Part shown: positions 1 through 64,000 of the stretch, in pieces
How positions within the stretch are numbered: the first letter of the stretch is position 1
Layout: each line of letters opens with the position of its first letter
Source of the DNA: Mesorhizobium sp. J428
GTDB taxonomy: Bacteria; Pseudomonadota; Alphaproteobacteria; Rhizobiales; Rhizobiaceae
Direction: 5' to 3'
NCBI RefSeq assembly: GCF_024699925.1
Contig: NZ_JAJOMX010000001.1
Location: forward strand, 2,456,001 to 2,520,000
DNA: 64,000 nucleotides
Notes under the pieces: model-generated
Seen by the model: only the letters and a program-made list of their open reading frames with translations
Told to the model about the DNA's origin: nothing
Databases searched by the model: none
Translations under genes and position numbers: made by a program

Positions 1-592
1 TCCTCGACGGAGCCATTAGCTTCTTCGCGGAATACGGCCTCGACGGCTCGACGCATCTTCTTGCGAAGCACCTCGGCGTGACGCAGCCGCTGATCTATCA
101 GTATTTCCCGAGCAAGGAGGACCTGATCGACGCCGTCTACGAGGAGGTCTTCCGCGGCCGCTGGAGCAGCCGGTGGGACACGCTTCTCGCCGACAGGGCT
201 CGTCCGCTGGAGGAGCGCCTGAATGCGTTCTTTGTCCAGACTGCGCTGTCTCGCATGCACCGGAATGGATGCGCATCTATCTCTTTTCGGGTCTGCGCAA
301 CCTTGAGCTCAACAAGCGCTACAATCCGATCATAGAGGAGCGGGTGATCGCTCGCCTTTGCCGTGAAGTGCGGGCATCCTTGGGTGTCGCAGACTTCGAC
401 GAGGTGCCGCTTACCCCGCAGGAGCAGGAAGCGACCTGGATTCTCCACGGCGGCATCTTCTACTACGGCGTGCGCCGCTACATCTATCGCGTTGCGACGA
501 GCGAAGACACCGAAGTCATGGTTCGCAGCGCGGTGACCGTCTACCTGGAGGGAATGCCCGCCCTCTACCGTCGGCTTGGACTGGTGACCTAG
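1..592 (+). CDS. TetR-family transcriptional regulator, 5'-truncated by window edge, one frameshift
   Basis: Reading from base 3, the product begins inside a TetR DNA-binding domain. The helix-turn-helix segment THLLAKHLGVTQPLIYQYF is followed by the usual KEDLIDAVYEEVF stretch. The frame runs to about base 260, where the ligand-binding domain continues in another frame from PEWMRIYLFSGLRNLE to the stop at 592. The switch falls at CACCGG (258-263); one extra C in the CC run would restore a single frame. The start codon lies upstream of the window. The gene ends 45 bases before an amidohydrolase gene on the same strand, so it may regulate the amidohydrolase/aldehyde dehydrogenase pair (inference). 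Ligand unknown. The TetR assignment is firm; whether the shift is real is not. Confidence 0.8.
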
Positions 593-637
593 CCGTTCCT
601 GCATCGCCCGCATGAGTCTCGATCACTGGAGTTCGTC

Positions 638-1729
638 ATGACACACGACTTGCCTCGCCTCGAGCCGGGCACAAACCGGTATGGGCCGACAGCCGCGCGC
701 CCCTTCGACCTTGCGCGACGTCCCTTGCCGGCCGGCGCCGTCACGGTCGACATGCACAGCCATGTCGCCGTGCCGGCTGCGCACGACCTCGTCGCGCCCG
801 TGCTGGACAGGTCGACGATTCCGCTGCTTCACTTCTCGACCCCCGACACGGCGGCGATCAACATGAGGCAGGATGGCGAGCGCCGCCCCCTGATGCTCGA
901 TCCGGAAAAGCGCCTCTCCGAGATGGACCGCTTCGGCCTGGCCCATCAGGTCATCATGCCGACGCCCTTCCAGTGCTATTACAGCCTGCCGGACCGCGCC
1001 CTCGCGCGGGAGGCGACGCGCATGGTCAACGAGGGCGTTGCCGCCTTCCGCGATGCCGCGCCGGAGCGGTTCACGGCGCTTGGCGGGGTGGTCATGTCCG
1101 ATCCGGAAGCGGCGACTGCCGAACTGGAATTCGTTATGCGCGACAGGGGCTTCCGCGGCGTGCAGATCCTGACCAGCGTCAACGGGCTCGAGCTTTCGGA
1201 TCCCCTGTTCGAACCCTTCTGGGCCGCGGCGGAACGGCTGGGCGCAGTCGTGCTGATCCACCCCAACGGCTTCACGCAGGGCGAGCGGCTTTCGCGCTAC
1301 TACTTCAACAATGTCATCGGCAATCCGCTCGATACGACGGTGGCGCTCCACTACCTGATCTTCGACGGCGTTTTGGAGAGATATCCCGGGCTGAAGCTCG
1401 TTGCGGTTCACGGCGGCGGATACCTGCCGGCCTATAGCGGGCGCATGGATCACGCCTGGGGCGCGCGGGCCGATGTCCATGGCGACCTTCCGCATCCGCC
1501 GACGTCGTATCTTCGCAAGGTGTTCTTCGACAGCGTCGTCTTCACGGCCGAGCAGCTCGAGGCGCTGGTGCGGATCGTCGGGCACGGGCAGGTCATGATG
1601 GGAACTGACTATCCCTACGACATGGCCGAATACGATCCGGTCGGGCACGTCCTGTCCTCGAACCTCGACACCGCCGCCACGACCGCCATCCTCGGCGGCA
1701 ATGCGCGCCGCCTCTTCGATATCGGCTGA
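638..1729 (+). CDS. Amidohydrolase-2 family metal-dependent hydrolase/decarboxylase (ACMSD-like)
   Basis: A 363-residue TIM-barrel amidohydrolase of the ACMSD/gamma-resorcylate decarboxylase type. Visible metal-site features are the HxH motif at His40/His42 (VDMHSH), a later His in VVLIHPNG, His in AVHGGGYLP, and the C-terminal Asp in MMGTDYPYD. Family members use one divalent metal (often Zn) to hydrolyse or decarboxylate ring-cleavage products and aromatic acids in the cytoplasm. The aldehyde dehydrogenase that follows 31 bases downstream would suit a route in which decarboxylation yields a semialdehyde that is then oxidised, but the substrate cannot be named. The start ATG follows a GGAG-like ribosome site (tggagttcgtc). 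Confidence 0.85.
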   Translation: MTHDLPRLEPGTNRYGPTAARPFDLARRPLPAGAVTVDMHSHVAVPAAHDLVAPVLDRSTIPLLHFSTPDTAAINMRQDGERRPLMLDPEKRLSEMDRFGLAHQVIMPTPFQCYYSLPDRALAREATRMVNEGVAAFRDAAPERFTALGGVVMSDPEAATAELEFVMRDRGFRGVQILTSVNGLELSDPLFEPFWAAAERLGAVVLIHPNGFTQGERLSRYYFNNVIGNPLDTTVALHYLIFDGVLERYPGLKLVAVHGGGYLPAYSGRMDHAWGARADVHGDLPHPPTSYLRKVFFDSVVFTAEQLEALVRIVGHGQVMMGTDYPYDMAEYDPVGHVLSSNLDTAATTAILGGNARRLFDIG

Positions 1730-1760
1730 TTCAAGTCGGCCAAGGGAAGGAAAGATCCCC

Positions 1761-3298
1761 ATGTCCAAGCATCAGGCATTCCGCCCGGCGTCTTTTTCCG
1801 AGCCGAAGACGTTCGGTCTCTTCATCGATGGCCGGTTCCAGCCGCATGAAGGCCGCAAGCTGATGCCGGTCATCGCACCGGCGAGCGTGCGACGATCGCG
1901 CATGTCGTGGAGGCTGGCGCAGAAGACGTGCACCTCGCCGTGGCGAGCGCTCGCGCGGCCTTCGAGGGCAGCGACTGGGCGCGGATGCCGCTGCGCACGC
2001 GGGTGCGGCTGGTGAACAAACTGGCCGACGTCATGGAGGCGAATCTCGACGAGCTCTTCGAGCTGGAAACGCTCAACAATGGCCGGCCGATCCGCGAGAC
2101 GCGCGCCCAGATCGCACGGGTGCCGGATCTGTTCCGCTACAATGCCGCACTTGCGATGGCGCGCAGGGATGCGGTGCTGCCGGTGGACGGCGAATATCAT
2201 GCCTTCACCAACAGGCTCCCGGTCGGGGTCGTCGCCAATGTCACGCCGTTCAACCATCCGCTGCTGATCGCCTCCCGCAACATCGCGCCGACGCTGGCGT
2301 CGGGCTGCACCACCGTGGTGAAACCGTCCGAACTGACGCCGCTGACGACGCTGCGACTGGCGCAGCTCTTCTCGGAGGCCGGCCTTCCACCTGGCGTGCT
2401 CAACGTCGTCACCGGCTATGGGGCCGTGGCCGGAAAGGCGCTGTCGGAACATCCGGACATCAACAAGCTCGTGCTGACCGGCGGCACCGAATCCGGCCGC
2501 GCCGCGGGTTCGGCGGCGGCGCGGAATTTCGCGACGCAGACGCTGGAGCTCGGTGGCAAGACGCCGGTTGCGGTCTTCGCCGATTGCGATGTCGACCGCG
2601 CCGTCAGCTATGCGGCCTTCGGCGCCTTCATCGGCGCCGGCCAGACCTGCGTCTGCGCCGCGCGCCATCTGGTGCAGCGCCCGATCTATGACGAGTTCGT
2701 CGAGAAGCTCGCCGCGCGCGCCGAGCGTATCAAGGTCGGCGATCCCTTCGACCCGTCGACGCAGATGGGACCGGTGATCTCGGCTCGGCAGCGCGAGAGG
2801 GTGATGGGCTTCGTGAAGACGGGCCTCGCCGAGGGCGCGCGTCTTGTCGCCGGCGGCCGCATCCCTGAAGAGCTGGCCGGAACGGGCGGCTTTTTCATGC
2901 GCCCGACCGTCTTCGCCGATGTCACGCCGGACATGTCGATCGCGCGGGACGAGGTTTTCGGTCCTTTCACCGTCGTCATTCCCTTCGACACGGAGGAAGA
3001 CGCACTGCGCATGGCAAACGATTCCCCTTACGGCCTCGCAGCCGCCGTGCACACGAAAGACGTGGCGCGCGCCCATCGCTTCGCCCGCCAGGTCCAGGCC
3101 GGCATCGTCTGGGTCAACGACCACCATCGCGTCGACGCGGCGTCCCCCTGGGGCGGAGTAAAGCTGTCGGGCATCGGCCGCGAGTTCGGCGAGGAAGCCT
3201 TCAACGCCTATTTCACGACCAAGGCAGTGATGGTGAACACGAGCGACGCCGAGTTCGACTGGTTCGATGCCAGCAGGACGGAAGCGCGATTGAACTGA
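1761..3298 (+). CDS. NAD(P)-dependent aldehyde dehydrogenase, one frameshift near the N terminus
   Basis: Class 3-type ALDH fold of about 510 residues. It starts at ATG 1761 (MSKHQAFRP, preceded by GGAAGGAAAG). The frame breaks at about 1877-1880: IAP leads into a wrong frame, while the expected TGERATIAHVVEAGAEDV continues in another frame. Downstream the enzyme is complete: cofactor-binding NVTPFNHP and VKPSELTP, general-base Glu in LELGGKTPVAV, catalytic Cys in GAGQTCVCA, and the late EVFGPFTVVIPF motif. Such enzymes oxidise aldehydes or semialdehydes to acids. Same strand and close spacing suggest co-transcription with the upstream amidohydrolase. The net shift of -1 could be one base or a seven-base deletion between GC repeats. 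Confidence 0.85.
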
Positions 3299-3532
3299 GC
3301 CGAGGTGCGGCGGCGGGGAGGAAGGCATCCGCGGTGATCGTGTCACGTCGATCGACAGGCTGAAGATACAGCTGGCGAGTATGCGGGAAGGGTTTGACGC
3401 CATCGCCTTGGCGGCGCGCATTCCAGTTATGAAAAGTTCGGCATTGCCACCCCGCCCTTATCGGGGGAGAACGCGGCATCAGTTGTCTGGCGGCGGGCTC
3501 CACCGGCGCCGGCGGCAGGAAAGGCGTTTGCG

Positions 3533-4831
3533 ATGGCACCGGTAGAAGCACCCTCCCCACATCATGTCGTCGTGGTCGGAGCGGGCTTCGGTGGCCTGGA
3601 GGCGGTTCACCGCCTCGCCGGGGCGCCGGTCCGCATCACGATCATCGACCGGCGCAACCATCACCTGTTCCAGCCGCTGCTCTACCAGGTCGCGACTGCG
3701 TCGCTGGCGACCTCGGAGATCGCCTGGCCGATCCGGCATCTCCTGCGCCGGCGCCGCGAGATCACGACGCTGCTGGCGTCGGCGACCGGTGTCGATACCC
3801 AGGCCCGCGCTGTCCGGCTCGACGACGGGTCGACTGTTGCCTACGACACGCTGGTGCTGGCCACCGGTGCGCGGCACGCCTATTTCGGCCACGACGACTG
3901 GGAGCCGTTCGCGCCGGGCCTCAAGACGCTCGAGGACGCCACCACGATCCGCCGCCGCATCCTCGTCGCCTTCGAGAAGGCCGAGCGCGAAACCGATCCA
4001 GCACGGCGGGCAGCGCTCCTCACTTTCGTGATCATCGGCGCCGGACCGACCGGCGTGGAGCTTGCGGGCACCATCGCCGAGCTTGCCCGGGTGACGTTGC
4101 CGGAGGACTTCCGCAACATCGACACCAGGGAAACGCGCGTGGTGCTGATCGAGGGCGGCCCGCGCGTCCTCGCCGCCTTCAGCGAGGATCTCTCGGACTA
4201 TGCGCTGCGCGCGCTGGAGAAGCTCGGCGTCGAGGTAGAGCGCGGCAGCCCGGTCACCGAATGCTCGGCCGACGGCGTGGTCTATGGCGGCAAGCGTCTT
4301 GCAGCCGCGACCATCATATGGGCGGCGGGCGTGCAGGCCTCGCCGGCGGCCGAATGGCTCGCGGCCGCGGCCGACCGCGCCGGGCGCGTCAAGGTCGAGC
4401 CCGATCTCACCGTGCCGGGCCATCCCGAGATCTTTGTCATCGGCGACACCGCTGCCATCGACGCTCCGGACGGCAAGCCGGTTCCGGGCATCGCGCCGGC
4501 GGCGAAGCAGCAGGGCAGGTATGTCGCCGACACCATCAGGGCAAGGCTCGCGGGACGGGTCCAGGCTGCGCCGTTCCGATACCGCCATCAGGGCAGCCTC
4601 GCCACGATCGGCAAGCGGCTGGCGGTCATCGACTTCGGCCGCGTCAAGCTGCGCGGCGCGCTGGCCTGGTGGATATGGGGCCTCGCCCACATCTACTTCC
4701 TGATCGGCGTCCGCAACAGGCTGAGCGTGGCGCTGAGCTGGCTATGGATCCACACCCGCGACCAGCGCAGTTCGCGCCTCATCACGCAGGGCAGCGCGAG
4801 CGCCGCGCCGGATCGGCCGGCCGCCAGGTGA
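3533..4831 (+). CDS. Type II NADH:quinone oxidoreductase-like FAD protein
   Basis: 432 residues of the pyridine-nucleotide-disulphide oxidoreductase family, NDH-2 branch. The first dinucleotide fold carries VVVVGAGFGGLEA near residue 12 (FAD). The sequence HHLFQPLLYQVA is a hallmark of NDH-2-like enzymes. The second fold FVIIGAGPTGVELAG (about residue 165) binds NAD(P)H, and the FAD-binding IFVIGDTA motif sits near residue 305. The C terminus has a hydrophobic amphipathic stretch (ALAWWIWGLAHIYFLIGV) typical of membrane anchoring in NDH-2. Expected role: non-proton-pumping transfer of electrons from NADH to quinone at the inner membrane face, which would feed the cyo quinol oxidase encoded 1.5 kb away (inference). 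Substrate specificity is not proven by sequence. Confidence 0.85.
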   Translation: MAPVEAPSPHHVVVVGAGFGGLEAVHRLAGAPVRITIIDRRNHHLFQPLLYQVATASLATSEIAWPIRHLLRRRREITTLLASATGVDTQARAVRLDDGSTVAYDTLVLATGARHAYFGHDDWEPFAPGLKTLEDATTIRRRILVAFEKAERETDPARRAALLTFVIIGAGPTGVELAGTIAELARVTLPEDFRNIDTRETRVVLIEGGPRVLAAFSEDLSDYALRALEKLGVEVERGSPVTECSADGVVYGGKRLAAATIIWAAGVQASPAAEWLAAAADRAGRVKVEPDLTVPGHPEIFVIGDTAAIDAPDGKPVPGIAPAAKQQGRYVADTIRARLAGRVQAAPFRYRHQGSLATIGKRLAVIDFGRVKLRGALAWWIWGLAHIYFLIGVRNRLSVALSWLWIHTRDQRSSRLITQGSASAAPDRPAAR

Positions 4832-4834
4832 TCC

Positions 4835-6163
4835 TCAGCCGGCCTTCGCCGCGAAGCGCTCGCTGAGCCACAGCGCCAGGATGGTGCAGATCGCGCCCGA
4901 CAGCAGATAGGCGCCGGCCGAGATCAGCCCGAAATTCGCCGACAGGAGAAGGGCTGCCAGTGGCGCGAACCCTGCCCCGAACAGCCAGGCGAGGTCGGTG
5001 GTGATGGCCGATCCGGTGTAGCGGTAGGCCTGCGGGAAGCTGGAGGCGACCGCGCCGGACGACTGGCCGAAGGACAGGCCGAGCAGCACGAAGCCGAGCA
5101 CCATGAAGATCGCTTCGCCCACCGGACCCGCGTCGAGCAGCTGCGGCGCGAAGCCGCTGAACGCGGCGATGGCGACCGCCGAGCCGATCAGCAGCGAGCG
5201 GCGCCCGATCCGGTCCGCCAGGATGCCGGAGACGAAGACTGCGCCGAGCCCGAAGACGGCGCTGACCGCCTCGATCACCAGGAAGCGCGCAATGCCTTCC
5301 GAGGTGAACAGGAACACCCAGGACAGCGGGAACACCGTCACCATATGGAACAGCGCAAAGCTCGCGAGCGGCGCGAACGCGCCGAGCGCCACGGTGCGGC
5401 TCTCGGCGCGCAGCGTCGCGGAGATGCGCGCCGGCTGCAGCTCGCGATTGTGGAACAGCTCCCGGTATTCCGGCGTGGAGACGATCCTGAGCCGCGCGAA
5501 CAGCGCCACCACGTTGATCGCGAAGGCGACGAAGAACGGATAGCGCCAGCCCCAGCTGAAGAAGTCTTCGGCCGAAAGATTGCCGACGAAGAAGGCGAAG
5601 AGCGCGCTGGCGACGATCAGGCCGGCGGGCGCGCCGAGCTGCGGGATCATCGCATACCAGCCGCGCCGGCCTTCCGGTGCGTTCATCGCGAGCAGCGAGG
5701 CGAGCCCGTCCCACGTGCCGCCGAGCGCGATGCCCTGAGCGATGCGCGCCAGCGCCAGGAACCAGATCGCCGCGGCGCCGATCCGCTCGTAGCCGGGCAG
5801 GAAGGCGATGGCCACGGTGGCCGTCCCGAGCAGGAAAAGTGCAATGGTCATCTTCACGCCTTTGCCGTAGGCGCGGTCGACGGCCATGAAGATCGCCGTT
5901 CCCACCGGCCGTGCGACAAAGGCCAGCGCGAAGATCGCGAACGACCACAGCGTGCCCGTCAGCGCGTCCATGTGCGGGAACACCAGCCTTGGAAACACGA
6001 TCACCGAGGCGATGGCGTAGACGAAGAAGTCGAAGAATTCCGACGTACGGCCGATGAACACGCCTACCGCGATCTCGCCGGGGGCGACCTCGCCATGGCG
6101 AGCCTCGGGCCCGACCGAATCGTCCGCCGTCATTGCCGAAGAGTGCACCATGCTTCCTGACAC
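4835..6163 (-). CDS. MFS transporter, metabolite:H+ symporter (MHS) family
   Basis: About 440 residues with 12 predicted membrane segments. MHS/ProP-like features are the start of TM1 (SEFFDFFVYAIAS), the loop after TM2 (ARPVGTAIFMAVDRAYGKG), the GGTWDG segment in TM5 replacing the more usual GGEWGG, and the repeat A-motif SGILADRIGRRS in the second half. Such carriers import organic acids, betaines or aromatic acids with protons. The gene is convergent with the NDH-2-like gene, with three bases between the stops, and divergent from cyoA. Start uncertain: GTG 6163, ATG 6151 and ATG 6133 are all possible. The substrate cannot be inferred. Confidence 0.8.
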   Translation of the reverse strand: MSGSMVHSSAMTADDSVGPEARHGEVAPGEIAVGVFIGRTSEFFDFFVYAIASVIVFPRLVFPHMDALTGTLWSFAIFALAFVARPVGTAIFMAVDRAYGKGVKMTIALFLLGTATVAIAFLPGYERIGAAAIWFLALARIAQGIALGGTWDGLASLLAMNAPEGRRGWYAMIPQLGAPAGLIVASALFAFFVGNLSAEDFFSWGWRYPFFVAFAINVVALFARLRIVSTPEYRELFHNRELQPARISATLRAESRTVALGAFAPLASFALFHMVTVFPLSWVFLFTSEGIARFLVIEAVSAVFGLGAVFVSGILADRIGRRSLLIGSAVAIAAFSGFAPQLLDAGPVGEAIFMVLGFVLLGLSFGQSSGAVASSFPQAYRYTGSAITTDLAWLFGAGFAPLAALLLSANFGLISAGAYLLSGAICTILALWLSERFAAKAG

Positions 6164-6239
6164 CTCGCACGCCGTCAGCGGCGAAAGGCTCGTCGCCTGC
6201 GCCGCATGGCCGTCATTATGCGTGTGCCGCGGCGCGCGG

Positions 6240-6260
6240 CATTGGGCAAATTGTCCAATG
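6240..6260. promoter_or_regulatory. 21-bp near-perfect palindrome upstream of cyoA
   Basis: CATTGG and CCAATG form perfect 6-base arms, with CAA/TTG pairing again inside around a central A (one mismatched pair). It lies 62 bases upstream of the proposed cyoA start and 77 bases from the divergent transporter start, the only strong dyad in that intergenic region. A dimeric regulator site controlling the oxidase operon is the natural reading. Which protein binds is unknown; the RegA-like regulator of the same operon is one candidate. Confidence 0.5.
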
Positions 6261-6321
6261 TGCGGTGCAGCATCGAGCCGTTAGCGAGGCCCTGAACCTC
6301 AATTGGCGTGCGGATCCGATC

Positions 6322-7501
6322 TTGAAGCTGACCAGACTGACCGTGTTGCTCTGCCTTGCCCTCGCGCTCAGCGGGTGCAACCTCGTGGTGCTGGCGCCCG
6401 CGGGCGACATCGCCGCACAGCAGCGCGACCTCGTCGTGGTCTCCACGGTGCTGATGCTGCTCATCATCGTTCCGGTCATGGCGCTCACCGTCTTCTTCGC
6501 TTGGCGGTATCGCGCGGGCAACAGGCAGGCGCGCTACGAGCCCGACTGGGACCACTCCACCCATCTCGAACTGGTGATCTGGGCGGTGCCCCTTCTCATC
6601 ATCATCTGCCTCGGCGCGGTGACCTGGATGGGCACGCACCTGCTCGACCCGTGCCCGGCCGCTCGGCCGCGTGGCGGAGGGGCGGCCGGTGGACCGCCAG
6701 GTCGAGCCGCTTGTGGTCGAAGTGGCCGCGCTCGACTGGAAATGGCTGTTCATCTACCCGGAATACGGTATCGCGACGGTCAACGAGATGGCCGCGCCCG
6801 TCGACCGGCCGATCCGCTTCCGGCTCACCTCGACCTCGGTGATGAACTCGTTCTACATCCCCGCGCTCGCCGGCCAGATCTACGCCATGCCCGGCATGGA
6901 GACGACGCTGCACGGCGTCATCAACAAGCCCGGCGAATATGCCGGCTTCTCGGCCAACTACAGCGGCGACGGCTTTTCCGGCATGCGTTTCGCCTTCCAC
7001 GGCCAGTCGCAGCCCGATTTCGACGCTTGGGTAGACGCGGTGCGCCAGGCCGGCGGCTCTCTCGACCGCACGGCCTATCTCGAGCTTGCGAAGCCCAGCG
7101 AGAACGAGGCCGCCCGCCGCTACGCCTCCGTCGAGCCGCAGCTCTTCCGCCTGATCCGCGATCGCTGCGCCGAGCCCGGCCGGATGTGCATGGACGAGAT
7201 GATGTCGATCGACGCCGCCGGCGGCCTCGGCATCGACGGTATCGTGCTGCTCCAGCCGGTCGAGGAAGGCCGCCCGTCCGCGCTCAGCGCCTTCTTCGGC
7301 CGCCAGTCCACCCTCGTTGCGAGCATCTGCACGGCGGAAGAAGCGGCAGCGGCCGCCGCGACCACCTGGTCGGCCTCGCTGCGCCCGTTCGTGGACCCGA
7401 AGCCGCTGCTCGGCGCCGGCCTGCCGCGTCCCGCCATGAACCCCTTCGCGTCCCCGCAGGTCGATGCGCGCCTCGATCGGCGCCAGCCCTTCGGCACCTG
7501 A
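6322..7501 (+). CDS. cyoA: Cytochrome bo-type quinol oxidase subunit II (CyoA), one frameshift
   Basis: The product starts at TTG 6322 (KLTRLTVLLCLALALSGC), giving a lipoprotein signal with lipobox LSGC as in other CyoA proteins. Two membrane helices follow, then the periplasmic cupredoxin domain (DWKWLFIYPEYGIATVNE, NSFYIPALAGQIYAMPGM, NYSGDGFSGMRF). The CuA ligands of cytochrome c oxidases are absent where CyoA also lacks them, so this is a quinol oxidase. The frame breaks at CCC 6654-6656: removing one C gives HLLDPCRPLGRVAEGRPV in one frame. First gene of cyoABCD; cyoB starts 10 bases after the stop. In a working operon this single homopolymer shift is probably a sequence error. Confidence 0.88.
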
Positions 7502-7510
7502 GAGTTTGCC

Positions 7511-9514
7511 ATGTTCGACAATCCGGACCTCATCAAGCTGATCTTCGGACGGCTTACCTGGGAAGCGCTGCCGCTGCACGAGCCGATCCTCGTCGGCACG
7601 TTCGCGGTGGTCGCGCTCGGCGGCATCGCGCTGCTGGGAGCCATCACCTATTTCCGCCTGTGGGGCTATCTGTGGCGCGAGTGGTTCACCACCGTCGACC
7701 ACAAGCGCATCGGCATCATGTACATGATCCTCGGCATTGTGATGCTACTGCGCGGCTTCGCCGACGCGATCATGATGCGCATCCAGCAGGCGATCGCCTT
7801 CAACGGCTCCGAGGGCTACCTCAACGCCCATCACTACGACCAGATCTTCACCGCCCACGGCGTCATCATGATCTTCTTCGTGGCGATGCCGCTGGTCACC
7901 GGCCTGATGAACTACGTCGTACCGCTGCAGATCGGCGCGCGCGACGTCTCCTTCCCGTTCCTCAACAATTTCAGCTTCTGGATGACCGCGGGCGGGGCCG
8001 TGATTCTGATGATGTCGCTGTTCGTCGGCGAGTTCGCGCGCACCGGCTGGCTCGCCTATCCGCCGCTCTCCGGCGCCGAATACAGTCCCGGCGTCGGTAT
8101 GGACTATTACATCTGGTCGCTGCAGGTCGCGGGTGTCGGCACCACGCTCTCGGGCATCAACCTCATCGCGACGATCGTCAAGATGCGCGCCCCGGGCATG
8201 ACGATGATGAAGATGCCGGTGTTCACCTGGACGTCGCTCTGCACCAACGTGCTGATCGTCGCCACTTTCCCGATCCTCACCGCGACCCTGGTACTGCTGA
8301 CGCTCGACCGCTACGTCGGCACCAACTTCTTCACCAGCGACCTCGGCGGCAATCCGATGATGTATGTCAACCTCATCTGGATCTGGGGCCATCCGGAGGT
8401 CTACATCCTTGTGCTTCCTGCATTCGGCATCTTCTCCGAGATCGCCGCGACCTTCTCGGGCAAGCGCCTGTTCGGCTACACCTCGATGGTCTACGCCACG
8501 GTGTGCATCACAATCCTGTCCTACCTCGTCTGGCTGCACCACTTCTTCACCATGGGCTCCGGCGCCAGCGTGAACTCGTTCTTCGGCATCACGACGATGA
8601 TCATCTCGATCCCGACCGGGGCGAAGATCTTCAACTGGCTGTTCACGATGTATCGCGGCCGCATCCGCTTCGAGCTGCCGATGATGTGGACCATCGCCTT
8701 CATGCTGGTCTTCGTCCTCGGCGGCATGACCGGCGTGCTGCTCGCCGTGCCGCCGGCAGACTTCGTGCTGCACAACTCGCTGTTCCTCGTCGCCCACTTC
8801 CACAACACGATCATCGGCGGCGTGGTCTACGGCCTGTTCGCCGGCATGGCCTACTGGTTCCCCAAGGCCTTCGGCTTCAGGCTCGACCCGTTCTGGGGCA
8901 AGGTGTCGTTCTGGGGCTGGGTGCTCGGCTTCTTCTTCGCCTTCATGCCGCTCTACGTGCTCGGCCTGATGGGCGTGACGCGCCGTCTGCGCACTTTCGA
9001 CGATCCCTCGCTGCAGATATGGTTCATCATCGCCGGCTTCGGCGCCTTCCTGATCCTCGTCGGCATCGTCGCCTTCCTGATCCAGATCGCCGTCAGCATC
9101 ATGCGCCGCGACCAGTTGCGCGACACCACTGGCGACCCGTGGGATGGCCGCACGCTCGAATGGGCGACGTCGTCGCCGCCGCCGGCCTACAACTTCGCGT
9201 TCACCCCCGTCGTGCACGACAACGACGCCTGGTGGGACATGAAGAAGCGCGGCTACAGGCGCCCGCTCGAAGGCTTCAAGCCGATCCACATGCCCTCCAA
9301 CACCGGCACGGGCGTCATCATCGCCGGGCTCAGCGTCGTCATGTCCGTCGCGCTGATCTGGTACATCTGGTGGCTGGCGATCCTCGCCTTCGTCGCGATG
9401 ATCGCCGTCGCCATCGCCCACACCTTCAACTATCACCGCGACTTCCACATCCCCGCCGAGGAAGTGACGCAGACCGAGGACGCGCGCACCAAGCTGCTCG
9501 CGGTCGGTGGATGA
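7511..9514 (+). CDS. cyoB: Cytochrome bo-type quinol oxidase subunit I (CyoB)
   Basis: 667 residues, the usual CyoB length, of the heme-copper oxidase subunit I family. N-terminal [16 protein letters not shown] and GRF-like quinone-region sequence are present. The conserved CuB/heme region is complete: [16 protein letters not shown] with the His-Tyr cross-link pair, WLHHFFTMG with the two adjacent CuB His ligands, and [11 protein letters not shown] with the heme ligands. The enzyme reduces oxygen to water with quinol electrons and pumps protons across the inner membrane. Follows cyoA by 10 bases and precedes cyoC by four. Confidence 0.96.
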
Positions 9515-9518
9515 CACG

Positions 9519-10151
9519 ATGACGATCGCAGCTGAACACACCGCGGGCAAACAGGAGCCCGTCTTCTACCTCAGGGACGAGCACGGGCATGCCGAGGGCG
9601 GCAGCACCATGCTCGGCTTCTGGATCTACCTGATGAGCGACTGCCTCATGTTCGCGGTTCTGTTCGCGATTTATGGGGTGCTGGGCGCCAGCTATGCCGC
9701 CGGGCCCGCGCCGAAGGACCTCTTCGACCTCGATCTCGTGGCGCTGAACACCGCCATGCTGCTGTTCTCGTCGATCACCTACGGCTTCGCCATGCTGGCC
9801 ATGGTCAAGGGCAATGTGCGCGCGACGCTCGCCTGGCTCGCCGTCACCGGTCTGTTCGGCCTCGCCTTCCTCGGCATCGAGCTCTACGAATTCCAGCACC
9901 TGATCCATATCGGCGCGACGCCGCAGCGCAGCGCCTTCCTGTCGTCCTTCTTCGTGCTGGTCGGCACGCACGGCCTGCACGTCACCTTCGGCATCGTCTG
10001 GCTGGTGACGCTGATGGCGCAGGTGTGGCGGTTCGGGCTGATCGAGGCCAACCGGCGACGGCTGATGTGCCTGTCGATGTTCTGGCACTTCCTGGACGTC
10101 ATCTGGATCGGTGTCTTCACCTTCGTCTATCTGATGGGAGTGCTGAGATGA
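9519..10151 (+). CDS. cyoC: Cytochrome bo-type quinol oxidase subunit III (CyoC)
   Basis: 210 residues with five predicted membrane helices (FWIYLMSDCLMFAVLFAIYG, SSITYGFAMLAMVKG, LFGLAFLGIELYEF, and the late FWHFLDVIWIGVFTFVYLMG). The helices and the ending WHFLDVIWIG match subunit III of heme-copper quinol oxidases. It stabilises the complex and may serve proton uptake. ATG 9519 is chosen because it lies four bases after the cyoB stop; an earlier in-frame ATG (9507) would overlap cyoB. Its stop overlaps the cyoD start as ATGA. Confidence 0.95.
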   Translation: MTIAAEHTAGKQEPVFYLRDEHGHAEGGSTMLGFWIYLMSDCLMFAVLFAIYGVLGASYAAGPAPKDLFDLDLVALNTAMLLFSSITYGFAMLAMVKGNVRATLAWLAVTGLFGLAFLGIELYEFQHLIHIGATPQRSAFLSSFFVLVGTHGLHVTFGIVWLVTLMAQVWRFGLIEANRRRLMCLSMFWHFLDVIWIGVFTFVYLMGVLR

Positions 10152-10534
10152 GCGCCACCAACGCGGAAACGCACGCGGCCCACGATGCGGGCCACGGCGA
10201 CGACGGCCACGCGCACGGCTCGCTGCGCGGCTACCTCATCGGCTTCTTCCTGTCGGTCGTGCTCACCGCCGTCCCGTTCTGGCTGGTGATGGGCGAGGTG
10301 CTGGACAGCAAACAGCTGACCGGCTTCATCGTCATGGCGCTCGCGGTCGTGCAGATCGTCGTTCACATGGTCTACTTCCTGCACATGGACACCCGCTCCG
10401 AGCAGGGCTGGACGATGATGGCGCTGATCTTCACGCTGATTGTCGTCGTCATCGCGCTCTCCGGCTCGCTGTGGGTGATGTACCACCTCAACACCAACAC
10501 CATGCCGTTCCACGACATGCAGCAGATGCCATGA
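10148..10534 (+). CDS. cyoD: Cytochrome bo-type quinol oxidase subunit IV (CyoD)
   Basis: 128 residues with a His/Asp-rich N terminus (ETHAAHDAGHGDDGHAHG) and three membrane helices (LIGFFLSVVLTAVPFWLVM, FIVMALAVVQIVVHMVYFLH, ALIFTLIVVVIALSGSLWVM). HMVYFLHMD is typical of CyoD. The small accessory subunit assists assembly of the CuB centre. The start overlaps the cyoC stop by four bases, and the stop overlaps the SURF1 start. The His-rich N terminus is longer than in Escherichia coli CyoD; metal binding there is only a guess. Confidence 0.94.
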   Translation: MSATNAETHAAHDAGHGDDGHAHGSLRGYLIGFFLSVVLTAVPFWLVMGEVLDSKQLTGFIVMALAVVQIVVHMVYFLHMDTRSEQGWTMMALIFTLIVVVIALSGSLWVMYHLNTNTMPFHDMQQMP

Positions 10535-11307
10535 CGAGGCCTCCGGCCAGCGTCCTCCTCATCACGGTCGCCGCGCTCGTCAGCGCGGCGTTGCAGTGTG
10601 CGCTTGGCATCTGGCAGGTGCAGCGGCTTCAGTGGAAACTCGACCTCATCGCGCGCGTCGACGCGCGGGTCTCGGCCGCACCCGTCGCGCCCCCCGGCCC
10701 CGCGGCATGGGGCGGCGTCGATGCAGCCTCGGCCGAATATCTGAAAGTCCGCGCGACCGGCCGTTTCCTCGATGAGAGGGAAACGCTCGTCCAGGCTGTG
10801 ACGGACCTCGGCAGCGGCTACTGGGTGCTGATCCCGTTCGTCACGGACCAGGGCTTCACCGTCCTCGTCAACCGCGGCTTCGTTCCCCCGGACTTCCGCA
10901 ATCCCATCACACGATCTGAGAACAAAGCCGGCGGCGAAACCGCCGTGACCGGCCTCCTGAGGCTGAGCGAGCCGGGCGGCGGGTTCCTGCGCGACAACGA
11001 TCCCGTCGCCGGCCGCTGGTATTCCCGCGACGTGGCGGCGATCGCCGCGGCACAACGTCTCGATCGCGCCGCGCCCTATTTCATCGACGCCGATGCGACC
11101 CCAAATCCGGGCGCCTGGCCGGTGGGTGGGCTGACGCGGATCAGCTTCAGCAACAACCATCTGGTCTATGCGATCACTTGGTTCGGGCTGGCGCTGATGG
11201 CGCTCGGCGGCGGCTGGTTCGTCCTCTTCGATTGGAGAAGGCGCGGAGCCGAAAAGTCGCTAGAACCGCCGGGAGGAATGTTGTCCGAACCCGGAACCGC
11301 GCCCTGA
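10531..11307 (+). CDS. SURF1-family cytochrome oxidase assembly protein
   Basis: 258 residues with the SURF1 architecture: an N-terminal membrane helix (VLLITVAALVSAALQCALGIWQ with GIWQVQRLQWK just after), a periplasmic domain (FLDERETLVQAV, GYWVLIPF, VLVNRGFVPPDFR), and a C-terminal helix (NNHLVYAITWFGLALMALGG). The motif NNHLVYAITWFGLA is the family signature. SURF1 proteins help insert heme into subunit I. Translation is coupled to cyoD through an ATGA overlap, so this copy is dedicated to the bo-type oxidase. Confidence 0.93.
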   Translation: MTRPPASVLLITVAALVSAALQCALGIWQVQRLQWKLDLIARVDARVSAAPVAPPGPAAWGGVDAASAEYLKVRATGRFLDERETLVQAVTDLGSGYWVLIPFVTDQGFTVLVNRGFVPPDFRNPITRSENKAGGETAVTGLLRLSEPGGGFLRDNDPVAGRWYSRDVAAIAAAQRLDRAAPYFIDADATPNPGAWPVGGLTRISFSNNHLVYAITWFGLALMALGGGWFVLFDWRRRGAEKSLEPPGGMLSEPGTAP

Positions 11308-11351
11308 CAGGCCGGCGGGCGCGGGCGTCGACTGGGTGGAGGAGCCCACGG

Positions 11352-12629
11352 ATGCCGATGCTGGAAATGACCAACCGCAAGAATCTCCTCCTGCTCGTGC
11401 AGCTCCGCTGGCTCGCGGTGATCGGCCAGATCGTGACGATCCTCGTCGTCCACTGGGGCATGGGCATCGCCCTGCCGCTGGTTCCGATGGCGGCGATCGT
11501 GCTGCTTCTGATCATCCTCAACGTCACGACGCTGCTGCGGCTGCGCGACCAGCGCGGCATCGCACATGCGGAACTGTTCATCGAGCTGCTGCTCGACGTC
11601 GCGGCGCTGACGGCGCAGCTCTATCTCAGCGGCGGCGCGGCCAACCCGTTCGTGCTCCTCTATGTGCTGCAGATCATGCTGGGCGCCACGCTTCTCGACA
11701 CGCGCTCCACCTGGGTCCTCGTCGCGTTCGCCGGCGTCGGCTACCTCGCGCTGATGGCGTTCAACCGGCCGCTCGCCGTCCCCGACGGCGACGCGGATGC
11801 ATTCTTCGCGCTGCATGTGCAGGGAAGCTTCATCGCCTTCGCGCTGACGACCTGCCTGCTCGTCCTGTTCATCACCCGCATCAACCGCAATCTGCGCGAG
11901 CGCGACGCCCATCTCGCCGACATGCATCGGCAGGCGGCCGAGGAGGACCACATCGTGCGCATCGGCCTTCTCGCCTCGGGGGCCGCGCACGAGCTCGGCA
12001 CCCCGCTCGCCACGCTATCGGTGATCCTCGGCGACTGGCGGCGCATGCCGGTCTTCCGCAAGGATCCCGAGCTCACCCAGGACATCGTCGAGATGCAGGC
12101 GCAGCTCGACCGCTGCAAGCAGATCGTGTCGGGCATCCTGATCTCCTCCGGCGAGGCCAGGGGCGAAGGCACGATCCGGACGACGGTGCGTGACTTCGTC
12201 GACGCGGTGGTGCTAGAATGGCGTGCCAGCCGGACGCCAGCGACGTTTGACTACGACAACGTCTTCGCGCCGGACGCAGCAATCATCTCCGATGCGGCGC
12301 TGAAGCAGGTGTTGTTCAATCTGTTCGACAACGCCCTGGAAGCCTCGCCTTCGTGGATGGGTCTGTCCGTCAGCCGACAGGAGGACAAACTGGTGATCGC
12401 CGTGAAGGATGCCGGGCCCGGGTTCCGGCCCGAAATGCTCGAATCGTTCGGCAAGCCCTATCAGTCCAGCAAGAACCGGCCCGGAAGCGGCCTCGGCCTG
12501 TTCCTGGTGGTCAATGCCGTGCGCAAGCTCGGCGGCATGGTTTCGGCGCGCAACAACGACGGCAGGGGTGCTGCGGTCACCTTGACCCTGCCGCTCGCCG
12601 CCCTGTCCGGTGCGGGGTTCGATGGCTAG
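11352..12629 (+). CDS. RegB/PrrB/ActS-like redox-sensing histidine kinase
   Basis: 425 residues from ATG 11352. Six N-terminal membrane helices contain GGAANPF at residues 94-100, matching the GGxxNPF quinone-binding heptapeptide known from RegB. The H-box GAAHELGTPLATL holds the phosphorylated His (H213). A Cys (C255, in LDRCKQIV) lies about 40 residues on, where RegB has its redox-active Cys. N-box (NLFDNALEAS), G1 (VKDAGPGF) and G2 (GSGLGLFLV) are intact. Such kinases sense quinone-pool oxidation and the cytoplasmic redox state. The gene is 45 bases behind SURF1 and overlaps the response regulator by eight bases, so sensor and terminal oxidase are probably co-transcribed. Confidence 0.9.
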   Translation: MPMLEMTNRKNLLLLVQLRWLAVIGQIVTILVVHWGMGIALPLVPMAAIVLLLIILNVTTLLRLRDQRGIAHAELFIELLLDVAALTAQLYLSGGAANPFVLLYVLQIMLGATLLDTRSTWVLVAFAGVGYLALMAFNRPLAVPDGDADAFFALHVQGSFIAFALTTCLLVLFITRINRNLRERDAHLADMHRQAAEEDHIVRIGLLASGAAHELGTPLATLSVILGDWRRMPVFRKDPELTQDIVEMQAQLDRCKQIVSGILISSGEARGEGTIRTTVRDFVDAVVLEWRASRTPATFDYDNVFAPDAAIISDAALKQVLFNLFDNALEASPSWMGLSVSRQEDKLVIAVKDAGPGFRPEMLESFGKPYQSSKNRPGSGLGLFLVVNAVRKLGGMVSARNNDGRGAAVTLTLPLAALSGAGFDG

Positions 12630-13155
12630 CGCCCGCTCGCTCCTGATCGTCGAGGACGACGCCGCCTTCGCGCGCGCCCTGCGGCGCTCGTTCCAGCGGC
12701 GCGGCTATGCGGTGGAGGTCTGCGAAGGGCTGGAGGCTCTTCCCGACGCGCTCGCCGAGACGGCGCACCGTTATGCGGTCGTGGACCTGAAGCTCGGCGT
12801 CGGCTCGGGGCTCAAGGCCGTGAAGATGCTGCACGACCACGATCCGGAGATGCGCATCGTTGTCCTCACCGGCTTCGCCAGCATCGTCACGGCCGTCGAG
12901 GCGATCAAGCTCGGCGCCAGCCACTATCTCGCCAAGCCCGCCAACACCGACGACATCGAGGCCGCCTTCGGCAGGGCGGACGGCGATACAGAGGTTCCGC
13001 TGACCAAGCGCCAGACCTCGCTCAAGACGCTCGAATGGGAGCGCATTCACGAGACGCTGGTGGAGTCCGAGTTCAACATCTCGGAGGCCGCGCGCCGCCT
13101 CGGCATGCATCGCCGCACGCTCGCCCGCAAGCTGGAGAAGCGCCGGGTCACGTAG
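12622..13155 (+). CDS. RegA/PrrA/ActR-like response regulator
   Basis: 177 residues. The receiver domain has the acidic pair E11-D12-D13, phospho-acceptor D55 (VVDLKLG), T83 and K105. A short C-terminal Fis-type helix-turn-helix (ISEAARRLGMHRRTLARKL) ends the protein, as in RegA and ActR. These regulators control respiration, redox balance and sometimes carbon or nitrogen fixation genes. The start overlaps the kinase stop, marking a two-component pair. It may activate or repress the cyo operon through the dyad at 6240-6260, but that is inference. Confidence 0.92.
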   Translation: MASARSLLIVEDDAAFARALRRSFQRRGYAVEVCEGLEALPDALAETAHRYAVVDLKLGVGSGLKAVKMLHDHDPEMRIVVLTGFASIVTAVEAIKLGASHYLAKPANTDDIEAAFGRADGDTEVPLTKRQTSLKTLEWERIHETLVESEFNISEAARRLGMHRRTLARKLEKRRVT

Positions 13156-13188
13156 CTTCCTTCCGGCGCCAACCCGTCCAGCGCGCGT

Positions 13189-13210
13189 CCGGTCTGACAT
13201 CTCAGACGGG
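13189..13210. terminator. Hairpin between convergent genes
   Basis: Nine-base arms (one mismatch) around CATC, with GTCTGA/TCAGAC at the core, fill the gap between the response regulator stop and the SDR stop. There is no clear T tract, so use as a two-way terminator is only suggested. Confidence 0.4.
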
Positions 13211-13954
13211 TCACACTGCGACAAAACCCCCGTCGACCATCAGCTCCGCTCCACCCACAAAGCTGCCCTCGTCCGATGCTAGAAACAGGACCGCTTTCGC
13301 GACTTCATCGGTTTCGGCGAGCCTGCCGAACGGGATGGCGGCCTTCATCCATTCCTCGGCACCATCGTTGTTCTGCAGATAGGTCTTCAATGCCGGGGTC
13401 AGAACCATCCCCGGCGAAACCACATTCACCCGAATGCCTCTGCTCTTCAGGTCGACTGTCCAGGTTCGCGCGAAGGATCGGATAGCGGCCTTCGTGGCGC
13501 TGTAGACGGAGAGGCCGGGAAAGCCCTTGCTCCCTGCGCCCGAGCCCATCAGCACGACAGAGCCGCCGGCAGACATGAGCGGCAGTGCCTTCTGCACCGT
13601 GTAAACCGTTCCCTTGACGTTGATGTCGAACACGCGGTCGATATGATCGTTTTCGATGCCGCCGATCGGTGCCGACTCGGACACACCGGCATTGGCAAAG
13701 ACCACGTCCACGCGACCGTGATCACCTTTGATCCGCGCATATAGGCGGTCGAGATCGTCCATTTTGCTGACATCGCCCGGGATGCCGACAGCGTCATTGC
13801 CGATCTCGGCGACCGCATTCTCGAGGCGCGCCTGGTTGCGGCCCGTGATGTAGACTCTGGCTCCTTCGGCTGTGAATGCCTTGGCGGTTGCGAGACCGAT
13901 GCCATCCGTCCCGCCCGTGATCACCACCACCTTATCGTCGAATCGCTTCGTCAT
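13211..13954 (-). CDS. SDR-family NAD(P)-dependent oxidoreductase
   Basis: 247-residue classical short-chain dehydrogenase. It has the cofactor motif TGGTDGIG near residue 14, NAG in VFANAGVSE, a catalytic Ser in VVLMGSGAG, and the YSATKAA motif giving Tyr/Lys. The C-terminal VGGAELMVDGG is standard. It is divergent from a TetR gene with two tandem operator-like palindromes between them. This is the usual layout for an oxidoreductase induced by small electrophiles or phenolics and repressed by its neighbour (inference from layout). Substrate unknown. Confidence 0.88.
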   Translation of the reverse strand: MTKRFDDKVVVITGGTDGIGLATAKAFTAEGARVYITGRNQARLENAVAEIGNDAVGIPGDVSKMDDLDRLYARIKGDHGRVDVVFANAGVSESAPIGGIENDHIDRVFDINVKGTVYTVQKALPLMSAGGSVVLMGSGAGSKGFPGLSVYSATKAAIRSFARTWTVDLKSRGIRVNVVSPGMVLTPALKTYLQNNDGAEEWMKAAIPFGRLAETDEVAKAVLFLASDEGSFVGGAELMVDGGFVAV

Positions 13955-13973
13955 GCTTCCTCAGTTCCTTAAA

Positions 13974-14012
13974 TGGAGAATTGCTCCACTTTCTATATGG
14001 AGCTATTCTCCA
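13974..14012. promoter_or_regulatory. Tandem operators TGGAG-N5-CTCCA between SDR and TetR genes
   Basis: Two copies of TGGAG-N5-CTCCA start at 13974 and 13998, exactly 24 bases apart. TTGCTC (13981) and TATTCT (14004) with a 17-base spacer form a possible promoter towards tetR that overlaps both sites. A TetR dimer bound here could repress both the SDR and itself. The sites would lie inside the TetR coding region if the longest open frame were used, which argues for the later TTG start. Confidence 0.65.
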
Positions 14013-14038
14013 CTTCTCAAGTCCTTGCGGGGAGAACT

Positions 14039-14593
14039 TTGAAAGACGACGTCTCATTGCGCGCCGATGCCCGCCGAAACCGGGACCGCATCCTCGCGGC
14101 AGCGGAGGACGTGTTTCTCGAACGGGGAGCGAACGTCGTTCTGGACGCGGTGGCAAAGCGTGCCGGGGTTGGCGTTGCGACGCTCTATCGGCGGTTTCCG
14201 ACCCGCGAGGATCTTCTCGCGGCGACCTACAGCGCCCGGTTCCTGGCACTCGCGGAGACCAGCCGGCGTCGGGCTGCCGAACTCGATCCCTTAGCTGCCC
14301 TGCGTGTGTATCTGGAAGAACTGGTGCAACACACCAATGTCTATCGCGGCCTCGCGGCCTCGCTGGGAACGGTTCTCCAGGTCGGGACGCCCGGATGTGT
14401 CGCCACCAGCGAAGAAGGTCTGCGCCTCTTGCGATTTGCGCAGAAGGCAGGCGTGGTTCGGTCCGATATCAGCTTCGACGATATCGTCTGCGTGGCAACA
14501 GCGATCTCGCTCGCGACCGAGCAGCAAACCGCATCGAAGGTCCGCATCGCGCATTTGGTGAACGTGTTCGTGAACGGCATTGTCGTTCGTTGA
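14039..14593 (+). CDS. TetR-family repressor, divergent from SDR
   Basis: About 184 residues. I chose TTG 14039 (KDDVSLRADARRNRDRIL), preceded by a GGGGAG ribosome site, rather than ATG 13973, because the latter would bury both operator palindromes in the gene. The helix-turn-helix region reads LDAVAKRAGVGVATLYRRF, with the typical TREDLLAATYSARF after it. The C-terminal ligand domain resembles the TetR_C_33-like class with TSEEGLRLL. Likely autorepressor and regulator of the adjacent SDR. The ligand is not known. Confidence 0.88.
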   Translation: MKDDVSLRADARRNRDRILAAAEDVFLERGANVVLDAVAKRAGVGVATLYRRFPTREDLLAATYSARFLALAETSRRRAAELDPLAALRVYLEELVQHTNVYRGLAASLGTVLQVGTPGCVATSEEGLRLLRFAQKAGVVRSDISFDDIVCVATAISLATEQQTASKVRIAHLVNVFVNGIVVR

Positions 14594-14744
14594 AGTTCGC
14601 GAACCAATGCGCGGTCCGGGCCCAACCCCGAACAGTCAACGATCTTGCTCTCGATGTGTCGGGCAAACCGGCGGCAGCCGGTCTTCCCGCGACCTCGTTT
14701 CGGAACGGATACGCGCCCGTGGCTATGCCAGCGCAACGCCCGGC

Positions 14745-16001
14745 TCAACCTTGATACCGTCCGATGCCGAGCTCGGAGACGTCGATGTCGGGTGCCTTGC
14801 CCGACACGATGTCGGCGAGCACGCGGCCGGAGCCGCAGGCCATCGTCCAGCCCAGCGTGCCGTGCCCGGTGTTGAGGTAGAGGCCGGCGATCTTCGTCGG
14901 CCCGATGATCGGCGGACCGTCCGGCGTCATCGGCCTCAGCCCGCACCAGAACGTCGACTGCTCGACCGAGCCGCCCGCGCCGAACAGGCTGGTGAACGAG
15001 TGCTCCAGCGGTGCGCGCCGCGAGGGCCTGAGCGACAGGTCGTATCCGGCGATCTCGGCCGTGCCGCCGACACGGATGCGGTCGCCGAGGCGCGTGATCG
15101 CCACCTTGTAGGTCTCGTCCATGACGGTCGACATCGGCGCCGCCGCCGCGTCGGTCACCGGCAGCGTCAGCGAGTAGCCCTTGACGGGATAGACCGGCAC
15201 CCGGATGCCGAGGGGCCGCAGCAGGTGCGGCGAGTAGCTGCCGAACGCAACGACGACCGCATCGGCCTCGAACGTCCCCTTGTCCGTGCTCACGCCCGTC
15301 GTACGCCGGCCGTCATGCAGGACCTGCTTCACGCTGACACCGTAGCGGAAGTCGACGCCCGCCTTGGCGGCAAGCGCGCCGAGCGCATTGGTGAACATGT
15401 GGCAGTCGCCCGTCTCGTCGCCGGGCAGCCTGAGCCCGCCGACGAACGTCTCCGCCACGCGCGCGAGCGCCGGCTCCGCCGCGATGCAGCCGGCGCGGTC
15501 CAGTACCTCGAAGGGAACGTCGAAGCGCTTCAGCACCTCGATGTCGCCGCCGATCCCGTCGAGCTGATATTGCGTGCGGAACAGCTGCAGCGTGCCGAGG
15601 CTGCGCTCGTCATAGGCGATGCCGGTTTCCGCTCTCATCTCGCGCAGGCGGTCGCGGCTGTACTCGGCGATCGGCACCATCCGCGCCTTGTTCACCGCAT
15701 AGCGTGCCGACGTGCAGTTGCGCAGCATCTGGACGAGCCAGGCCCACATGGCGGGGTCGAGGCCCGGCCTGACCGCCAGGGGACCGTATTTCATCAGCAG
15801 CCATTTGACCGCCTTGACCGGCACGCCCGGCCCGGCCCACGGCGACGAATAGCCCGGTGAGATCTCGCCGGCATTGGCGAAGCTCGTCTCGAGGGCAGGC
15901 CCCGCCTGCCTTTCGAGCACGGTCACCTCATGACCGGCCTTCGCGAGATACCACGCGGACGTGACACCGATGACGCCGCCGCCGAGGACGAGAATCTTCA
16001 A
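14745..16001 (-). CDS. dadA: D-amino-acid dehydrogenase small subunit (DadA-like)
   Basis: 418 residues, the usual DadA length. It begins with the FAD-binding fold [19 protein letters not shown], followed by the DadA-typical [18 protein letters not shown] and [11 protein letters not shown]. The C terminus has [16 protein letters not shown] and the second FAD contact [17 protein letters not shown]. The enzyme oxidises D-amino acids (D-alanine best known) to 2-oxoacids and ammonia, passing electrons to the membrane quinone pool. No alanine racemase gene is adjacent, so the catabolic role is assigned by family. The upstream 192 bases show no clear promoter. Confidence 0.92.
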
Positions 16002-16193
16002 TCGTGTTCCCCTTTCGTGAACGACAACGCCGCCTCACCCAGCAATGCGCACCGCGTCCCGCGGCGTCGAAGACGTCGGCGCGCAAGGCCGTCGCAACGC
16101 ATGAGTCTCTCGCGATTGTTCAGCCCCTGGCGCGATCGATATACAATTCCCGCGGCCTTGTCGTCTGCGGACGATTGAGCCAACGGGCGCCGT

Positions 16194-17546
16194 CTAGCGC
16201 ATTGCGAACAATTCCTGGTGGAAGTGCTGCGCGACGGGGAATCCCTGGGCGGCAAAGTCCTTCCGCAGGGCCTCGCCGAAGCCGGGCGGGCCGCAGAACC
16301 AGATGCTGGCCTCGCGCCACTGCGGCACCGCCGCGCGGATGCGCTCGCCGGTCAGGCGGCCGTCCCGTGCGTCGACCAGCACGTGCAGCGCGACATTGGC
16401 GTTCTTGGCGTCTGCCGCCAGTTTGGCGAGCGCCTCCTCGTCGACGTCGGCGGTGGTGTGGAAGACATCCACCGCCTGGGGCACCGGCCAATCGGGCGCG
16501 TCTTTCTGCAGCGCCATATGCTTCATGCGGGCGATGAACGGCGTGACGCCGATGCCGCCGCCGATCCAGATCTGCCGCGCGCAGTCGTCGTCGAAGGTGA
16601 AGCAGCCATAGGGCCCCTCGACCTTCACGTCCTGGCCGACGCGCAGCCTGTCGCGCAGCCGGCTGGTATGGTCGCCGAGTTCCTTGGTGATGAACGTGAT
16701 CTTCCGCTCGTCATCCTTCCAGGCCGAGGCGATCGTGTAGGGATGCGCGCCTTCCGAGGCGTCCGACGTGGCGAAGGCGAACTGCCCCGCCTTGTGGCCC
16801 GGCCAGCCTTGCGGAACCGCGATCTCGGTCTCCAGCGCCTTCACCCCGGGATAGTAGTGCAGCGAGGCGATCGTGCCGGCGGCCTGCCGGCCGGCACCGA
16901 CCTGGCGCAGCAGCACCACGCCGGCCGCAAACACGCCGGTGACAAGCAGCGCCGCCGTCAACCAGGCCACGGGCGAACTCCAATAGCTGAACTTGATCAG
17001 CACCACCGTATGGAAGGCCAGCACCAGATAGGCGAGCGCGATCAGCCGGTGCGTCTTGAAGAACAGCCGGTAAGGGAACGCCTTGATCAGCGCCAGCGCG
17101 ATCAGCACCACGGCGGCGTAAAACGCCCACTCGCCGATGCCTTCCGCCGTTCCGCGCAGGCTGGCGAAGAACGCCTCGACCGGATTCTCGATCGGCGGCC
17201 GTTCGCCGCGCGCCGGCCGTTCGAGCAGCCCCCAGCCGACTGCCCATTTCGGTCCCTGCGACCAGAGCCAGTGGACCACCGACAGGACGAGCGCCCCGAT
17301 GCCCAGCCATTTGTGCAGGCGGTACATCTTGTCCAGCCCGCCGAACCAGGCTTCGGGCCATCGTGGCCGCAGCGCCAGGATCATCGCCGCGCTCATGCAG
17401 GTAATGGCGAGGATGCCGGTGATCTGCGCCATCGGGTCGCGCAGGGAAAAGAAGCTCGATGCCTGGAAGACCGAAGTGTCCGCGAGCAGCCACAAAAGCA
17501 AAGGCACCGCAAGCGTGGCCCAGAACACGTGGTTCAGTCTTTGCAT
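16194..17546 (-). CDS. Ferric-reductase-like transmembrane flavoprotein (FAD/NAD-binding)
   Basis: 450 residues. The N half is a multi-helix ferric-reductase domain with heme-ligand His candidates in YRLHKWLGIGALVLSVVHWLW and RLIALAYLVLAFHTVVLIKF. The C half is a ferredoxin-reductase module: FAD site HPYTIASAW, NAD site IWIGGGIGVTPFIARM, and the terminal CGPPGFGEALRKDF. It would carry electrons from NAD(P)H through FAD and heme across the membrane, for example to ferric iron or a quinone. Monocistronic by spacing. It differs from YedZ/MsrQ in carrying its own flavin domain. Exact acceptor unknown. Confidence 0.85.
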   Translation of the reverse strand: MQRLNHVFWATLAVPLLLWLLADTSVFQASSFFSLRDPMAQITGILAITCMSAAMILALRPRWPEAWFGGLDKMYRLHKWLGIGALVLSVVHWLWSQGPKWAVGWGLLERPARGERPPIENPVEAFFASLRGTAEGIGEWAFYAAVVLIALALIKAFPYRLFFKTHRLIALAYLVLAFHTVVLIKFSYWSSPVAWLTAALLVTGVFAAGVVLLRQVGAGRQAAGTIASLHYYPGVKALETEIAVPQGWPGHKAGQFAFATSDASEGAHPYTIASAWKDDERKITFITKELGDHTSRLRDRLRVGQDVKVEGPYGCFTFDDDCARQIWIGGGIGVTPFIARMKHMALQKDAPDWPVPQAVDVFHTTADVDEEALAKLAADAKNANVALHVLVDARDGRLTGERIRAAVPQWREASIWFCGPPGFGEALRKDFAAQGFPVAQHFHQELFAMR

Positions 17547-17656
17547 CGGTCATTCCTCGCGGGCATCGTCGGACAAGAGCCGTCCGACGAACACCTAGCT
17601 CCCGCGAAAGGGGCACGCGTTGACCAGGATCAACGCGGCATCGGTCGTTGCAGGCC

Positions 17657-18598
17657 TCAGCTCCGCTTCGCCTCGACCGCGTCCCAGAACAGCGCCGCGA
17701 TATCCGCGCCGCCGAAGCGCTTCACCTCGCGCACGCCGGTCGGCGAGGTCACGTTGATCTCGGTCATGTAGTCGCCGATCACGTCGATGCCGACGAGGAT
17801 GAAGCCGCGTTCTTTCAGCGAGGGCCCGATGCGCTCGCAGATCTCGCGCTCGCGTGGCGTCAGTTCGGTCGCTTCCGCGCGGCCGCCGACATGCATGTTG
17901 GAGCGGCTGTCGTGCTCGGCCGGCACGCGGTTGATCGCGCCCACCGCCTCGCCGTCGATCAGGATGATGCGCTTGTCGCCCTTGCGCACGTCCTTCAGAT
18001 ATTGCTGCACGATGAACGGCTCGCGGAACATCTGGCCGAACATTTCAAGCAGCGAGGCAAGGTTCCGGTCGTCCTCGCGCATGTGGAAGATGCCCGCGCC
18101 GCCATTGCCGTAGAGCGGCTTGACGATGATGTCGCCATGCGCCCTGCGGAAGGCGGCGACCTCCAGCGGATCGCGGGTGATCAGCGTCGCCGGCATCAGG
18201 TCGGGGAACTCGGTGACGAAGATCTTCTCCGGCGAATTGCGCACCCAGGCGGGGTCGTTCACCACCAGCGTCTTCGGATGGATGCGCTCAAGCATATGCG
18301 TGGTGGTGATGTAGTTCATGTCGAAGGGCGGGTCCTGGCGCAGAAGCACCACGTCCATCTCCGAGATATCCGTGCGCACCGGCTCGCCGAGCGTGAAATG
18401 GTCGCCTTTGACGTCGCGCACCTCCATCTCCTCGACGCGGGCGAAGATGCGGCCGTCCTCCTGGGTCAGCCGGTCGGGCGTATAATGATAGAGGCTGTGG
18501 CCGCGCCGCTGTGCCTCCAGAGACAGCGCGAACGTCGTATCGCCCGCGATGTTGACGGTGCGGATATGGTCCATCTGGACGGCGACGCGGAGCTTCAT
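17657..18598 (-). CDS. gshB: Glutathione synthetase
   Basis: 313 residues, matching bacterial GshB. N-terminal [17 protein letters not shown] is typical. The ATP-grasp region includes [17 protein letters not shown], the ligand-binding [13 protein letters not shown], the glutathione-site NMHVGG, and the Mg-binding [19 protein letters not shown]. It joins gamma-glutamylcysteine and glycine in the cytosol. It stands alone, 110 bases from the upstream oxidoreductase. Alphaproteobacterial GshB sequences share these motifs closely. Confidence 0.95.
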
Positions 18599-18700
18599 CG
18601 AATACCCTCTGGAAACGGGAAGCTGGATGTAGCCCGTCCCGCTGTCACGGTCCAGCGGGGCCGTATCGCGTTTTCCTGAACGGCCGTTTCGTGCCGCTGA

Positions 18701-19075
18701 TCAGCGGTCGAACACCAGCCTCGAATAGCCCGCGAAGGAGAAGGCCAGCGCGACGACCGAGGCGACCACGAGCGCGACGATGACCGGCACGTCGGGCACC
18801 GCCCAGAGAAGCGCGGAATAGGCGAGGTAGTTGATCGCCGAGGTAGCGATGCCCACGCCGCCATAACGTGCCCCCTCTACTGCGACATGGCGCGACGAGG
18901 GGCCGAAGGTGATCAGCCGGTTGAGCAGCCAGGTGACGGTGAGAGCGAAGGCGATCGACACGAGGCGGGCCGAATAGACACCCAGCGGCGTCCACATCAA
19001 GAGAGCGCCGAGCATGCCCGCATCGGCGACGAAGCCGATCACGCCGATAACGAGGAAGCGCCCGAAGCGTTTCAC
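18701..19075 (-). CDS. GtrA-family membrane protein
   Basis: 124 residues starting at GTG 19075, which overlaps the upstream glycosyltransferase stop (GTGA). Four membrane helices are visible: FLVIGVIGFVADAGMLGALL, SIAFALTVTWLLNRLITF, GGVGIATSAINYLAYSALLW and VIVALVVASVVALAFSFAGY. The spacing and the N..R..TF motif are those of GtrA/DPMS-like flippase accessory proteins. GtrA proteins help move lipid-linked sugars across the membrane. Coupling to a dolichol-phosphate-type glycosyltransferase is the classic arrangement. A longer reading frame upstream is the shadow of that glycosyltransferase. Confidence 0.85.
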   Translation of the reverse strand: MKRFGRFLVIGVIGFVADAGMLGALLMWTPLGVYSARLVSIAFALTVTWLLNRLITFGPSSRHVAVEGARYGGVGIATSAINYLAYSALLWAVPDVPVIVALVVASVVALAFSFAGYSRLVFDR

Positions 19076-20058
19076 GCCGCGCGCGGCTTGGTCGTGCCGG
19101 CACGCAGCTTCACGGGCTCCGAGCGCAACGGCGGATAGGAGAGATAGACCATTCGCTTCTGCTCGGCACGGCCGCGCGCCACTGAATCCAGCACCAGCCC
19201 GGCGATCGCGAACAGCATCGACATCATCAGCAGCGCCATGGAGAGCACCCAGGTCGGCATGCGCGGCACCAGGCCGGTGGCGAAATACTCGGCCAGCACC
19301 GGCGCCATCAGCACCAGGCTTATGGCGAGGCACGCGCCCGAGATCGCGCCGAAGAAGCGGATCGGCTGCGTCTCCTTCATCAGCATCGCGAACATCCACA
19401 GGATCCGCAGCCCGTCCTTATACGTCGAGAGCTTCGAGGCCGATCCCTCGGGCCGCCGCCCGTAGTCGAGCGCGATCTCGACCACCGGCAGCTTCAGCAT
19501 CGAGGCGTGCACCGACATCTCCGTCTCGATCTCGAAGCCGGCCGAGACAGCCGGGAAGCTCTTGACGTAGCGGCGGGTGAACGCCCGGTAGCCGGAGAAG
19601 ATGTCGGTGAAGTCGCGGCCGAACAGCCGGTGGTAGAGCGCGTTGAACAGCCGGTTGCCGAAGGCATGGCCTGTGCGGCCCGCATCGTCGCCGACGCCGC
19701 GGCGCGTGCCGACGGCCATGTCGGCATGCTCAGTCATCAGCGTGTTGATGAGCAGTGGCGCGTCCTCCGGCGCATAGGTGCCGTCGCCGTCCGCCATCAC
19801 ATAGACGTCCGCGTCGATGTCGGCGAACATGCGCCGCACCACATTGCCCTTGCCCTGGTGCGGCACCCGAACCACCTGCGCGCCTGCCGAGCGGGCCCGC
19901 AGCGCCGTCAGGTCGGTCGAGTTGTTGTCGAACACCACGATGCGCGCGCCGGGCAGCGCCTCGCGGAAGCCGGCGACCACGCCCGCGATCGTCGTCTCCT
20001 CGTTGTAGCAGGGCAGAAGCACCGCCACCGACAGGCTGGTCGAGAGGGGTTCGGTCAT
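19072..20058 (-). CDS. GT2 glycosyltransferase (polyprenyl-phosphate sugar transferase type)
   Basis: 328 residues from ATG 20058. The GT-A domain starts with VAVLLPCYNEETTIAGVV, has FDNNSTD and the metal-binding MADGDGTYAPED (DxD). FSGYRAFTRRYVKSFP is the acceptor-lipid motif seen in DPM1-like enzymes. Two C-terminal membrane helices (AISGACLAISLVLMAPVLA and LSMALLMMSMLFAIAGLVLD) anchor it. It would load a sugar onto polyprenyl phosphate on the cytoplasmic face, to be flipped with help from the GtrA protein it overlaps. Target glycan (lipopolysaccharide, exopolysaccharide or lipid) unknown. Confidence 0.88.
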   Translation of the reverse strand: MTEPLSTSLSVAVLLPCYNEETTIAGVVAGFREALPGARIVVFDNNSTDLTALRARSAGAQVVRVPHQGKGNVVRRMFADIDADVYVMADGDGTYAPEDAPLLINTLMTEHADMAVGTRRGVGDDAGRTGHAFGNRLFNALYHRLFGRDFTDIFSGYRAFTRRYVKSFPAVSAGFEIETEMSVHASMLKLPVVEIALDYGRRPEGSASKLSTYKDGLRILWMFAMLMKETQPIRFFGAISGACLAISLVLMAPVLAEYFATGLVPRMPTWVLSMALLMMSMLFAIAGLVLDSVARGRAEQKRMVYLSYPPLRSEPVKLRAGTTKPRAA

Positions 20059-20150
20059 CGCTGGGCTCCGGGCGCACGCGGGACGCGGCGCTTTACTGTC
20101 TATTGACGCGGTTAAGGCTAGGTTTAGGCCGGACGCCGGGGACCTTTTTC

Positions 20151-21947
20151 TTGACCGAAACCGCATCGAAACCGCTATCGGGCGGCCCGGCGACGCTGCG
20201 CGTCGACCTTGCCGCCGCGCTCGCCGTCGCCCTGTTCGGCGTCCTTCTCGCCGCCTCGGACGGCTTTGCGCGGCTCTCCGACGCGCAGGGCGACAATGAC
20301 AGCCTGCTGCGTCTGGTTCAGGTGCGTGACCTTCTCGCCGGCCAGGGCTGGTTCGACCCGATGCAGTACCGCATGGGGCTGGAAGGCGGCTTCCCGATGC
20401 ACTGGTCGCGGCTGGTCGATGCGCCGATCGCGGCCCTCGTCCGCATCGCATCCGCGCTCACCGGCAGTGTCCCGCTCGGCGAGGCCGCCGCGCTGGTGCT
20501 CTGGCCGTCGCTTCTGCTTGGCGCGGGCGCCTTCCTCATCGCGCGCACGGCGCGGCGCGCCTACGGGCCGGCGGCGGCGTTCCCGGCCTTCGTCGTCGGC
20601 GCGATGGCGCTGGTCTCGATCGGCGTCTTCCAGGCTGGCGCGATCGACCACCACAACATCCAGCTCGTGCTGACGCTCGGCGTCGCGCTCGGCCTCGTGG
20701 CGGGCGCCTTCGCCCCGGCGGCCGCGGCGGGCGCCTGCGCCGCGCTCACGCTTGCCATCGGCATTGAGACGCTGCCCTACGTCGCCGTCGGCGGCGCGGT
20801 CGCCGCCGGGCTGTTCCTCGTCCGCGGCGGAGCCGAGCGCGGCACGGCGGCCGGCTTCGGCCTCGGCTTCGCGGTCGTCGCCGTGGCGGCCTTCATCGCC
20901 ACCGTTCCGCCGTCGCGGTGGGCGCAGCCGGCCTGCGACGCCTATTCGCTGGCGCAGGGCTCGGTCGCGGTGCTTGCCGGCCTCGGCCTCGCCGCCATCG
21001 CGTCGCTGCGCCCGCTTTCCACCAGCCTTGGCCGCCGCCTGGCCGCGCTCGCGCTTCTCGGCGCCGTGGTGGGCGCGCTCGTCGTCCTTGCCTTCCCGCA
21101 ATGCCTCGCCGATCCCTATGCCGGGCTCGACCTACGCCTCAAGCGCCTCTGGCTCGACGGCGTCACCGAGGCCCAGCCGGTGTTCGAGATCGCCGCAAGG
21201 GACCCGGCGATGCTTTTCACCTGGTATGCGACGCCGCTGCTGGCCCTGCTGGTCCTGGCACTGTCGGCGCTCCGCAACGGCATCCGGCGCGTCGATGCCA
21301 TCGTCGGCGCGCTGCTCGTCGCGGCGGTGCTGGTCTCGGCTTGGCAGGTGCGCGGCGCGCTGTTCTCGGTCGCGCTCGCCGCCATCCCGCTGTCGGGCTG
21401 GATCGCGTCCCGGCGCGTAAGGGCGACCGGCTCGCCATCCGGCGCGGCCACGCTAGCGCTGGCGGCCGCCTGGATCCTCTCCTTCAACGCCGTCTGGAGC
21501 ACGGCCGGCAGTCGCCTGTTCGCGCCATCCGCCGCGCCGGACGTGACACTCGCCGCTGCATCGGCAGGGACGTGCTACCGGTCGGAAGACTATGCATCTC
21601 TCGCCACCCTCCCGCCCACCACCGTTCTCTCCGTCTCCAATCTCGGCTCCGCCATCCTCGCCTGGACACCGCACCGGGCGCTCGCCGGCTCCTACCATCG
21701 CAACGTCGCCGGCAATCTCGCCGCGCTCGACATGCTGCTCGCCGACCCTGCCGCGGCCGAAGGGCTCGCGCGCGACGCGCAGGTGGGGGTTGTCGCCGTC
21801 TGCCCCGGGAATTCCGAGACCACCCTGCTGGCGGACGCGGCTCCGGCCGGCCTTCTCGCCGGGCTGGTCGCGGGCCGAGTGCCCGCCTGGCTGGAGCCGG
21901 CCGACGAAGGCGCCGCGCTCCGCCTCTACCGTGTCAGGGCCGACTGA
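20151..21947 (+). CDS. Polytopic membrane protein, GT-C/oligosaccharyltransferase-like
   Basis: 598 residues from TTG 20151 (LTETASKPL, after GGGGAC); no upstream ATG in frame is outside the divergent glycosyltransferase. About 11-13 membrane helices. The first extracytoplasmic loop holds an acidic pair within DAQGDNDSLLRLVQVRDLL, then GFPMHWSRLVDAPIAAL, and AIDHHNIQLVL in a later loop. Acidic residues after TM1 plus paired loops resemble GT-C glycosyltransferases (STT3/ArnT class). It lies opposite the GT2/GtrA pair with 92 bases between starts, so it could use the lipid-linked sugar they supply. Function is inferred; I recognise no characterised homologue. Confidence 0.6.
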   Translation: MTETASKPLSGGPATLRVDLAAALAVALFGVLLAASDGFARLSDAQGDNDSLLRLVQVRDLLAGQGWFDPMQYRMGLEGGFPMHWSRLVDAPIAALVRIASALTGSVPLGEAAALVLWPSLLLGAGAFLIARTARRAYGPAAAFPAFVVGAMALVSIGVFQAGAIDHHNIQLVLTLGVALGLVAGAFAPAAAAGACAALTLAIGIETLPYVAVGGAVAAGLFLVRGGAERGTAAGFGLGFAVVAVAAFIATVPPSRWAQPACDAYSLAQGSVAVLAGLGLAAIASLRPLSTSLGRRLAALALLGAVVGALVVLAFPQCLADPYAGLDLRLKRLWLDGVTEAQPVFEIAARDPAMLFTWYATPLLALLVLALSALRNGIRRVDAIVGALLVAAVLVSAWQVRGALFSVALAAIPLSGWIASRRVRATGSPSGAATLALAAAWILSFNAVWSTAGSRLFAPSAAPDVTLAAASAGTCYRSEDYASLATLPPTTVLSVSNLGSAILAWTPHRALAGSYHRNVAGNLAALDMLLADPAAAEGLARDAQVGVVAVCPGNSETTLLADAAPAGLLAGLVAGRVPAWLEPADEGAALRLYRVRAD

Positions 21948-22036
21948 CCGTTTGTCTGCGGCATCATTATCGTCGATACCCTTCCTCAACTGTTTTGCGG
22001 CATAGTGAAGCTGAATCATCAGCATGCACGGACAAG

Positions 22037-23373
22037 ATGCCCGGATCGACCGGCACACCAGACACGGGGAGGGAGCCTGCGGATCTCGTTTTCACGGATC
22101 CGCTGACAGGCCTCGGCAACCAGCGCCGTTCGTCGACAAGGTCGAGCGGCTGAAGGCGGAGCGCGCGGAAGACCCGGCTCCGTTCGCCATCGGCATCATC
22201 GATCTGGACGGCTTCAAGCCGATCAATGACCTTTTCGGCCGGCGTGCCGGCGATCACATCCTGATGCAGGTCGCCATGCGCTTGCGCGCCGCCATGGACG
22301 CGCAATCGACCGTCACCCGCCTCGGCGCCGACGAGTTCGGCGTGCTCCTGCCGATGACCTTTTCCGAACAGGCCGTCGACCAGCAGGCGCAGATGCTGAT
22401 CGAGATCCTGTCCGCGCCCTATGACGTGGGCGACCGCACCGCGCGCCTGTCCGCCTCCGTCGGCTGCGCGCTCTATTTCGGCGACCAGAGCGCTGAAGAC
22501 CTGATGAGCAAGGCGGAGACCGCGCTCTACCATGCCAAGCGCTCCGGCCGCGGCAGGGTCGTGGTCTACACCCATCAGATGGAAGAGGCGGCCAAGCGCG
22601 TCACCCGCATCGAGCAGGCGCTGCGCCGCGCCGTCGCCGCTGGCGAGGTGGAGCCCCATTTTCAGCCGATCGTCGACCTGCGCACACGTGAGACCATCGG
22701 CTTCGAGGCGCTCGCCCGCTGGACCGACCAGGATCTCGGCGTCGTGCCGCCCAACGTCTTCATCCCGATCGCGGAAGAGCGCGGCATCATCGGCGCGCTC
22801 TCGCAGCTCGCGCTACGCAAGGCGACGCTCGCCGCGCGCGACTGGCCGGAGCACCTGTTCCTTTCCTTCAACCTGTCGCCCTCGCAACTCGTCGACCAGA
22901 ACACCGGCCTGCACATCCAGTCCATCCTCGCCGAGACGGGCTTCGACCCGCACCGGCTGGAGATCGAGATCACCGAGACCGGCATGATGACCGACCCGAT
23001 CTCGGCCGAGAAGATCGTCGACGACCTGCGCGCCGTCGGAATCCGCATCTCGCTCGACGATTTCGGCACCGGCCAGTCGTCGCTCGGCCGCCTGCGCGAC
23101 TTCCATTTCGACAAGCTGAAGATAGATCGCGCCTTCGTCGCCTCGATCCTGGAGGACAGGCCGTCGCAGCACATCATCCGCGCCATCCTCGCCATGTGCG
23201 ACGGGCTCGGCATGGAGGTCGTGGCCGAAGGCATCGAGGAGGAGGCGCAGGCCTCCAGGCTCATCCAGTTCGGCTGCGGCGGCGGCCAGGGCTTCCTGTT
23301 CGGCAGGCCCGTCGACGCCGCCGCCACGCTAGAATACCTGCGCAACGCCAAGCCGCGCGCGCTCGCGATCTGA
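22037..23373 (+). CDS. GGDEF-EAL domain protein (c-di-GMP turnover), one frameshift
   Basis: From ATG 22037 the frame reads DPLTGLGNQR, the start of a GGDEF domain, then breaks at about 22126-22128. The rest (FVDKVERLKAERAEDPAPF) continues in the next frame to 23373. One extra G or C would restore the GN(Q)RAF motif. The cyclase signature is GADEF (in RLGADEFGVLL) rather than GGDEF, and no RxxD inhibitory site precedes it. The EAL domain looks active: GFEALARW, FNLSPSQL, EITETGMM, DDFGTGQSSL, KLKIDR, VAEGIE. No N-terminal sensor domain is present, so it is probably a cytosolic phosphodiesterase with a weak or regulatory GGDEF domain. Confidence 0.85.
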
Positions 23374-23444
23374 GCATCGTCCGGGGCCTTGCGGCGGCCG
23401 CGCCTTTTTCCGATACATTCGCACCGGGAGAAGGAGCTTCACAT

Positions 23445-24212
23445 ATGGCGATCACGGCGGTCTATCCGGACCTGAGGGACAGACCTGTGCTCATCACGGG
23501 CGGCGGTTCGGGCATCGGCGCGGCGCTGACCGAGGGTTTCGTCCGGCAGGGATCGAAGGTCGCCTTCATCGACATCGCCGAGGCACCCAGCCTCGCGCTG
23601 TGCGACAGGCTGGAAAGGGAGGCGGGCGCCCGGCCGCTCTTCGTCAAGGCCGACCTGCGCGACATCGAGGCGCTCCGGGCCGCCATCCATTACGCCGAGG
23701 CCGCGCACGGTCCGGCGCTGGTGCTGATCAACAACGCCGCCCGCGACGACCGGCACGACATCGCCGCCGTCACCTCCGAGTTCTGGGACGCCAACCAGGC
23801 GGTCAACCTCAAGCCCCATTTCTTCACCGCCCAGGCTGTCGCCGAAGGGATGAAGAAGGCCGGCACGGGTTCCATCATCAACTTCACCTCCACCTCCTTC
23901 ATGATCAACCTCGGCACGCTGCCCTCCTATGCCGCTGCCAAGGCCGGCATCATCGGCCTCACCAAGGGTCTCGCCGGCGCGCTCGGCAAGCACGGCATCC
24001 GCGTCAACGCGATCGCGCCCGGCTGGGTCATCACGGAGCGCCAGCAGGAGCTCTGGGTCACCGAGGAGGGGCTGGCCGCCCACGTCGCCAAGCAGTGCAT
24101 CCACGAGGTGATGAAGCCCGAAGACATCGTCGGCCCCTGCCTCTTCCTGGCCTCGGACAGTTCCCGCATGCTCACCGCCCAGACCATGATCGTCGACGGA
24201 GGCTTCCTGTGA
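23445..24212 (+). CDS. SDR-family sugar dehydrogenase (galactose/fucose-dehydrogenase-like)
   Basis: 255 residues from ATG 23445, preceded by GGAGAAGGAG. Classical SDR with TGGGSGIG, INNAARDD, catalytic Ser in INFTSTSF and YAAAKAG, and the C-terminal AQTMIVDGGF. First gene of a four-gene operon: its stop overlaps the GTG start of the KDGal kinase. Context points to oxidation of D-galactose (or a related C6/C5 sugar) to its lactone, the first step of the De Ley-Doudoroff pathway. The precise sugar is inferred from neighbours, not read from the protein. Confidence 0.82.
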   Translation: MAITAVYPDLRDRPVLITGGGSGIGAALTEGFVRQGSKVAFIDIAEAPSLALCDRLEREAGARPLFVKADLRDIEALRAAIHYAEAAHGPALVLINNAARDDRHDIAAVTSEFWDANQAVNLKPHFFTAQAVAEGMKKAGTGSIINFTSTSFMINLGTLPSYAAAKAGIIGLTKGLAGALGKHGIRVNAIAPGWVITERQQELWVTEEGLAAHVAKQCIHEVMKPEDIVGPCLFLASDSSRMLTAQTMIVDGGFL

Positions 24213-25138
24213 CGTCGCCGGCCGTGCTCGCCGCCGTCGACTGGGGCACCTCGAACCTGCGCGTCTGGCTGCTCGATGAGGCCGGCAATGTCGTCGGCGA
24301 GCGCAAGTCCGGCGAGGGCATGTCGAGCGCCGGCGGCAAGGGCTTCGCGGTGATCCTGGAAGAGCATCTGGCGGCCCTCGCCGCGCCCGAGGGCCTGCCC
24401 GCGATCGTCTGCGGCATGGCCGGCGCCCGCCAGGGGTGGGTCGAGGCGGGCTATCTCGACGTGCCGGCGCGGATTGCTGACTTCGCGCAGGCGGCGACCG
24501 AGGCCCCCGGCGCGCGCCGTCCGGTGCGCATCCTGCCCGGCCTCGCCCAGCGCGGCGCGGAGCATCCGGACGTGATGCGCGGGGAGGAGACGCAGCTTGC
24601 CGGCGCGCAACTCGCCGACGGCGCGCATTTCGTCTGCATGCCCGGCACCCACTCGAAATGGGTTGCCGTCGAGGACGGCGTCGTCACCGGCTTCCGCACC
24701 GCGATGACCGGCGAACTGTTCAACCTCCTCGCCAGCCACTCGATCCTACGCCATTCCCTCGGCGAGACGCCGGATGCCGGCGCGCCGAAGGCGCCTGCGT
24801 TCCAGACCGCCTTGCAGCAGGCGCTCGCCAATCCCGAGCGTCTCACCTCCGCGCTCTTCGCCATCCGCGCCGGCGGCCTGCTCGGCAACGTCCCGCCGGA
24901 GGACGCCGCGGCGACCCTGTCCGGCCTCCTGATCGGGGCCGAAATCGCCGGAGCGAAGTCCGCCGCGCCCGCCATGCACGTCGTCACCCTCGTCGCCTCC
25001 GGCGGCATGGCGAAGCGCTACGCGGCAGCACTGGGAACCGCCGGCCTTCTGGTCAATCTCGTCGACGCCGACGCTGCCGTGCGGAAAGGCCTGTTCGAGG
25101 CCGGCCGGCGCCTCTTCCTGTCCGGAGCCACTCCATGA
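24209..25138 (+). CDS. dgoK: 2-dehydro-3-deoxygalactonokinase
   Basis: 309 residues from GTG 24209, overlapping the SDR stop. Begins with the actin-like phosphate motif VDWGTSNLRVWLLD. The DgoK-specific ICGMAGARQGWVEAGYLDVPA, MRGEETQLAG and MPGTHSKWVAVEDG follow, and GGMAKRYAAAL sits at the adenosine site. It phosphorylates 2-keto-3-deoxygalactonate to the 6-phosphate. The next gene (aldolase) starts inside its stop codon. Length and motifs match the family well. Confidence 0.92.
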   Translation: MTSPAVLAAVDWGTSNLRVWLLDEAGNVVGERKSGEGMSSAGGKGFAVILEEHLAALAAPEGLPAIVCGMAGARQGWVEAGYLDVPARIADFAQAATEAPGARRPVRILPGLAQRGAEHPDVMRGEETQLAGAQLADGAHFVCMPGTHSKWVAVEDGVVTGFRTAMTGELFNLLASHSILRHSLGETPDAGAPKAPAFQTALQQALANPERLTSALFAIRAGGLLGNVPPEDAAATLSGLLIGAEIAGAKSAAPAMHVVTLVASGGMAKRYAAALGTAGLLVNLVDADAAVRKGLFEAGRRLFLSGATP

Positions 25139-25773
25139 GCGCCACCGTTGTCTGGCCGAAGCTGCAGCGCAACATCGTCGCCATCCTGCGTGGCGTCACG
25201 CCCGACGAGATCGTTGGCATCGGCGACGCGCTCCACGAGGCCGGCGTCGAGGCGATCGAGGTGCCGCTCAACTCGCCGGATCCCTTCCGGTCGATCGAGC
25301 TTCTGTCGAAGCGCTTGCCCGATGCGCTCACCGGCGCCGGCACCGTCGTGCGCATCGGCGACGTCGACCGGCTGCACGAGGCCGGCGGCCGGCTGCTCGT
25401 CGCGCCCAATGTCGACCCCGGCGTCCTGTCCCGCGCTGCCGGGTTCGGCATGGTCACCATGCCCGGCGTCTTCACCGCGACCGAGGCTTTCCTCGCGTAT
25501 CATGCGGGTGCTTCGGCGCTGAAGTTCTTCCCGGCCAGCGTGCTCGGTCCCGCCGGCATTTCGGCGCTCAAGGCCGTGCTGCCGCGCGAGGCGGTGGTCG
25601 GCGCGGTCGGCGGCGTGTCGGAGGCCGATTTCGCGGCCTATGCCAAGGCCGGCGTCACCGCCTTCGGCCTCGGCTCCAGCCTCTACAAGCCCGGCCTGGA
25701 CCGGATCGAGCTCGCGAAACGCGCCAGGGCGGCGGTTGCCGCCTATGACGAGATCTTCGGGAGGACGGCATGA
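25135..25773 (+). CDS. dgoA: 2-dehydro-3-deoxy-6-phosphogalactonate aldolase
   Basis: 212 residues, class I KDPG/KDPGal aldolase. Motifs: NIVAILRGVTPDEIVGIGDAL, EVPLNSPDPF with the catalytic Glu region, GAGTVV, and the Schiff-base Lys in ALKFFPASVLGPAGI. It splits KDPGal to pyruvate and glyceraldehyde-3-phosphate. The sequence ILRGVTPDE and LNSPDP favour KDPGal over KDPG aldolase. Overlaps both neighbours (ATGA at each end), so the operon is translationally coupled. Confidence 0.92.
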   Translation: MSATVVWPKLQRNIVAILRGVTPDEIVGIGDALHEAGVEAIEVPLNSPDPFRSIELLSKRLPDALTGAGTVVRIGDVDRLHEAGGRLLVAPNVDPGVLSRAAGFGMVTMPGVFTATEAFLAYHAGASALKFFPASVLGPAGISALKAVLPREAVVGAVGGVSEADFAAYAKAGVTAFGLGSSLYKPGLDRIELAKRARAAVAAYDEIFGRTA

Positions 25774-26639
25774 GCGCGACGACACTCTGCGACATCGTCT
25801 GCCATCTCGGCGAGGGGCCGACCTGGGATGCGGCGACGAACACCGTCTACTGGTTCGATATCCTCGAACGCCGCCTGCTGGAAAAGGCCTGGCCGGACGG
25901 AGAAACCATCGTCCACGACCTGCCGTTGATGGCGAGCGCGCTGTTCCGCATCGATGCGCAGCGCCAGCTCGTCTGGACCGAGACCGGCTTCCATGTCCGT
26001 GACCGCGCCACCGGCAGGCTCGTCCTCCACACCCCGGTCGAGGCCGACAACCCCGTCACGCGCTCCAACGACGCCCGCGCCCATCCTTTCGGCTCGATCT
26101 GGGCCGGCACGATGGGCAAGAAGGCAGAAAAGCATGCCGGCGCCATCTACTGGTTCCGCAAGGGCGAGGTGCGCAGGCTCTTCCCCGACATCACCATCCC
26201 CAACTCGATCTGCTTTTCGCCCGACGGGGCGACCGGCTATTTCGCCGATACGGATAAGAACATCCTCTTCCGCGTCGCCTGCGACCCCGACACGGGGCTG
26301 CCCACGGGCGAGCCCGAAGTCCTGCTCGACCATCGCGGCAGGAAGGGCGGCCTCGACGGATCCGTCTGCGACGCCGACGGCGTAATCTGGAACGCCCGCT
26401 GGGGCGCGTCATGCGTCGATGCATATGCGCCTGACGGAACGCATCTGCGCAGCATCCCGGTCCCCGCCACGCAGGCCTCATGCCCCGTCTTCGTCGGCCC
26501 GGACCTGTCCCGCCTCGCCGTCACCACGGCCTGCGAGGGCATGGACGAGGACGCGCGCCGCGGCGATCCCGGCGCCGGCATGCTCTATCTGCTCGACGTC
26601 GAGGTGAAGGGCCGCGCCGAGCCGGACGTGCTCGCCTGA
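25770..26639 (+). CDS. SMP-30/gluconolactonase-family sugar lactonase
   Basis: 289 residues, six-bladed SMP-30 propeller. The metal-site Glu lies in LGEGPTWD near the N terminus, Asn/Asp ligands in RSNDARAHPFGSIWAGTM, and Asp in GGLDGSVCDADG. These enzymes hydrolyse aldonolactones, here probably galactono-1,4- or 1,5-lactone from the dehydrogenase. It starts within the aldolase stop. The galactonate dehydratase that would connect lactonase and kinase is not in this operon, so it must be encoded elsewhere. Confidence 0.88.
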   Translation: MSATTLCDIVCHLGEGPTWDAATNTVYWFDILERRLLEKAWPDGETIVHDLPLMASALFRIDAQRQLVWTETGFHVRDRATGRLVLHTPVEADNPVTRSNDARAHPFGSIWAGTMGKKAEKHAGAIYWFRKGEVRRLFPDITIPNSICFSPDGATGYFADTDKNILFRVACDPDTGLPTGEPEVLLDHRGRKGGLDGSVCDADGVIWNARWGASCVDAYAPDGTHLRSIPVPATQASCPVFVGPDLSRLAVTTACEGMDEDARRGDPGAGMLYLLDVEVKGRAEPDVLA

Positions 26640-26780
26640 CGCCCCCGATCGCCGGTCTTACGCCGTCTGTCGCAAGCGTGCCTCCCACGCGTCGATTTCG
26701 TGCAAGCCCGTTCCGTCCCGCCGCGCTTCTCTCCCGGGCATGTTCGCAAGCCCTCAGCGCAACCCGGTGAAGCCCTTCCA

Positions 26781-27842
26781 ATGACCTCCCTTGGCGAACT
26801 GCTCTTCGTCTACGAGCCCGAAGCGGCCTGCCGCGCGCGTCTGGCCGCGCAGGGCTTCTCCGACCGCCATGCGCTGGAGATCTCCTCCTACCTCGCGCAG
26901 TCGACCGACATCCAGCCGGAGCTTGGCGCCTTCGCCGCCGCCTGCGCCGCGCGCGGCGTCGCCTTCACGCCGGTCGAGCTCGATGATGCCGCGGCCGCTA
27001 TCGCCGCGCGCGATCCCGCCCGCACGCTGGTCTGGACCATTTCGGACGGCATCGCCTACTACCGCGGCGGTGCCGGCCCGGCCCTCGCGCGGCTCGCCGG
27101 CATGCGCACGATCGGCTCGGACGATTCCCTCTTCGCGCTCTGTCAGGACAAGTTCCGCTCCGGCGCGGTGCTGCGCGCCCTCGGCGTGCCGACGCCGGGC
27201 TGCGGGCTCGCGCGGAACGGAGCATGGATCGTCGAGCCGCCGCCCTCGCCGCAGGGCTGGTTCGTCAAGCCGAACCGCCTCGGCTCCAAGATCGGCATCT
27301 GGCCGGATTCGCGCGCCGCCACCCACGACCACGCGCTCGCTCTCAGCCGCCGCATATTCGAAGCCTACCGCGACGACGCGGTCGTCCAGCCCTACGTCCC
27401 CGGCCGCAACGTCCGGGCGAGCTATCTGGCAGTGGACCGCGACGCCGGCCCCGACGCGCTCGCCGCCGTCTTCGTCGACTCGGGCGCAGACTTCCAGACG
27501 ATGGCCGACAGCCTCGCCCTCTACGGAGAGACCGGCGATGCGGCGAAAGCGTCGGGCGTCTATGCCGAGCCCGTGCTGGAACAGGTCGGCGACACGCAGC
27601 CGAAGGCCGAACATCGCATCCGCGCCATCGCCGCCCGCCTCGTCGAAGGGCTCGGCCTGCGCGACGTCTTCTCGATGGATTTCCGCGTCGAGCCGGACGA
27701 CACCGTCCACCTCATCGAGTTCGAAGTTTGTCCCGGTCTGCCCTGCTTCGACTTCCGCGACTATCTGCGCCGCCGTTGGACCATGACCCTCGCCGAGGCG
27801 ATCGCGGCAACGGCGGCGAACCGGCTGGGCCGAGCCGATTGA
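26781..27842 (+). CDS. ATP-grasp ligase, D-alanine-D-alanine ligase-like
   Basis: 353 residues from ATG 26781. The ATP-grasp fold is visible in the middle and C half: FRSGAVLRALGVPTPGCGL, GWFVKPNRLGSKIGIW (ATP-binding Lys), VVQPYVPGRNVRASYL, and the Mg-binding end FSMDFRVEPDDTVHLIEFEVCPG. The Ddl family normally ends in an E-x-N-x-x-P motif; here it reads EFEVCPGLPCFDF, so the Asn is replaced by Val. That suggests a side branch that ligates something other than two D-alanines. Not part of an obvious operon. Substrate unknown. Confidence 0.72.
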   Translation: MTSLGELLFVYEPEAACRARLAAQGFSDRHALEISSYLAQSTDIQPELGAFAAACAARGVAFTPVELDDAAAAIAARDPARTLVWTISDGIAYYRGGAGPALARLAGMRTIGSDDSLFALCQDKFRSGAVLRALGVPTPGCGLARNGAWIVEPPPSPQGWFVKPNRLGSKIGIWPDSRAATHDHALALSRRIFEAYRDDAVVQPYVPGRNVRASYLAVDRDAGPDALAAVFVDSGADFQTMADSLALYGETGDAAKASGVYAEPVLEQVGDTQPKAEHRIRAIAARLVEGLGLRDVFSMDFRVEPDDTVHLIEFEVCPGLPCFDFRDYLRRRWTMTLAEAIAATAANRLGRAD

Positions 27843-27926
27843 GTCGAGGGTGACCATGTCGGAACCGTTCCCGGGCTGAGCCTTTAACTGAAGCCGCTCG
27901 ACTCGGCCGAACCAGGAGGACCGTTC

Positions 27927-28316
27927 ATGACCGATCTCGCCTCGCTCTACCGCGGCTACATCGATTGCCTCAACCGGCAGGACTGGCCGAAGCTCGGCGT
28001 CTTCGTGCATGACGACGTGCGCTACAACGGCCGCACCGTCGGCCTCACGGGCTACCGCGCCATGCTCGAGCGCGACTTCGAGCAGATCCCGGACCTTCGC
28101 TTCGAGATCAGCCTGCTTGTCGCCGACACGCAGCACGTCGCGAGCCGGCTCGACTTCGCCTGCTCGCCGAAGGGCGTGTTTCTCGGCCTGCCGGTAAACG
28201 GCCGCGCGGTCTCTTTCAGCGAGAACGTCTTCTACCGCTTCCGCGATGGTCGGATCGAGATTGTGTGGTCCGTCATCGACAAGGCGGCGATCGAAGCACA
28301 GCTCACTCAGAGTTGA
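27927..28316 (+). CDS. SnoaL-like/NTF2-fold polyketide-cyclase-type protein
   Basis: 129 residues with the ester-cyclase pattern: LYRGYIDCLNRQDW at the N terminus, the HDDVRYNGRTVGLTGYRAML segment, and ENVFYRFRDGRIEIVWSVIDKAAIEAQL at the end. The NTF2-like cone folds around a small ligand; many members have no known substrate. Start ATG 27927 has a strong AGGAGG site. It is followed directly by a decayed proline-racemase fragment on the opposite strand. Function cannot be given beyond the family. Confidence 0.78.
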   Translation: MTDLASLYRGYIDCLNRQDWPKLGVFVHDDVRYNGRTVGLTGYRAMLERDFEQIPDLRFEISLLVADTQHVASRLDFACSPKGVFLGLPVNGRAVSFSENVFYRFRDGRIEIVWSVIDKAAIEAQLTQS

Positions 28317-28465
28317 GGCCAGGTCTCAGACAGCCCGTCGCCGCCCGGTTGCGGATCGTCGCGGTAAGCATCAACTGCCGCGTGCCGGTGATCCACAGCC
28401 CTGCCCGACATTCGCGGCACGATGGCCTGCCGATCGCGGAACCCGCCGACCCCTCCGCGCATTGC
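28307..28465 (-). pseudogene. Decayed remnant of a proline-racemase-family gene (C terminus)
   Basis: On the minus strand this stretch encodes a broken version of the last 45-50 residues of the intact gene at 28602-29630. In one frame it gives AIVPRMSGR and, further on, DDPQPGG followed by LSETWPQL and a stop at 28307. In another frame, between these, it gives LWITGTRQLML. The intact neighbour has [20 protein letters not shown] and DDPWPGG in the same order. The two shifts, substitutions and absence of the rest of the gene show real decay rather than a sequence error. It looks like the tail of a second copy. Confidence 0.75.
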
Positions 28466-28488
28466 AATCGCATCTGGAGGAGTTCGTC

Positions 28489-28587
28489 ATGGAACCGATG
28501 GGTGGAGATTACGTCAGCTACGGCCTGTTCTTCGCATGCGCCGGATTTGTCGCTCTGGTGTCGCTGGGCGGACTAACGGCATTCTGA
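28489..28587 (+). CDS. Possible 32-residue single-helix membrane peptide
   Basis: ATG 28489 is preceded by a very good ribosome site (CTGGAGGAG, eight bases away). The 32 residues are mostly one hydrophobic helix (YGLFFACAGFVALVSLGGL) after a short polar start (MEPMGGDYVS). It is not in the remnant proline-racemase frame. Small proteins of this shape are common but hard to verify; I recognise no family. The ribosome site and one clean membrane helix are the only support. Confidence 0.4.
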   Translation: MEPMGGDYVSYGLFFACAGFVALVSLGGLTAF

Positions 28588-28601
28588 GGCTCTGCCTCGC
28601 G

Positions 28602-29630
28602 CTAAGCGCCGGGCCAGGTGTCTGACAGCCGGTAGCCGCCCGGCCACGGATCGTCCGGATCGAGCATCAGCTGGTGCGTGCCGGTGATCCAGGCACGGCC
28701 GGAGATCTGCGGCACTATCGCCGGCTTCTCCCCCACGCGCGTCACGCCCGCGATGCGTCCAGTGAAGCGCGAGCCGATCAGCGACACGCCCTCGAACGTG
28801 TCGCCTTGTTTCATCATCCCCTTGGCATGCATCACCGCCATGCGGGCCGAAATCGCCGTGCCGGTCGGCGAGCGGTCGATCTTGCCGGGCCGGATCGCCA
28901 CCGCCGATCGACCCGTCAGCCTGCCGCCCCCGCCGCTCACCGGTCCCGCGAAGGCGCAGAACGAGAAATGGTCCCAGTCGGGATTTTCCGGGTGCAGGAA
29001 GCCGATCTGCTCGTCCGCTGCCGCGGTGATCTTCATCCCCGCCTCGGCCAGCGCCCGCGCCTCGCCCGGCTCCAGCGCGAAGCCCAACTGCTCGGCGTCC
29101 ACAACCACAAAACTGTCGCCGCCATAGGCCGTGTCCACCGTCAGCGTTCCCAGCCCCTCCACCTCCAGCGGCACGCCCAGCCTGTCGGCGAAGGAGGGCA
29201 GGTTGGTGACGGTGATGCGTTCCGTCTTGCCGTTCCGGCACTCGGCCTCCACCGCGACCAGCCCGCCCGGCGCCTCCAGCACCAGCCGCGTCACCGGCTC
29301 CGTCATTGGCACGATGCCGCTGTCGAGCAACACGGTCGACACGCAGATCGAATTCGAGCCCGACATCGGCGGCGTGTCGGCCGGCTCCATGATGATGAAG
29401 CCCATCTGCGCGCGCGGATCCTTCGGCGGGACGAGCAGGTTCACATGCCGGAACACCCCGCCGCGCGGCTCGTTCAGCACGAAGTTGCGCAGGGTTCCGT
29501 CCCGGTGGATGAACCGGCTCTGCTCCCACAGCGTCTCACCCGGCGGCGGCGCCACCCCGCCCACGATCACATCCCCGACCTCGCCCTCGGCATGGCAGGA
29601 GATGACGTGGACGGTCTTTGTGGTTCGCAT
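28602..29630 (-). CDS. Proline racemase-family enzyme, Ser/Thr active-site variant (hydroxyproline dehydratase/epimerase-like)
   Basis: 342 residues of the proline racemase/4-hydroxyproline epimerase/trans-3-hydroxy-L-proline dehydratase family. Family blocks are present: [61 protein letters not shown] and [18 protein letters not shown]. The two catalytic positions are Ser90 (MSGSN, Cys in racemases) and Thr256 (SPTGT, Cys in racemases). Loss of the second Cys is known in the dehydratases, so two-base racemisation is unlikely. A transporter of the MHS family follows on the same strand upstream. Exact substrate unclear; hydroxyproline or a related imino acid is likely. Confidence 0.85.
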
Positions 29631-29643
29631 GGCGCGGAGCCTA

Positions 29644-29731
29644 TCTCCCCCCTTGCGGGGGAGAAAGCGATTTCAACGCCTTAGACAAGGCAAAGCCGCA
29701 GGCTAAGCGTCAGAAATCGCAAGAGAGGGGG
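29644..29731. repeat. Palindromic intergenic repeat
   Basis: Contains CTCCCCC/GGGGGAG arms around a TTGC loop and, further out, GCGATTTC (29667) paired with GAAATCGC (29713). It ends near GAGAGGGGG. The CTCCC...GGGAG core recurs at several other intergenic sites in this window. Confidence 0.6.
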
Positions 29732-29753
29732 TATTGCAGCATCCCGACAACAA

Positions 29754-29781
29754 AAACCCCGGCGGTCGCCCGCCGGGGTTT
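29754..29781 (-). terminator. Rho-independent terminator after MHS transporter
   Basis: Arms AAACCCCGGCGG and CCGCCGGGGTTT pair perfectly around TCGC, and read on the minus strand the stem is followed by TTTTTG. It starts 22 bases after the transporter stop. It may also serve the opposite direction, but no gene ends there on the plus strand. Confidence 0.85.
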
Positions 29782-29802
29782 CGATGGCATGCCGCCGGGA
29801 CC

Positions 29803-31690
29803 TCAGTCCTTGGCGTGCAGGTCGGTGCCGAGCGTGTCCTTCACGAACAGCGTGCCGATGATGAAGCTCATCGCTGCGATCGCGATCGGATACCAGAGGC
29901 CGTAGTAGATGTCGCCGGCCGCCGCGCTCATCGCGAAGACGGTCGCCGGCAGCAGGCCGCCGAACCAGCCGTTGCCGATGTGATAGGGCAGCGACATGCC
30001 GGTGTAGCGGATGCGGGTCGGGAACATCTCGACCAGGATCGCCGCGATCGGCCCGTAGACCATGGTCACGTAGATCACGAGCACGAACAGGATCGCGATG
30101 ATCAGCGGCCAGTTCACTCCCGCCGGGTCCGCCACCATGGTGAAGGCGCCGGCGCCGGGGATCGAGTAGGCGGTGACCTCGGTGGCCGATCCGGCCTCCT
30201 CCGCCGTCACCAGCTTGTCCTTGATCGCCTGCGCGACGGGCACCGTCTTCTTCTCGCCGGCGCGGATCGCCGCGGCGTCGAGCGCGACTTCAGGATTGGC
30301 CGCGACGAAGGCGTCGAGCTTCTGGTCGGCGACGGTCGCCGCTCCACGGTTCAGCGGATAGCCCGCGCCGTGCAGCGCGATGTTGACCGCCTTGTTGAAG
30401 GCGCTGCCGAGGCCGGTCGCCTTGTCGCCTGCGGCGATCGCGTCATAGGACTCGATCGTCGTGTCGCCGATCTTCACCGTGGCTGCGGTGCCGGGAGCCG
30501 CGGTCTGCACCACGTCGTAAGGCACCGAGTTGCGGGTCAGGAACGACGTCGCGATGTCGCAGGAGGTGGTGAACTTGGCGGTGCCGACCGGGTTGAACTG
30601 GAACTTGCAGTCCCCCGGCGCCGCGGTGACCGTGGCGCGCGACGTCGACTGCGCGGTGGCCAGCGCCGGATTGGCGGCCCAGGTCAGCGCCTTGAACAGC
30701 GGGAAGTAGGTCAGGATCGCCAGCAGCAGGCCGGCCATGATGATCGGCTTGCGGCCGATCTTGTCGGAGAGCCAGCCGAACACCACGAAGAAGATGGAGC
30801 CCAGCGCCAGCGCGACGGCGATCATGATGTTGACCGACACCGCGTCGACCTTGAGCACGTTCTGCAGGAAGAACAGCGCGTAGAACTGGCCCGAATACCA
30901 CACCACGGCCTGGCCGGCGGTGAGGCCGAACAGCGCCAGCAGGGCGATCTTGGCGTTCTTCCACTGGCCGAAGGCCTCGGTCAGCGGCGCCTTCGAACCC
31001 TTGCCCTCTTCCTTCATGCGCTTGAAGGTCGGCGACTCGTTGAGCGACAGACGGATCCAGACCGAGATGCCCAGCAGCACGAAGGAGATCAGGAACGGAA
31101 TGCGCCAGCCCCAGGCGGCGAAGTCTTCCTTCGACAGCATGTTCTGGACGATCAGGATGACGATCAGCGACAGGAACAGGCCGAGCGTCGCGGTCGTCTG
31201 GATCCACGAGGTGTAGAAGCCGCGGCGGTTGTCCGGCGCGTGCTCCGCGACGTAGGTCGCAGCACCGCCATATTCGCCGCCGAGCGCCAGGCCCTGCAGC
31301 ATGCGCAGCGCGATCAGGATGATCGGCGCGGCGATGCCCCAGGTGGCGGAGCCGGGCAGCAGGCCGACCAGGAAGGTCGACATGCCCATGATCAGGATGG
31401 TGACGAGGAAGGTGTATTTGCGGCCGACGAGGTCGCCGATGCGGCCGAACACAAGCGCGCCGAACGGGCGCACCAGGAAGCCTGCCGCAAACGCCAGCAG
31501 CGCGAAGATGTTGCGCGTGGCCTCGGGATAGCTCGAGAAGAAGGTCGCGCCGATGAAGGCCGCGAGCGAACCGTAGAGGTAGAAGTCGTACCATTCGAAG
31601 ACGGTGCCCGAGCGAGGAGGCGAAGATGACCTTCTTCTCCTCCCGCGTCATGCCCTGCTGGATTGACCCAGCCGTCGATGCCATTGCCAT
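29803..31690 (-). CDS. MHS-family MFS transporter with large periplasmic insertion, one frameshift
   Basis: About 628 residues when the shift is corrected. Start ATG 31690 gives MAMASTAGSIQQGMTREEKK, then the frame breaks at CCC 31607-31609 (GGG on the coding strand). Removing one G yields SSLGTVFEWYDFYLYGSLAA, the MHS TM1 signature. Later features: RPFGALVFGRIGDLVGRK (A motif), LALGGEYGGAATYVAEH (TM5), ESPTFKRMKEEGKG (central loop), and WLSDKIGRKP. Between the ninth and tenth helices is a soluble insertion of about 160 residues with two Cys (GDCKF, TSCDI), expected in the periplasm. Likely proton-coupled uptake of an organic acid or betaine. A strong terminator follows. Confidence 0.85.
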
Positions 31691-31757
31691 GTCGTCCTCC
31701 CGTTCCGGCGGCGCGGGCTTTTCACCCGCGCGACGCCGTATTTCAAAAACGGGAAAG

Positions 31758-31829
31758 TCATACTCCGATCATCTCAAATGGACAGAACGGCTTTCGTTGT
31801 ATGACTTTTGTATGACGACAATCGTATGA
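31758..31829. promoter_or_regulatory. Repeated GTATGA/TCATAC boxes upstream of MHS transporter
   Basis: GTATGA occurs at 31799, 31810 and 31824, and the reverse form TCATAC at 31758. The first two are part of a 7-base direct repeat (GTATGAC) 11 bases apart, about one helical turn. The region is unusually AT-rich for this genome and lies 70-140 bases upstream of the transporter start. This looks like a multi-site regulator-binding region; the binding protein is unknown. Confidence 0.45.
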
Positions 31830-31865
31830 GATTTTCTAACGCTTTCCTAAGTCGAGGAAAGTACG

Positions 31866-32039
31866 TCAGGATGCCTTTTCCTTCATCTCCTCGCCGATAT
31901 AACCTTTCTCCTTCAGCCACTTCTCGATCAGGATCTCGGTCAGCGAGGAGACGGAGCGGTGATCGTCTTTTGCGGCCCTCACGAGCGCTTCCTTCAGGTG
32001 GCGTTCGATGCGGAAGCCGAGCGGATGGGTCTTTGCCAT
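31866..32039 (-). CDS. Small ribbon-helix-helix-type DNA-binding protein
   Basis: 57 residues from ATG 32039: MAKTHPLGFRIERHLKEAL, then RAAKDDHRSVSSLTEILIEKWL. The pattern of a short beta strand (GFRIE) followed by two helices is that of Arc/CopG-type dimers. No toxin gene adjoins it, so an antitoxin role is not supported. It lies downstream of a hypothetical exported protein and upstream (on the same strand) of the MHS transporter, whose promoter region it might bind (speculative). A longer upstream frame has no coding character. Confidence 0.7.
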   Translation of the reverse strand: MAKTHPLGFRIERHLKEALVRAAKDDHRSVSSLTEILIEKWLKEKGYIGEEMKEKAS

Positions 32040-32163
32040 GGGTCTTGCCTTTCGTGGTTGCAGTCGCCGCGCTCGGGGAGGGGAGCCGGCCTGCCAGGAT
32101 GAATAGCGTTGGAATGCGCGAGGCCGGCGCAGCCGGCGTCTTCGCGGATCTGTCTGACTTGTC

Positions 32164-32574
32164 TCAGGAGTGCGGCGGTGCCCGCGCCCGGAAGTGCCGG
32201 TCGATGCCGGTGGCCGCGACGTCGGAAAGGGCGCGCACCGGCAGGGAGCCGGTTTCTTCCGCGACGAGGTCGTCGCTGCGCGCCGGGGTTCCGGGCGTGT
32301 CGTCGAACAGCAGCGAGGAAACGGCCGTGTTGTCGCCGCTCTGCAGCGATTCCGCAACGGTGGAGGCTTCGCCCGCGAGCGTGAAGCGCGCCGGCAGGTC
32401 GCCCTGCTGCGCCTCGCCCCTCTTGCGTTCGTAGACGTGGCTCTCGGCGGCGAAAAGCTCGCCGGTGCCGAGCGGGGTGGCGCACAGCGCCAGGATGGTG
32501 AACAGCGTCCACAGCACGCGCCAGCCCAAGGCGTTCGCCTTGTCCGCTGGTCGCTTGTGCAGGAAATGCCGCAT
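32164..32574 (-). CDS. Hypothetical protein with N-terminal membrane/signal segment
   Basis: 136 residues from ATG 32574 (MRHFLHKRPADKANALGW), preceded by GGAAGGAAG. One hydrophobic stretch (VLWTLFTILALCATPLG) follows, then a polar, low-complexity remainder with ESHVYERKRGEAQQGDL. It could be secreted or anchored by one helix. No family is recognised. The same-strand RHH gene begins 124 bases downstream. Coding status rests on the ribosome site and membrane segment only. Confidence 0.5.
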   Translation of the reverse strand: MRHFLHKRPADKANALGWRVLWTLFTILALCATPLGTGELFAAESHVYERKRGEAQQGDLPARFTLAGEASTVAESLQSGDNTAVSSLLFDDTPGTPARSDDLVAEETGSLPVRALSDVAATGIDRHFRARAPPHS

Positions 32575-32680
32575 GCCGCCGTTCTTCCTTCCCGGCAACA
32601 TATTAGCGCTGCCCCCGCGGGGGATCAATCAAACGTTAGTGGAACTCCAACAAACGCCTTCGCGACCGATCGCCGCGCGG

Positions 32681-34213
32681 TCAGTCCATATGCACCGCGG
32701 CCCCCGCTCCGGCCCCCGCCGCCTTCGGCTTGCGCAGCAGCAGCGCGAGCGGAATCGCCAGCAGTGTCACCAGCATCATCGCCTTGAAGTCGTTGACATA
32801 GGAGATCATCAGCGCCTGTTGGTTCACCAGCTGGTCGAACTGCGCCAGCGCGGCCGGGTTGCCGGCCGCCGCCGCCGGCGACAGGGCGCTGAGGTTCGGG
32901 TTGAACGGCGAGATCGCCGCCGACAGCTCTGCGTGGTTGATCTGCGTGTTGCGGGTCAAAAGCACCGTCACGATCGAGATGCCGATCGACGAGCCGATGT
33001 TGCGCACCAGGCTGAACAGCGCCGCCGCGTCGGTGCGGAAGCGCGGCTCCAGCGTCGCAAAGGCGATCGTCGACAGCGGTACGAAGACCAGGCCGAGGCC
33101 GAGGCCCTGCACGACGCCCGACCAGATTATCAGCGAATCGTCCATCTGCGGCGAGAAGCCGGCCATGTCGTAGAGCGACCAGGCGGTGAGCAGCAGCCCG
33201 GTCACGACCAGCAGACGCGCGTCGACCTTCTGCACCAGCCGTCCGACGAGGATCATCGAGATCATCGTGCCCACCCCGCGCGGCGCCATGATGAGGCCGG
33301 TCAGCACGGTCGAGTGGTTGAACAGCCGCGACAGCATCGGCGGCAGCAGCGCCAGGCTGGCAAGCAGGATGATGCCGATCACGAAGATGAACACCAGCCC
33401 GGTGACGAAGTTGCGGTCGGCAAAGATACGCGGGTCGATGAAGGTGTCCCGCCCGGTGGCGAGATGCACCACGAACACCCAGAAGCCGGTGATCGCCAGG
33501 CCCAGCTCGATCCAGATCTCGGCCGCCGAGAACCAGTCCACCTCGCCGCCCCGGTCGAGCATCAGCTGCAGCGCGCCGACGCCCAGCGACAGCATGGCGA
33601 AGCCGAAGAAGTCGAAGCCACGCAGCCGCCTGGCGATACGCGGCAGATAGCCGGCGCAGCCGAGGAAGGCGAGGATGCCGACCGGCAGGTTGATGAAGAA
33701 CACCCAGCGCCAGTTCGCCGCCTCCGTCAGCCAGCCGCCGAGCGTGGGGCCGATGATCGGGCCGACCATGATGCCCGCGCCCCAGATCGCCATGGCTGAG
33801 CCGTGGCGTTCCTTCGGATTGATGTCGAGCAGGAAGGTCTGCGACAGCGGCACGATGGCCGCGCCGAAAAGGCCCTGCAACACACGGAACAGCACCATGC
33901 TCTCCAGGCTCCACGACAAGCCGCACAGCATCGAAGTGATGGTGAAGCCGACGATGGAGACGAGGAACAGCTCGCGTCGCCCGAACCGGTCCGACAGCCA
34001 TCCTGTCACCGGCGTCATGATCGCGGCGGCGACGATATAGGAGGTCAGCACCCAGTTGATCGTGTCCTGGCTCGCGCCGAGGTCGCCCACCATCGTCGGC
34101 AGCGCGACGTTGGCGATCGTCGTGTCCAGCACCTGCATGATCGTCGCCAGCATGATGGCGATGGTGATCAGGCCGCGATGCGGCACTTCCTTGAAGGGGG
34201 CGGGGTTGGTCAT
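32681..34213 (-). CDS. DHA2-family MFS multidrug efflux permease (EmrB-like)
   Basis: 510 residues from ATG 34213 (MTNPAPFKEVPHRG). Fourteen helices and the DHA2 signatures are present: MLATIMQVLDTTIANVALP in TM1, TGWLSDRFGRRELF (motif A), GLFGAAIVPLSQTFLLD, and GPTLGGWLTEAANWRWVFF (motif C region). Paired with the periplasmic adaptor gene upstream on the same strand, it would form an inner-membrane pump driven by protons. A 153-bp MITE-like element separates the two pump genes. Regulated probably by the MarR gene at the head of the set. Confidence 0.92.
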   Translation of the reverse strand: MTNPAPFKEVPHRGLITIAIMLATIMQVLDTTIANVALPTMVGDLGASQDTINWVLTSYIVAAAIMTPVTGWLSDRFGRRELFLVSIVGFTITSMLCGLSWSLESMVLFRVLQGLFGAAIVPLSQTFLLDINPKERHGSAMAIWGAGIMVGPIIGPTLGGWLTEAANWRWVFFINLPVGILAFLGCAGYLPRIARRLRGFDFFGFAMLSLGVGALQLMLDRGGEVDWFSAAEIWIELGLAITGFWVFVVHLATGRDTFIDPRIFADRNFVTGLVFIFVIGIILLASLALLPPMLSRLFNHSTVLTGLIMAPRGVGTMISMILVGRLVQKVDARLLVVTGLLLTAWSLYDMAGFSPQMDDSLIIWSGVVQGLGLGLVFVPLSTIAFATLEPRFRTDAAALFSLVRNIGSSIGISIVTVLLTRNTQINHAELSAAISPFNPNLSALSPAAAAGNPAALAQFDQLVNQQALMISYVNDFKAMMLVTLLAIPLALLLRKPKAAGAGAGAAVHMD

Positions 34214-34264
34214 GGGAGTCGGCCTGTTTCGACGAACGCACTCGTCGGATACCGTCCGCAAGCA

Positions 34265-34417
34265 CCCCCCTCTGGCCTACCGGCCATCTCCCCCTCAAGG
34301 GGGAGATCGGCAGCTTCGGCCGCTCGCGCAATCCGGCTGTGCCGGTGATTGGCGAAGGTCCTGGTGACGCCCAATCTCCCCCCTTGAGGGGGAGATGGCC
34401 GGCAGGCCAGAGGGGGG
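34265..34417. repeat. MITE-like element with long terminal inverted repeats
   Basis: Both ends carry near-identical inverted arms of over 40 bases: CCCCCCTCTGGCCT, then CCGGCCATCTCCCCCTCAAG, against their complement at the right end. It holds no reading frame. It lies between emrA-like and emrB-like genes of one efflux operon. The CTCCCCCT...AGGGGGAG core also makes each arm fold on itself. Confidence 0.75.
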
Positions 34418-34445
34418 TCCTCATGGCGCGATTCCTGAAATCTGG

Positions 34446-35645
34446 CTACTTCTTCGCCGTCCCGGCAAACGCGCTCGGGATCAGGTCGCCGAAGCCGCGG
34501 CTCACGCCTGTATCGACGGCCACCGTGGCGCTCATGCCGGTGCGCAGCAACAGGTCGGCGTCCTCGGACGAAACCTTGAGCCGCACGGGGATGCGCTGCG
34601 TCACCTTCACCCAGTTGCCGGTCGCGTTCTGCGCCGGCAGCAGCGAGAATTCCGCGCCGGTGCCCGCGCCGATGCTCTCGATCGTCGCCTTCAGCGGCCG
34701 GTCGGGAAAGGTGTCCAGCATCACTTCCGCTTCCTGGCCGACCTTCATATGCGTGAGCTGCGTTTCCTTGAAGTTCGCCTCGACCCATGTGTCGCCGGTC
34801 TCGACCAGCGTGAACAGCGAGGTGCCGGCCGTCACGAACTGGCCGAGCTTGAAGGAAGACGCCTGGCTCACCGTGCCGTCTGCCGGCGCGCGCACCGTCG
34901 TCTGCGCCAGCTGGTAGGCCGCCTTGTCGCGCGCGGCGAAGGCGGCGAGCACCGCCGGATGCTTGTCGGTTACGATGTTCGGATCTCCGCCAAGAGCGGC
35001 AAGCGCGCTCGAGATCGATTCCGCTGCGGTGGCCGCGGCGTCCTGCGCCTTGAGCAGGTCGCGCTCCGCCGAATCCAGCGCCGCCTTGGTCGTGACGCCC
35101 TTGCCCGACAGTTCCTTCTGCCTGGCAAGCTGGTCGCTGTAGTAGGCAACGTCGCCGGCGGCGGTCTTGGCCTGCGTCTGCGCCTGCCCGTAGGCGGCGC
35201 GCAGCTGGTCGACCTGCAGGCGGGCCTGCGCCAGCGCTGCGTCGGCCTGGGCGAGCGCAATGCGATAGGGCTCCGGATCAACGGCGAACAGTACGTCGCC
35301 GGCCTTCACCTTCATGTTCTCGGCGACCCGCATGTCGACGATGCGGCCGGCCGTCTCGGAGGAGATCGTCACCCGCGCCTGGCGCAGGTTCGCATTCTCC
35401 GTCTCCTGGATGCGCCCGCCGGTGATCCAGTACCAGCCGCCGCCGGCGGCCAGCGCCAGCGGCAGGGCCAGCATGAGCAGGACCCGCCCGCCCCGGCGCG
35501 GTCTGGGCGCGGGGGCGGGCGGCGCCAGATTGATCTGAGAGGGCGTCGGCGCGGCAGGGTGCGTCGGAGCCTCGAGGTCAACCTTCACGGCGTCGTCGCC
35601 GACGCGCTGTCCATCTTCAATCTTGGTCACTGCGTTCATCGTCAT
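34446..35645 (-). CDS. HlyD/EmrA-family membrane fusion protein
   Basis: 399 residues from ATG 35645, which overlaps the MarR stop (ATGA). A cytoplasmic Pro-rich tail precedes one membrane helix (VLLMLALPLALAAGGGWYW). Then come the barrel-sandwich half motifs (ISSETAGRIVDMRVAEN, VKAGDVLFAVDPEPY), a coiled-coil hairpin of about 120 residues, and the second lipoyl half (TTVRAPADGTVSQ). It bridges the inner-membrane pump to an outer-membrane channel. The order marR-emrA-emrB is the standard operon. Confidence 0.92.
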   Translation of the reverse strand: MTMNAVTKIEDGQRVGDDAVKVDLEAPTHPAAPTPSQINLAPPAPAPRPRRGGRVLLMLALPLALAAGGGWYWITGGRIQETENANLRQARVTISSETAGRIVDMRVAENMKVKAGDVLFAVDPEPYRIALAQADAALAQARLQVDQLRAAYGQAQTQAKTAAGDVAYYSDQLARQKELSGKGVTTKAALDSAERDLLKAQDAAATAAESISSALAALGGDPNIVTDKHPAVLAAFAARDKAAYQLAQTTVRAPADGTVSQASSFKLGQFVTAGTSLFTLVETGDTWVEANFKETQLTHMKVGQEAEVMLDTFPDRPLKATIESIGAGTGAEFSLLPAQNATGNWVKVTQRIPVRLKVSSEDADLLLRTGMSATVAVDTGVSRGFGDLIPSAFAGTAKK

Positions 35646-36124
35646 GCTGCCTTTTCGCCACCGTCGGCGCAGTCCTGAGGCGTCTCGCCGTCGGAGAGAT
35701 TGTTGATGATGGCCTTCAGGCCATCGATCGTGGCCTGCCGCGCTTCCGGGGAAAGCCCGGACAGGGCCGCCTCGTAGACCTCGCCGACCATCGACTTCAC
35801 CTTGCCGTAGGCCTCGCGCGACTTGTCGGTCGGGAAGATCAGCCGCACGCGCCGGTCCGCGGCGTCGCTTCGCCGCTCGATCCAGCCGCCGTCCTCCATC
35901 CGGTCGACCAGCCGCGAGACGCTGATCGGCTCGATCTCCAGCAGTTCGGCCAGCCGCGCCTGCGGAACGCCCGGTTCCTTGGCGACGCGCACCAGCAGGC
36001 GCCATTGCGCCGCCGAAAGGCCGGAGCCGGAGGCCTTCGCCTCGAAGCGGCGGCGGATCAGCCGCGCGGCGTCGTGGATCAGGAAACCCAGCCTGTCTCT
36101 GTCTTCGTTGTTCATGAGCGGCAT
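35642..36124 (-). CDS. MarR-family regulator of the efflux operon
   Basis: 160 residues. Winged-helix core: LSAAQWRLLVRVAKEPGVPQ, RLAELLEIEPISVSRLVDRM (recognition helix) and IERRSDAADRRVRLIF (wing). Start at ATG 36124, or ATG 36115 for a protein three residues shorter. A perfect 12-base palindrome next to a TATAAT box lies just upstream, so it probably represses its own operon. It overlaps the EmrA-like gene by four bases. Such repressors release DNA when they bind lipophilic acids or drugs. Confidence 0.92.
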   Translation of the reverse strand: MPLMNNEDRDRLGFLIHDAARLIRRRFEAKASGSGLSAAQWRLLVRVAKEPGVPQARLAELLEIEPISVSRLVDRMEDGGWIERRSDAADRRVRLIFPTDKSREAYGKVKSMVGEVYEAALSGLSPEARQATIDGLKAIINNLSDGETPQDCADGGEKAA

Positions 36125-36126
36125 AT

Positions 36127-36142
36127 ATTATAAGCATGCTTA
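36127..36142 (-). promoter_or_regulatory. Promoter -10 box with overlapping MarR-type operator
   Basis: TAAGCATGCTTA at 36131-36142 is a perfect 12-base palindrome. On the minus strand it runs into TATAAT (36132-36127), a consensus -10 box, three bases from ATG 36124. Binding of the MarR dimer would block the promoter. The very short leader suggests that translation starts at ATG 36115 or on a near-leaderless message. Confidence 0.65.
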
Positions 36143-36220
36143 GGAAACAATGGGCCGAAGGGCCGATTCCGCCACGCTAATTGCGCATGGCTGCATCGCT
36201 CGGCATGCATGGCTTGCCGG

Positions 36221-36703
36221 TCAGGCGTCGTCGGTCTTTGCCGGCGGACGCCGGACCTCCAGTCGCTCTTCGACGGTGCACAGCACCTGCACCGCCGCCC
36301 GCAGCGCCGCCGGCTCGATGCCGGAGATCAGGTCTTCCCGCATCGGGTCGATGATCTTGTGGATCGCCTGCAGCCTCTCCCGGCCGGCCGGCGTCAACGA
36401 GACGATCTTCGCCCTGCGATCGGTGGAATCCTCGGCTCGCGTCACCAGCCCGTCCTCGACCAAAAGGTCCATCAGCCGCACCATCGAGGGGCCTTCCAGT
36501 CCCGCCTCTTCCGCGATCACGCCCTGCCGCGCCCGTCCGCCCAGCCGCTGCAGCGCCAGCAGCGGCGCGGCCGTCGCATGCGACAGGCCGAACTGGTCGA
36601 GTTTCTGGTTTGCAACCCGACGCCACAGCCGGCTGACGGCGAACACCAGCTCGCCGAAGGCGGCATGGTCGCTGTCAGCATGTGGATCACTCGGTTCGGA
36701 CAT
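36221..36703 (-). CDS. MarR-family transcriptional regulator
   Basis: 160 residues, a different MarR branch from the neighbour. Core: LSHATAAPLLALQRLGGRAR, VIAEEAGLEGPSMVRLMDLL (recognition helix), LVTRAEDSTDRRAKIVSLT (wing), and a C-terminal dimer helix. It lies divergent from the glucose dehydrogenase gene with 135 bases between starts, so it may control that gene (layout only). It is not coupled to the efflux operon, which has its own MarR. Confidence 0.85.
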   Translation of the reverse strand: MSEPSDPHADSDHAAFGELVFAVSRLWRRVANQKLDQFGLSHATAAPLLALQRLGGRARQGVIAEEAGLEGPSMVRLMDLLVEDGLVTRAEDSTDRRAKIVSLTPAGRERLQAIHKIIDPMREDLISGIEPAALRAAVQVLCTVEERLEVRRPPAKTDDA

Positions 36704-36838
36704 TGCCCAATGTTCATATACGATCTATTTACATGCAAGCTAAATCAGCCAGTGGCGTCGGGCCTCGTCCGCCGCCGCTTCGGGTCCGGACCCTGGCGCT
36801 CAATATGCCTCGGTCCCGCAGAGAGAACGAGGTTTTTC

Positions 36839-39328
36839 ATGTCCACATCGACATCTTCATCCGCCGGTCCGGCCCGGCAAAGGTGGGGCTGGCTGCTGAC
36901 GCTGGTCGGCATCCTGTTCGTGCTCGCCGCGCTGCCGCTCGTCTGGGGCGGTGTCCAGCTCATCTCGCTCGGCGGCTCCTGGTACTATCTGCTCGCCGGC
37001 CTCGGCGTCGCGCTGTCCGGCATCCTCATCGCCGTCCGCCGCTTCGCCGGCATCTGGCTCTATGCCCTCGTCTTCCTCGCCACCGTCGCTTGGGCGCTGT
37101 GGGAATCCGGCCTCGACTTCTGGCCGCTGGTTCCGCGCCTCGTCGCGCCCGCGGTGCTCGCCCTTATTGCCGCGCTGATCGCGCCGCTCTTCCCGTCCGC
37201 CGCGCCGCGCCCCAAGGCCCTTCCTTTCGCGGCCGCCGCCGTGCTGGTGCTCGGCCTCGCCGCCACCGGCTTCTATGCCTTCCAGCCGCACGGCGTGACC
37301 CGGACCAACTTCCAGGCCGCCGCCGGTGTCGCGCCGTCGGCCGTCACCACGGCCTCCGGCAACGACTGGGCCGCCTACGGCCGCACGCCGGCCGGCACGC
37401 GCTATGCACCGTTCGGCGAGATCACGCCGGACAACGTCAAGGACCTTGAGGTCGCCTGGACGTTCCGCACCGGCACTCCGCCGGCCAAGGGCGCGCAGGA
37501 CCAGAACACGCCGCTGCTCGTCGGCAACACGCTCTACACCTGCTCCTCGACCAACATCATCAACGCGCTCGACGCGACGACCGGCGAGAAGAAGTGGACC
37601 TATGATCCGCAGGCAAAGTCGCCGCTCTGGCAGCGCTGCCGCGGCGTCTCCTATTATGACGCTTCCGCCGCGCCCGCTCAGGCTGCAACTGGTGCGGCTG
37701 CGTCCGTGCCGATGGCCACGATGCCGCTCGGCTCGACCGACAGCGCCCAGGCGCCCGCCGCGCCCGCGCAGGCAGCCCCGGTCGCCGCCGTCTGCCCGAA
37801 GCGCATCGTCATGACCACGATCGACGCCCGCCTTATCGAAATCGACGCTGAGACCGGAGAGCCCTGCGCCGATTTCGGCGTGAACGGCGTCGTCGACCTC
37901 AAGCAGGGCATGGGCGAGGTCAAGGACGGCTTCTACTTCCAGACCTCCGCCCCCACCGTCATGCGCGACCTCGTCATGGTCGGCGGCTGGGTGTGGGACA
38001 GCGTCGAGGTCGGCGAGCCTTCGGGCGCCGTCCGCGCCTTCAATGCCCGCACCGGCGAGCTGGTCTGGGCCTGGGACCTCGGCAATCCGGCCATCACCAA
38101 GCTGCCGCCTCCCGGCGAGAGCTACACCCGCGGCACGCCGAACGTCTGGTCGACGCCTGCCTATGACGACGCGCTCGGCCTCGTCTACCTGCCCACCGGC
38201 AACGCCACCCCCGACTTCTGGGGCGGCCACCGCACCAAGGCGGCGGAAGAATACTCCGCCTCCGTCGTTGCCCTCGACATCGCCACCGGCAAGGAACGCT
38301 GGAAGTTCCAGACCGCGCACCACGACATCTGGGACTACGACGTCCCCGCCCAGCCATCGCTCTACGACGTGCCTGACGGCAAGGGCGGCACGGTTCCGGC
38401 GCTGATCCAGGTCACCAAGCGCGGCCAGATCTTCATGCTCGACCGCCGCGACGGCACGCCGATCGCCGAAGTGCAGGAAAAGCCGGTGCCGCAGGGCACC
38501 GAGGAAGGCGACTACACTGCGCCGACCCAGCCTTACTCGGTCGGCATGCCGGCGATCGGCACCGAGCCGTTCACCGAGGCCCGCATGTGGGGCGCCACGC
38601 CCTACGACCAGCTCTACTGCCGCATCGAATTCAAGAAGATGCGCTACGACGGCGAGTTCACCCCGCCGCGGCTCGACCGCAGCCTGATCTATCCGGGCTA
38701 CTACGGCGGCATGAACTGGGGTTCGGCCTCGGTCGACGAAGGCCGCGGCCTGCTCATCGTCAACGACATCCGCATGCCGCAGTTCGTGCAGCTTATCCCG
38801 CGCGAGAACGTCGACACCTATGGCCCGTCGGCAGCGCATGACGGCCTGTCGAAGCAGCTCGGCACGCCCTATGGCGTCATCAAGGCCGGCTTCTTCTCGC
38901 CGCTCAACGTGCCTTGCCACCAGCCGCCCTACGGCACGATCAGCGCCATCGACCTCGGCTCGCGCCAGCTCGTCTGGCAGATCCCGGCCGGCACGCTGCA
39001 GGACACCGGCCCGACCAACCCGCTCACCGGCGGCCTGATCAAGACCGGCCTGCAGATCCCGATCGGCATGCCCTCGCTCGGCGGCCCGATCACGACGGCC
39101 GGCGGCGTCACCTTCTACGCCGGCACGCAGGATTACTACCTGCGCGCCATCGACACGACCACCGGCGAGGAGCTCTGGAAGGGCCGCCTGCCGGTCGGCG
39201 CCCAGGCCACGCCGATGTCCTATGTCGGCGCGGACGGCCGCCAGTACGTAGTCATCTCCGCCGGCGGCGCCCGCCTGTCGCCCGACGTCGGCGACTACGT
39301 CATCGCCTACGCGCTGCCGAAGAAGTAA
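36839..39328 (+). CDS. gcd: Membrane-bound PQQ-dependent glucose dehydrogenase
   Basis: 829 residues from ATG 36839. Five N-terminal membrane helices, then an eight-bladed quinoprotein propeller: NDWAAYGRTPAGTRYAPFGE at its start, TGEKKWTYDP, FQTSAPTVMRDLVMVGG, RGTPNVWSTPAYDDALGLVY and HHDIWDYDVPAQP. It oxidises glucose (or other aldoses) to the lactone in the periplasm and reduces quinone. A low-complexity Ala/Pro-rich insertion of about 45 residues interrupts the propeller before CPKRIVMTTIDARL. No pqq genes are in the window; PQQ must come from elsewhere in the genome or outside. A terminator follows. Confidence 0.93.
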   Translation: MSTSTSSSAGPARQRWGWLLTLVGILFVLAALPLVWGGVQLISLGGSWYYLLAGLGVALSGILIAVRRFAGIWLYALVFLATVAWALWESGLDFWPLVPRLVAPAVLALIAALIAPLFPSAAPRPKALPFAAAAVLVLGLAATGFYAFQPHGVTRTNFQAAAGVAPSAVTTASGNDWAAYGRTPAGTRYAPFGEITPDNVKDLEVAWTFRTGTPPAKGAQDQNTPLLVGNTLYTCSSTNIINALDATTGEKKWTYDPQAKSPLWQRCRGVSYYDASAAPAQAATGAAASVPMATMPLGSTDSAQAPAAPAQAAPVAAVCPKRIVMTTIDARLIEIDAETGEPCADFGVNGVVDLKQGMGEVKDGFYFQTSAPTVMRDLVMVGGWVWDSVEVGEPSGAVRAFNARTGELVWAWDLGNPAITKLPPPGESYTRGTPNVWSTPAYDDALGLVYLPTGNATPDFWGGHRTKAAEEYSASVVALDIATGKERWKFQTAHHDIWDYDVPAQPSLYDVPDGKGGTVPALIQVTKRGQIFMLDRRDGTPIAEVQEKPVPQGTEEGDYTAPTQPYSVGMPAIGTEPFTEARMWGATPYDQLYCRIEFKKMRYDGEFTPPRLDRSLIYPGYYGGMNWGSASVDEGRGLLIVNDIRMPQFVQLIPRENVDTYGPSAAHDGLSKQLGTPYGVIKAGFFSPLNVPCHQPPYGTISAIDLGSRQLVWQIPAGTLQDTGPTNPLTGGLIKTGLQIPIGMPSLGGPITTAGGVTFYAGTQDYYLRAIDTTTGEELWKGRLPVGAQATPMSYVGADGRQYVVISAGGARLSPDVGDYVIAYALPKK

Positions 39329-39359
39329 AAACCTTTGGCCTGAGGCCAACCATCGAGCG

Positions 39360-39390
39360 GGGGCGTCCTTCCGGGCGCCCCGTTTGTTTT
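39360..39390 (+). terminator. Rho-independent terminator after gcd
   Basis: Nine-base arms GGGGCGTCC and GGGCGCCCC (one G-T pair) around TTCC, then GTTTGTTTT. It starts 31 bases after the gcd stop. A smaller hairpin (TTGGCC/GGCCAA) precedes it. Confidence 0.8.
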
Positions 39391-39434
39391 GGCGCAGCAT
39401 CCGGAACGCCCCGTCCACCGACTACGGCGGTCCC

Positions 39435-39519
39435 CCTCCCCCGCTTCGCAGGGGAGGAGCTGCGTCGCCGCTGCGGATCTTCCCCCGTTTACGGGGGAAG
39501 GGGACCACGCGAAGCGTGG
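39435..39519. repeat. Cluster of three GC-rich hairpins in the gcd-phyH gap
   Basis: The 349-base gap 39329-39677 has no gene. After the gcd terminator it holds three perfect hairpins: CCTCCCC/GGGGAGG (39435-39457), CTTCCCCCGT/ACGGGGGAAG (39479-39500) and CCACGC/GCGTGG (39505-39519). They belong to the same GC-rich repeat type seen at 29.6, 34.3 and 40.6 kb. Nothing else is visible apart from a plain leader before the next gene. Confidence 0.6.
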
Positions 39520-39677
39520 TGTAGGGGGCGCTGCTCGAACCCCTATTTTCCCGATTCCCGGGAAAGTCGTTGCCCGATTCCGCGCCTACCCGCCGCGCAA
39601 GCCGCGGCTATCCTCCCCTTCGACACAGAACGGCTCCGGCGCAGATGCCGCAGCCGGAGAAGCGGTGAGGAAGCAGC

Positions 39678-40580
39678 ATGAATACCCAGCATGTCGTCGA
39701 ACTCCGCGAGAACGGCTACGCCGTCATCCGCGGCTTTCTCAACAGGGACGAGGTCGCCGAGCTGCGGCGCGAGAGCGAGAAGGTCTATGCCGAAGGCCTC
39801 AAGCACCACGCGACCTACCGCGACAAGAATCTCTATTTCGAGGTCATCAACGATCCGGGCAACAATCACCGCGCGGTGCCGCAGGCGCACTGGTTCTCGT
39901 GGATCAATCCGGTGTTCGAGCAGTATCGCCGCAGCCAGAAGATCTTCGAGGCGCTCGCGCCCCTCCTCGGCCCCGACATCAAGCAGATCGCCAACCAGCT
40001 CCATTGGAAGGCGCCCGGCGGCAAATACACCTACTACCGCATGCACCAGGACGTGCGCTTCCGCAGCCGTCCGGAGCTCTTCGCCAATCTCGACCGCTAC
40101 TCGCTCAACCTCGGCCTCGCCCTCAACCGGCAGGACGCCTCCAACGGCGCGCTCAAGGTCGTGCCCGGCCACCACAAGCGCGGCTATCTCGGCCTCGCCG
40201 AGGATGGCGGCGGCATCATGGTTGGCTCGACTGAGCAGGGTTCGGAGCTGAAGGCCGTGGGCATCGACCCGTCGGAGGTGGTCCAGCTGGAGATGGAGCC
40301 GGGCGACCTGGCGATCTGGACGCTCTACACCATCCACGGCTCCGGCCCCAACGTCTCGACCGAGCCCCGCATCCTTTTGATCGACAACTACGTCCGTGCC
40401 GAGGATTCGCCCGAGCGCGGCGAATGGGCCTTCCGCGACGGCCGTTCCATCCCGCTCGGCGCCGAGCCGGAGATCTGCAAATACGAGAAGCTGCGGGAAA
40501 ACCCCGGTCCCTTCTACGTCGAGGAGAAATGGACCGACGAGGCCAAGCAGGCCGGAGAGAAACTCAAGGCGGCGGGATAG
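39678..40580 (+). CDS. Phytanoyl-CoA dioxygenase (PhyH)-family Fe(II)/2-oxoglutarate oxygenase
   Basis: 300 residues. N-terminal LRENGYAVIRGFLNRDEVAEL is the family start. Iron ligands are His and Asp in YYRMHQDVRF and the distal His in LYTIHGSGPN. The 2-oxoglutarate Arg is likely in STEPRILLIDNYVR. PhyH-type bacterial enzymes hydroxylate small secondary metabolites, ectoine or lipids, and this one has no neighbour that fixes the substrate. A palindrome-type repeat follows its stop. Confidence 0.88.
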   Translation: MNTQHVVELRENGYAVIRGFLNRDEVAELRRESEKVYAEGLKHHATYRDKNLYFEVINDPGNNHRAVPQAHWFSWINPVFEQYRRSQKIFEALAPLLGPDIKQIANQLHWKAPGGKYTYYRMHQDVRFRSRPELFANLDRYSLNLGLALNRQDASNGALKVVPGHHKRGYLGLAEDGGGIMVGSTEQGSELKAVGIDPSEVVQLEMEPGDLAIWTLYTIHGSGPNVSTEPRILLIDNYVRAEDSPERGEWAFRDGRSIPLGAEPEICKYEKLRENPGPFYVEEKWTDEAKQAGEKLKAAG

Positions 40581-40612
40581 CCGCCGAGGAGAGCCGCAGA
40601 GCCGGCGCTACC

Positions 40613-40634
40613 CCTTCTCCCTGCGGGGAGAAGG
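40613..40634. repeat. Palindromic repeat downstream of PhyH gene
   Basis: Perfect nine-base arms CCTTCTCCC and GGGAGAAGG around TGCG, followed by GTGGCCGCGAAGCCGCC, a common rhizobial intergenic repeat layout. It lies between convergent genes and has no T tract. It might still slow transcription from both sides. Confidence 0.6.
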
Positions 40635-40686
40635 TGGCCGCGAAGCCGCCGGATGAGAGGCTGCGCCGGGAAGGTAGAAGGTTCAA

Positions 40687-41582
40687 TCAATCGAGATCGG
40701 GGGAGAGCTCTCGCATGAGGAATTCGACGAAGACCCGCACCTTCATGGCCACATAGGTCCGGTGCGGATAGAGCGCATAGATCGGGCTCGACGCCGGCTT
40801 GAACTCCTCCAGGAGGGTTTCGAGCCGGCCGTCCTCTATTGCGGGCCGGACCAGCAGGCTCGGCAGGTTGCCGATGCCGAAGCCGGCCATCGTCATCTGG
40901 TAGGCGGCCTCCACGCTGTTGGTCGACACGCGTCCCTTCACCGGCGTCGACATGCGCCCCTCCGGCCCCATGAACGGCCATGCGCCCAGCCGCTTGGCGA
41001 AGTTCGACAGCACGCAGGAATGGCTGGCCAGCTCGTCGGGATGCCGCGGCCTGCCGTGCCGGTCGAGATAGGCCGGCGTCGCGCAGACGAAATTGCGCAC
41101 CGTGCCGAGCTGCCGCGACACGATCTCGGAATCGTTCTGCGCCTCGAAGCGGATCGCCACGTCATAACCTTCCTCGACGATGCCCACGACATGGCGCGAG
41201 GTCAGGTTGAACTCGACCGAAACAAGCGGGTTCTCCTCCAGGAAGCGGGGGATCAGCCGCGTGATGCGCGTATAGGCGAGCACGTTGGAGCAGGAGATGC
41301 GCAAGAGCCCGCGCGTGCCGCGGTCGAGCCGCCGCGTCTGGTCCTGCAATTCCTCCACCTCGCCCAGCAGCGCCTTCACCCGCTCGGCATAGTCGCGCCC
41401 GGCCTCGGTCGGGCTCATTCGCCGCGTCGTGCGGTTCAAGAGCCGCACACCCAGGTCGTCTTCCAGCTCCTTCAATTGCCGGCTCACCGCCGTCGTCGAC
41501 ATGCCGAGGTCGCGCGCCGCCGCCGACAGGCTGCCGAGGGTGCAGACCCGGTCGACACCTTCATCGCGATCAACAGGTTCAC
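40687..41582 (-). CDS. LysR-family transcriptional regulator, one frameshift near the N terminus
   Basis: About 298 residues. I place the start at GTG 41582 (NLLIAMKV), which has a strong GGAGG ribosome site six bases away. The frame then breaks at about 41555: adding one T to the coding strand gives [21 protein letters not shown], the normal LysR helix-turn-helix start. [20 protein letters not shown] is the recognition region, and the C half is the usual effector domain ([18 protein letters not shown]). A longer open frame starting at 41658 has no LysR sense in its first 37 residues. Divergent from the binding-protein gene, which it may control. Confidence 0.85.
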
Positions 41583-41674
41583 CGGGACCTCCAGGGGAAT
41601 TCCGCCAGCCGGCGCGGCCGCGCGCGCCACTGTCGGACGGGTTCAATCGGAAAATCAACAGAGGGAGATACTGA

Positions 41675-43306
41675 ATGACACGTAAGCTTCACCCCGCCAT
41701 CGCGATCTATGCCCGCGACGCCCGCGAAGGGCGCATGAACCGGCGCGAATTCCTCGCCACCGCCAGCGCGCTCGGCGCCTCGACCGCCGCGGCCTACGGC
41801 CTCCTCGGCCTGTCCGCGCCAGCGCCAGCCTCCGCGGAAGAGCCTCGCAAGGGCGGCATCGTCCGCGTCTCCATGCAGGTGATGGCGCTGGAAGACCCAC
41901 GCCTGTTCAAGACCTCGCAGATGGGCAACCTCGCCATGCAGTTCATCGAGCCGCTGGTGCGCTGGAAGCCCGACTTTACCTTCAGGCCGATGCTGCTCGA
42001 AAGCTGGGAGGTCAACGAGAATGCCACGGAATATGTCCTGCACGCCCGGAAGGGCGTGAAGTGGTCGAACGGCGACGACTTCACCGCCGAGGATGTCGTC
42101 TTCAACATCTCGCGCTGGTGCGAGAAGGAGGTCGCCGGCAATTCCATGGCCGGCCGCATGGGCTCGCTCATCGATCCCGACACCAAGAAGGCCCGCGCCG
42201 GCGCGATCGAAATGCGCGATGCGCACACCGTCGTGCTCAAGCTTTCCAAGCCGGATATCTCGATCATCGCGGCGATGACCGACTATCCCGCGCTCATCGT
42301 CCACCGCGGCTTCAATCCGGCGACTGCCACCCTGTCGCAGGCACCCATCGGCACCGGCCCGTTCGAGCTGACAGCGCATGAAATCGGCGTGCGCGCTTCC
42401 GCCCGCAAGCGTCCGGACGGCTCGTGGTGGGGCGGCAACGTCCATCTCGACGGCATCGACTGGATCGACTACGGCACCGAGACCGCGCCGACGCTGGCCG
42501 CGATGGAATCCGGCGAGATCGACCTCACCGCCCAGACCCAGTCCTACGATGTCGGCGCGCTCGACGGCATGGGCATGAAGAAGTCGGAAATCGTCACCGC
42601 CGCCACCATCGTGCTGCGCACCAACGTCAACGCCAAGCCCTATGACGACAAGCGCGTGCGCAACGCCATCCAGCTGGCCATCGACAACGAGGCGGTCATG
42701 AAGCTCGGCATCGACGGTCAGGGCGAGGTGGCGCAGAACCACCATGTCGGGCCGATGCATCCCGAATATGCCGAACTGCCGCCGATCAAGCGCGACGTGG
42801 AAAGGGCCAAGGCGCTGCTCACGGAAGCGGGGCAGCTCGACCATGAGTTCGAGATCATCTCGGTCGAGGCCGACTACCGCAAGGAAAGTTCCGACGCCGC
42901 CGCCCAGCAGATGCGCGACGCCGGCTTCAAGGTGAAGCGCACCGTCATTCCGGAAAGCTCGTTCTGGAACGACTGGACGAAATATCCGCTGGCGACCACC
43001 AACTGGAACGCGCGCCCCCTCGGCATCCAGACCTATGCGCTCGCCTACAAGACCGGCACCGCCTGGAACGAGACCGGCTTCTCCGATCCCGAGTTCGACG
43101 CGCTGATCGAGAAGGCCAATGCGATCGCCGACGCCGACACGCGCCGGCCGCTGATGCAGGAACTTGAGACCCGCCTGCAGGACTCCGGCATCATCGTCCA
43201 GCCCTACTGGCGCAAGCTGTTCTGCCACATGAGCCCGAAGCTCAACGGCTACCAGATGCACCAGGCCTACGAGCAGGACTTCACCGAAGCCTGGCTCGCC
43301 GCCTGA
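41675..43306 (+). CDS. ABC transporter substrate-binding protein, family 5 (peptide/opine type)
   Basis: 543 residues with a Tat-like signal ([14 protein letters not shown]) and AlaXAla-type cut site near APASAEEP. Family 5 features: [64 protein letters not shown] and [15 protein letters not shown]. It would capture peptides or a related amphipathic solute in the periplasm. No permease or ATPase genes follow; the next gene is on the other strand. Its permease partner must be elsewhere, or it is an orphan. The LysR gene opposite may regulate it. Confidence 0.88.
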
Positions 43307-43325
43307 GCAACCCGCAGTCGATCCG

Positions 43326-43353
43326 GGCGGTCGCGCTCTCACGCGCGGCCGCC
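43326..43353. terminator. Hairpin after the binding-protein gene
   Basis: GGCGGTCGCGC pairs with GCGCGGCCGCC around TCTCAC with one G-T pair. It starts 20 bases after the stop and runs into the 3' end of the convergent small gene. No strong T tract follows. Confidence 0.4.
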
Positions 43354-43497
43354 ATTGCCTTTGCTGGAGACGAAGGGCGAGAAGGGGCAGCTCAGCTTCT
43401 TCGGGCAGGTCGAACAATCCCGCCCGCAGGCCGACGCCACCTGCGCCGCGCCGCCCACCGGCATCTGCTTCCCGCTTTCCGCAACGATCAGGCTCAT
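43339..43497 (-). CDS. Small cysteine-rich protein
   Basis: 52 residues from ATG 43497, with a strong GGAGGG site upstream. Four Cys are clustered as CGRDCSTCPKKLSC (spacing C-x3-C-x2-C-x5-C), preceded by MSLIVAESGKQMPVGGAAQ and followed by PFSPFVSSKG. No signal peptide. The Cys cluster could bind Zn or an iron-sulphur centre. It is on the same strand as the bufferin operon but 215 bases after it, so a link to metal handling is only suggested. No family recognised. Confidence 0.65.
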   Translation of the reverse strand: MSLIVAESGKQMPVGGAAQVASACGRDCSTCPKKLSCPFSPFVSSKGNGGRA

Positions 43498-43712
43498 CCC
43501 GTTCTCCCTCCGAGCGATGCAGCCACGATAATCCGCCATTCCTCGCACGCTAGCCGCCGGCTACGGGAACGACCTTTGCGCGGATCGGGAAAATACCTGG
43601 ACTTCCATTGAGAAGCCGCCCGGTCGAGATCGGCACGATCAGGCTTCCCAGAGAGCGCGGACAGGCGATGTGCAGATGGACGATATCGCCTTCCGCGCCG
43701 TCTATGGCGCGC

Positions 43713-44216
43713 TCACATCTTCTCGCGACCAAGGCCGATGAGGCGATCGAGCGACAGCGCGCCGCCACCGAACACGACGAGCGACAGCGCCATCGCCGCC
43801 CAAGGCAGATGGAAGTTCGCCCAGCCTTCCGGCACGGTGATCTGGATCACCGCCGTCATGGCAAGCAAGGCAAGCGCCGCAAAGCGTGTGCCCAAGCCGA
43901 GCACCAGGAGCACCGGCAGCACGATCTCGGCGATTCCCGCGCCATAGGCTGCGGCCATCGGGAACGGATAGGGATACTGCGCACCAAAGAGATGCAGCTT
44001 GAACTCCTGCCCAAACAGGTATTGCGCGCCGCCAGACAGTTGCAGGAACCCGTCCCACTTGGTCAGCCCCGATTTGTAGAAGGGAACCGCCAGCGCTAGA
44101 CGCAGCGCCAAGAGGGGCAACGCCGCCGGCACCGACGCGATCCAGCCTTCCACGCGCCGCAGGGGCGCCAGCAGTTTCCATCCGCCGTCGGATGGCGCTT
44201 CAACCATGTCCGTCAT
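43713..44216 (-). CDS. DoxX-family membrane protein of the bufferin (gig) operon
   Basis: 167 residues from ATG 44216, overlapping the upstream DUF2063 gene by 17 bases. Four helices: ALPLLALRLALAVPFYKSGL (DoxX start with KSGLTKW), AGIAEIVLPVLLVLGLG, AALALLAMTAVIQITV and WAAMALSLVVFGGGAL. DoxX proteins are integral membrane partners of redox and thiol-stress systems. In Caulobacter the same four-gene order (precursor, MNIO enzyme, DUF2063, DoxX) forms the gold-induced gig operon. Here it is the last gene of the operon. Confidence 0.85.
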   Translation of the reverse strand: MTDMVEAPSDGGWKLLAPLRRVEGWIASVPAALPLLALRLALAVPFYKSGLTKWDGFLQLSGGAQYLFGQEFKLHLFGAQYPYPFPMAAAYGAGIAEIVLPVLLVLGLGTRFAALALLAMTAVIQITVPEGWANFHLPWAAMALSLVVFGGGALSLDRLIGLGREKM

Positions 44217-44991
44217 CCTCGTCTCCCTTGTCGTTCGAAACCGTGCCTGCAAATGCGCCGAGGCCCGCCAATCCGAGCAGTGCGGCGCCGAAATCGAAAC
44301 CATCGTCGGCGGCGAGCGCCTGCGAGGCCGCTGCACCCAACGCCACGCCGTCAAGCAGGGCGGCGGCAAAGATCGCGTCGCGGTCCGGCAGGATATGGAC
44401 GCCGACCTCAAAGCTCGGCCGGACGATCAGCACCGTCTCGCCGCCCGCCGCCGAGACCGGCGCCACGACGTCCGCCTGGTGCGCCTGCCATATTGTGCCC
44501 ACGGCAAAACGCGAGCGCACCAGTGTCGCGGCCGGATGCGGCGCAAGCCGCACGTCGCCCAGCGTCTTCCCCGGCAATGCCGCCAATCGCGCGATGCCGA
44601 GCGGCGCGGCGTCTTCGGCGTGGTAGGCGCGCGTCACGGCAGCTTCCAACCGCGCGACATCGGCCAGGTAGGGCACCGACGCCACCGGCGCGAAGCCTTC
44701 GATGAAATTGGGCAAGTCGTCGCCATAGGCGAAGAGCAGCGGCAAAGCGGGCCTCGTACCGGCAATGTAGGCGCGCGCCATCAGCGCGAAGAACTCCTCG
44801 CCAACCAGCCGCTCGACGACGCGGAAGCGTGTCGCCAGCGCCTTGCGCAGGCCGACGGCGACATTGTTCCTGTAGACGGCGAAGCGCTTTTCGTCCGGCA
44901 CGCCCCGCGCGGTGGTCAGGCCCGCCGGTGGCGGCAGGGCCGGGTCCAGAATCGCCGCCGCGAAGGCTGCCTCGGTAGCCGCATGGCTCAT
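44200..44991 (-). CDS. DUF2063/BufC-type partner of the MNIO bufferin synthase
   Basis: 263 residues from ATG 44991, overlapping the BufB stop (ATGA). The N-terminal DUF2063 domain shows FAVYRNNVAVGLRKALATRF, VVERLVGEEFFALMARAYI and PYLADVARLEAAVTRAYHAED, the family core. BufC-type proteins bind the precursor peptide and present it to the MNIO enzyme. The C-terminal part (VRPSFEVGVHILPDRDAIF) is the usual second domain. Gene order and coupling support its place as third gene of the bufferin operon. Confidence 0.88.
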   Translation of the reverse strand: MSHAATEAAFAAAILDPALPPPAGLTTARGVPDEKRFAVYRNNVAVGLRKALATRFRVVERLVGEEFFALMARAYIAGTRPALPLLFAYGDDLPNFIEGFAPVASVPYLADVARLEAAVTRAYHAEDAAPLGIARLAALPGKTLGDVRLAPHPAATLVRSRFAVGTIWQAHQADVVAPVSAAGGETVLIVRPSFEVGVHILPDRDAIFAAALLDGVALGAAASQALAADDGFDFGAALLGLAGLGAFAGTVSNDKGDEDDGHG

Positions 44992-45884
44992 GCCGACGCC
45001 CTCCTCGGCAGTGTCGCAAAACCTCGCAGCTTCGCCGCCTCTGCCAGCACGGTGTCGGCGCGCCGCGCCTCGTCGTAGAGCACGTCGAAGCCCGGCACGT
45101 CGTTGTCCCATTCGATCAACGTTGCCACCGGACCGCAGCAACGGATCGCGTGGCGGTAAAGCGCAAAGACATCCTCCCTCACGCGCGAGCCGTGTGCGTC
45201 GATCAGAAGCCGCTCGCCAGCACCGTCGACCGTCTCGTCATAGCCGGCGAGGTGGATCTCGCCGACGCGCTCGACCGGGAAGCGGTCGACATAGGCGAGG
45301 GGGTCGAGCCCGTGGTTGACCGCCGAGACCATCACATTGTTGACGTCGAGCACCAGGCCGCAGCCGGTGCGTTCGGCGACGGCGTCGAGGAAGTCGATCT
45401 CGTCGATGCGGCTCTCCTCGAACAGGACATAGGTCGACGGGTTCTCCAGCAGCAATTGCCGGCCGGTCGCCTGCTGCACTTCGTCGACATGGTCGGCGAC
45501 GCGTGCCAGCGTCTCCGGCGTATAGGGCAGCGGCAGGAGGTCGTTGAGGAAGCCGGTATCGTGAGTCGACCAGGCGAGATGCTCCGAAAAGGACTGCGGC
45601 CTGTAGCGGTCGATCAGCCGGCGCAGCCGCGCCAGGTGCGCCTTGTCCAGCGGCCGCGCCGCGCCGATTGACAGGCCGACGCCGTGGAGCGAGAGCGCGT
45701 AGCGCGCGGAGAGTTCCGCCAGCATGCGATGCGGCATGCCGCCCTCGCCCATATAGTTCTCGGCATGGACTTCGAGGAAGCCGATGTCTGGCGCGGTTTC
45801 CATGATGTCCGCATAGTGCTCGGACTTGAAGCCGACGCCGGCGCGGGGCGGCAGCTTGGACGCGTGCAGGGGCTCATACGGCAT
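44988..45884 (-). CDS. DUF692 MNIO enzyme, bufferin synthase (BufB-like)
   Basis: 298 residues, a TIM-barrel multinuclear non-heme iron oxidative enzyme. Metal-site residues of the family are visible: His67 (LHGVGLS), His102 in FSEHLAW, Glu147 (LLENPSTY), Asp180 (VLDVNN), His191, His211 (EIHLAGYD), His231 (DAHGSRV) and Glu258 (IEWDND). MNIOs modify Cys residues of ribosomal peptides; for bufferins they form thiooxazole rings that bind copper. The precursor gene lies directly upstream with a hairpin between. Overlaps BufC. Confidence 0.92.
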   Translation of the reverse strand: MPYEPLHASKLPPRAGVGFKSEHYADIMETAPDIGFLEVHAENYMGEGGMPHRMLAELSARYALSLHGVGLSIGAARPLDKAHLARLRRLIDRYRPQSFSEHLAWSTHDTGFLNDLLPLPYTPETLARVADHVDEVQQATGRQLLLENPSTYVLFEESRIDEIDFLDAVAERTGCGLVLDVNNVMVSAVNHGLDPLAYVDRFPVERVGEIHLAGYDETVDGAGERLLIDAHGSRVREDVFALYRHAIRCCGPVATLIEWDNDVPGFDVLYDEARRADTVLAEAAKLRGFATLPRRASA

Positions 45885-45940
45885 TACGGATCTCGCTTCT
45901 CTTCGACGGTTCGAATCAGGCAGTCGCCCATGAGGGCTTG

Positions 45941-45978
45941 GGCGGGACCTGCGCAGTCTTGCCTGCCGGTCCCGCCCG
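45941..45978 (-). promoter_or_regulatory. Intercistronic hairpin after bufferin precursor gene
   Basis: Perfect 10-base arms GGGCGGGACC and GGTCCCGCCC enclose an 18-base loop that itself has a GCAG/CTGC pairing. The stem ends six bases after the precursor stop, within the 99-base gap to the synthase gene. There is no T tract, so it may be an attenuator or a 3' stabiliser that keeps precursor message above that of the enzymes. Confidence 0.6.
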
Positions 45979-45983
45979 AGGCG

Positions 45984-46271
45984 TCAGCCCGCCTTCGGCT
46001 CCAGCGAGCCCATATGGCCATCGACGTTCATCGACACGCAGGTGCCGGCGGGCACAGCCTTCCAGGCGTTGCCCTGGTAGTCCATGGTCGACGTGCCGGC
46101 GCAGGTGGTGCCTGCGCCCGCAGCGCAGTCGTTCTGGCCCTTCAGCGCGATGCCGTAGCACTTCTCCATGCCCACCATCTTCTCGGCGGGCAGGGGCGCC
46201 GCATGGGCGGCGGTGGCGAAGGCGCTGGCGAGCGAGCCGGCAAGGGCGAGAGCGATTGTCTGGCGGTTCAT
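45984..46271 (-). CDS. Bufferin precursor peptide, DUF2282 (BufA1/GigA-like)
   Basis: 95 residues. A cleavable signal peptide ([20 protein letters not shown], cut after AAHA) is followed by the DUF2282 core. Four Cys at 38, 49, 57 and 78 lie in [25 protein letters not shown] and VPAGTCVS, matching the BufA1 pattern of four conserved Cys. Bufferins are exported copper-buffering RiPPs whose Cys are modified by the MNIO enzyme. An ECF-type promoter element lies upstream, shared in form with the divergent sigma gene. Confidence 0.93.
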
Positions 46272-46327
46272 AGTCTACTCCTCTGGAAGTCTTGGATGGA
46301 ACGCGACATGCGCTCCATGACGGTGAC

Positions 46328-46354
46328 TTCGCCGCCACGGGCCGCCGCGTTACA
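46328..46354 (-). promoter_or_regulatory. ECF-type promoter upstream of bufferin operon
   Basis: On the minus strand TGTAAC (46354-46349) is followed after 17 bases by CGAA (46331-46328), about 55 bases from the precursor start. The same two boxes with a 16-base spacer stand before the divergent sigma gene. They resemble the GTAAC/CGAA-type elements reported for SigF in Caulobacter. Confidence 0.6.
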
Positions 46355-46419
46355 CTGCCCGCGAGCACGCTTTCGTGATGCTTGCGTGAGAAGCCCCGTG
46401 ACATTTCCTCCGCGGCCCG

Positions 46420-46446
46420 TGTAACAAATGCCGCCGCCCGACGAAG
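46420..46446 (+). promoter_or_regulatory. ECF-type promoter upstream of the sigma factor gene (autoregulation)
   Basis: TGTAAC (46420-46425), a 16-base spacer, then CGAAG (46442-46446). The likely start site is within about 10 bases of the TTG initiation codon region (46463). The shared boxes in both directions support control of both units by the same sigma factor. Confidence 0.6.
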
Positions 46447-46462
46447 ATGGGATGAGAAGGTC

Positions 46463-46990
46463 TTGACCGAAGCCGACGAAGCGGAACTCGCCCGCATGCT
46501 GCGGGCAGCGCTTTCAGGCGACGAGCAGGCCTATGCCGCATTCTTGGCGCGCGTGGCCGCGCTGGTGCGCGGCGTCACGAGACGCAATGCCGGGAGCGGC
46601 GTCGAAGTCGAGGACATCGTGCAGGAAACGCTGCTGGCCATCCATCTCAAGCGCCACACCTGGCGCCCCGACGCGCCGGTCCGCCCGTGGGTATTCGCCA
46701 TCGCCCGCTACAAGCTGGTCGACAGCTTGCGGCGCCGAGGCCGGCGGGTCGAGGTCGACATCGCCGACTACGCCGAGACGCTGGCCGAACCGGTCGAGAA
46801 CGCAGCCAGCCCGCGCGAAGTCGAGCGGGCGCTTGAGCAGTTGCCGCCCGGCCAGCGCCGGGTCGTTTCGGCGGTCAGCGTCGAGGGCCTGTCGGTCGGC
46901 GAGGCCGCCGCGGCGTTCGGCATGAACGAGACGGCCGTGCGCGTCGCGTTGCATCGCGGGCTCGCCGCCATCGCCAGAGGTCGACGCTAG
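46463..46990 (+). CDS. ECF sigma factor, SigF-like
   Basis: 175 residues from TTG 46463, preceded by AGAAGG. Region 2: FLARVAALVRGVTRR, EDIVQETLLAIHLKRHTW and RPWVFAIARYKLVDSLRRRGRR. Region 4: ALEQLPPGQRRVVSAVSVEGLSVGEAAAAFGMNETAVRVALHR, split across the usual helices. It is followed with no gap by its NrsF-type anti-sigma gene, the SigF/NrsF arrangement. An upstream ATG frame (46382) would place the promoter inside the gene, so the TTG is preferred. In Caulobacter SigF answers chromate, cadmium and copper stress. Confidence 0.88.
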   Translation: MTEADEAELARMLRAALSGDEQAYAAFLARVAALVRGVTRRNAGSGVEVEDIVQETLLAIHLKRHTWRPDAPVRPWVFAIARYKLVDSLRRRGRRVEVDIADYAETLAEPVENAASPREVERALEQLPPGQRRVVSAVSVEGLSVGEAAAAFGMNETAVRVALHRGLAAIARGRR

Positions 46991-47629
46991 ATGGACACGC
47001 AGGACCTCATTCGCGCCCTGTCGCGGGATGCCGCCGCCGGCGGTGCTCGGCTCAGCCGGCGGTTGGCCTTTGGCTTCGCGCTTGCGACCGGCCTCGCCGC
47101 CATCGTCTGGTTCGTCCTGCTTGGCCCGCGTCCGGACATCGCCGAAGCCGCCGCGACGCTGCGCTTCCCGTTCAAGTTCGTTGTGACGTTGGCGCTTGCC
47201 GGCGCGGCGGCCCTTGCCTGGCGCGCCGCCGCCCGGCCGGGAACCCCGCTCGCGCCCGCCGCCGCGCTCCTGCTCGCCGCGCCGGTGCTGCTCGCCGCGG
47301 GCGTGACAGCCGAACTGTTCGCCGTGCCCGAAGGCGCGCGGATGGCGCGGCTGATCGGCACCAACTCGACCGTCTGCCTCACCTTCATTCCGCTGATCGG
47401 CGCCCTGCCTCTGGCCGTGCTGCTCGCGGCCTTGCGCAATGGAGCGCCGACGCGGCCGACGCTTGCCGGGGCGTTCTGCGGGCTGGCGGCGGGAGGTCTC
47501 GCGGCGACGTTCTACGCCGCGCACTGCATCGACGACTCGCCGCTCTTCGTCGCCGTCTGGTACACGATCGCGATCGGCATGCTCACGCTCGCCGGCGCAC
47601 TGGCCGGCCGTCTCGTCCTGCGCTGGTAA
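46991..47629 (+). CDS. nrsF: NrsF-type membrane anti-sigma factor (DUF1109)
   Basis: 212 residues with six membrane helices. Starts MDTQDLIRALSRDAAAGG, directly after the sigma stop. Two family-conserved Cys are visible at Cys129 (GTNSTVCLTFIPLIG) and Cys179 (YAAHCIDDSPLF); a third is Cys163. In Caulobacter the two conserved Cys are needed for NrsF to release SigF under metal stress. The N terminus faces the cytoplasm to hold the sigma factor. A MITE-like element follows three bases after its stop. Confidence 0.9.
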   Translation: MDTQDLIRALSRDAAAGGARLSRRLAFGFALATGLAAIVWFVLLGPRPDIAEAAATLRFPFKFVVTLALAGAAALAWRAAARPGTPLAPAAALLLAAPVLLAAGVTAELFAVPEGARMARLIGTNSTVCLTFIPLIGALPLAVLLAALRNGAPTRPTLAGAFCGLAAGGLAATFYAAHCIDDSPLFVAVWYTIAIGMLTLAGALAGRLVLRW

Positions 47630-47631
47630 TC

Positions 47632-47785
47632 AGAGACTGCTTCGAAATTCGCTCTGGCGAGTCATATGGTGGTGGTTTCGGGGTCGCTTCAGCGACGAGC
47701 GCAGCGGACATTTGGGTCCGTGAGCACCGGAAGCGGAGAAAACGCCATCAGATGGCCGCCAGAGTAGAATTTCCAAGCAGTCTCT
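47632..47785. repeat. MITE-like element with 28-base imperfect inverted ends (nrsF-efp gap)
   Basis: AGAGACTGCTT, then GAAATTC and CTCTGGCG at the left end pair with their complements at the right end, with 3-4 mismatches or offsets. The whole 154 bases fold imperfectly on themselves, with an inner hairpin GTCGCT/AGCGAC. It fills the convergent gap exactly: three bases after the nrsF stop up to the efp stop codon. Confidence 0.7.
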
Positions 47786-48354
47786 CAGTCCTTGGCGCGC
47801 TCGACATAGGAGCCGTCGGCGGTCATCACCACGATGCGGGTGCCCACCTGGATGTGCGGCGGCACGGCAGAGCGCACGCCGTTCGACAGCACGGCCGGCT
47901 TGTAGGACGACGACGCCGTCTGGCCCTTGGTCACCGGCTCGGTCTCCACCACTTCCAGCGTCACGCGCTGCGGCAGTTCGATCGCCACCGCCGAGCCTTC
48001 ATGCACCGACAGCGTCACCTCCATGCCTTCCTGGAGATAGGGCGCATAGTCGCCCACCACGTCGGGATGCACGGCAATCTGCTCGTAGGTCTCCATCTGC
48101 ATGAAGTGGAAGCCCTCGCCGTCCTGGTAGAGGTAGTTGTAGGGCCGGTCCTCGACATGGGCGCGTTCCACCTGCTCGGTGGTGCGGTAGCGTTCCGACA
48201 CCTTCACGCCGTCGGAGATGCGGCGCATGTCCAGCTGCGTCACCGGCGTGCCCTTGCCGGGGTGTATGTTTTCGGCGAAGAGGATCGAATACAGCTTGCC
48301 GTCCTTCTCGACGACATTGCCCTTGCGGAGCGAACTCGCAATCACCTTCACCAT
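47785..48354 (-). CDS. efp: Translation elongation factor P
   Basis: 189 residues, standard EF-P: KOW-like N-terminal barrel with [20 protein letters not shown], the modification loop [10 protein letters not shown] with Lys34, then two OB folds ending [15 protein letters not shown]. Lys34 matches the class that EpmA beta-lysylates. It relieves ribosome stalling at poly-proline. The modifying enzyme gene epmA lies upstream in divergent orientation, separated by a MITE-like element. Confidence 0.96.
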
Positions 48355-48477
48355 GACGAATCCTCAGAATCCCTGTCTCGCGCACCCGCGCGTGCTTTCC
48401 CGCGCTCTAACCTATCTTTCGCCGGCATGCCAGCCGGAGCGGGATTTTTCGCGCCTGCACCCGAACCCTACCCCCTC

Positions 48478-48695
48478 GCGCCGTCATCCTCGGGCTTGTC
48501 CCGAGGATCTACTACCCTTCGCGAATCTACGCCGCGGCCCGGCCGTAGAAAGCCATTGCACCGGTGACGAAAACCGCCGCCGTTGGCAGATCTTCGGGGT
48601 GAGATGGCGGTTCGCCCATCGGGCGAATTGCAGGGTCCGATGGACCTTGCAAAGCCAATCGAACGCCCGAAGGGCCGGCCCGAGGATGACGGCGC
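48478..48695. repeat. MITE-like element with perfect 18-base inverted ends (efp-epmA gap)
   Basis: GCGCCGTCATCCTCGGGC at 48478-48495 matches the exact reverse complement at 48678-48695. The 218-base element has no reading frame of note. It takes up most of the 354-base gap 48355-48708 between the divergent efp and epmA genes. CATCCTCGGGCTTGTCCCGAGGAT near its left end is a further palindrome. Confidence 0.75.
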
Positions 48696-48708
48696 CTGAG
48701 ATGCTGCC

Positions 48709-49750
48709 ATGACTGCCTCCTCCCCTTGGTGGACGCCCCACGTTCACGCTGATCGCCGTCCCCGCCTTCTCGCCCGCAACCGCATCGCCGCCGAGATCCG
48801 CGCCTGGTTCGCGGCGCGCGATTTCGTCGAGGTCGACACCGCCATCCTGCAGGTCTCGCCCGGCAACGAGGCGCATCTGTCCGCCTTCTCCACCGAGGCG
48901 ATCGCGACCGGCGGCGAGCGCGCCCCGCTGCATCTCCACACCTCGCCGGAATTCTCCTGCAAGAAGCTGCTCGCGGCAGGCGAACGCCGCATCTTCTCCT
49001 TCGGAAAAGTCTTCCGCAACCGCGAGCGCGGCGCGCTGCACTCGCCGGAATTCACCATGGTCGAGTGGTATCGCGTCGGCGAGCCCTACGACGTGCTGAT
49101 GGACGACTGCGCCAACTTCCTCGCGCTCGCCGCGACCTGCGCTGGTACCCAAGACCTTCTCCTTCCGCGGCCGCGAGGCCGATCCCTTCGCGCAGCCCGA
49201 GCGCGTCACCGTGGCCCAGGCCTTCGCCCGCCATGCCGGCATCGACCTGATGGCCTCGATCCGCCCCGACGGCTCCACCGACCGCGACATCCTCCACGCC
49301 GCCGTCGCCGCCGGCATCCGCACCGCGCCTGACGACACCTGGGCCGACCTGTTCTCCCGCGTCATGGTCGAAAAGGTCGAGCCCAATCTCGGCATCGGCG
49401 CCGCCACCGTGCTGTGCGAATACCCCACCGCCGAGGCAGCCCTCGCCCGCCCCACCGCGCACGACCCGCGTGTGGCCGAGCGCTTCGAGCTCTACTGCTG
49501 CGGCGTCGAGCTCGCCAACGGCTTCGGCGAACTCACCGACCCCGCCGAGCAACGCCGCCGCTTCGAAGCCGAAATGGACGAAAAGCAGCGCGTCTACGGC
49601 GAGCGCTACCCGATCGACGAGGATTTCCTCTCAGCCCTCGCCATCATGCCCGACGCCTCCGGGGTAGCTCTGGGCTTCGACCGCCTCGTAATGCTGGGAA
49701 CTGGCGCCCGCCACATCGACGACATCGTCTGGACGCCGGTGGCGGGGTAG
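48709..49750 (+). CDS. epmA: EF-P beta-lysyltransferase EpmA (PoxA/GenX/YjeA), one frameshift
   Basis: Corrected length about 346 residues, a class II LysRS paralogue without the anticodon domain. Motif 2 reads FRNRERGALHSPEFTMVEWY and motif 3 GVALGFDRLVML; ELYCCGVELANGFGELTDP is the family core. The frame breaks at CCC 49148-49150: dropping one C joins CAGT to KTFSFRGREADP. EpmA activates (R)-beta-lysine and attaches it to EF-P Lys34. The partner epmB (lysine aminomutase) is not in the window. Both parts are well conserved, so a sequence error is likely. Confidence 0.9.
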
Positions 49751-49756
49751 GGGGCA

Positions 49757-52700
49757 TTATTCTCGGCGCGCACTCGGCGGGTCGCAGACGGAGGTCGCCC
49801 GTGCCGGCCCGAGGTTCAAACGTGCGCGCTCTGTTTCCGAGAGCGGCTGCGGCCCCAGGCGGCAGGCCAGTTCGGCGACAGAGCGGATCCCTGCGGGAAA
49901 CGGCAGCATCCGTATGGTGCCGTCGTAACCGACGATCAGCAGGCGAGCACCGTCGGGAGAAAAGGTGACGGTCTTTGGGAAAAGCCCGGCATCGAGTTCG
50001 AACTTTATCGTTCCGGTCGCGGCGTCCACGACCATCACCGGTTGCGACGCCAGCGCGATCAGTTCGCCGTCGGGACTGAACTCGGCACTTTGCGCCGGAG
50101 GCAGCGTGGCGAACGCCCGTTCAAGCGCGCCCGTGTCGGCATTCCAGATCGAGAGGTTCTCGTATGTGGTCGCGAAATAGCGGCCGTCGGGCGAAAAGGC
50201 CCGATTGTTGAGTGACCCGGCACGCCCGGCAACATTCAGGATTTCCCGCCGCGCCGCAATGTCCCACAGCTTCGTCCTGCCCTCTTGGGCGGTGGTTAGC
50301 AGCTTGGTCTCATCCGGACTGAACCCGATGCCGAGGATCCTCGATGTATGGCCCCAGAATTCCGAGATCAGCTTGCGTGAACGGGTATCCCAGACAAGAA
50401 GACGAAAAGCGTCCAGGCTTGATGTCTGCGTCGGCGCGAAGGCGAAGGCGGCAACGAACTTGCCCGACGGCGAGATGGCGGGAAAATTGATCGAATAGCC
50501 GCCCTTGGCAAGCGAAGCCTCCACCCGGCAGGCTTCCAGATCGATGATGTCGACCTTCCCCATCCTGCCGCTGGTCTCTGTCCAGCCGGGTGTGCCCTGC
50601 TGAAGCGTGACCGCCGTCCGGCCCTGCGCGTCGACGAACGAGGTGGACCCGTCGAGAAAGCCCACGCCGGCGCCCGGTAGGCGGCAGGTCGGCGTGTCCA
50701 TTCCGGGGCCGAGCAGCTCAAGGTCGTTGCCGACCAGCAGGGCTGCGGAGTTGCCGCCCAAGGCGAAGTTCCCGGTCCGCCCGTTCCTGCCAGCCTGATA
50801 GATCCGCGCGTCTTCTGCGTGACGTATCTGGAGGGCGCCGAAGCCACCCGCCCAGGTCAGCACATGCTCGTCCGCCTTGTCGAAGGAGAAAACGCCGGCC
50901 TTCCGGTAAGTGGCCTCTCCGATGGAGGTACCCTCGTCCCGGAGGACGCGCAAAGGCGTGTCGCCGCGGTCAGCCAGATCCCAGACGAAGGTTCTGTCTA
51001 GATTGTCCCTCGCGGCGACAAGGTCGCCTGCGCTGTTGAAGGCGATATCCCAGATCGCCTCGCCGACCGTGAAGCGGCGGATCAGCGCGCCATCGGCGAT
51101 GCTTCGCAGCGCCAGTACGCCATTCGTCCCACCTATGGCCAACCGCTCTGCCTTCGCGTCCATCTGCACGTCGCCGAAGCCCAGCGACGCACCTCCCTCG
51201 CCGGTGAACGTCCGCGTGAGCGAGCCGCTCTCCAGGTTCCACAGACGCGCGGCATGATCCCAGGTCAGCAATCGGTCGGCATCGAGGTAGCGCAGTCCCC
51301 GCACGCCACTCGGTCCTTCGGAATCATCCGGCGGCTCCAGCACAGTAAATGTCTTGCGAGGCTGAGGCGAGCCGACGGGGAAGAGATCCACGGTATATCG
51401 ATGCATGCCCTTGTCGGCGCTCCAGTGCGCCGACGCGACAGCAAGCTCTCCCCCATCCGGACGAAAGGCCAGAGCTTCCGGCATGGCCTGCTGGGGCAAT
51501 GCAAGTGTGGTAAGGTGCCCGGTGGCCGGCTCGAAGGTCCAGACCATCGTCCGGCGCTCGCTTCCGGATTTGAGGTCGGTTGCCAGCCCGGCTATGGCGG
51601 ACCCATCGCCATTGATCTCCACGCGCGCCGACTCTGCGCCGATCGGCCGAGCGAGAAGCTCACCTGTGGCCGCGTTGAAGAGATCGACACCGTGGGACGA
51701 GGAGCTGCGGACCACGAACCGGCCGTCGGCGCTGAAGCGGACCCACCGCTCGCCATCCCACGGCACATAGGGTTCGGCGCTCCGCATCACGACGCGGCGG
51801 CGATCTGAAAGGTCGAGCACGTAGAGGCGGCCCGTCTCGTCATGCGCGGCGATGCGCGTTCTGTCGGATGTGATGGCGAGCGGACGCTCGCTGACGTCAT
51901 CGATTGTGGTGAACCGCGGTGTGGCCGCCACCGCCTTGCGCAATGCCGTCTCCAACGCCGGCTCGACACGAATGTCCTGGCCGTCCGACTGAGCCGGCAC
52001 CCCTTCGAGCGCGACGGCAAGTGCCTTGCGAGGGTATCGTCGCGACAGAAGCTCCTCGGCGCGCGTCGCCAGCATGGACGATGTGCGCCGGGAAATCTCG
52101 GCGTCGAGACTTGCCCGCAGCGCGCACTGGCTGCCGTCCAGGCACTGCTGCGGCTCGCCGCCAAGACTGAGAACCCAAGGCAGCTGGTCACCCTTGGTGG
52201 CTCCGTTCACGCGGTCGCTGATCCTGTCGAGGAATTCGCGCACGGGCAGGCGGAGATCGCCGTCGGTCGCGTTGATGATTTCGCGCGCGAAAGGCGAATG
52301 CGCGCCCGCAGGGCCATCGGAGGCGAGTTTGCCGGCATCGGTCGAAAAGGCGACCAAGGCCCTGGATTGGGGGGCGTCGGCGGTCTCTCCGGCATACCGC
52401 TCGGCCGACCGGTCGGCAGGCGCTTCATCGGCGCTGCCTTCGGCCTCCGTGGCCTCGATGCTGCGGAATCCATAGCCCGTCGAGCGCTTGGCGTCTGCGT
52501 TGCAGTTCGCAAATGGGTTGTCGCGGCACGCATCGAAGATAAAGACCCTGTTGGCGACATGGGCTGTCGCCCGCATCAGCCGGTCGATCGATACGACGCG
52601 CCGCGCTTCCCGGTCCTCGCAGGACACCGTCCCGTCCTTCGGCACCATGACATTGGTGACGGTATCGTTTTGGACCGCTGCCATCCCGTGACCGGCGAAG

Positions 52701-53002
52701 TAGGTGACGACGAACGCTGACTCGCTCGCAGCGGCACCGAATGCCGCGATCTTCCGTTCCAGCCGCCGGTGTGTCGGATTGCGGACGAAGGTGACGTCGA
52801 ATCCGAGCCGTTTCAGGAGATTGCGGACGGCGCGGGCGTCGCGCACCGGATTGTCGAGGTCCTTGAGGTCTTTGTAATTGGAGACGCCGACGACAAGGGC
52901 AAGCCGTTGCGGGGCGGCGGCCTCGCGCGGAAAGGCCGGCAGACAGAGGATCAGCGAAACTCCGAATGCGAGCAGCATCCGTGCAAACGCCAGTTGTGCC
53001 AT
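49757..53002 (-). CDS. Secreted caspase-like (peptidase C14) protein with WD40-type propeller
   Basis: About 1081 residues from ATG 53002 (MAQLAFARMLLAFGVSLILC, a signal peptide); a TTG at 53044 would add 14 residues. Residues 32-270 are a caspase-like domain: LALVVGVSNYKDLKDLDNP, catalytic His105 in TYFAGHGMA and Cys159 in FIFDACRDNPF. From about 370 to the end run WD40-like repeats, for example RTKLWDIAARRE, LSIWNADTGALERAF and AEFSPDGELIALAS. Bacterial caspase-like proteins of this type cleave after Arg/Lys or act in signalling; targets are unknown. Stands alone between epmA (convergent) and a TetR gene. Confidence 0.88.
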   Translation of the reverse strand: MAQLAFARMLLAFGVSLILCLPAFPREAAAPQRLALVVGVSNYKDLKDLDNPVRDARAVRNLLKRLGFDVTFVRNPTHRRLERKIAAFGAAASESAFVVTYFAGHGMAAVQNDTVTNVMVPKDGTVSCEDREARRVVSIDRLMRATAHVANRVFIFDACRDNPFANCNADAKRSTGYGFRSIEATEAEGSADEAPADRSAERYAGETADAPQSRALVAFSTDAGKLASDGPAGAHSPFAREIINATDGDLRLPVREFLDRISDRVNGATKGDQLPWVLSLGGEPQQCLDGSQCALRASLDAEISRRTSSMLATRAEELLSRRYPRKALAVALEGVPAQSDGQDIRVEPALETALRKAVAATPRFTTIDDVSERPLAITSDRTRIAAHDETGRLYVLDLSDRRRVVMRSAEPYVPWDGERWVRFSADGRFVVRSSSSHGVDLFNAATGELLARPIGAESARVEINGDGSAIAGLATDLKSGSERRTMVWTFEPATGHLTTLALPQQAMPEALAFRPDGGELAVASAHWSADKGMHRYTVDLFPVGSPQPRKTFTVLEPPDDSEGPSGVRGLRYLDADRLLTWDHAARLWNLESGSLTRTFTGEGGASLGFGDVQMDAKAERLAIGGTNGVLALRSIADGALIRRFTVGEAIWDIAFNSAGDLVAARDNLDRTFVWDLADRGDTPLRVLRDEGTSIGEATYRKAGVFSFDKADEHVLTWAGGFGALQIRHAEDARIYQAGRNGRTGNFALGGNSAALLVGNDLELLGPGMDTPTCRLPGAGVGFLDGSTSFVDAQGRTAVTLQQGTPGWTETSGRMGKVDIIDLEACRVEASLAKGGYSINFPAISPSGKFVAAFAFAPTQTSSLDAFRLLVWDTRSRKLISEFWGHTSRILGIGFSPDETKLLTTAQEGRTKLWDIAARREILNVAGRAGSLNNRAFSPDGRYFATTYENLSIWNADTGALERAFATLPPAQSAEFSPDGELIALASQPVMVVDAATGTIKFELDAGLFPKTVTFSPDGARLLIVGYDGTIRMLPFPAGIRSVAELACRLGPQPLSETERARLNLGPARATSVCDPPSARRE

Positions 53003-53149
53003 GCGCCGCGATCCGCCTCCTGCCTGGAGCCAGGCTCGCAGCAAACTTCAGCATATTCAAGGCGAGGGTCTGAAGATCCTGGCCGACATGCACTGAACCC
53101 GGCTTCTCGCTCGCCCCGCCGCACCGGTGGTGCAGCTCTGAGGGTCGCC

Positions 53150-53761
53150 TCAGCCGCTGCTCTTGATCATCGTCGTGGCGATGCCCGAGATGCGCCGCGT
53201 CATCGCCTCGGGGTCGCCGTCGATCTCGCCGCGCAGCCAGCGGATCACCAGCCACATGATGCCGCCGGCTTGCACCGCCATCAGATCGTCCCTGGCCGCC
53301 AGCCCCTTGCGCGCCGCGACCTCGAACGCCTCCGGCAGCATGCGCTGCGCCACGAAGGCGACGATCTCCTCGAAGAACGCCACGTTGCCGCCGCCCTCCA
53401 GCACCCGCACGTAGAAGTCGCGGTGCGCGCGCAGGTGCGCGAGCACCGGCAGCGTGTGCCGCTCGATCTGCCCCCGCATCTCCTCCGTCGCCATCCCGGC
53501 TCGCGCCGCCGCAGGCTGCGGGATCGGAAACGCATCGGCCAGCCGCGCCAGCCCCGCCCGTCGCGCCGCATCCGGCAGGTCGGCGAAGTGCTGGTAGAAG
53601 GTCGGCCGCGTTACCCCGGCCGCCTCGACGATCCGCGTGATCGACAGGTCCTGCAGCGGCTCGCGGTCGAGCAGTTCCGACACCGCGTCCAGCAGCGCCT
53701 TCAGGCTGCGCTGGAAGCGGGGGTCCTCCGCCTTCGGTCTCGCCGACTGCACGATCGCCAC
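53150..53761 (-). CDS. TetR-family regulator of the P450 gene
   Basis: 203 residues: KALLDAVSELLDREPLQDLS, then the helix-turn-helix SITRIVEAAGVTRPTFYQHF. The C-terminal domain has HTLPVLAHLRAHRDFYVRVL, the TetR_C type found with fatty-acid or P450 repressors. Divergent from the CYP102-like gene with 96 bases between starts. A TTAC-N4-GTAA site lies there. By analogy with BM3R1 it probably represses the P450 until a fatty acid binds. Confidence 0.88.
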   Translation of the reverse strand: MAIVQSARPKAEDPRFQRSLKALLDAVSELLDREPLQDLSITRIVEAAGVTRPTFYQHFADLPDAARRAGLARLADAFPIPQPAAARAGMATEEMRGQIERHTLPVLAHLRAHRDFYVRVLEGGGNVAFFEEIVAFVAQRMLPEAFEVAARKGLAARDDLMAVQAGGIMWLVIRWLRGEIDGDPEAMTRRISGIATTMIKSSG

Positions 53762-53788
53762 TTTACAAGCCCGCCTTTCGCATCTATT

Positions 53789-53800
53789 TTACGTTTGTAA
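53789..53800. promoter_or_regulatory. Operator-like dyad TTAC-N4-GTAA
   Basis: TTAC and GTAA flank GTTT, extended by AT-rich flanks, within the 96-base gap between tetR and the P450 gene. It is the only clear dyad there and sits about where a promoter for either gene would be. Confidence 0.5.
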
Positions 53801-53857
53801 TTTAGTCTGCTGCGCTTGTCCGGTCAAGCGCCTGCCTCTGTCCGAAGGTGCACAACC

Positions 53858-56800
53858 ATGGCCCAAGACACAATGACTCCCCGGATTCCCCAGCCGCCGC
53901 TGCGGCCCTTCATCGGCAACCTGCCCGAGCTCGACACCGACGCGCCTGTGCAGAGCCTGATGCGGCTCGCCCGCACATACGGCCCGTTCTTCCGCATGCG
54001 CATCCTCGACCGCACCTTCTACGTCACCAGCTCCCAGGAGCTGGTCAACGAGCTCTGCGACGAGAGCCGCTTCAACAAGCGCGTCCACCCGCCGCTCAAG
54101 GAAATCCGCGCCTTCGCCGGCGACGGCCTGTTCACCGCTTACAACAGCGAGCCCAACTGGGCGAAGGCCCACCGGCTTCTGATGCCCGCCTTCGGGCCGA
54201 TCGGCGTGCGGTCCATGTTCGACCGCATGCTCGACATCGCCGACCAGATGTTCGTCCGCTGGGAGCGCTTCGGTCCCGCCGCCTCGATCGACGTCGCCGA
54301 CAACATGACGCGGCTCACCCTCGATACGATTGCGCTCTGCGCTTTCGACTACCGCTTCAACAGCTTCTACCGCGACGAGATGCACCCCTTCGTCGGCGCC
54401 ATGGTCGGCGCCCTGTCGGAATCCGGCCAGCGCGCCCGCCGGCCGAAGCTGATGACCAGCCTGATGCTGTCCACCGCCCGCCGCTTCGACAGCGACGCGG
54501 CCCTCATGCGCTCGGTCGCGCAGGAGCTGATCGCCGAGCGCCGCCGCGATCCAAACGGCGCCGACAAGCACGACTTGCTCAACATCATGCTCAACGGCGT
54601 CGACCCCGTCACCGGCGAGAAGCTCGACGACGAGAACATCGGCTATCAGATGATCACTTTCCTGATCGCCGGCCACGAGACCACCAGCGGCCTGCTCTCC
54701 TTCGCCACCTACCTTCTGCTGAAGAACCCTGAAGTCCTGGCCAAGGCCCGCGCGGTGGTCGACGAGGTGCTGGGCGACGAGATGCCCCGCGTCGAGCACC
54801 TGGCCCAGCTGCGCTACATCGAGCAGGTCCTGATGGAGAGCCTGCGCATCTGGCCGACGGCGTCCGTCTTCGCTGTCAAGCCGCACGAGGCCACGCTGCT
54901 CGCCGGCAAGTATCCGCTCACGCCCGACGACAGCGTCATGATCCTGGAGCCGATGCTCCACCGCGACCCCGCCGTCTGGGGCGACGATGCCGAAGCCTTC
55001 ATCCCCGAGCGCTTCGCCCCGGAAAACGCCGAAAAGCTGCCGCCCAATGCCTGGAAGCCGTTCGGCAACGGCGCACGCGCCTGCATCGGCCGGCCCTTCG
55101 CCATGCAGGAGGCGCAGCTCGTGCTCGCCATGATGCTGCAGCGCTTCGACATCGCCTTCGACGACCCGTCCTACCAGCTGAAGATCCACGAGACGCTGAC
55201 CATCAAGCCGGAAGGCCTGCGCATCCGCGCCCGCTCGCGCCGCTCTGCCCAGGCGCTGGTGCGCGCGCCCTCGCTCGCCGCGCCGCAGAAGACGCTGGTG
55301 CCCGCCGCGCCCGCGCCGCTGCGCGAGGGCGAGGCCGCCACCGCGCTGCTTGTCCTCTACGGCTCCAACACCGGCTCCTCGGAAGCCTTCGCCAACCGCG
55401 TCGCTGCCGACGCGCCGTCCTACGGCTTCGCACCCACGGTGGCGCCGATGGACGACTACGCCGGCCGCCTGCCGAAGGAGGGCGCGGTCGTCGTCGTCAC
55501 CGCCTCCTACGAAGGCCAGCCGCCGGACAATGCCCGCCGTTTCGTCGCCGATGTCGAGGCGCTCGCGTCCGGCTCCCTCGAAGACCTGCCCTTCGCCGTG
55601 TTCGGCTGCGGCAACCGCCAGTGGGCGCGCACCTTCCAGGCGATCCCCAAGCGCGTCGACGCGGCACTGGAAAAGGCCGGCGGCTGGCGCATCGCCCCAC
55701 GCGGCGAGGCCGATTCCGGCGGCGACTTCTTCGGCGCCTTCGACGAATGGTATGCCGCGTTCTGGCCGGCGCTTTCCGCCGCCTTCGGCCGGCAGGCCGC
55801 CGCGCCCGAAGCGCCGGCGGGACTCCATCTCGATTTCGTCAAGGCCGGCCGCGAAAGCACATTGAGGCTCGGCGACCTCAAGCAGGGCGTCGTGGTCGAG
55901 AACCGCGAGCTGGTCGACATGGCAGCTGCCGGCGCCCGCTCCAAGCGCCACATCGAGTTCGCCCTGCCCGAGGGCATGACCTATCGCGCCGGCGACTATC
56001 TCGCGGTGCTCGCCCGCAATCCGGACGCGCTGGTCGATCGCGTGCTGCGCCGCTTCGGCCTTTCCTCCGACACTCTGGTGGTCATCGACCGCGCCACCGG
56101 CTCCACCGGCCTGCCCGTCGGCCATCCGGTCAGCTGCGGCGAGCTGCTCGCCAACTATGTCGAGCTCGCCCAGCCGGCCACCCGCGCCCAGGTGGCGGCG
56201 CTCGCCGCGGCCACCCGCTGCCCGCCGGAGAAGAAGGAGCTGGAGGCGCTCGCCGCCGACGGCTACGAGAACGAGGTGCTCGGCCGCCGCTTCAGCGTCA
56301 TCGACCTGCTCGACCGCTTCCAGTCCTGCCCGATCGATTTCGCCCGCTTCCTCGACATGCTGCCGCCGATGAAGGCGCGGCAATATTCCATCTCGTCCTC
56401 GCCGCTGTGGAACCCGGCCAACGCCACGCTCACCATCGCCGTGGTCGACGCGCCGGCGATGTCAGGCGTCGGCCGCTACCAGGGCGTCGCCTCCTCCTAT
56501 CTCGCCGGGCTCGAACCCGGCGACCGCGTCTCCATCGCCGTGCGCCCCTCCAATGCGCGCTTCCATCCGCCGGCCGACCCGAAGACGCCGCTGGTGATGA
56601 TCTGCGCCGGCTCCGGCCTCGCCCCCTTCCGCGGCTTCCTGCAGGAGCGCGCCGCGCAGAAGACCGCCGGCCAGGAGGTCGGGCCGGCGCTCCTGTTCTT
56701 CGGCACAAACCATCCCGACGTCGACTACCTCTACCGCGACGAGCTCGCGGCCTGGCAGCGCGACGGCGTCGTCACCGTCCTGCCCGCCTTCTCCGATGCG

Positions 56801-57046
56801 CCGGAGGGCGACATCCGCTTCGTCCAGCACCGCGTCTGGTCCGACCGCGCCCTGATCGCCGACCTCTTCCGCCAGGGCGGCACAGTCTTCGTCTGCGGCG
56901 ACGGCAGGCACATGGCGCCCGCCGTGCGCGAAACCCTGGTCAAGATCTACCGCGACGCCACCGGCGCCTCGGCAGAAGACGCCGACACCTGGGCCGACGC
57001 GATCGAGCGCGACCACGGGAGATATGTGGCGGATGTTTTCGCGTGA
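53858..57046 (+). CDS. Self-sufficient cytochrome P450/NADPH-P450 reductase (CYP102/BM3-like)
   Basis: 1062 residues, full fusion. P450 part: GDGLFTAYNSEPNW (BM3-like loop with Phe92), oxygen-binding AGHETTS (271-277), ExxR (E327-R330) and heme loop FGNGARACIGRPF (Cys409). FMN domain from about 490 (VLYGSNTGSSEAFANRV, TASYEGQPPDNA). FAD/NADPH reductase: ARQYSISSSP, SSYLAGLEPGD, ICAGSGLAPFRGFLQERA and VFVCGDGRHMAPAV. CYP102 enzymes hydroxylate fatty acids near the omega end. The start at ATG 53858 has a GAAGG site. Regulated probably by the divergent TetR. Confidence 0.95.
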   Translation: MAQDTMTPRIPQPPLRPFIGNLPELDTDAPVQSLMRLARTYGPFFRMRILDRTFYVTSSQELVNELCDESRFNKRVHPPLKEIRAFAGDGLFTAYNSEPNWAKAHRLLMPAFGPIGVRSMFDRMLDIADQMFVRWERFGPAASIDVADNMTRLTLDTIALCAFDYRFNSFYRDEMHPFVGAMVGALSESGQRARRPKLMTSLMLSTARRFDSDAALMRSVAQELIAERRRDPNGADKHDLLNIMLNGVDPVTGEKLDDENIGYQMITFLIAGHETTSGLLSFATYLLLKNPEVLAKARAVVDEVLGDEMPRVEHLAQLRYIEQVLMESLRIWPTASVFAVKPHEATLLAGKYPLTPDDSVMILEPMLHRDPAVWGDDAEAFIPERFAPENAEKLPPNAWKPFGNGARACIGRPFAMQEAQLVLAMMLQRFDIAFDDPSYQLKIHETLTIKPEGLRIRARSRRSAQALVRAPSLAAPQKTLVPAAPAPLREGEAATALLVLYGSNTGSSEAFANRVAADAPSYGFAPTVAPMDDYAGRLPKEGAVVVVTASYEGQPPDNARRFVADVEALASGSLEDLPFAVFGCGNRQWARTFQAIPKRVDAALEKAGGWRIAPRGEADSGGDFFGAFDEWYAAFWPALSAAFGRQAAAPEAPAGLHLDFVKAGRESTLRLGDLKQGVVVENRELVDMAAAGARSKRHIEFALPEGMTYRAGDYLAVLARNPDALVDRVLRRFGLSSDTLVVIDRATGSTGLPVGHPVSCGELLANYVELAQPATRAQVAALAAATRCPPEKKELEALAADGYENEVLGRRFSVIDLLDRFQSCPIDFARFLDMLPPMKARQYSISSSPLWNPANATLTIAVVDAPAMSGVGRYQGVASSYLAGLEPGDRVSIAVRPSNARFHPPADPKTPLVMICAGSGLAPFRGFLQERAAQKTAGQEVGPALLFFGTNHPDVDYLYRDELAAWQRDGVVTVLPAFSDAPEGDIRFVQHRVWSDRALIADLFRQGGTVFVCGDGRHMAPAVRETLVKIYRDATGASAEDADTWADAIERDHGRYVADVFA

Positions 57047-57154
57047 GGGCGGAGGTAGTTCCCTATGCGACCGCCCTGCCCGTTCCCGGGGACTGCACCA
57101 GCCACATCTTCCGTTTGAAGAAGGCAAGCTGTCCCCCGGCGCGATTGGCGATCT

Positions 57155-57169
57155 CCCCCTAAATGGGGG
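57155..57169. repeat. Short palindrome CCCCC-TAAAT-GGGGG
   Basis: Perfect five-base arms in the 211-base gap after the P450 gene, within ATCTCCCC...GGGGGTCC context. Looks like a member of the GC-rich palindromic repeat group. Nothing else stands out in the gap. Confidence 0.45.
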
Positions 57170-57257
57170 TCCCGGAAGACGAGCGAGACGCAGGCTCACC
57201 CATCTTCCGGCAGGACAGATGGGGCGCTGTCCCGCCGGCTTCTCCGTAATGACGATC

Positions 57258-57482
57258 TTAACCCTTCGGCGGATGCGGATCGTTTCCATAGCTCCAGGCT
57301 TCGCGGAACCTGGCGTCCGTTCCCTGGATGCGAAGTTCTGCCTTCTGGTTCATCGCGATATCCCGCCCATGCTGGATCGCTTCGCGTTGAGTGTCGAACG
57401 ACTTGGTCAGCCTGCCGTTTCCCTCGCCGCGAACGCCCCAGCCGTCGCCGTTACGCACCACGTACTGATTTTTACCAGACAT
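57258..57482 (-). CDS. DUF2188 domain protein
   Basis: 74 residues, the usual DUF2188 size. Pattern: NQYVVRNGDGWGVRGEGNGR, then KSFDTQREAIQHGRDIA and ELRIQGTDARFREAWSYGNDP. The family is a small soluble sheet-helix fold of unknown role, common in rhizobia. Start ATG 57482 follows AGGAGAC. It is separate from the R-M genes upstream on the same strand by 114 bases. Confidence 0.85.
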   Translation of the reverse strand: MSGKNQYVVRNGDGWGVRGEGNGRLTKSFDTQREAIQHGRDIAMNQKAELRIQGTDARFREAWSYGNDPHPPKG

Positions 57483-57596
57483 TGTCCGTCTCCTTTCGTC
57501 TCGGCACGAATCGCGCCTTGGGACAAAGAGTGAACGAAATCAGTCCGCGAGTCTAGATTTGGTCACCATCCAGATGCTCGAACTATATGTTGGGGT

Positions 57597-57878
57597 TCAC
57601 GCCGCTTTCAGGCGCTCCACCTCTTGCTCGAATTCGAAGGCGAGCTGTGCCGCCTCCTCCTCGGGCAGGAAGCGCCCCATCTGCTTCAGGAGATAGAGGC
57701 GGTTGTCCAGCTCTTCCGCGTTCCAAGGCATGCGCTGCGCCGCGCGGGCTTCCGTAAGCAGGTTTGCGATGCGCCGCCGGATGCGGTCCGGGTCGGCGCG
57801 ATAGACGATCGGGGCGGCCTCCTCGGTGAAGAGCTCGGGCTGGTCGCCGCCGAAGAGGTCGAGTTGCGCACGGGTCAT
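57597..57878 (-). CDS. Small hypothetical protein beside the R-M gene
   Basis: 93 residues from ATG 57878 (MTRAQLDLFGGDQPELF). Helical, charged remainder: RIRRRIANLLTEARAAQRMPW, LDNRLYLLKQMGRFLPEEEA and FEFEQEVERLKAA. It follows the R-M enzyme by 82 bases on the same strand and may be co-transcribed. A longer frame starting at 57989 is less likely. The LDLFG...LF start resembles short linear binding motifs (clamp-type), but this is not proven. No family recognised. Confidence 0.65.
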   Translation of the reverse strand: MTRAQLDLFGGDQPELFTEEAAPIVYRADPDRIRRRIANLLTEARAAQRMPWNAEELDNRLYLLKQMGRFLPEEEAAQLAFEFEQEVERLKAA

Positions 57879-57960
57879 GGTCTGGTCATCGATTCGCGTC
57901 GGCAATTCTTTGCACGGAGCGCCGGCCAGCGCGACCCGCCCAACCGGCTTTTCCCCGCAA

Positions 57961-60900
57961 TCAAGACTCGGGACGAGACGCCCTGGCATCTATCTTCTTG
58001 CCCGCCAGGATGCGCTCCATCAGGTCGGCCTGGCGCGGTTCAAGCGCCACCAGCCGCCCGAGCACGTTCAGGAGATCGATCAGGTCCGTGGTGTATTCGG
58101 CGAGCCAGTGGGCCGGCTGGATGCGGTCGAGCGGCGAGGGCGGCCGCTTGTCGCCGATCTGCGGCCGCGTGCGGTCGCGTTTGCGGTAGCTGAACCAGTG
58201 CCACACCACCTGCTTGCCCGACACCTCGTAGGCCCAGACCTCCGGCGGCACATTGTCGATGAAACCGGCGCCAACCTTCAATCGCCGCTTTGCCGGGTCG
58301 TAGTCCATCGTATCGGGCAACGGCTCCGGCGCACCGGGGATGGCGCCCTCCGCCGGGATCGTCGGCCGCTCGCCCTCCGCCATGCGCGGCGGCGCCTGCG
58401 GCCGCCCGGCATCGGGGTCGGCGAAGCGCTCGCCATAGGTGTGCAGCCAGATCACCTCGCGGCCGAGCGCCACCGCCTCGGCGAACAGGTCCGGGTCGGC
58501 GGTCAGCGGCACGCGCAAGCCGGGCTGGACGAGGTCCGGCTGGAACCGTTTGGTAAATGCCGGATGCGCCATCACCCCGGCGATATAGGCTATCACATCC
58601 TCGGGCGATACCTCGCCCAGCGTGTCGGCCAGCAGCGCCAGCATCGCGGGAGCGATGTTCGGCCGCGTGGCGGCAGCGTCGGACCAGAGGGGATAAACGC
58701 GGCCGCCCCGACCGTTGTAGTGGTGAAGGTCCGGAACGAGTTCCGTAAACGATAGGGAGGGGCCATTGGTAGGAGATCGGTCATCTGGCGCCGTCAGATA
58801 AACCTGCGATGGCGAGCTTGAACTCCAAAGGACGGGGCGCACATCATTTATTAGTCGCGCGTCGGCGACGATCCACTGACGGTCGAGTGTGCGGAACGGA
58901 TATCTTAGAACAGGCTCTGCTGGGCCGTCATCGTCGATCAATGGGAGTATCCGAGTCGGCCTTAGACCCAAGTCTTGTGATACAAGTTTTCGGATGTGTC
59001 GGCTTGCAACTTTGCCGTCGCGCAGTTGCGGGTGAAACAGCATCTCCTTCCGCGCCGGGTCTTTCTCCGCCACCAGTCGGTCCCAGCGGTCCCGCAGCGA
59101 CTGCGAATCCGGCGCGATGATCCATGTCCGTCCCGGCATGACGCCGGAGCCGTCATAGAGGAAGAAGTCCCTGAGCGCCGGAAAAGTCGCCCAATCGCCT
59201 GTTGCCTCCGGAAAGAAGGGCGCCCGCCAGGCCGATGGCGCGTCCGACCAGTTGCCACCCCGGAGCGATAGCTTCTCCAGCGCGGCGAATTTCTCCTCGC
59301 GTTTGCCCTTGGGCAGCGCGATGAAACGGACGTGCGCAGGTTGGTCGGGATTCTTGTCCAAGGGCTTTGCCGCGAGCACGATGCAGACCGGCTGCTGCAC
59401 CCCTGGAAGATGCGCGTCGCCACCTCCGGCTGATGGCCTTCCGGTGAACAGTCCACGACCCAGATGTCGGAACAGCTCCCCCTCAGATCGGCCCGCATCT
59501 TCTGGAATCCTGGCCCGCCCAGAAAGCCGGCCACGGTGATGAAGCAGATGATGCCTTCCTCGTCGCGGTCGGGACGGCCGGTCGCTGCGTAGTTGCCGGA
59601 GCCGAAGACCTTCCACGTCGCCCAACGCCAGAAATAGACGTAGAGGTTCTTGAGATGCTTGGCGTGGGCGGACGCACCCCATTCCGGCGGAAGCGACCAC
59701 CAGTCCATCGGCGATTTCAGCTTGCCACCCGCCCCAGCCTCGACCCAGCTGCCCATGCCCCGCGCCTTCTCCTTGTAGGGCGGGTTTCCCAATACGACAG
59801 TGATGTCGCGCGACTTCTTGATTGTATTGGCGTCGCGGCGCGACTTGGCGATCGGGCCGCTCTGCACCAGGACGTCCTCTTCGACGAAGGGATTGCCCAG
59901 CGTGTCGGTGATGAAGAGCTGCAGGTCCGGCAGCTTCTGCACCGAGCCGGCCGCGGGCTTCATCAGCGCCTGCATCTCCGCGATCAGGCGCAGCTGCGCC
60001 ACGGCGAAGGGACCGAACTGCAGCTCGAAGCCGACCAGGCGTTTCATCGCCGCCTCGATCGCGCCGCGCACCGCGCCGGGCCCTTGGTCCGCCTCGACCG
60101 TCGAAGCGATACGGCGCATCACGCCGAGAAGGAATGTGCCGGTGCCGACCGCCGGGTCGGCCAGCGTCACGTCACTCGAGGCAAGACCCGCCGGCCGGTT
60201 GAACAGCGGACCTTTCAGTGTCTCGTCCACCAGCCGCGTCATCGCCGAAACCACCTCGGGCGGCGTGTAGTAGGAGCCGGTCATCTTCCTGAGGTCGTTG
60301 TCGTAGACCTCGAGGAAGTCCTCGTAGAAATAGAGCCAGGCTTCCGGCCTGTCCTTGCTGATCGTGTGCCAGTCCACCTCGTTCAGCACCCGTGCCAGCG
60401 TGTCGAGCGAGGTCCGCAGCGCCCCGTAGTTCGCGTCGTCGTCGGTGAGCAGGCCGAGCGCTGTGCCGATCAGCGAATTCGACTGCCTCAAGTGATAGGC
60501 TGCCTGGTGGATTCCCTCCGCCAGCGATACGTCCATCGCGCGCGCCACCAGCAGACCGAAGGTGACCGCCTGCGCATAGCCGTCGGCGAAGCGGGCGTCG
60601 TTTGCCTCGGGGAACAGCAGCTTGCGCCAGTCGCGCGCAAGCGCGGTCAGCGCCTCGCTCTTGGCCTCGAGCTGCTCTTCCACCTCGTCGCGCAAGAGCC
60701 GGCAGAGTCGTGCCGAGACATGTGCGAGTTGCTTCGCATTGCTGGGTGGAATGGGCTTCCAATTGAGGAAGTCGGCGATGAGCGTGAGCAGCGTGTAGGG
60801 CGCCGCGAGCTTCGCGCCCGACGTGGCGATGTCGCCGTCGAGGTGGACGATCTGTCCCGCAAGTTCGCCGTCCTGCCACAGGCTGAACGATCCTCCGTCG

Positions 60901-61271
60901 GTGTAGAGCAGATTCGGCAGCGACCTGAGTTTCTGCCACTGCGCTTTGTCATGAGCATCGGTGAAGCGTCGCGGATCGGCACCTTTGCCCGGTGCCTTCA
61001 CCTCGATGAAGCCGACAAGCGTCTCGGCTCCCCGCTTGATACCGCGCGTTACGGCGAAATCCGGGCGGGTTCCGGTGCCGGCGAGCGTGGTTTCGCCGAC
61101 GAGGCGGATTTGGTCCGTCGGCACACCGCATAATTCGGCCAGCGCCGGCAAAAGGGTCTCCAATGGTGCGCGAAGCTGATCCTCTGGCGCACCGTCGATC
61201 GCTGCGTTCGAGAGCTTCACTCTTGTCGACTCGCCGTAGCGCGAAATCAGCTCATCAATGAATTGGGCCAC
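57961..61271 (-). CDS. Single-chain restriction-modification enzyme, type ISP-like (nuclease + N6-adenine methylase + specificity), one frameshift
   Basis: About 1103 residues when corrected. The N terminus has a PD-(D/E)xK-type nuclease pattern: RPDFAVTRG and, later, LVGFIEVKAPGKG. The methylase core has motif I LADPAVGTGTFLLGV and catalytic motif IV VVLGNPPYKEKA. The C part (VLRYPFRTLDRQWIVADARL, GVMAHPAFTKRF) resembles the type ISP specificity domain. No helicase block is present between nuclease and methylase, unlike true type ISP enzymes. The frame breaks at the C run 59400-59403 (G run on the coding strand): one more G joins RIFQG to VQQPVCIVLAAKPL. It probably protects the cell from foreign DNA. 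Confidence 0.85.
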
Positions 61272-61494
61272 CTGATTCCCTCACCTCTCGCCACTCAACC
61301 TGCAACTGCACGTTGGCGCAAGGGCATGCCCTCCTGCCTACCTACCCAGCCCTTTGCCGCCCCGCTCAAGGCGCGCTCGTCACCTTCCTGCCCGCGATTC
61401 CGCAGTTTTCCACCGCCGGGAATTCTCCATCTTCCCAACCTGACGCAACGTCAACTACAGTGCCGTGGCCGACCTCGATCTTCCCAGGAGCAAT

Positions 61495-62589
61495 ATGATG
61501 CAAGTGCTGAAAGCGATCTGCGTGGCGGCCTGTGCCGCGCTCGCCGCTCTGACCCCCGCCGCCGCCGAGGCGCCCGGCGCGGTGTCGACGCCCGCGGCGT
61601 CGACCCCCTCCGCCCCCACGCTGACCGCCGCCCAGCGCGCCGCGATCACCCGCGAGCTCGTCGCCAAATGGCAAAGCGTGGTCAAGGCCTCGCCCGGCGG
61701 CAGCGTCGAGCGCTGGTCGGCCAGGCTGCAGGCCGCCATCGCCGAGGGCGATGCGGCCAATGTGCTGCGCGCCACCACCGCGCCGACGCTGGAGCTGATG
61801 CACGCCGCGCTGACCGGCTACATCCCCACCGCCGCCGAGGTGCAGGCCGCCTCCGGGGCGATCGGCAACGGCCTCGTGGCGCCGCAGGCGCTCGGCGACC
61901 CCAATGCCGACCTCACCTTCACGCCGCTGCCCAACGGCCGCTGCCGCATCGCCAATTCCGTCGTGCTCAACAGCCAGCTGCCCGCCGCCACGCCGCGCAA
62001 CCTGATCGTCTCCCCGGCCGCGTCCTATCAGTTCCAGGGCGGCGTCGGCACCGTCGCCGGCGGCAACTCCTCATTGGACTGCGGCATCCCCAACACCTTC
62101 GTCGCCGCCTATGCGCTCTCGATCTCGCTTCTCTCGCCGGCCGGCAACGGCACTTTCAGGGTCTACGCCTACGGCCAGACGCACGAGACCGGCCCCGCCA
62201 TCATGGTCAATGCCGGCAGCTACGGCGAGGCGGGCAACCTGACCGTCCCTGCCTGCAACAGCTGCAGCTGGGACATCACCGTGCGCGCCAGCACCCAGGT
62301 GCACTACGTCATCGACGTGATCGGCTATTACACGCGCCCCGTGGCCACCGCGCTCGACTGCGTGGTCACGCCGACGGCCGATGTCAACCTCGCGGCAGGG
62401 GGCACTGCCAACGTCGTCGCGCCCGCCTGCCCGGTCGGCTACACGCAGACCTCGACCAACTGCGAAGCCTCCACCTGGCAGATGCCGGTGGTCTACTTCA
62501 GGAACGGCGTCTGCTCGGCGCAGAACAACGAGACGTTTGCCGCCACGCTGCGCGCCAGCCGCACCTGCTGCCGCGTGCCCGGCCGCTGA
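61495..62589 (+). CDS. Exported Cys-rich hypothetical protein
   Basis: 364 residues from ATG 61495 (or 61498), with CAGGAG just before. A signal peptide (MQVLKAICVAACAALAALTP, then AAAEAP) is followed by a Pro/Ala linker, a helical segment (RAAITRELVAKWQSVVKA), and a beta-rich region with NGRCRIANSVVLNS, SLDCGIPNTFVAAYALSIS and NLTVPACNSCSWDITV. The end has several Cys (TNCEAS, NGVCSAQ, RTCCRVPGR). The middle part looks like a beta-sandwich with DVIGYYTRP. I recognise no family. It may be a periplasmic or surface protein; lepA follows on the same strand by 75 bases. Confidence 0.75.
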   Translation: MMQVLKAICVAACAALAALTPAAAEAPGAVSTPAASTPSAPTLTAAQRAAITRELVAKWQSVVKASPGGSVERWSARLQAAIAEGDAANVLRATTAPTLELMHAALTGYIPTAAEVQAASGAIGNGLVAPQALGDPNADLTFTPLPNGRCRIANSVVLNSQLPAATPRNLIVSPAASYQFQGGVGTVAGGNSSLDCGIPNTFVAAYALSISLLSPAGNGTFRVYAYGQTHETGPAIMVNAGSYGEAGNLTVPACNSCSWDITVRASTQVHYVIDVIGYYTRPVATALDCVVTPTADVNLAAGGTANVVAPACPVGYTQTSTNCEASTWQMPVVYFRNGVCSAQNNETFAATLRASRTCCRVPGR

Positions 62590-62664
62590 GGCCGGCGCAT
62601 CTCCGGGCCGCCCGCGCGGCCCGGACCCTTTGCCTTTCAGCACTTCCCTGCTAAAGGCGCGGCC

Positions 62665-64000
62665 ATGACCTTCCCGCTCGACCACATCCGCAATTTCTCG
62701 ATCGTCGCCCACATCGACCACGGCAAGTCGACGCTGGCCGACCGGCTCATCCAGCTCACCGGCGGGCTCGACGCCCGCGAGATGGAGGGCAAGGAGCAGG
62801 TGCTCGACAACATGGACATCGAGCGCGAGCGCGGCATCACCATCAAGGCGCAGACAGTGCGCCTCTCCTACCGGGCGAAGAACGGCGAGGACTACATCCT
62901 CAACCTCATCGACACGCCCGGCCATGTCGACTTCGCCTACGAGGTTTCGCGCAGCCTCCGCGCCTGCGAGGGCTCGCTGCTGGTCGTCGACGCCTCGCAG
63001 GGCGTCGAGGCGCAGACGCTCGCCAATGTCTACCAGGCGATCGACGCCAACCACGAGATCGTCGTCGTCCTCAACAAGGTCGACCTGCCCGCCGCCGAGC
63101 CCGAGCGCATCCGCGAGCAGGTGGAGGAGGTGATCGGCATCGACGCCTCCCAGGCCGTGCTGATCTCCGCCAAGACCGGCCTCGGCGTGCCCGATGTGCT
63201 CGAAGCCATCGTCCACCAGCTCCCGCCGCCGCGCGAGGGCGACCCGGCCGCGCCCTTGAAGGCGATGCTGGTCGACAGCTGGTACGACGCCTATCTCGGC
63301 GTCATCGTGCTGGTCCGCGTCATCGACGGCACGCTGAAGAAGGGCCAGACCATCCGCATGATGGGCACCGGCGCAAAATACCCGGTCGAGCGCACCGGCT
63401 TCTTCACGCCCAAGATGATCCAGGCCGAGGAGATCGGCCCCGGCGAGTTCGGCTTCATCACCGCCTCGATCAAGGAGGTGGCCGACACCCGCGTCGGCGA
63501 CACCATCACCGAGGATCGCCGCCCCACGGCCACGGCCCTTCCCGGCTTCAAGCCGGCGCAGCCGGTCGTCTTCTGCGGCCTCTTCCCGGTCGACGCCGCC
63601 GACTTCGAGGACCTGCGCGCCGCCATGGGCAAGCTGCGCCTCAACGACGCCAGCTTCTCGTTTGAAATGGAGACCTCGGCTGCGCTCGGCTTCGGCTTCC
63701 GCTGCGGCTTCCTCGGCCTTCTGCATCTCGAAATCATCCAGGAGCGGCTGGAGCGCGAGTTCGACCTCGACCTCATCGCCACCGCGCCGAGCGTCGTCTA
63801 CCGCATGGCGATGACCGACGGCACCGTGAAGGAGCTGCACAACCCGGCCGACATGCCCGACCTGGTCAAGATCGCCCACATCGAGGAGCCGTGGATCCGC
63901 GCCACGATCCTCACGCCCGACGACTATCTCGGCTCCATCCTCAAGCTCTGCCAGGACCGGCGCGGCGTCCAGCACGACCTCTCCTATGTCGGCAAGCGCG
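62665..64000 (+). CDS. lepA: Elongation factor 4 (LepA), 3'-truncated by window edge
   Basis: The first 445 codons of LepA. G1 is [14 protein letters not shown], the switch region has [11 protein letters not shown]3 is [10 protein letters not shown], and G4 NKVDLP. The LepA-specific [14 protein letters not shown] appears further on, before [18 protein letters not shown]. It is a translational GTPase that back-translocates or rescues stalled ribosomes. Start ATG 62665. The gene runs off the end of the window in frame, with no error seen. Confidence 0.97.

Follow-up and report, generated by a model that had tools for sequence, protein, structure and literature searches.

Predicted Buf1 bufferin operon with a divergent ECF16 sigma/anti-sigma pair, and a hairpin after its precursor gene, in a Mesorhizobium-like genome

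Genes of the locus

Six genes were identified at positions 43713..47629 of the window, which is the whole stretch of DNA that was analysed (64 kb). The families assigned to all six genes from the open reading frame (ORF) list and the Pfam profiles are those first named in the sequence-only reading, and all of the scores are above the Pfam cut-offs. The minus strand carries bufA, bufB, bufC, and doxX, and the divergent unit on the plus strand carries sigF-nrsF. The bufABC (doxX) gene order of Buf1 clusters is matched here. Judged from its sequence, the locus is a textbook Buf1 bufferin ("captophorin") operon with an ECF16 sigma/anti-sigma pair. This agrees in genes, families, and positions with the earlier claim of a complete bufferin locus that has its own SigF/NrsF pair. 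Published systems are compared below as they are described in the cited papers.

The gene bufA (45984..46271, minus strand) encodes a DUF2282 (Buf1) precursor of 95 aa that matches PF10048 with 88.8 bits, while the NCBIfam profile search gave no match. The protein has exactly four cysteines (residues 38, 49, 57, and 78), so that the family and the cysteine positions given earlier for the precursor are confirmed, and all four are invariant in the alignment of relatives (121/121 loci). Residues 1-24 resemble by eye a Sec signal peptide with a charged start, a hydrophobic core, and an A-H-A end. Buf1 precursors are described as modified on the central two cysteines with the first and last cysteines forming a disulfide, and for the Buf1 of C. 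vibrioides the central thiooxazoles, the outer disulfide, and copper binding are known (PMC12452194). From this published pattern, C49 and C57 are predicted to become thiooxazoles here and C38-C78 is predicted to form a disulfide. The suggestion that this precursor is a good test case for which cysteines are modified has therefore largely been answered in print for Buf1.

The gene bufB (44988..45884, minus strand) encodes an MNIO/DUF692 bufferin maturase of 298 aa that matches PF05114 with 345.1 bits. BufB scores above the curated cut-off of the NCBIfam family 'MNIO family bufferin maturase' (NF050167 MNIO_BufB; 374.3 vs 310 bits) and resembles the solved DUF692 protein 3bww in the PDB sequence search (E 2.6e-43). 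Eight residues that we take to be the iron ligands (H67, H102, E147, D180, H211, D229, H231, and E258) are each kept in 120 or 121 of the 121 loci.

The gene bufC (44200..44991, minus strand) encodes a DUF2063 (PME type 1) partner of 263 aa, and its PF09836 match (77.6 bits) spans residues 11-101 of the translated stretch. This length fits the approximately 250-260 aa of DUF2063 PME-type 1 partners. It also fits an RRE-type domain in BufC, but the PDB sequence search gave no relevant match for one. The last gene of the operon, doxX (43713..44216, minus strand), encodes a DoxX-family membrane protein of 167 aa (PF07681, 65.9 bits). The reading frames of bufB and bufC share the four letters ATGA (44988-44991), and those of bufC and doxX share 17 nt. 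BufC scores below the NCBIfam HvfC equivalog cut-off and DoxX below that of HvfX (57.6, cut-off 80), both models being named after the oxazolin branch.

The genome-wide profile search gave no second match to PF10048, PF05114, or PF09836 beyond the locus in the window. The same locus is present in all six other searched genomes of the genus, with best protein matches that are 54-98% identical; in one of them (L067) it ends at a contig end inside nrsF. A decaying or silent locus, for which no point was found, is thus hardly credible in this genome: the locus recurs in all six of those relatives, all six reading frames of the window locus are intact, and the cysteines and the active-site-like residues are kept.

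The SigF/NrsF pair and its promoter boxes

The gene sigF (46463..46990, plus strand) encodes an ECF16-type sigma factor of 175 aa with a TTG start (PF04542, 45.6 bits; PF08281, 52.7 bits). The start is most likely this TTG at 46463 and not the mechanical ORF start at 46382, because it must be downstream of the promoter box of sigF itself. The identical TTG start is found in the relatives L065, L066, L068, and L069. The adjacent nrsF (46991..47629, plus strand) encodes an NrsF/DUF1109 membrane anti-sigma factor of 212 aa (PF06532, 179.5 bits) with cysteines at residues 129, 163, and 179. Both genes have the Pfam matches, adjacency, and plus-strand orientation expected from the earlier claim of a divergent ECF sigma and DUF1109 anti-sigma pair.

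C129 and C179 are invariant in the 74 aligned NrsF sequences, whereas C163 is present in 10 of the 74. The invariant cysteines match C131/C181, the cysteine pair of C. crescentus NrsF that controls SigF (PMC3511200). The NCBIfam model NF042994 scores nrsF at 92.2, under its cut-off of 300, and this NrsF model may be narrow. A second NrsF-like match in the genome (G000:C1:4348175-4348546) is weak, at 22 bits and under the cut-off. Among the relatives, a divergent sigF is located at most 1 kb from bufA in 77 of 121 loci, a count that includes the window and five duplicates.

The motif scan found two predicted SigF (ECF16) boxes in the window. The box of bufA (GTAACG-N16-CGAA; 46328..46353, minus strand) lies 82 nt upstream of the ATG, and the box of sigF-nrsF (GTAACA-N15-CGAA) is at 46421..46445 on the plus strand. 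They are the sole two such boxes in the 64 kb, where 0.22 are expected, and both are located between bufA and sigF with opposite facings. Both agree with the quoted ECF16 consensus, (T/C)GTAAC-N17-CGAA (PMC8315932), the sigF box being one base shorter. The box in the direction of sigF is present in all six relatives of the genus (L064-L069), and the bufA box of relatives is found near -80.

Among deduplicated loci, the bufA box is found in 72 of the 88 from genomes with NrsF vs none of the 27 from genomes without it. Seven of the 16 NrsF-bearing loci that lack a strict box have, between -72 and -94, the variant GTAAC...CGTA. In the permuted-motif control, one permutation reached 36 of the 88 NrsF-bearing loci. 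Independent contrasts gave three supported pairs, of which about two are as expected and none is opposite, and the sign test is not significant; the association of the bufA box with NrsF rests on few independent changes.

A wider SigF regulon could not be drawn from the motif and was rejected, since GTAACV-N14-17-CGAA has 44 matches genome-wide vs 104 for the reversed pattern, without enrichment. Of 30 matches examined among these 44, 28 overlap an ORF of at least 120 aa. Both boxes of the buf locus are included in the 28, so that ORF overlap cannot separate promoters from chance matches. MsrP-like PF00174 genes were also rejected as SigF targets, as no box was found within about 1.5 kb on either side of both copies in the genome. 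At the level of sequence, the earlier reading of identity and regulation is upheld (precursor, MNIO, PME1 partner, DoxX, SigF/NrsF, and boxes toward both units), which supports the view that the peptide operon goes with the sigma pair.

The hairpin after bufA

Folding identified an RNA hairpin between bufA and bufB (45940..45977, minus strand), 6 nt past the bufA stop and without a T tract. The 64-nt stretch that contains it folds at -39.1 kcal/mol (z -3.95). A stem of at least 8 is present in 67 of 102 related bufA-bufB gaps, where 5.2 are expected; the position of the hairpin is conserved and its sequence is not. An intrinsic terminator after bufA was rejected because the hairpin lacks a T tract and a scan with the consensus gave no terminator at this place.

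The hairpin might hold the precursor mRNA above the enzyme mRNA. We tentatively propose, as a reading with a little less in its favour than against it, that the Buf1 operons of Hyphomicrobiales have a dedicated hairpin after the precursor gene whose place and shape are kept while its sequence is repeatedly rebuilt. Acting as a transcript stabiliser or by stopping part of the transcription, it would let a single SigF promoter give far more precursor than modifying enzyme. If true, this would be a simple explanation for different levels of precursor and enzyme in bufferin operons. The hairpin is a mild surprise in an otherwise ordinary locus and may merit attention. No precedent for a precursor-raising hairpin after bufA was found in the literature searched on MNIO/RiPP precursor genes. 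The paper of Leprevost et al., reportedly the founding bufferin paper, may have a mention of a hairpin, terminator, stem-loop, or attenuation. Neither PMC12452194 nor PMC8224329 gave a match to any of these terms.

Proposed working and comparison with known systems

The best explanation overall, and a very probable one, is that a Buf1 bufferin (captophorin) operon is controlled by an ECF16 switch of its own. The genes, the gene order, the boxes, and the invariant cysteines come from this analysis, and the metal, cysteine modification, disulfide, and copper binding are expected from characterised relatives. At rest, the membrane protein NrsF would hold SigF. Metal stress in the periplasm, with an excess of copper as the likeliest cause, would be sensed via Cys129 and Cys179 of NrsF, and the freed SigF would transcribe bufABC-doxX and sigF-nrsF from the two divergent GTAAC-N-CGAA promoters. 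BufC would hand the precursor over to BufB, an iron enzyme that would form 5-thiooxazoles from the two central cysteines, Cys49 and Cys57. Export of the peptide would be by Sec, the Cys38-Cys78 disulfide would form, and the mature 71-residue peptide would bind copper in the periplasm.

Copper induces the SigF regulon of Caulobacter, and a sigF::Tn5 mutant is copper-sensitive (PMC8224329); chromium and cadmium also induce this regulon (PMC3511200). The orthologous promoter fusions of S. meliloti showed no response to cadmium, chromate, or H2O2 (PMC6180224), and because of this silence the signal in rhizobia stays a proposal. From the metals listed in the sequence-only reading (Cu, Cd, Cr, and Au), copper is therefore the better candidate inducer, with cadmium and chromium as weaker ones.

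Oxidants (peroxide or hypochlorous acid) could instead be the signal of the same locus in this lineage, with a thiol/redox role for the peptide. Other ECF16 systems respond to reactive oxygen or chlorine and regulate methionine sulfoxide reductases (PMC8315932), and a Caulobacter sigF mutant is reported to be impaired in stationary-phase oxidative stress resistance (PMC8224329). This is unlikely here, as the Caulobacter SigF targets are induced by copper (PMC8224329) and not by the ROS agents described in PMC3511200, the S. meliloti orthologue does not respond to H2O2 (PMC6180224), and both genomic PF00174 molybdopterin-oxidoreductase genes lack a SigF box within about 1.5 kb on each side.

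It is quite improbable that the main metal of the operon is a soft metal other than copper (Au, Ag, Cd, or Hg). The Cupriavidus gig operon is induced by Au, Ag, and Cu without effect on copper resistance (PMC8224329), and MerC-bufferin fusions exist (PMC12452194), but a copper function has been demonstrated, in relatives only, and no metal-resistance gene directly adjoins the locus. It is flanked by efp and by the gene of an ABC binding protein of family 5; the best NCBIfam match of this protein, of NikA type, is far below its cut-off (100.1 vs 393).

The locus is new neither in its chemistry nor as a kind of system, its gene set having been described already; a Mesorhizobium-like genome is shown to carry a complete bufferin locus, SigF-driven as its boxes predict. 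The EGKCG-type captophorins (fontiphorin, oxazolin, and gonophorin) share with it an MNIO and a DUF2063 partner, which make 5-thiooxazoles in those systems, but they have repeat-motif precursors (PMC13097082) instead of DUF2282, and the buf locus falls below the cut-offs of their Hvf-type NCBIfam equivalogs.

The gene order was compared with the Caulobacter gig/buf loci, a check proposed in the sequence-only reading. By published description, CC3252-CC3257 of C. crescentus (vibrioides) have the same six families in the same order and orientation, with sigF-nrsF beside the operon, and the Caulobacter SigF promoter motif, GTAACC-N16-CGAA, is like the boxes found here (PMC3511200). Caulobacter differs in a second SigF-driven DUF2282/DUF692/DUF2063 operon, CC2907-2905 (PMC3511200), where the window genome has one DUF2282/MNIO locus, and in a sulfite-oxidase/MsrP-type target of its regulon (PMC3511200, PMC8224329), where the PF00174 genes of the window genome have no box within about 1.5 kb. 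In S. meliloti, the ECF16 pair rpoE7-ecfR7 is described as divergent from the four-gene operon SMb20527-SMb20530, as here; this operon is described as orthologous to CC3254-CC3257, and ECF16 motifs are found upstream of both units (PMC6180224).

Gene content and sampling of the bufferin locus

The sequence-only reading had proposed a complete bufferin (gig-type) locus at 43713..47629 with its own SigF/NrsF pair. Open reading frames and domain matches in the window confirm all six genes, intact and where that reading had placed them. The minus strand carries bufA for the DUF2282 precursor (45984-46271), bufB for the MNIO maturase (44988-45884), bufC for the DUF2063 partner (44200-44991), and doxX (43713-44216). 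The plus strand carries sigF (46463-46990) and nrsF (46991-47629). BufB exceeds the curated NCBIfam bufferin maturase cut-off (374.3 versus 310 bits) and is similar to eight distinct solved sequences of DUF692 and MbnB proteins (best 3bww, E 2.6e-43). Its nearest named records, among the matches listed, belong to two Mesorhizobium sp. MAGs (92-93% identity), which places the window in a Mesorhizobium-like member of the Rhizobiaceae. The whole genome (5.88 Mb, 5 contigs) has no second MNIO, DUF2282, or DUF2063 match. The locus is an ordinary member of the known Buf1 kind of bufferin.

Of 121 genomes, the window's own counted, 74 have a DUF2282 match, including all six other genus members searched. 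NrsF was found in 38 of the 121, 36 of them over the family cut-off. The locus set consists of the window and one region each from 40 of the 73 other DUF2282-positive genomes (41 loci), together with 80 named loci that are the best 80 of a longer list. Precursor Cys38, Cys49, Cys57, and Cys78 are each present in 121/121 loci (5 duplicates and the window counted). In one relative (L084, genome G073) the Buf1 precursor has six Cys, the two extra ones close to its C-terminus, and sigF-nrsF lies roughly 10 kb away. Cys129 and Cys179 of NrsF occur in all 74 aligned sequences and its third cysteine, Cys163, in only 10.

A palindromic repeat of about 154 bp lies between nrsF and efp (47632-47785). 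It has 19-nt inverted ends (95% complementary), a DNA fold z of -7.7, and 10 full-length or near-full-length genome copies including itself (86-100% identical), and it looks like a non-coding miniature repeat. The window also encodes an HlyD/CusB-type membrane fusion protein (34446-36137, minus) divergent from a PQQ-dependent dehydrogenase-like protein (36209-39328, plus, 1039-aa frame), a 1095-aa protein with an N-terminal caspase-like (Peptidase_C14) domain and C-terminal WD40/beta-propeller repeats (49757-53044, minus), and a 1076-aa cytochrome P450-reductase fusion with P450, flavodoxin, and FAD/NAD domains (53816-57046, plus).

SigF boxes and their association with NrsF

Caulobacter SigF is reported to recognise GTAACC-N16-CGAA (PMC3511200), and PMC8315932 cites (T/C)GTAAC-N17-CGAA as the consensus for ECF16. 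The pattern GTAACN-N15-16-CGAA matches twice in the 64 kb window versus 0.22 times in shuffles, 1 of 100 of which reached two. Both boxes lie between bufA and sigF, one facing bufA (46328-46353, minus) and one facing sigF (46421-46445, plus). The motif is not enriched genome-wide (44 matches versus 104 for the reversed pattern). Given the position of its box, sigF most likely starts at TTG 46463, downstream of the mechanical ORF start; this TTG is kept in the close relatives L065, L066, L068, and L069.

A divergent sigF lies within 1 kb of bufA in 19 of the 41 region loci (window included) and in 58 of the best 80 named loci. Among the 22 named loci lacking an adjacent sigF, 21 genomes were examined and 14 encode NrsF, that of L149 scoring only 89 bits. 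The bufA box is present in 11 of the 21, all encoding NrsF; of the 10 without it, 3 encode NrsF and 7 do not.

Over both sets, deduplicated, the bufA box occurs in 72/88 NrsF-bearing cases versus 0/27 without NrsF (5 duplicates and one locus of an unexamined genome left out). Permuted motifs averaged 0.45 matches over the 88 NrsF-bearing cases and 0.11 over the 27 others, and the highest counts for any permutation were 36 and 3. In 42 of the 72 the box is 79-83 nt upstream of the assigned bufA start, and 7 of the 16 exceptions show GTAAC...CGTA at -72 to -94. On a bufB tree built from 114 loci the NrsF state changes only five times, and independent contrasts gave three supported pairs, of which about two run the expected way and none the other. 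The Fisher value for this association is therefore not readable as a probability.

Twelve loci (L086 of genome G077, L117, L120, L128, L131, L132, L135, L154, L155, L159, L174, and L182) have a buf operon with a SigF box, no adjacent sigF, and NrsF elsewhere in the genome. Judged from sequence, operon and regulator are separated there with the putative promoter kept. Among the 41 region loci, 20 (L071-L075 and L087-L092 included) are Buf1 operons that lack a SigF box and belong to genomes with no NrsF match.

The sigF stop and nrsF start are directly adjacent in the window, whereas in two genus relatives (L068, 7227-7578; L069, 5004-5277, reverse strand) they are separated by an element of about 275-350 bp with inverted ends, seen by eye. 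It shares no similarity beyond 9 nt with the window's repeat and may let the dosage of sigma vary independently of that of the anti-sigma factor.

A hairpin downstream of bufA

The 99-nt bufA-bufB gap opens with a strong hairpin (45940-45977, minus), and the 64-nt stretch containing it has a folding z of -3.95. In relatives, 102 such gaps, each 45 nt or longer, were compared with same-length control stretches. A perfect stem of at least 8 is present in 67/102 gaps versus 5.2 predicted by gap shuffles and is absent from the other 35; the controls gave 5/102 upstream of bufA, 4/102 at bufA 3' ends, and 0/102 at bufB 5' ends. Folding z below -2 shows a milder contrast (64/102 gaps versus 28/102 stretches upstream of bufA, 8/102 bufA 3' ends, and 3/102 bufB 5' ends). 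The 67 stem-bearing gaps hold 63 different stem sequences, and 58 stems start no more than 30 nt past the bufA stop codon. These hairpins may be intergenic repeats of a general kind, the controls being buf-locus stretches only. An ordinary intrinsic terminator is unlikely because no T tract follows the window's hairpin; a terminator consensus scan gave no match there. We infer that the hairpin may stabilise a short bufA mRNA or cause partial termination. It is not mentioned in PMC12452194 or PMC8224329, and nothing on point was found in the other literature searched, outside the founding bufferin paper.

Comparison with known systems

The interpretation of the sequence-only reading is supported with two corrections, concerning the modified Cys and the inducing metal. 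It had offered the precursor as a test case for which Cys are modified. This is mostly answered by homology, since Buf1 is defined as four-Cys DUF2282 peptides with modification on the central Cys and a disulfide between the outer Cys (PMC12452194). Bufferins are classed among 5-thiooxazole captophorins (PMC13097082). Cu, Cd, Cr, and Au had been listed together as candidate inducers, and Cu should rank before Cd or Cr. In C. crescentus the SigF regulon is induced by Cu and disruption of sigF by Tn5 (sigF::Tn5) causes sensitivity to Cu (PMC8224329). Promoter fusions of the S. meliloti RpoE7 locus did not respond to H2O2, Cd, or chromate (PMC6180224).

PMC12452194 notes sigma and anti-sigma genes for Buf1 clusters and not for Buf2. 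S. meliloti has a matching divergent arrangement under RpoE7 (PMC6180224). Replacement of C131/C181 of Caulobacter NrsF frees SigF (PMC3511200), and this pair is spaced as C129/C179 here, a likeness drawn from published positions. The C. crescentus genes CC3252-CC3257 form an identical set in identical order (PMC3511200).
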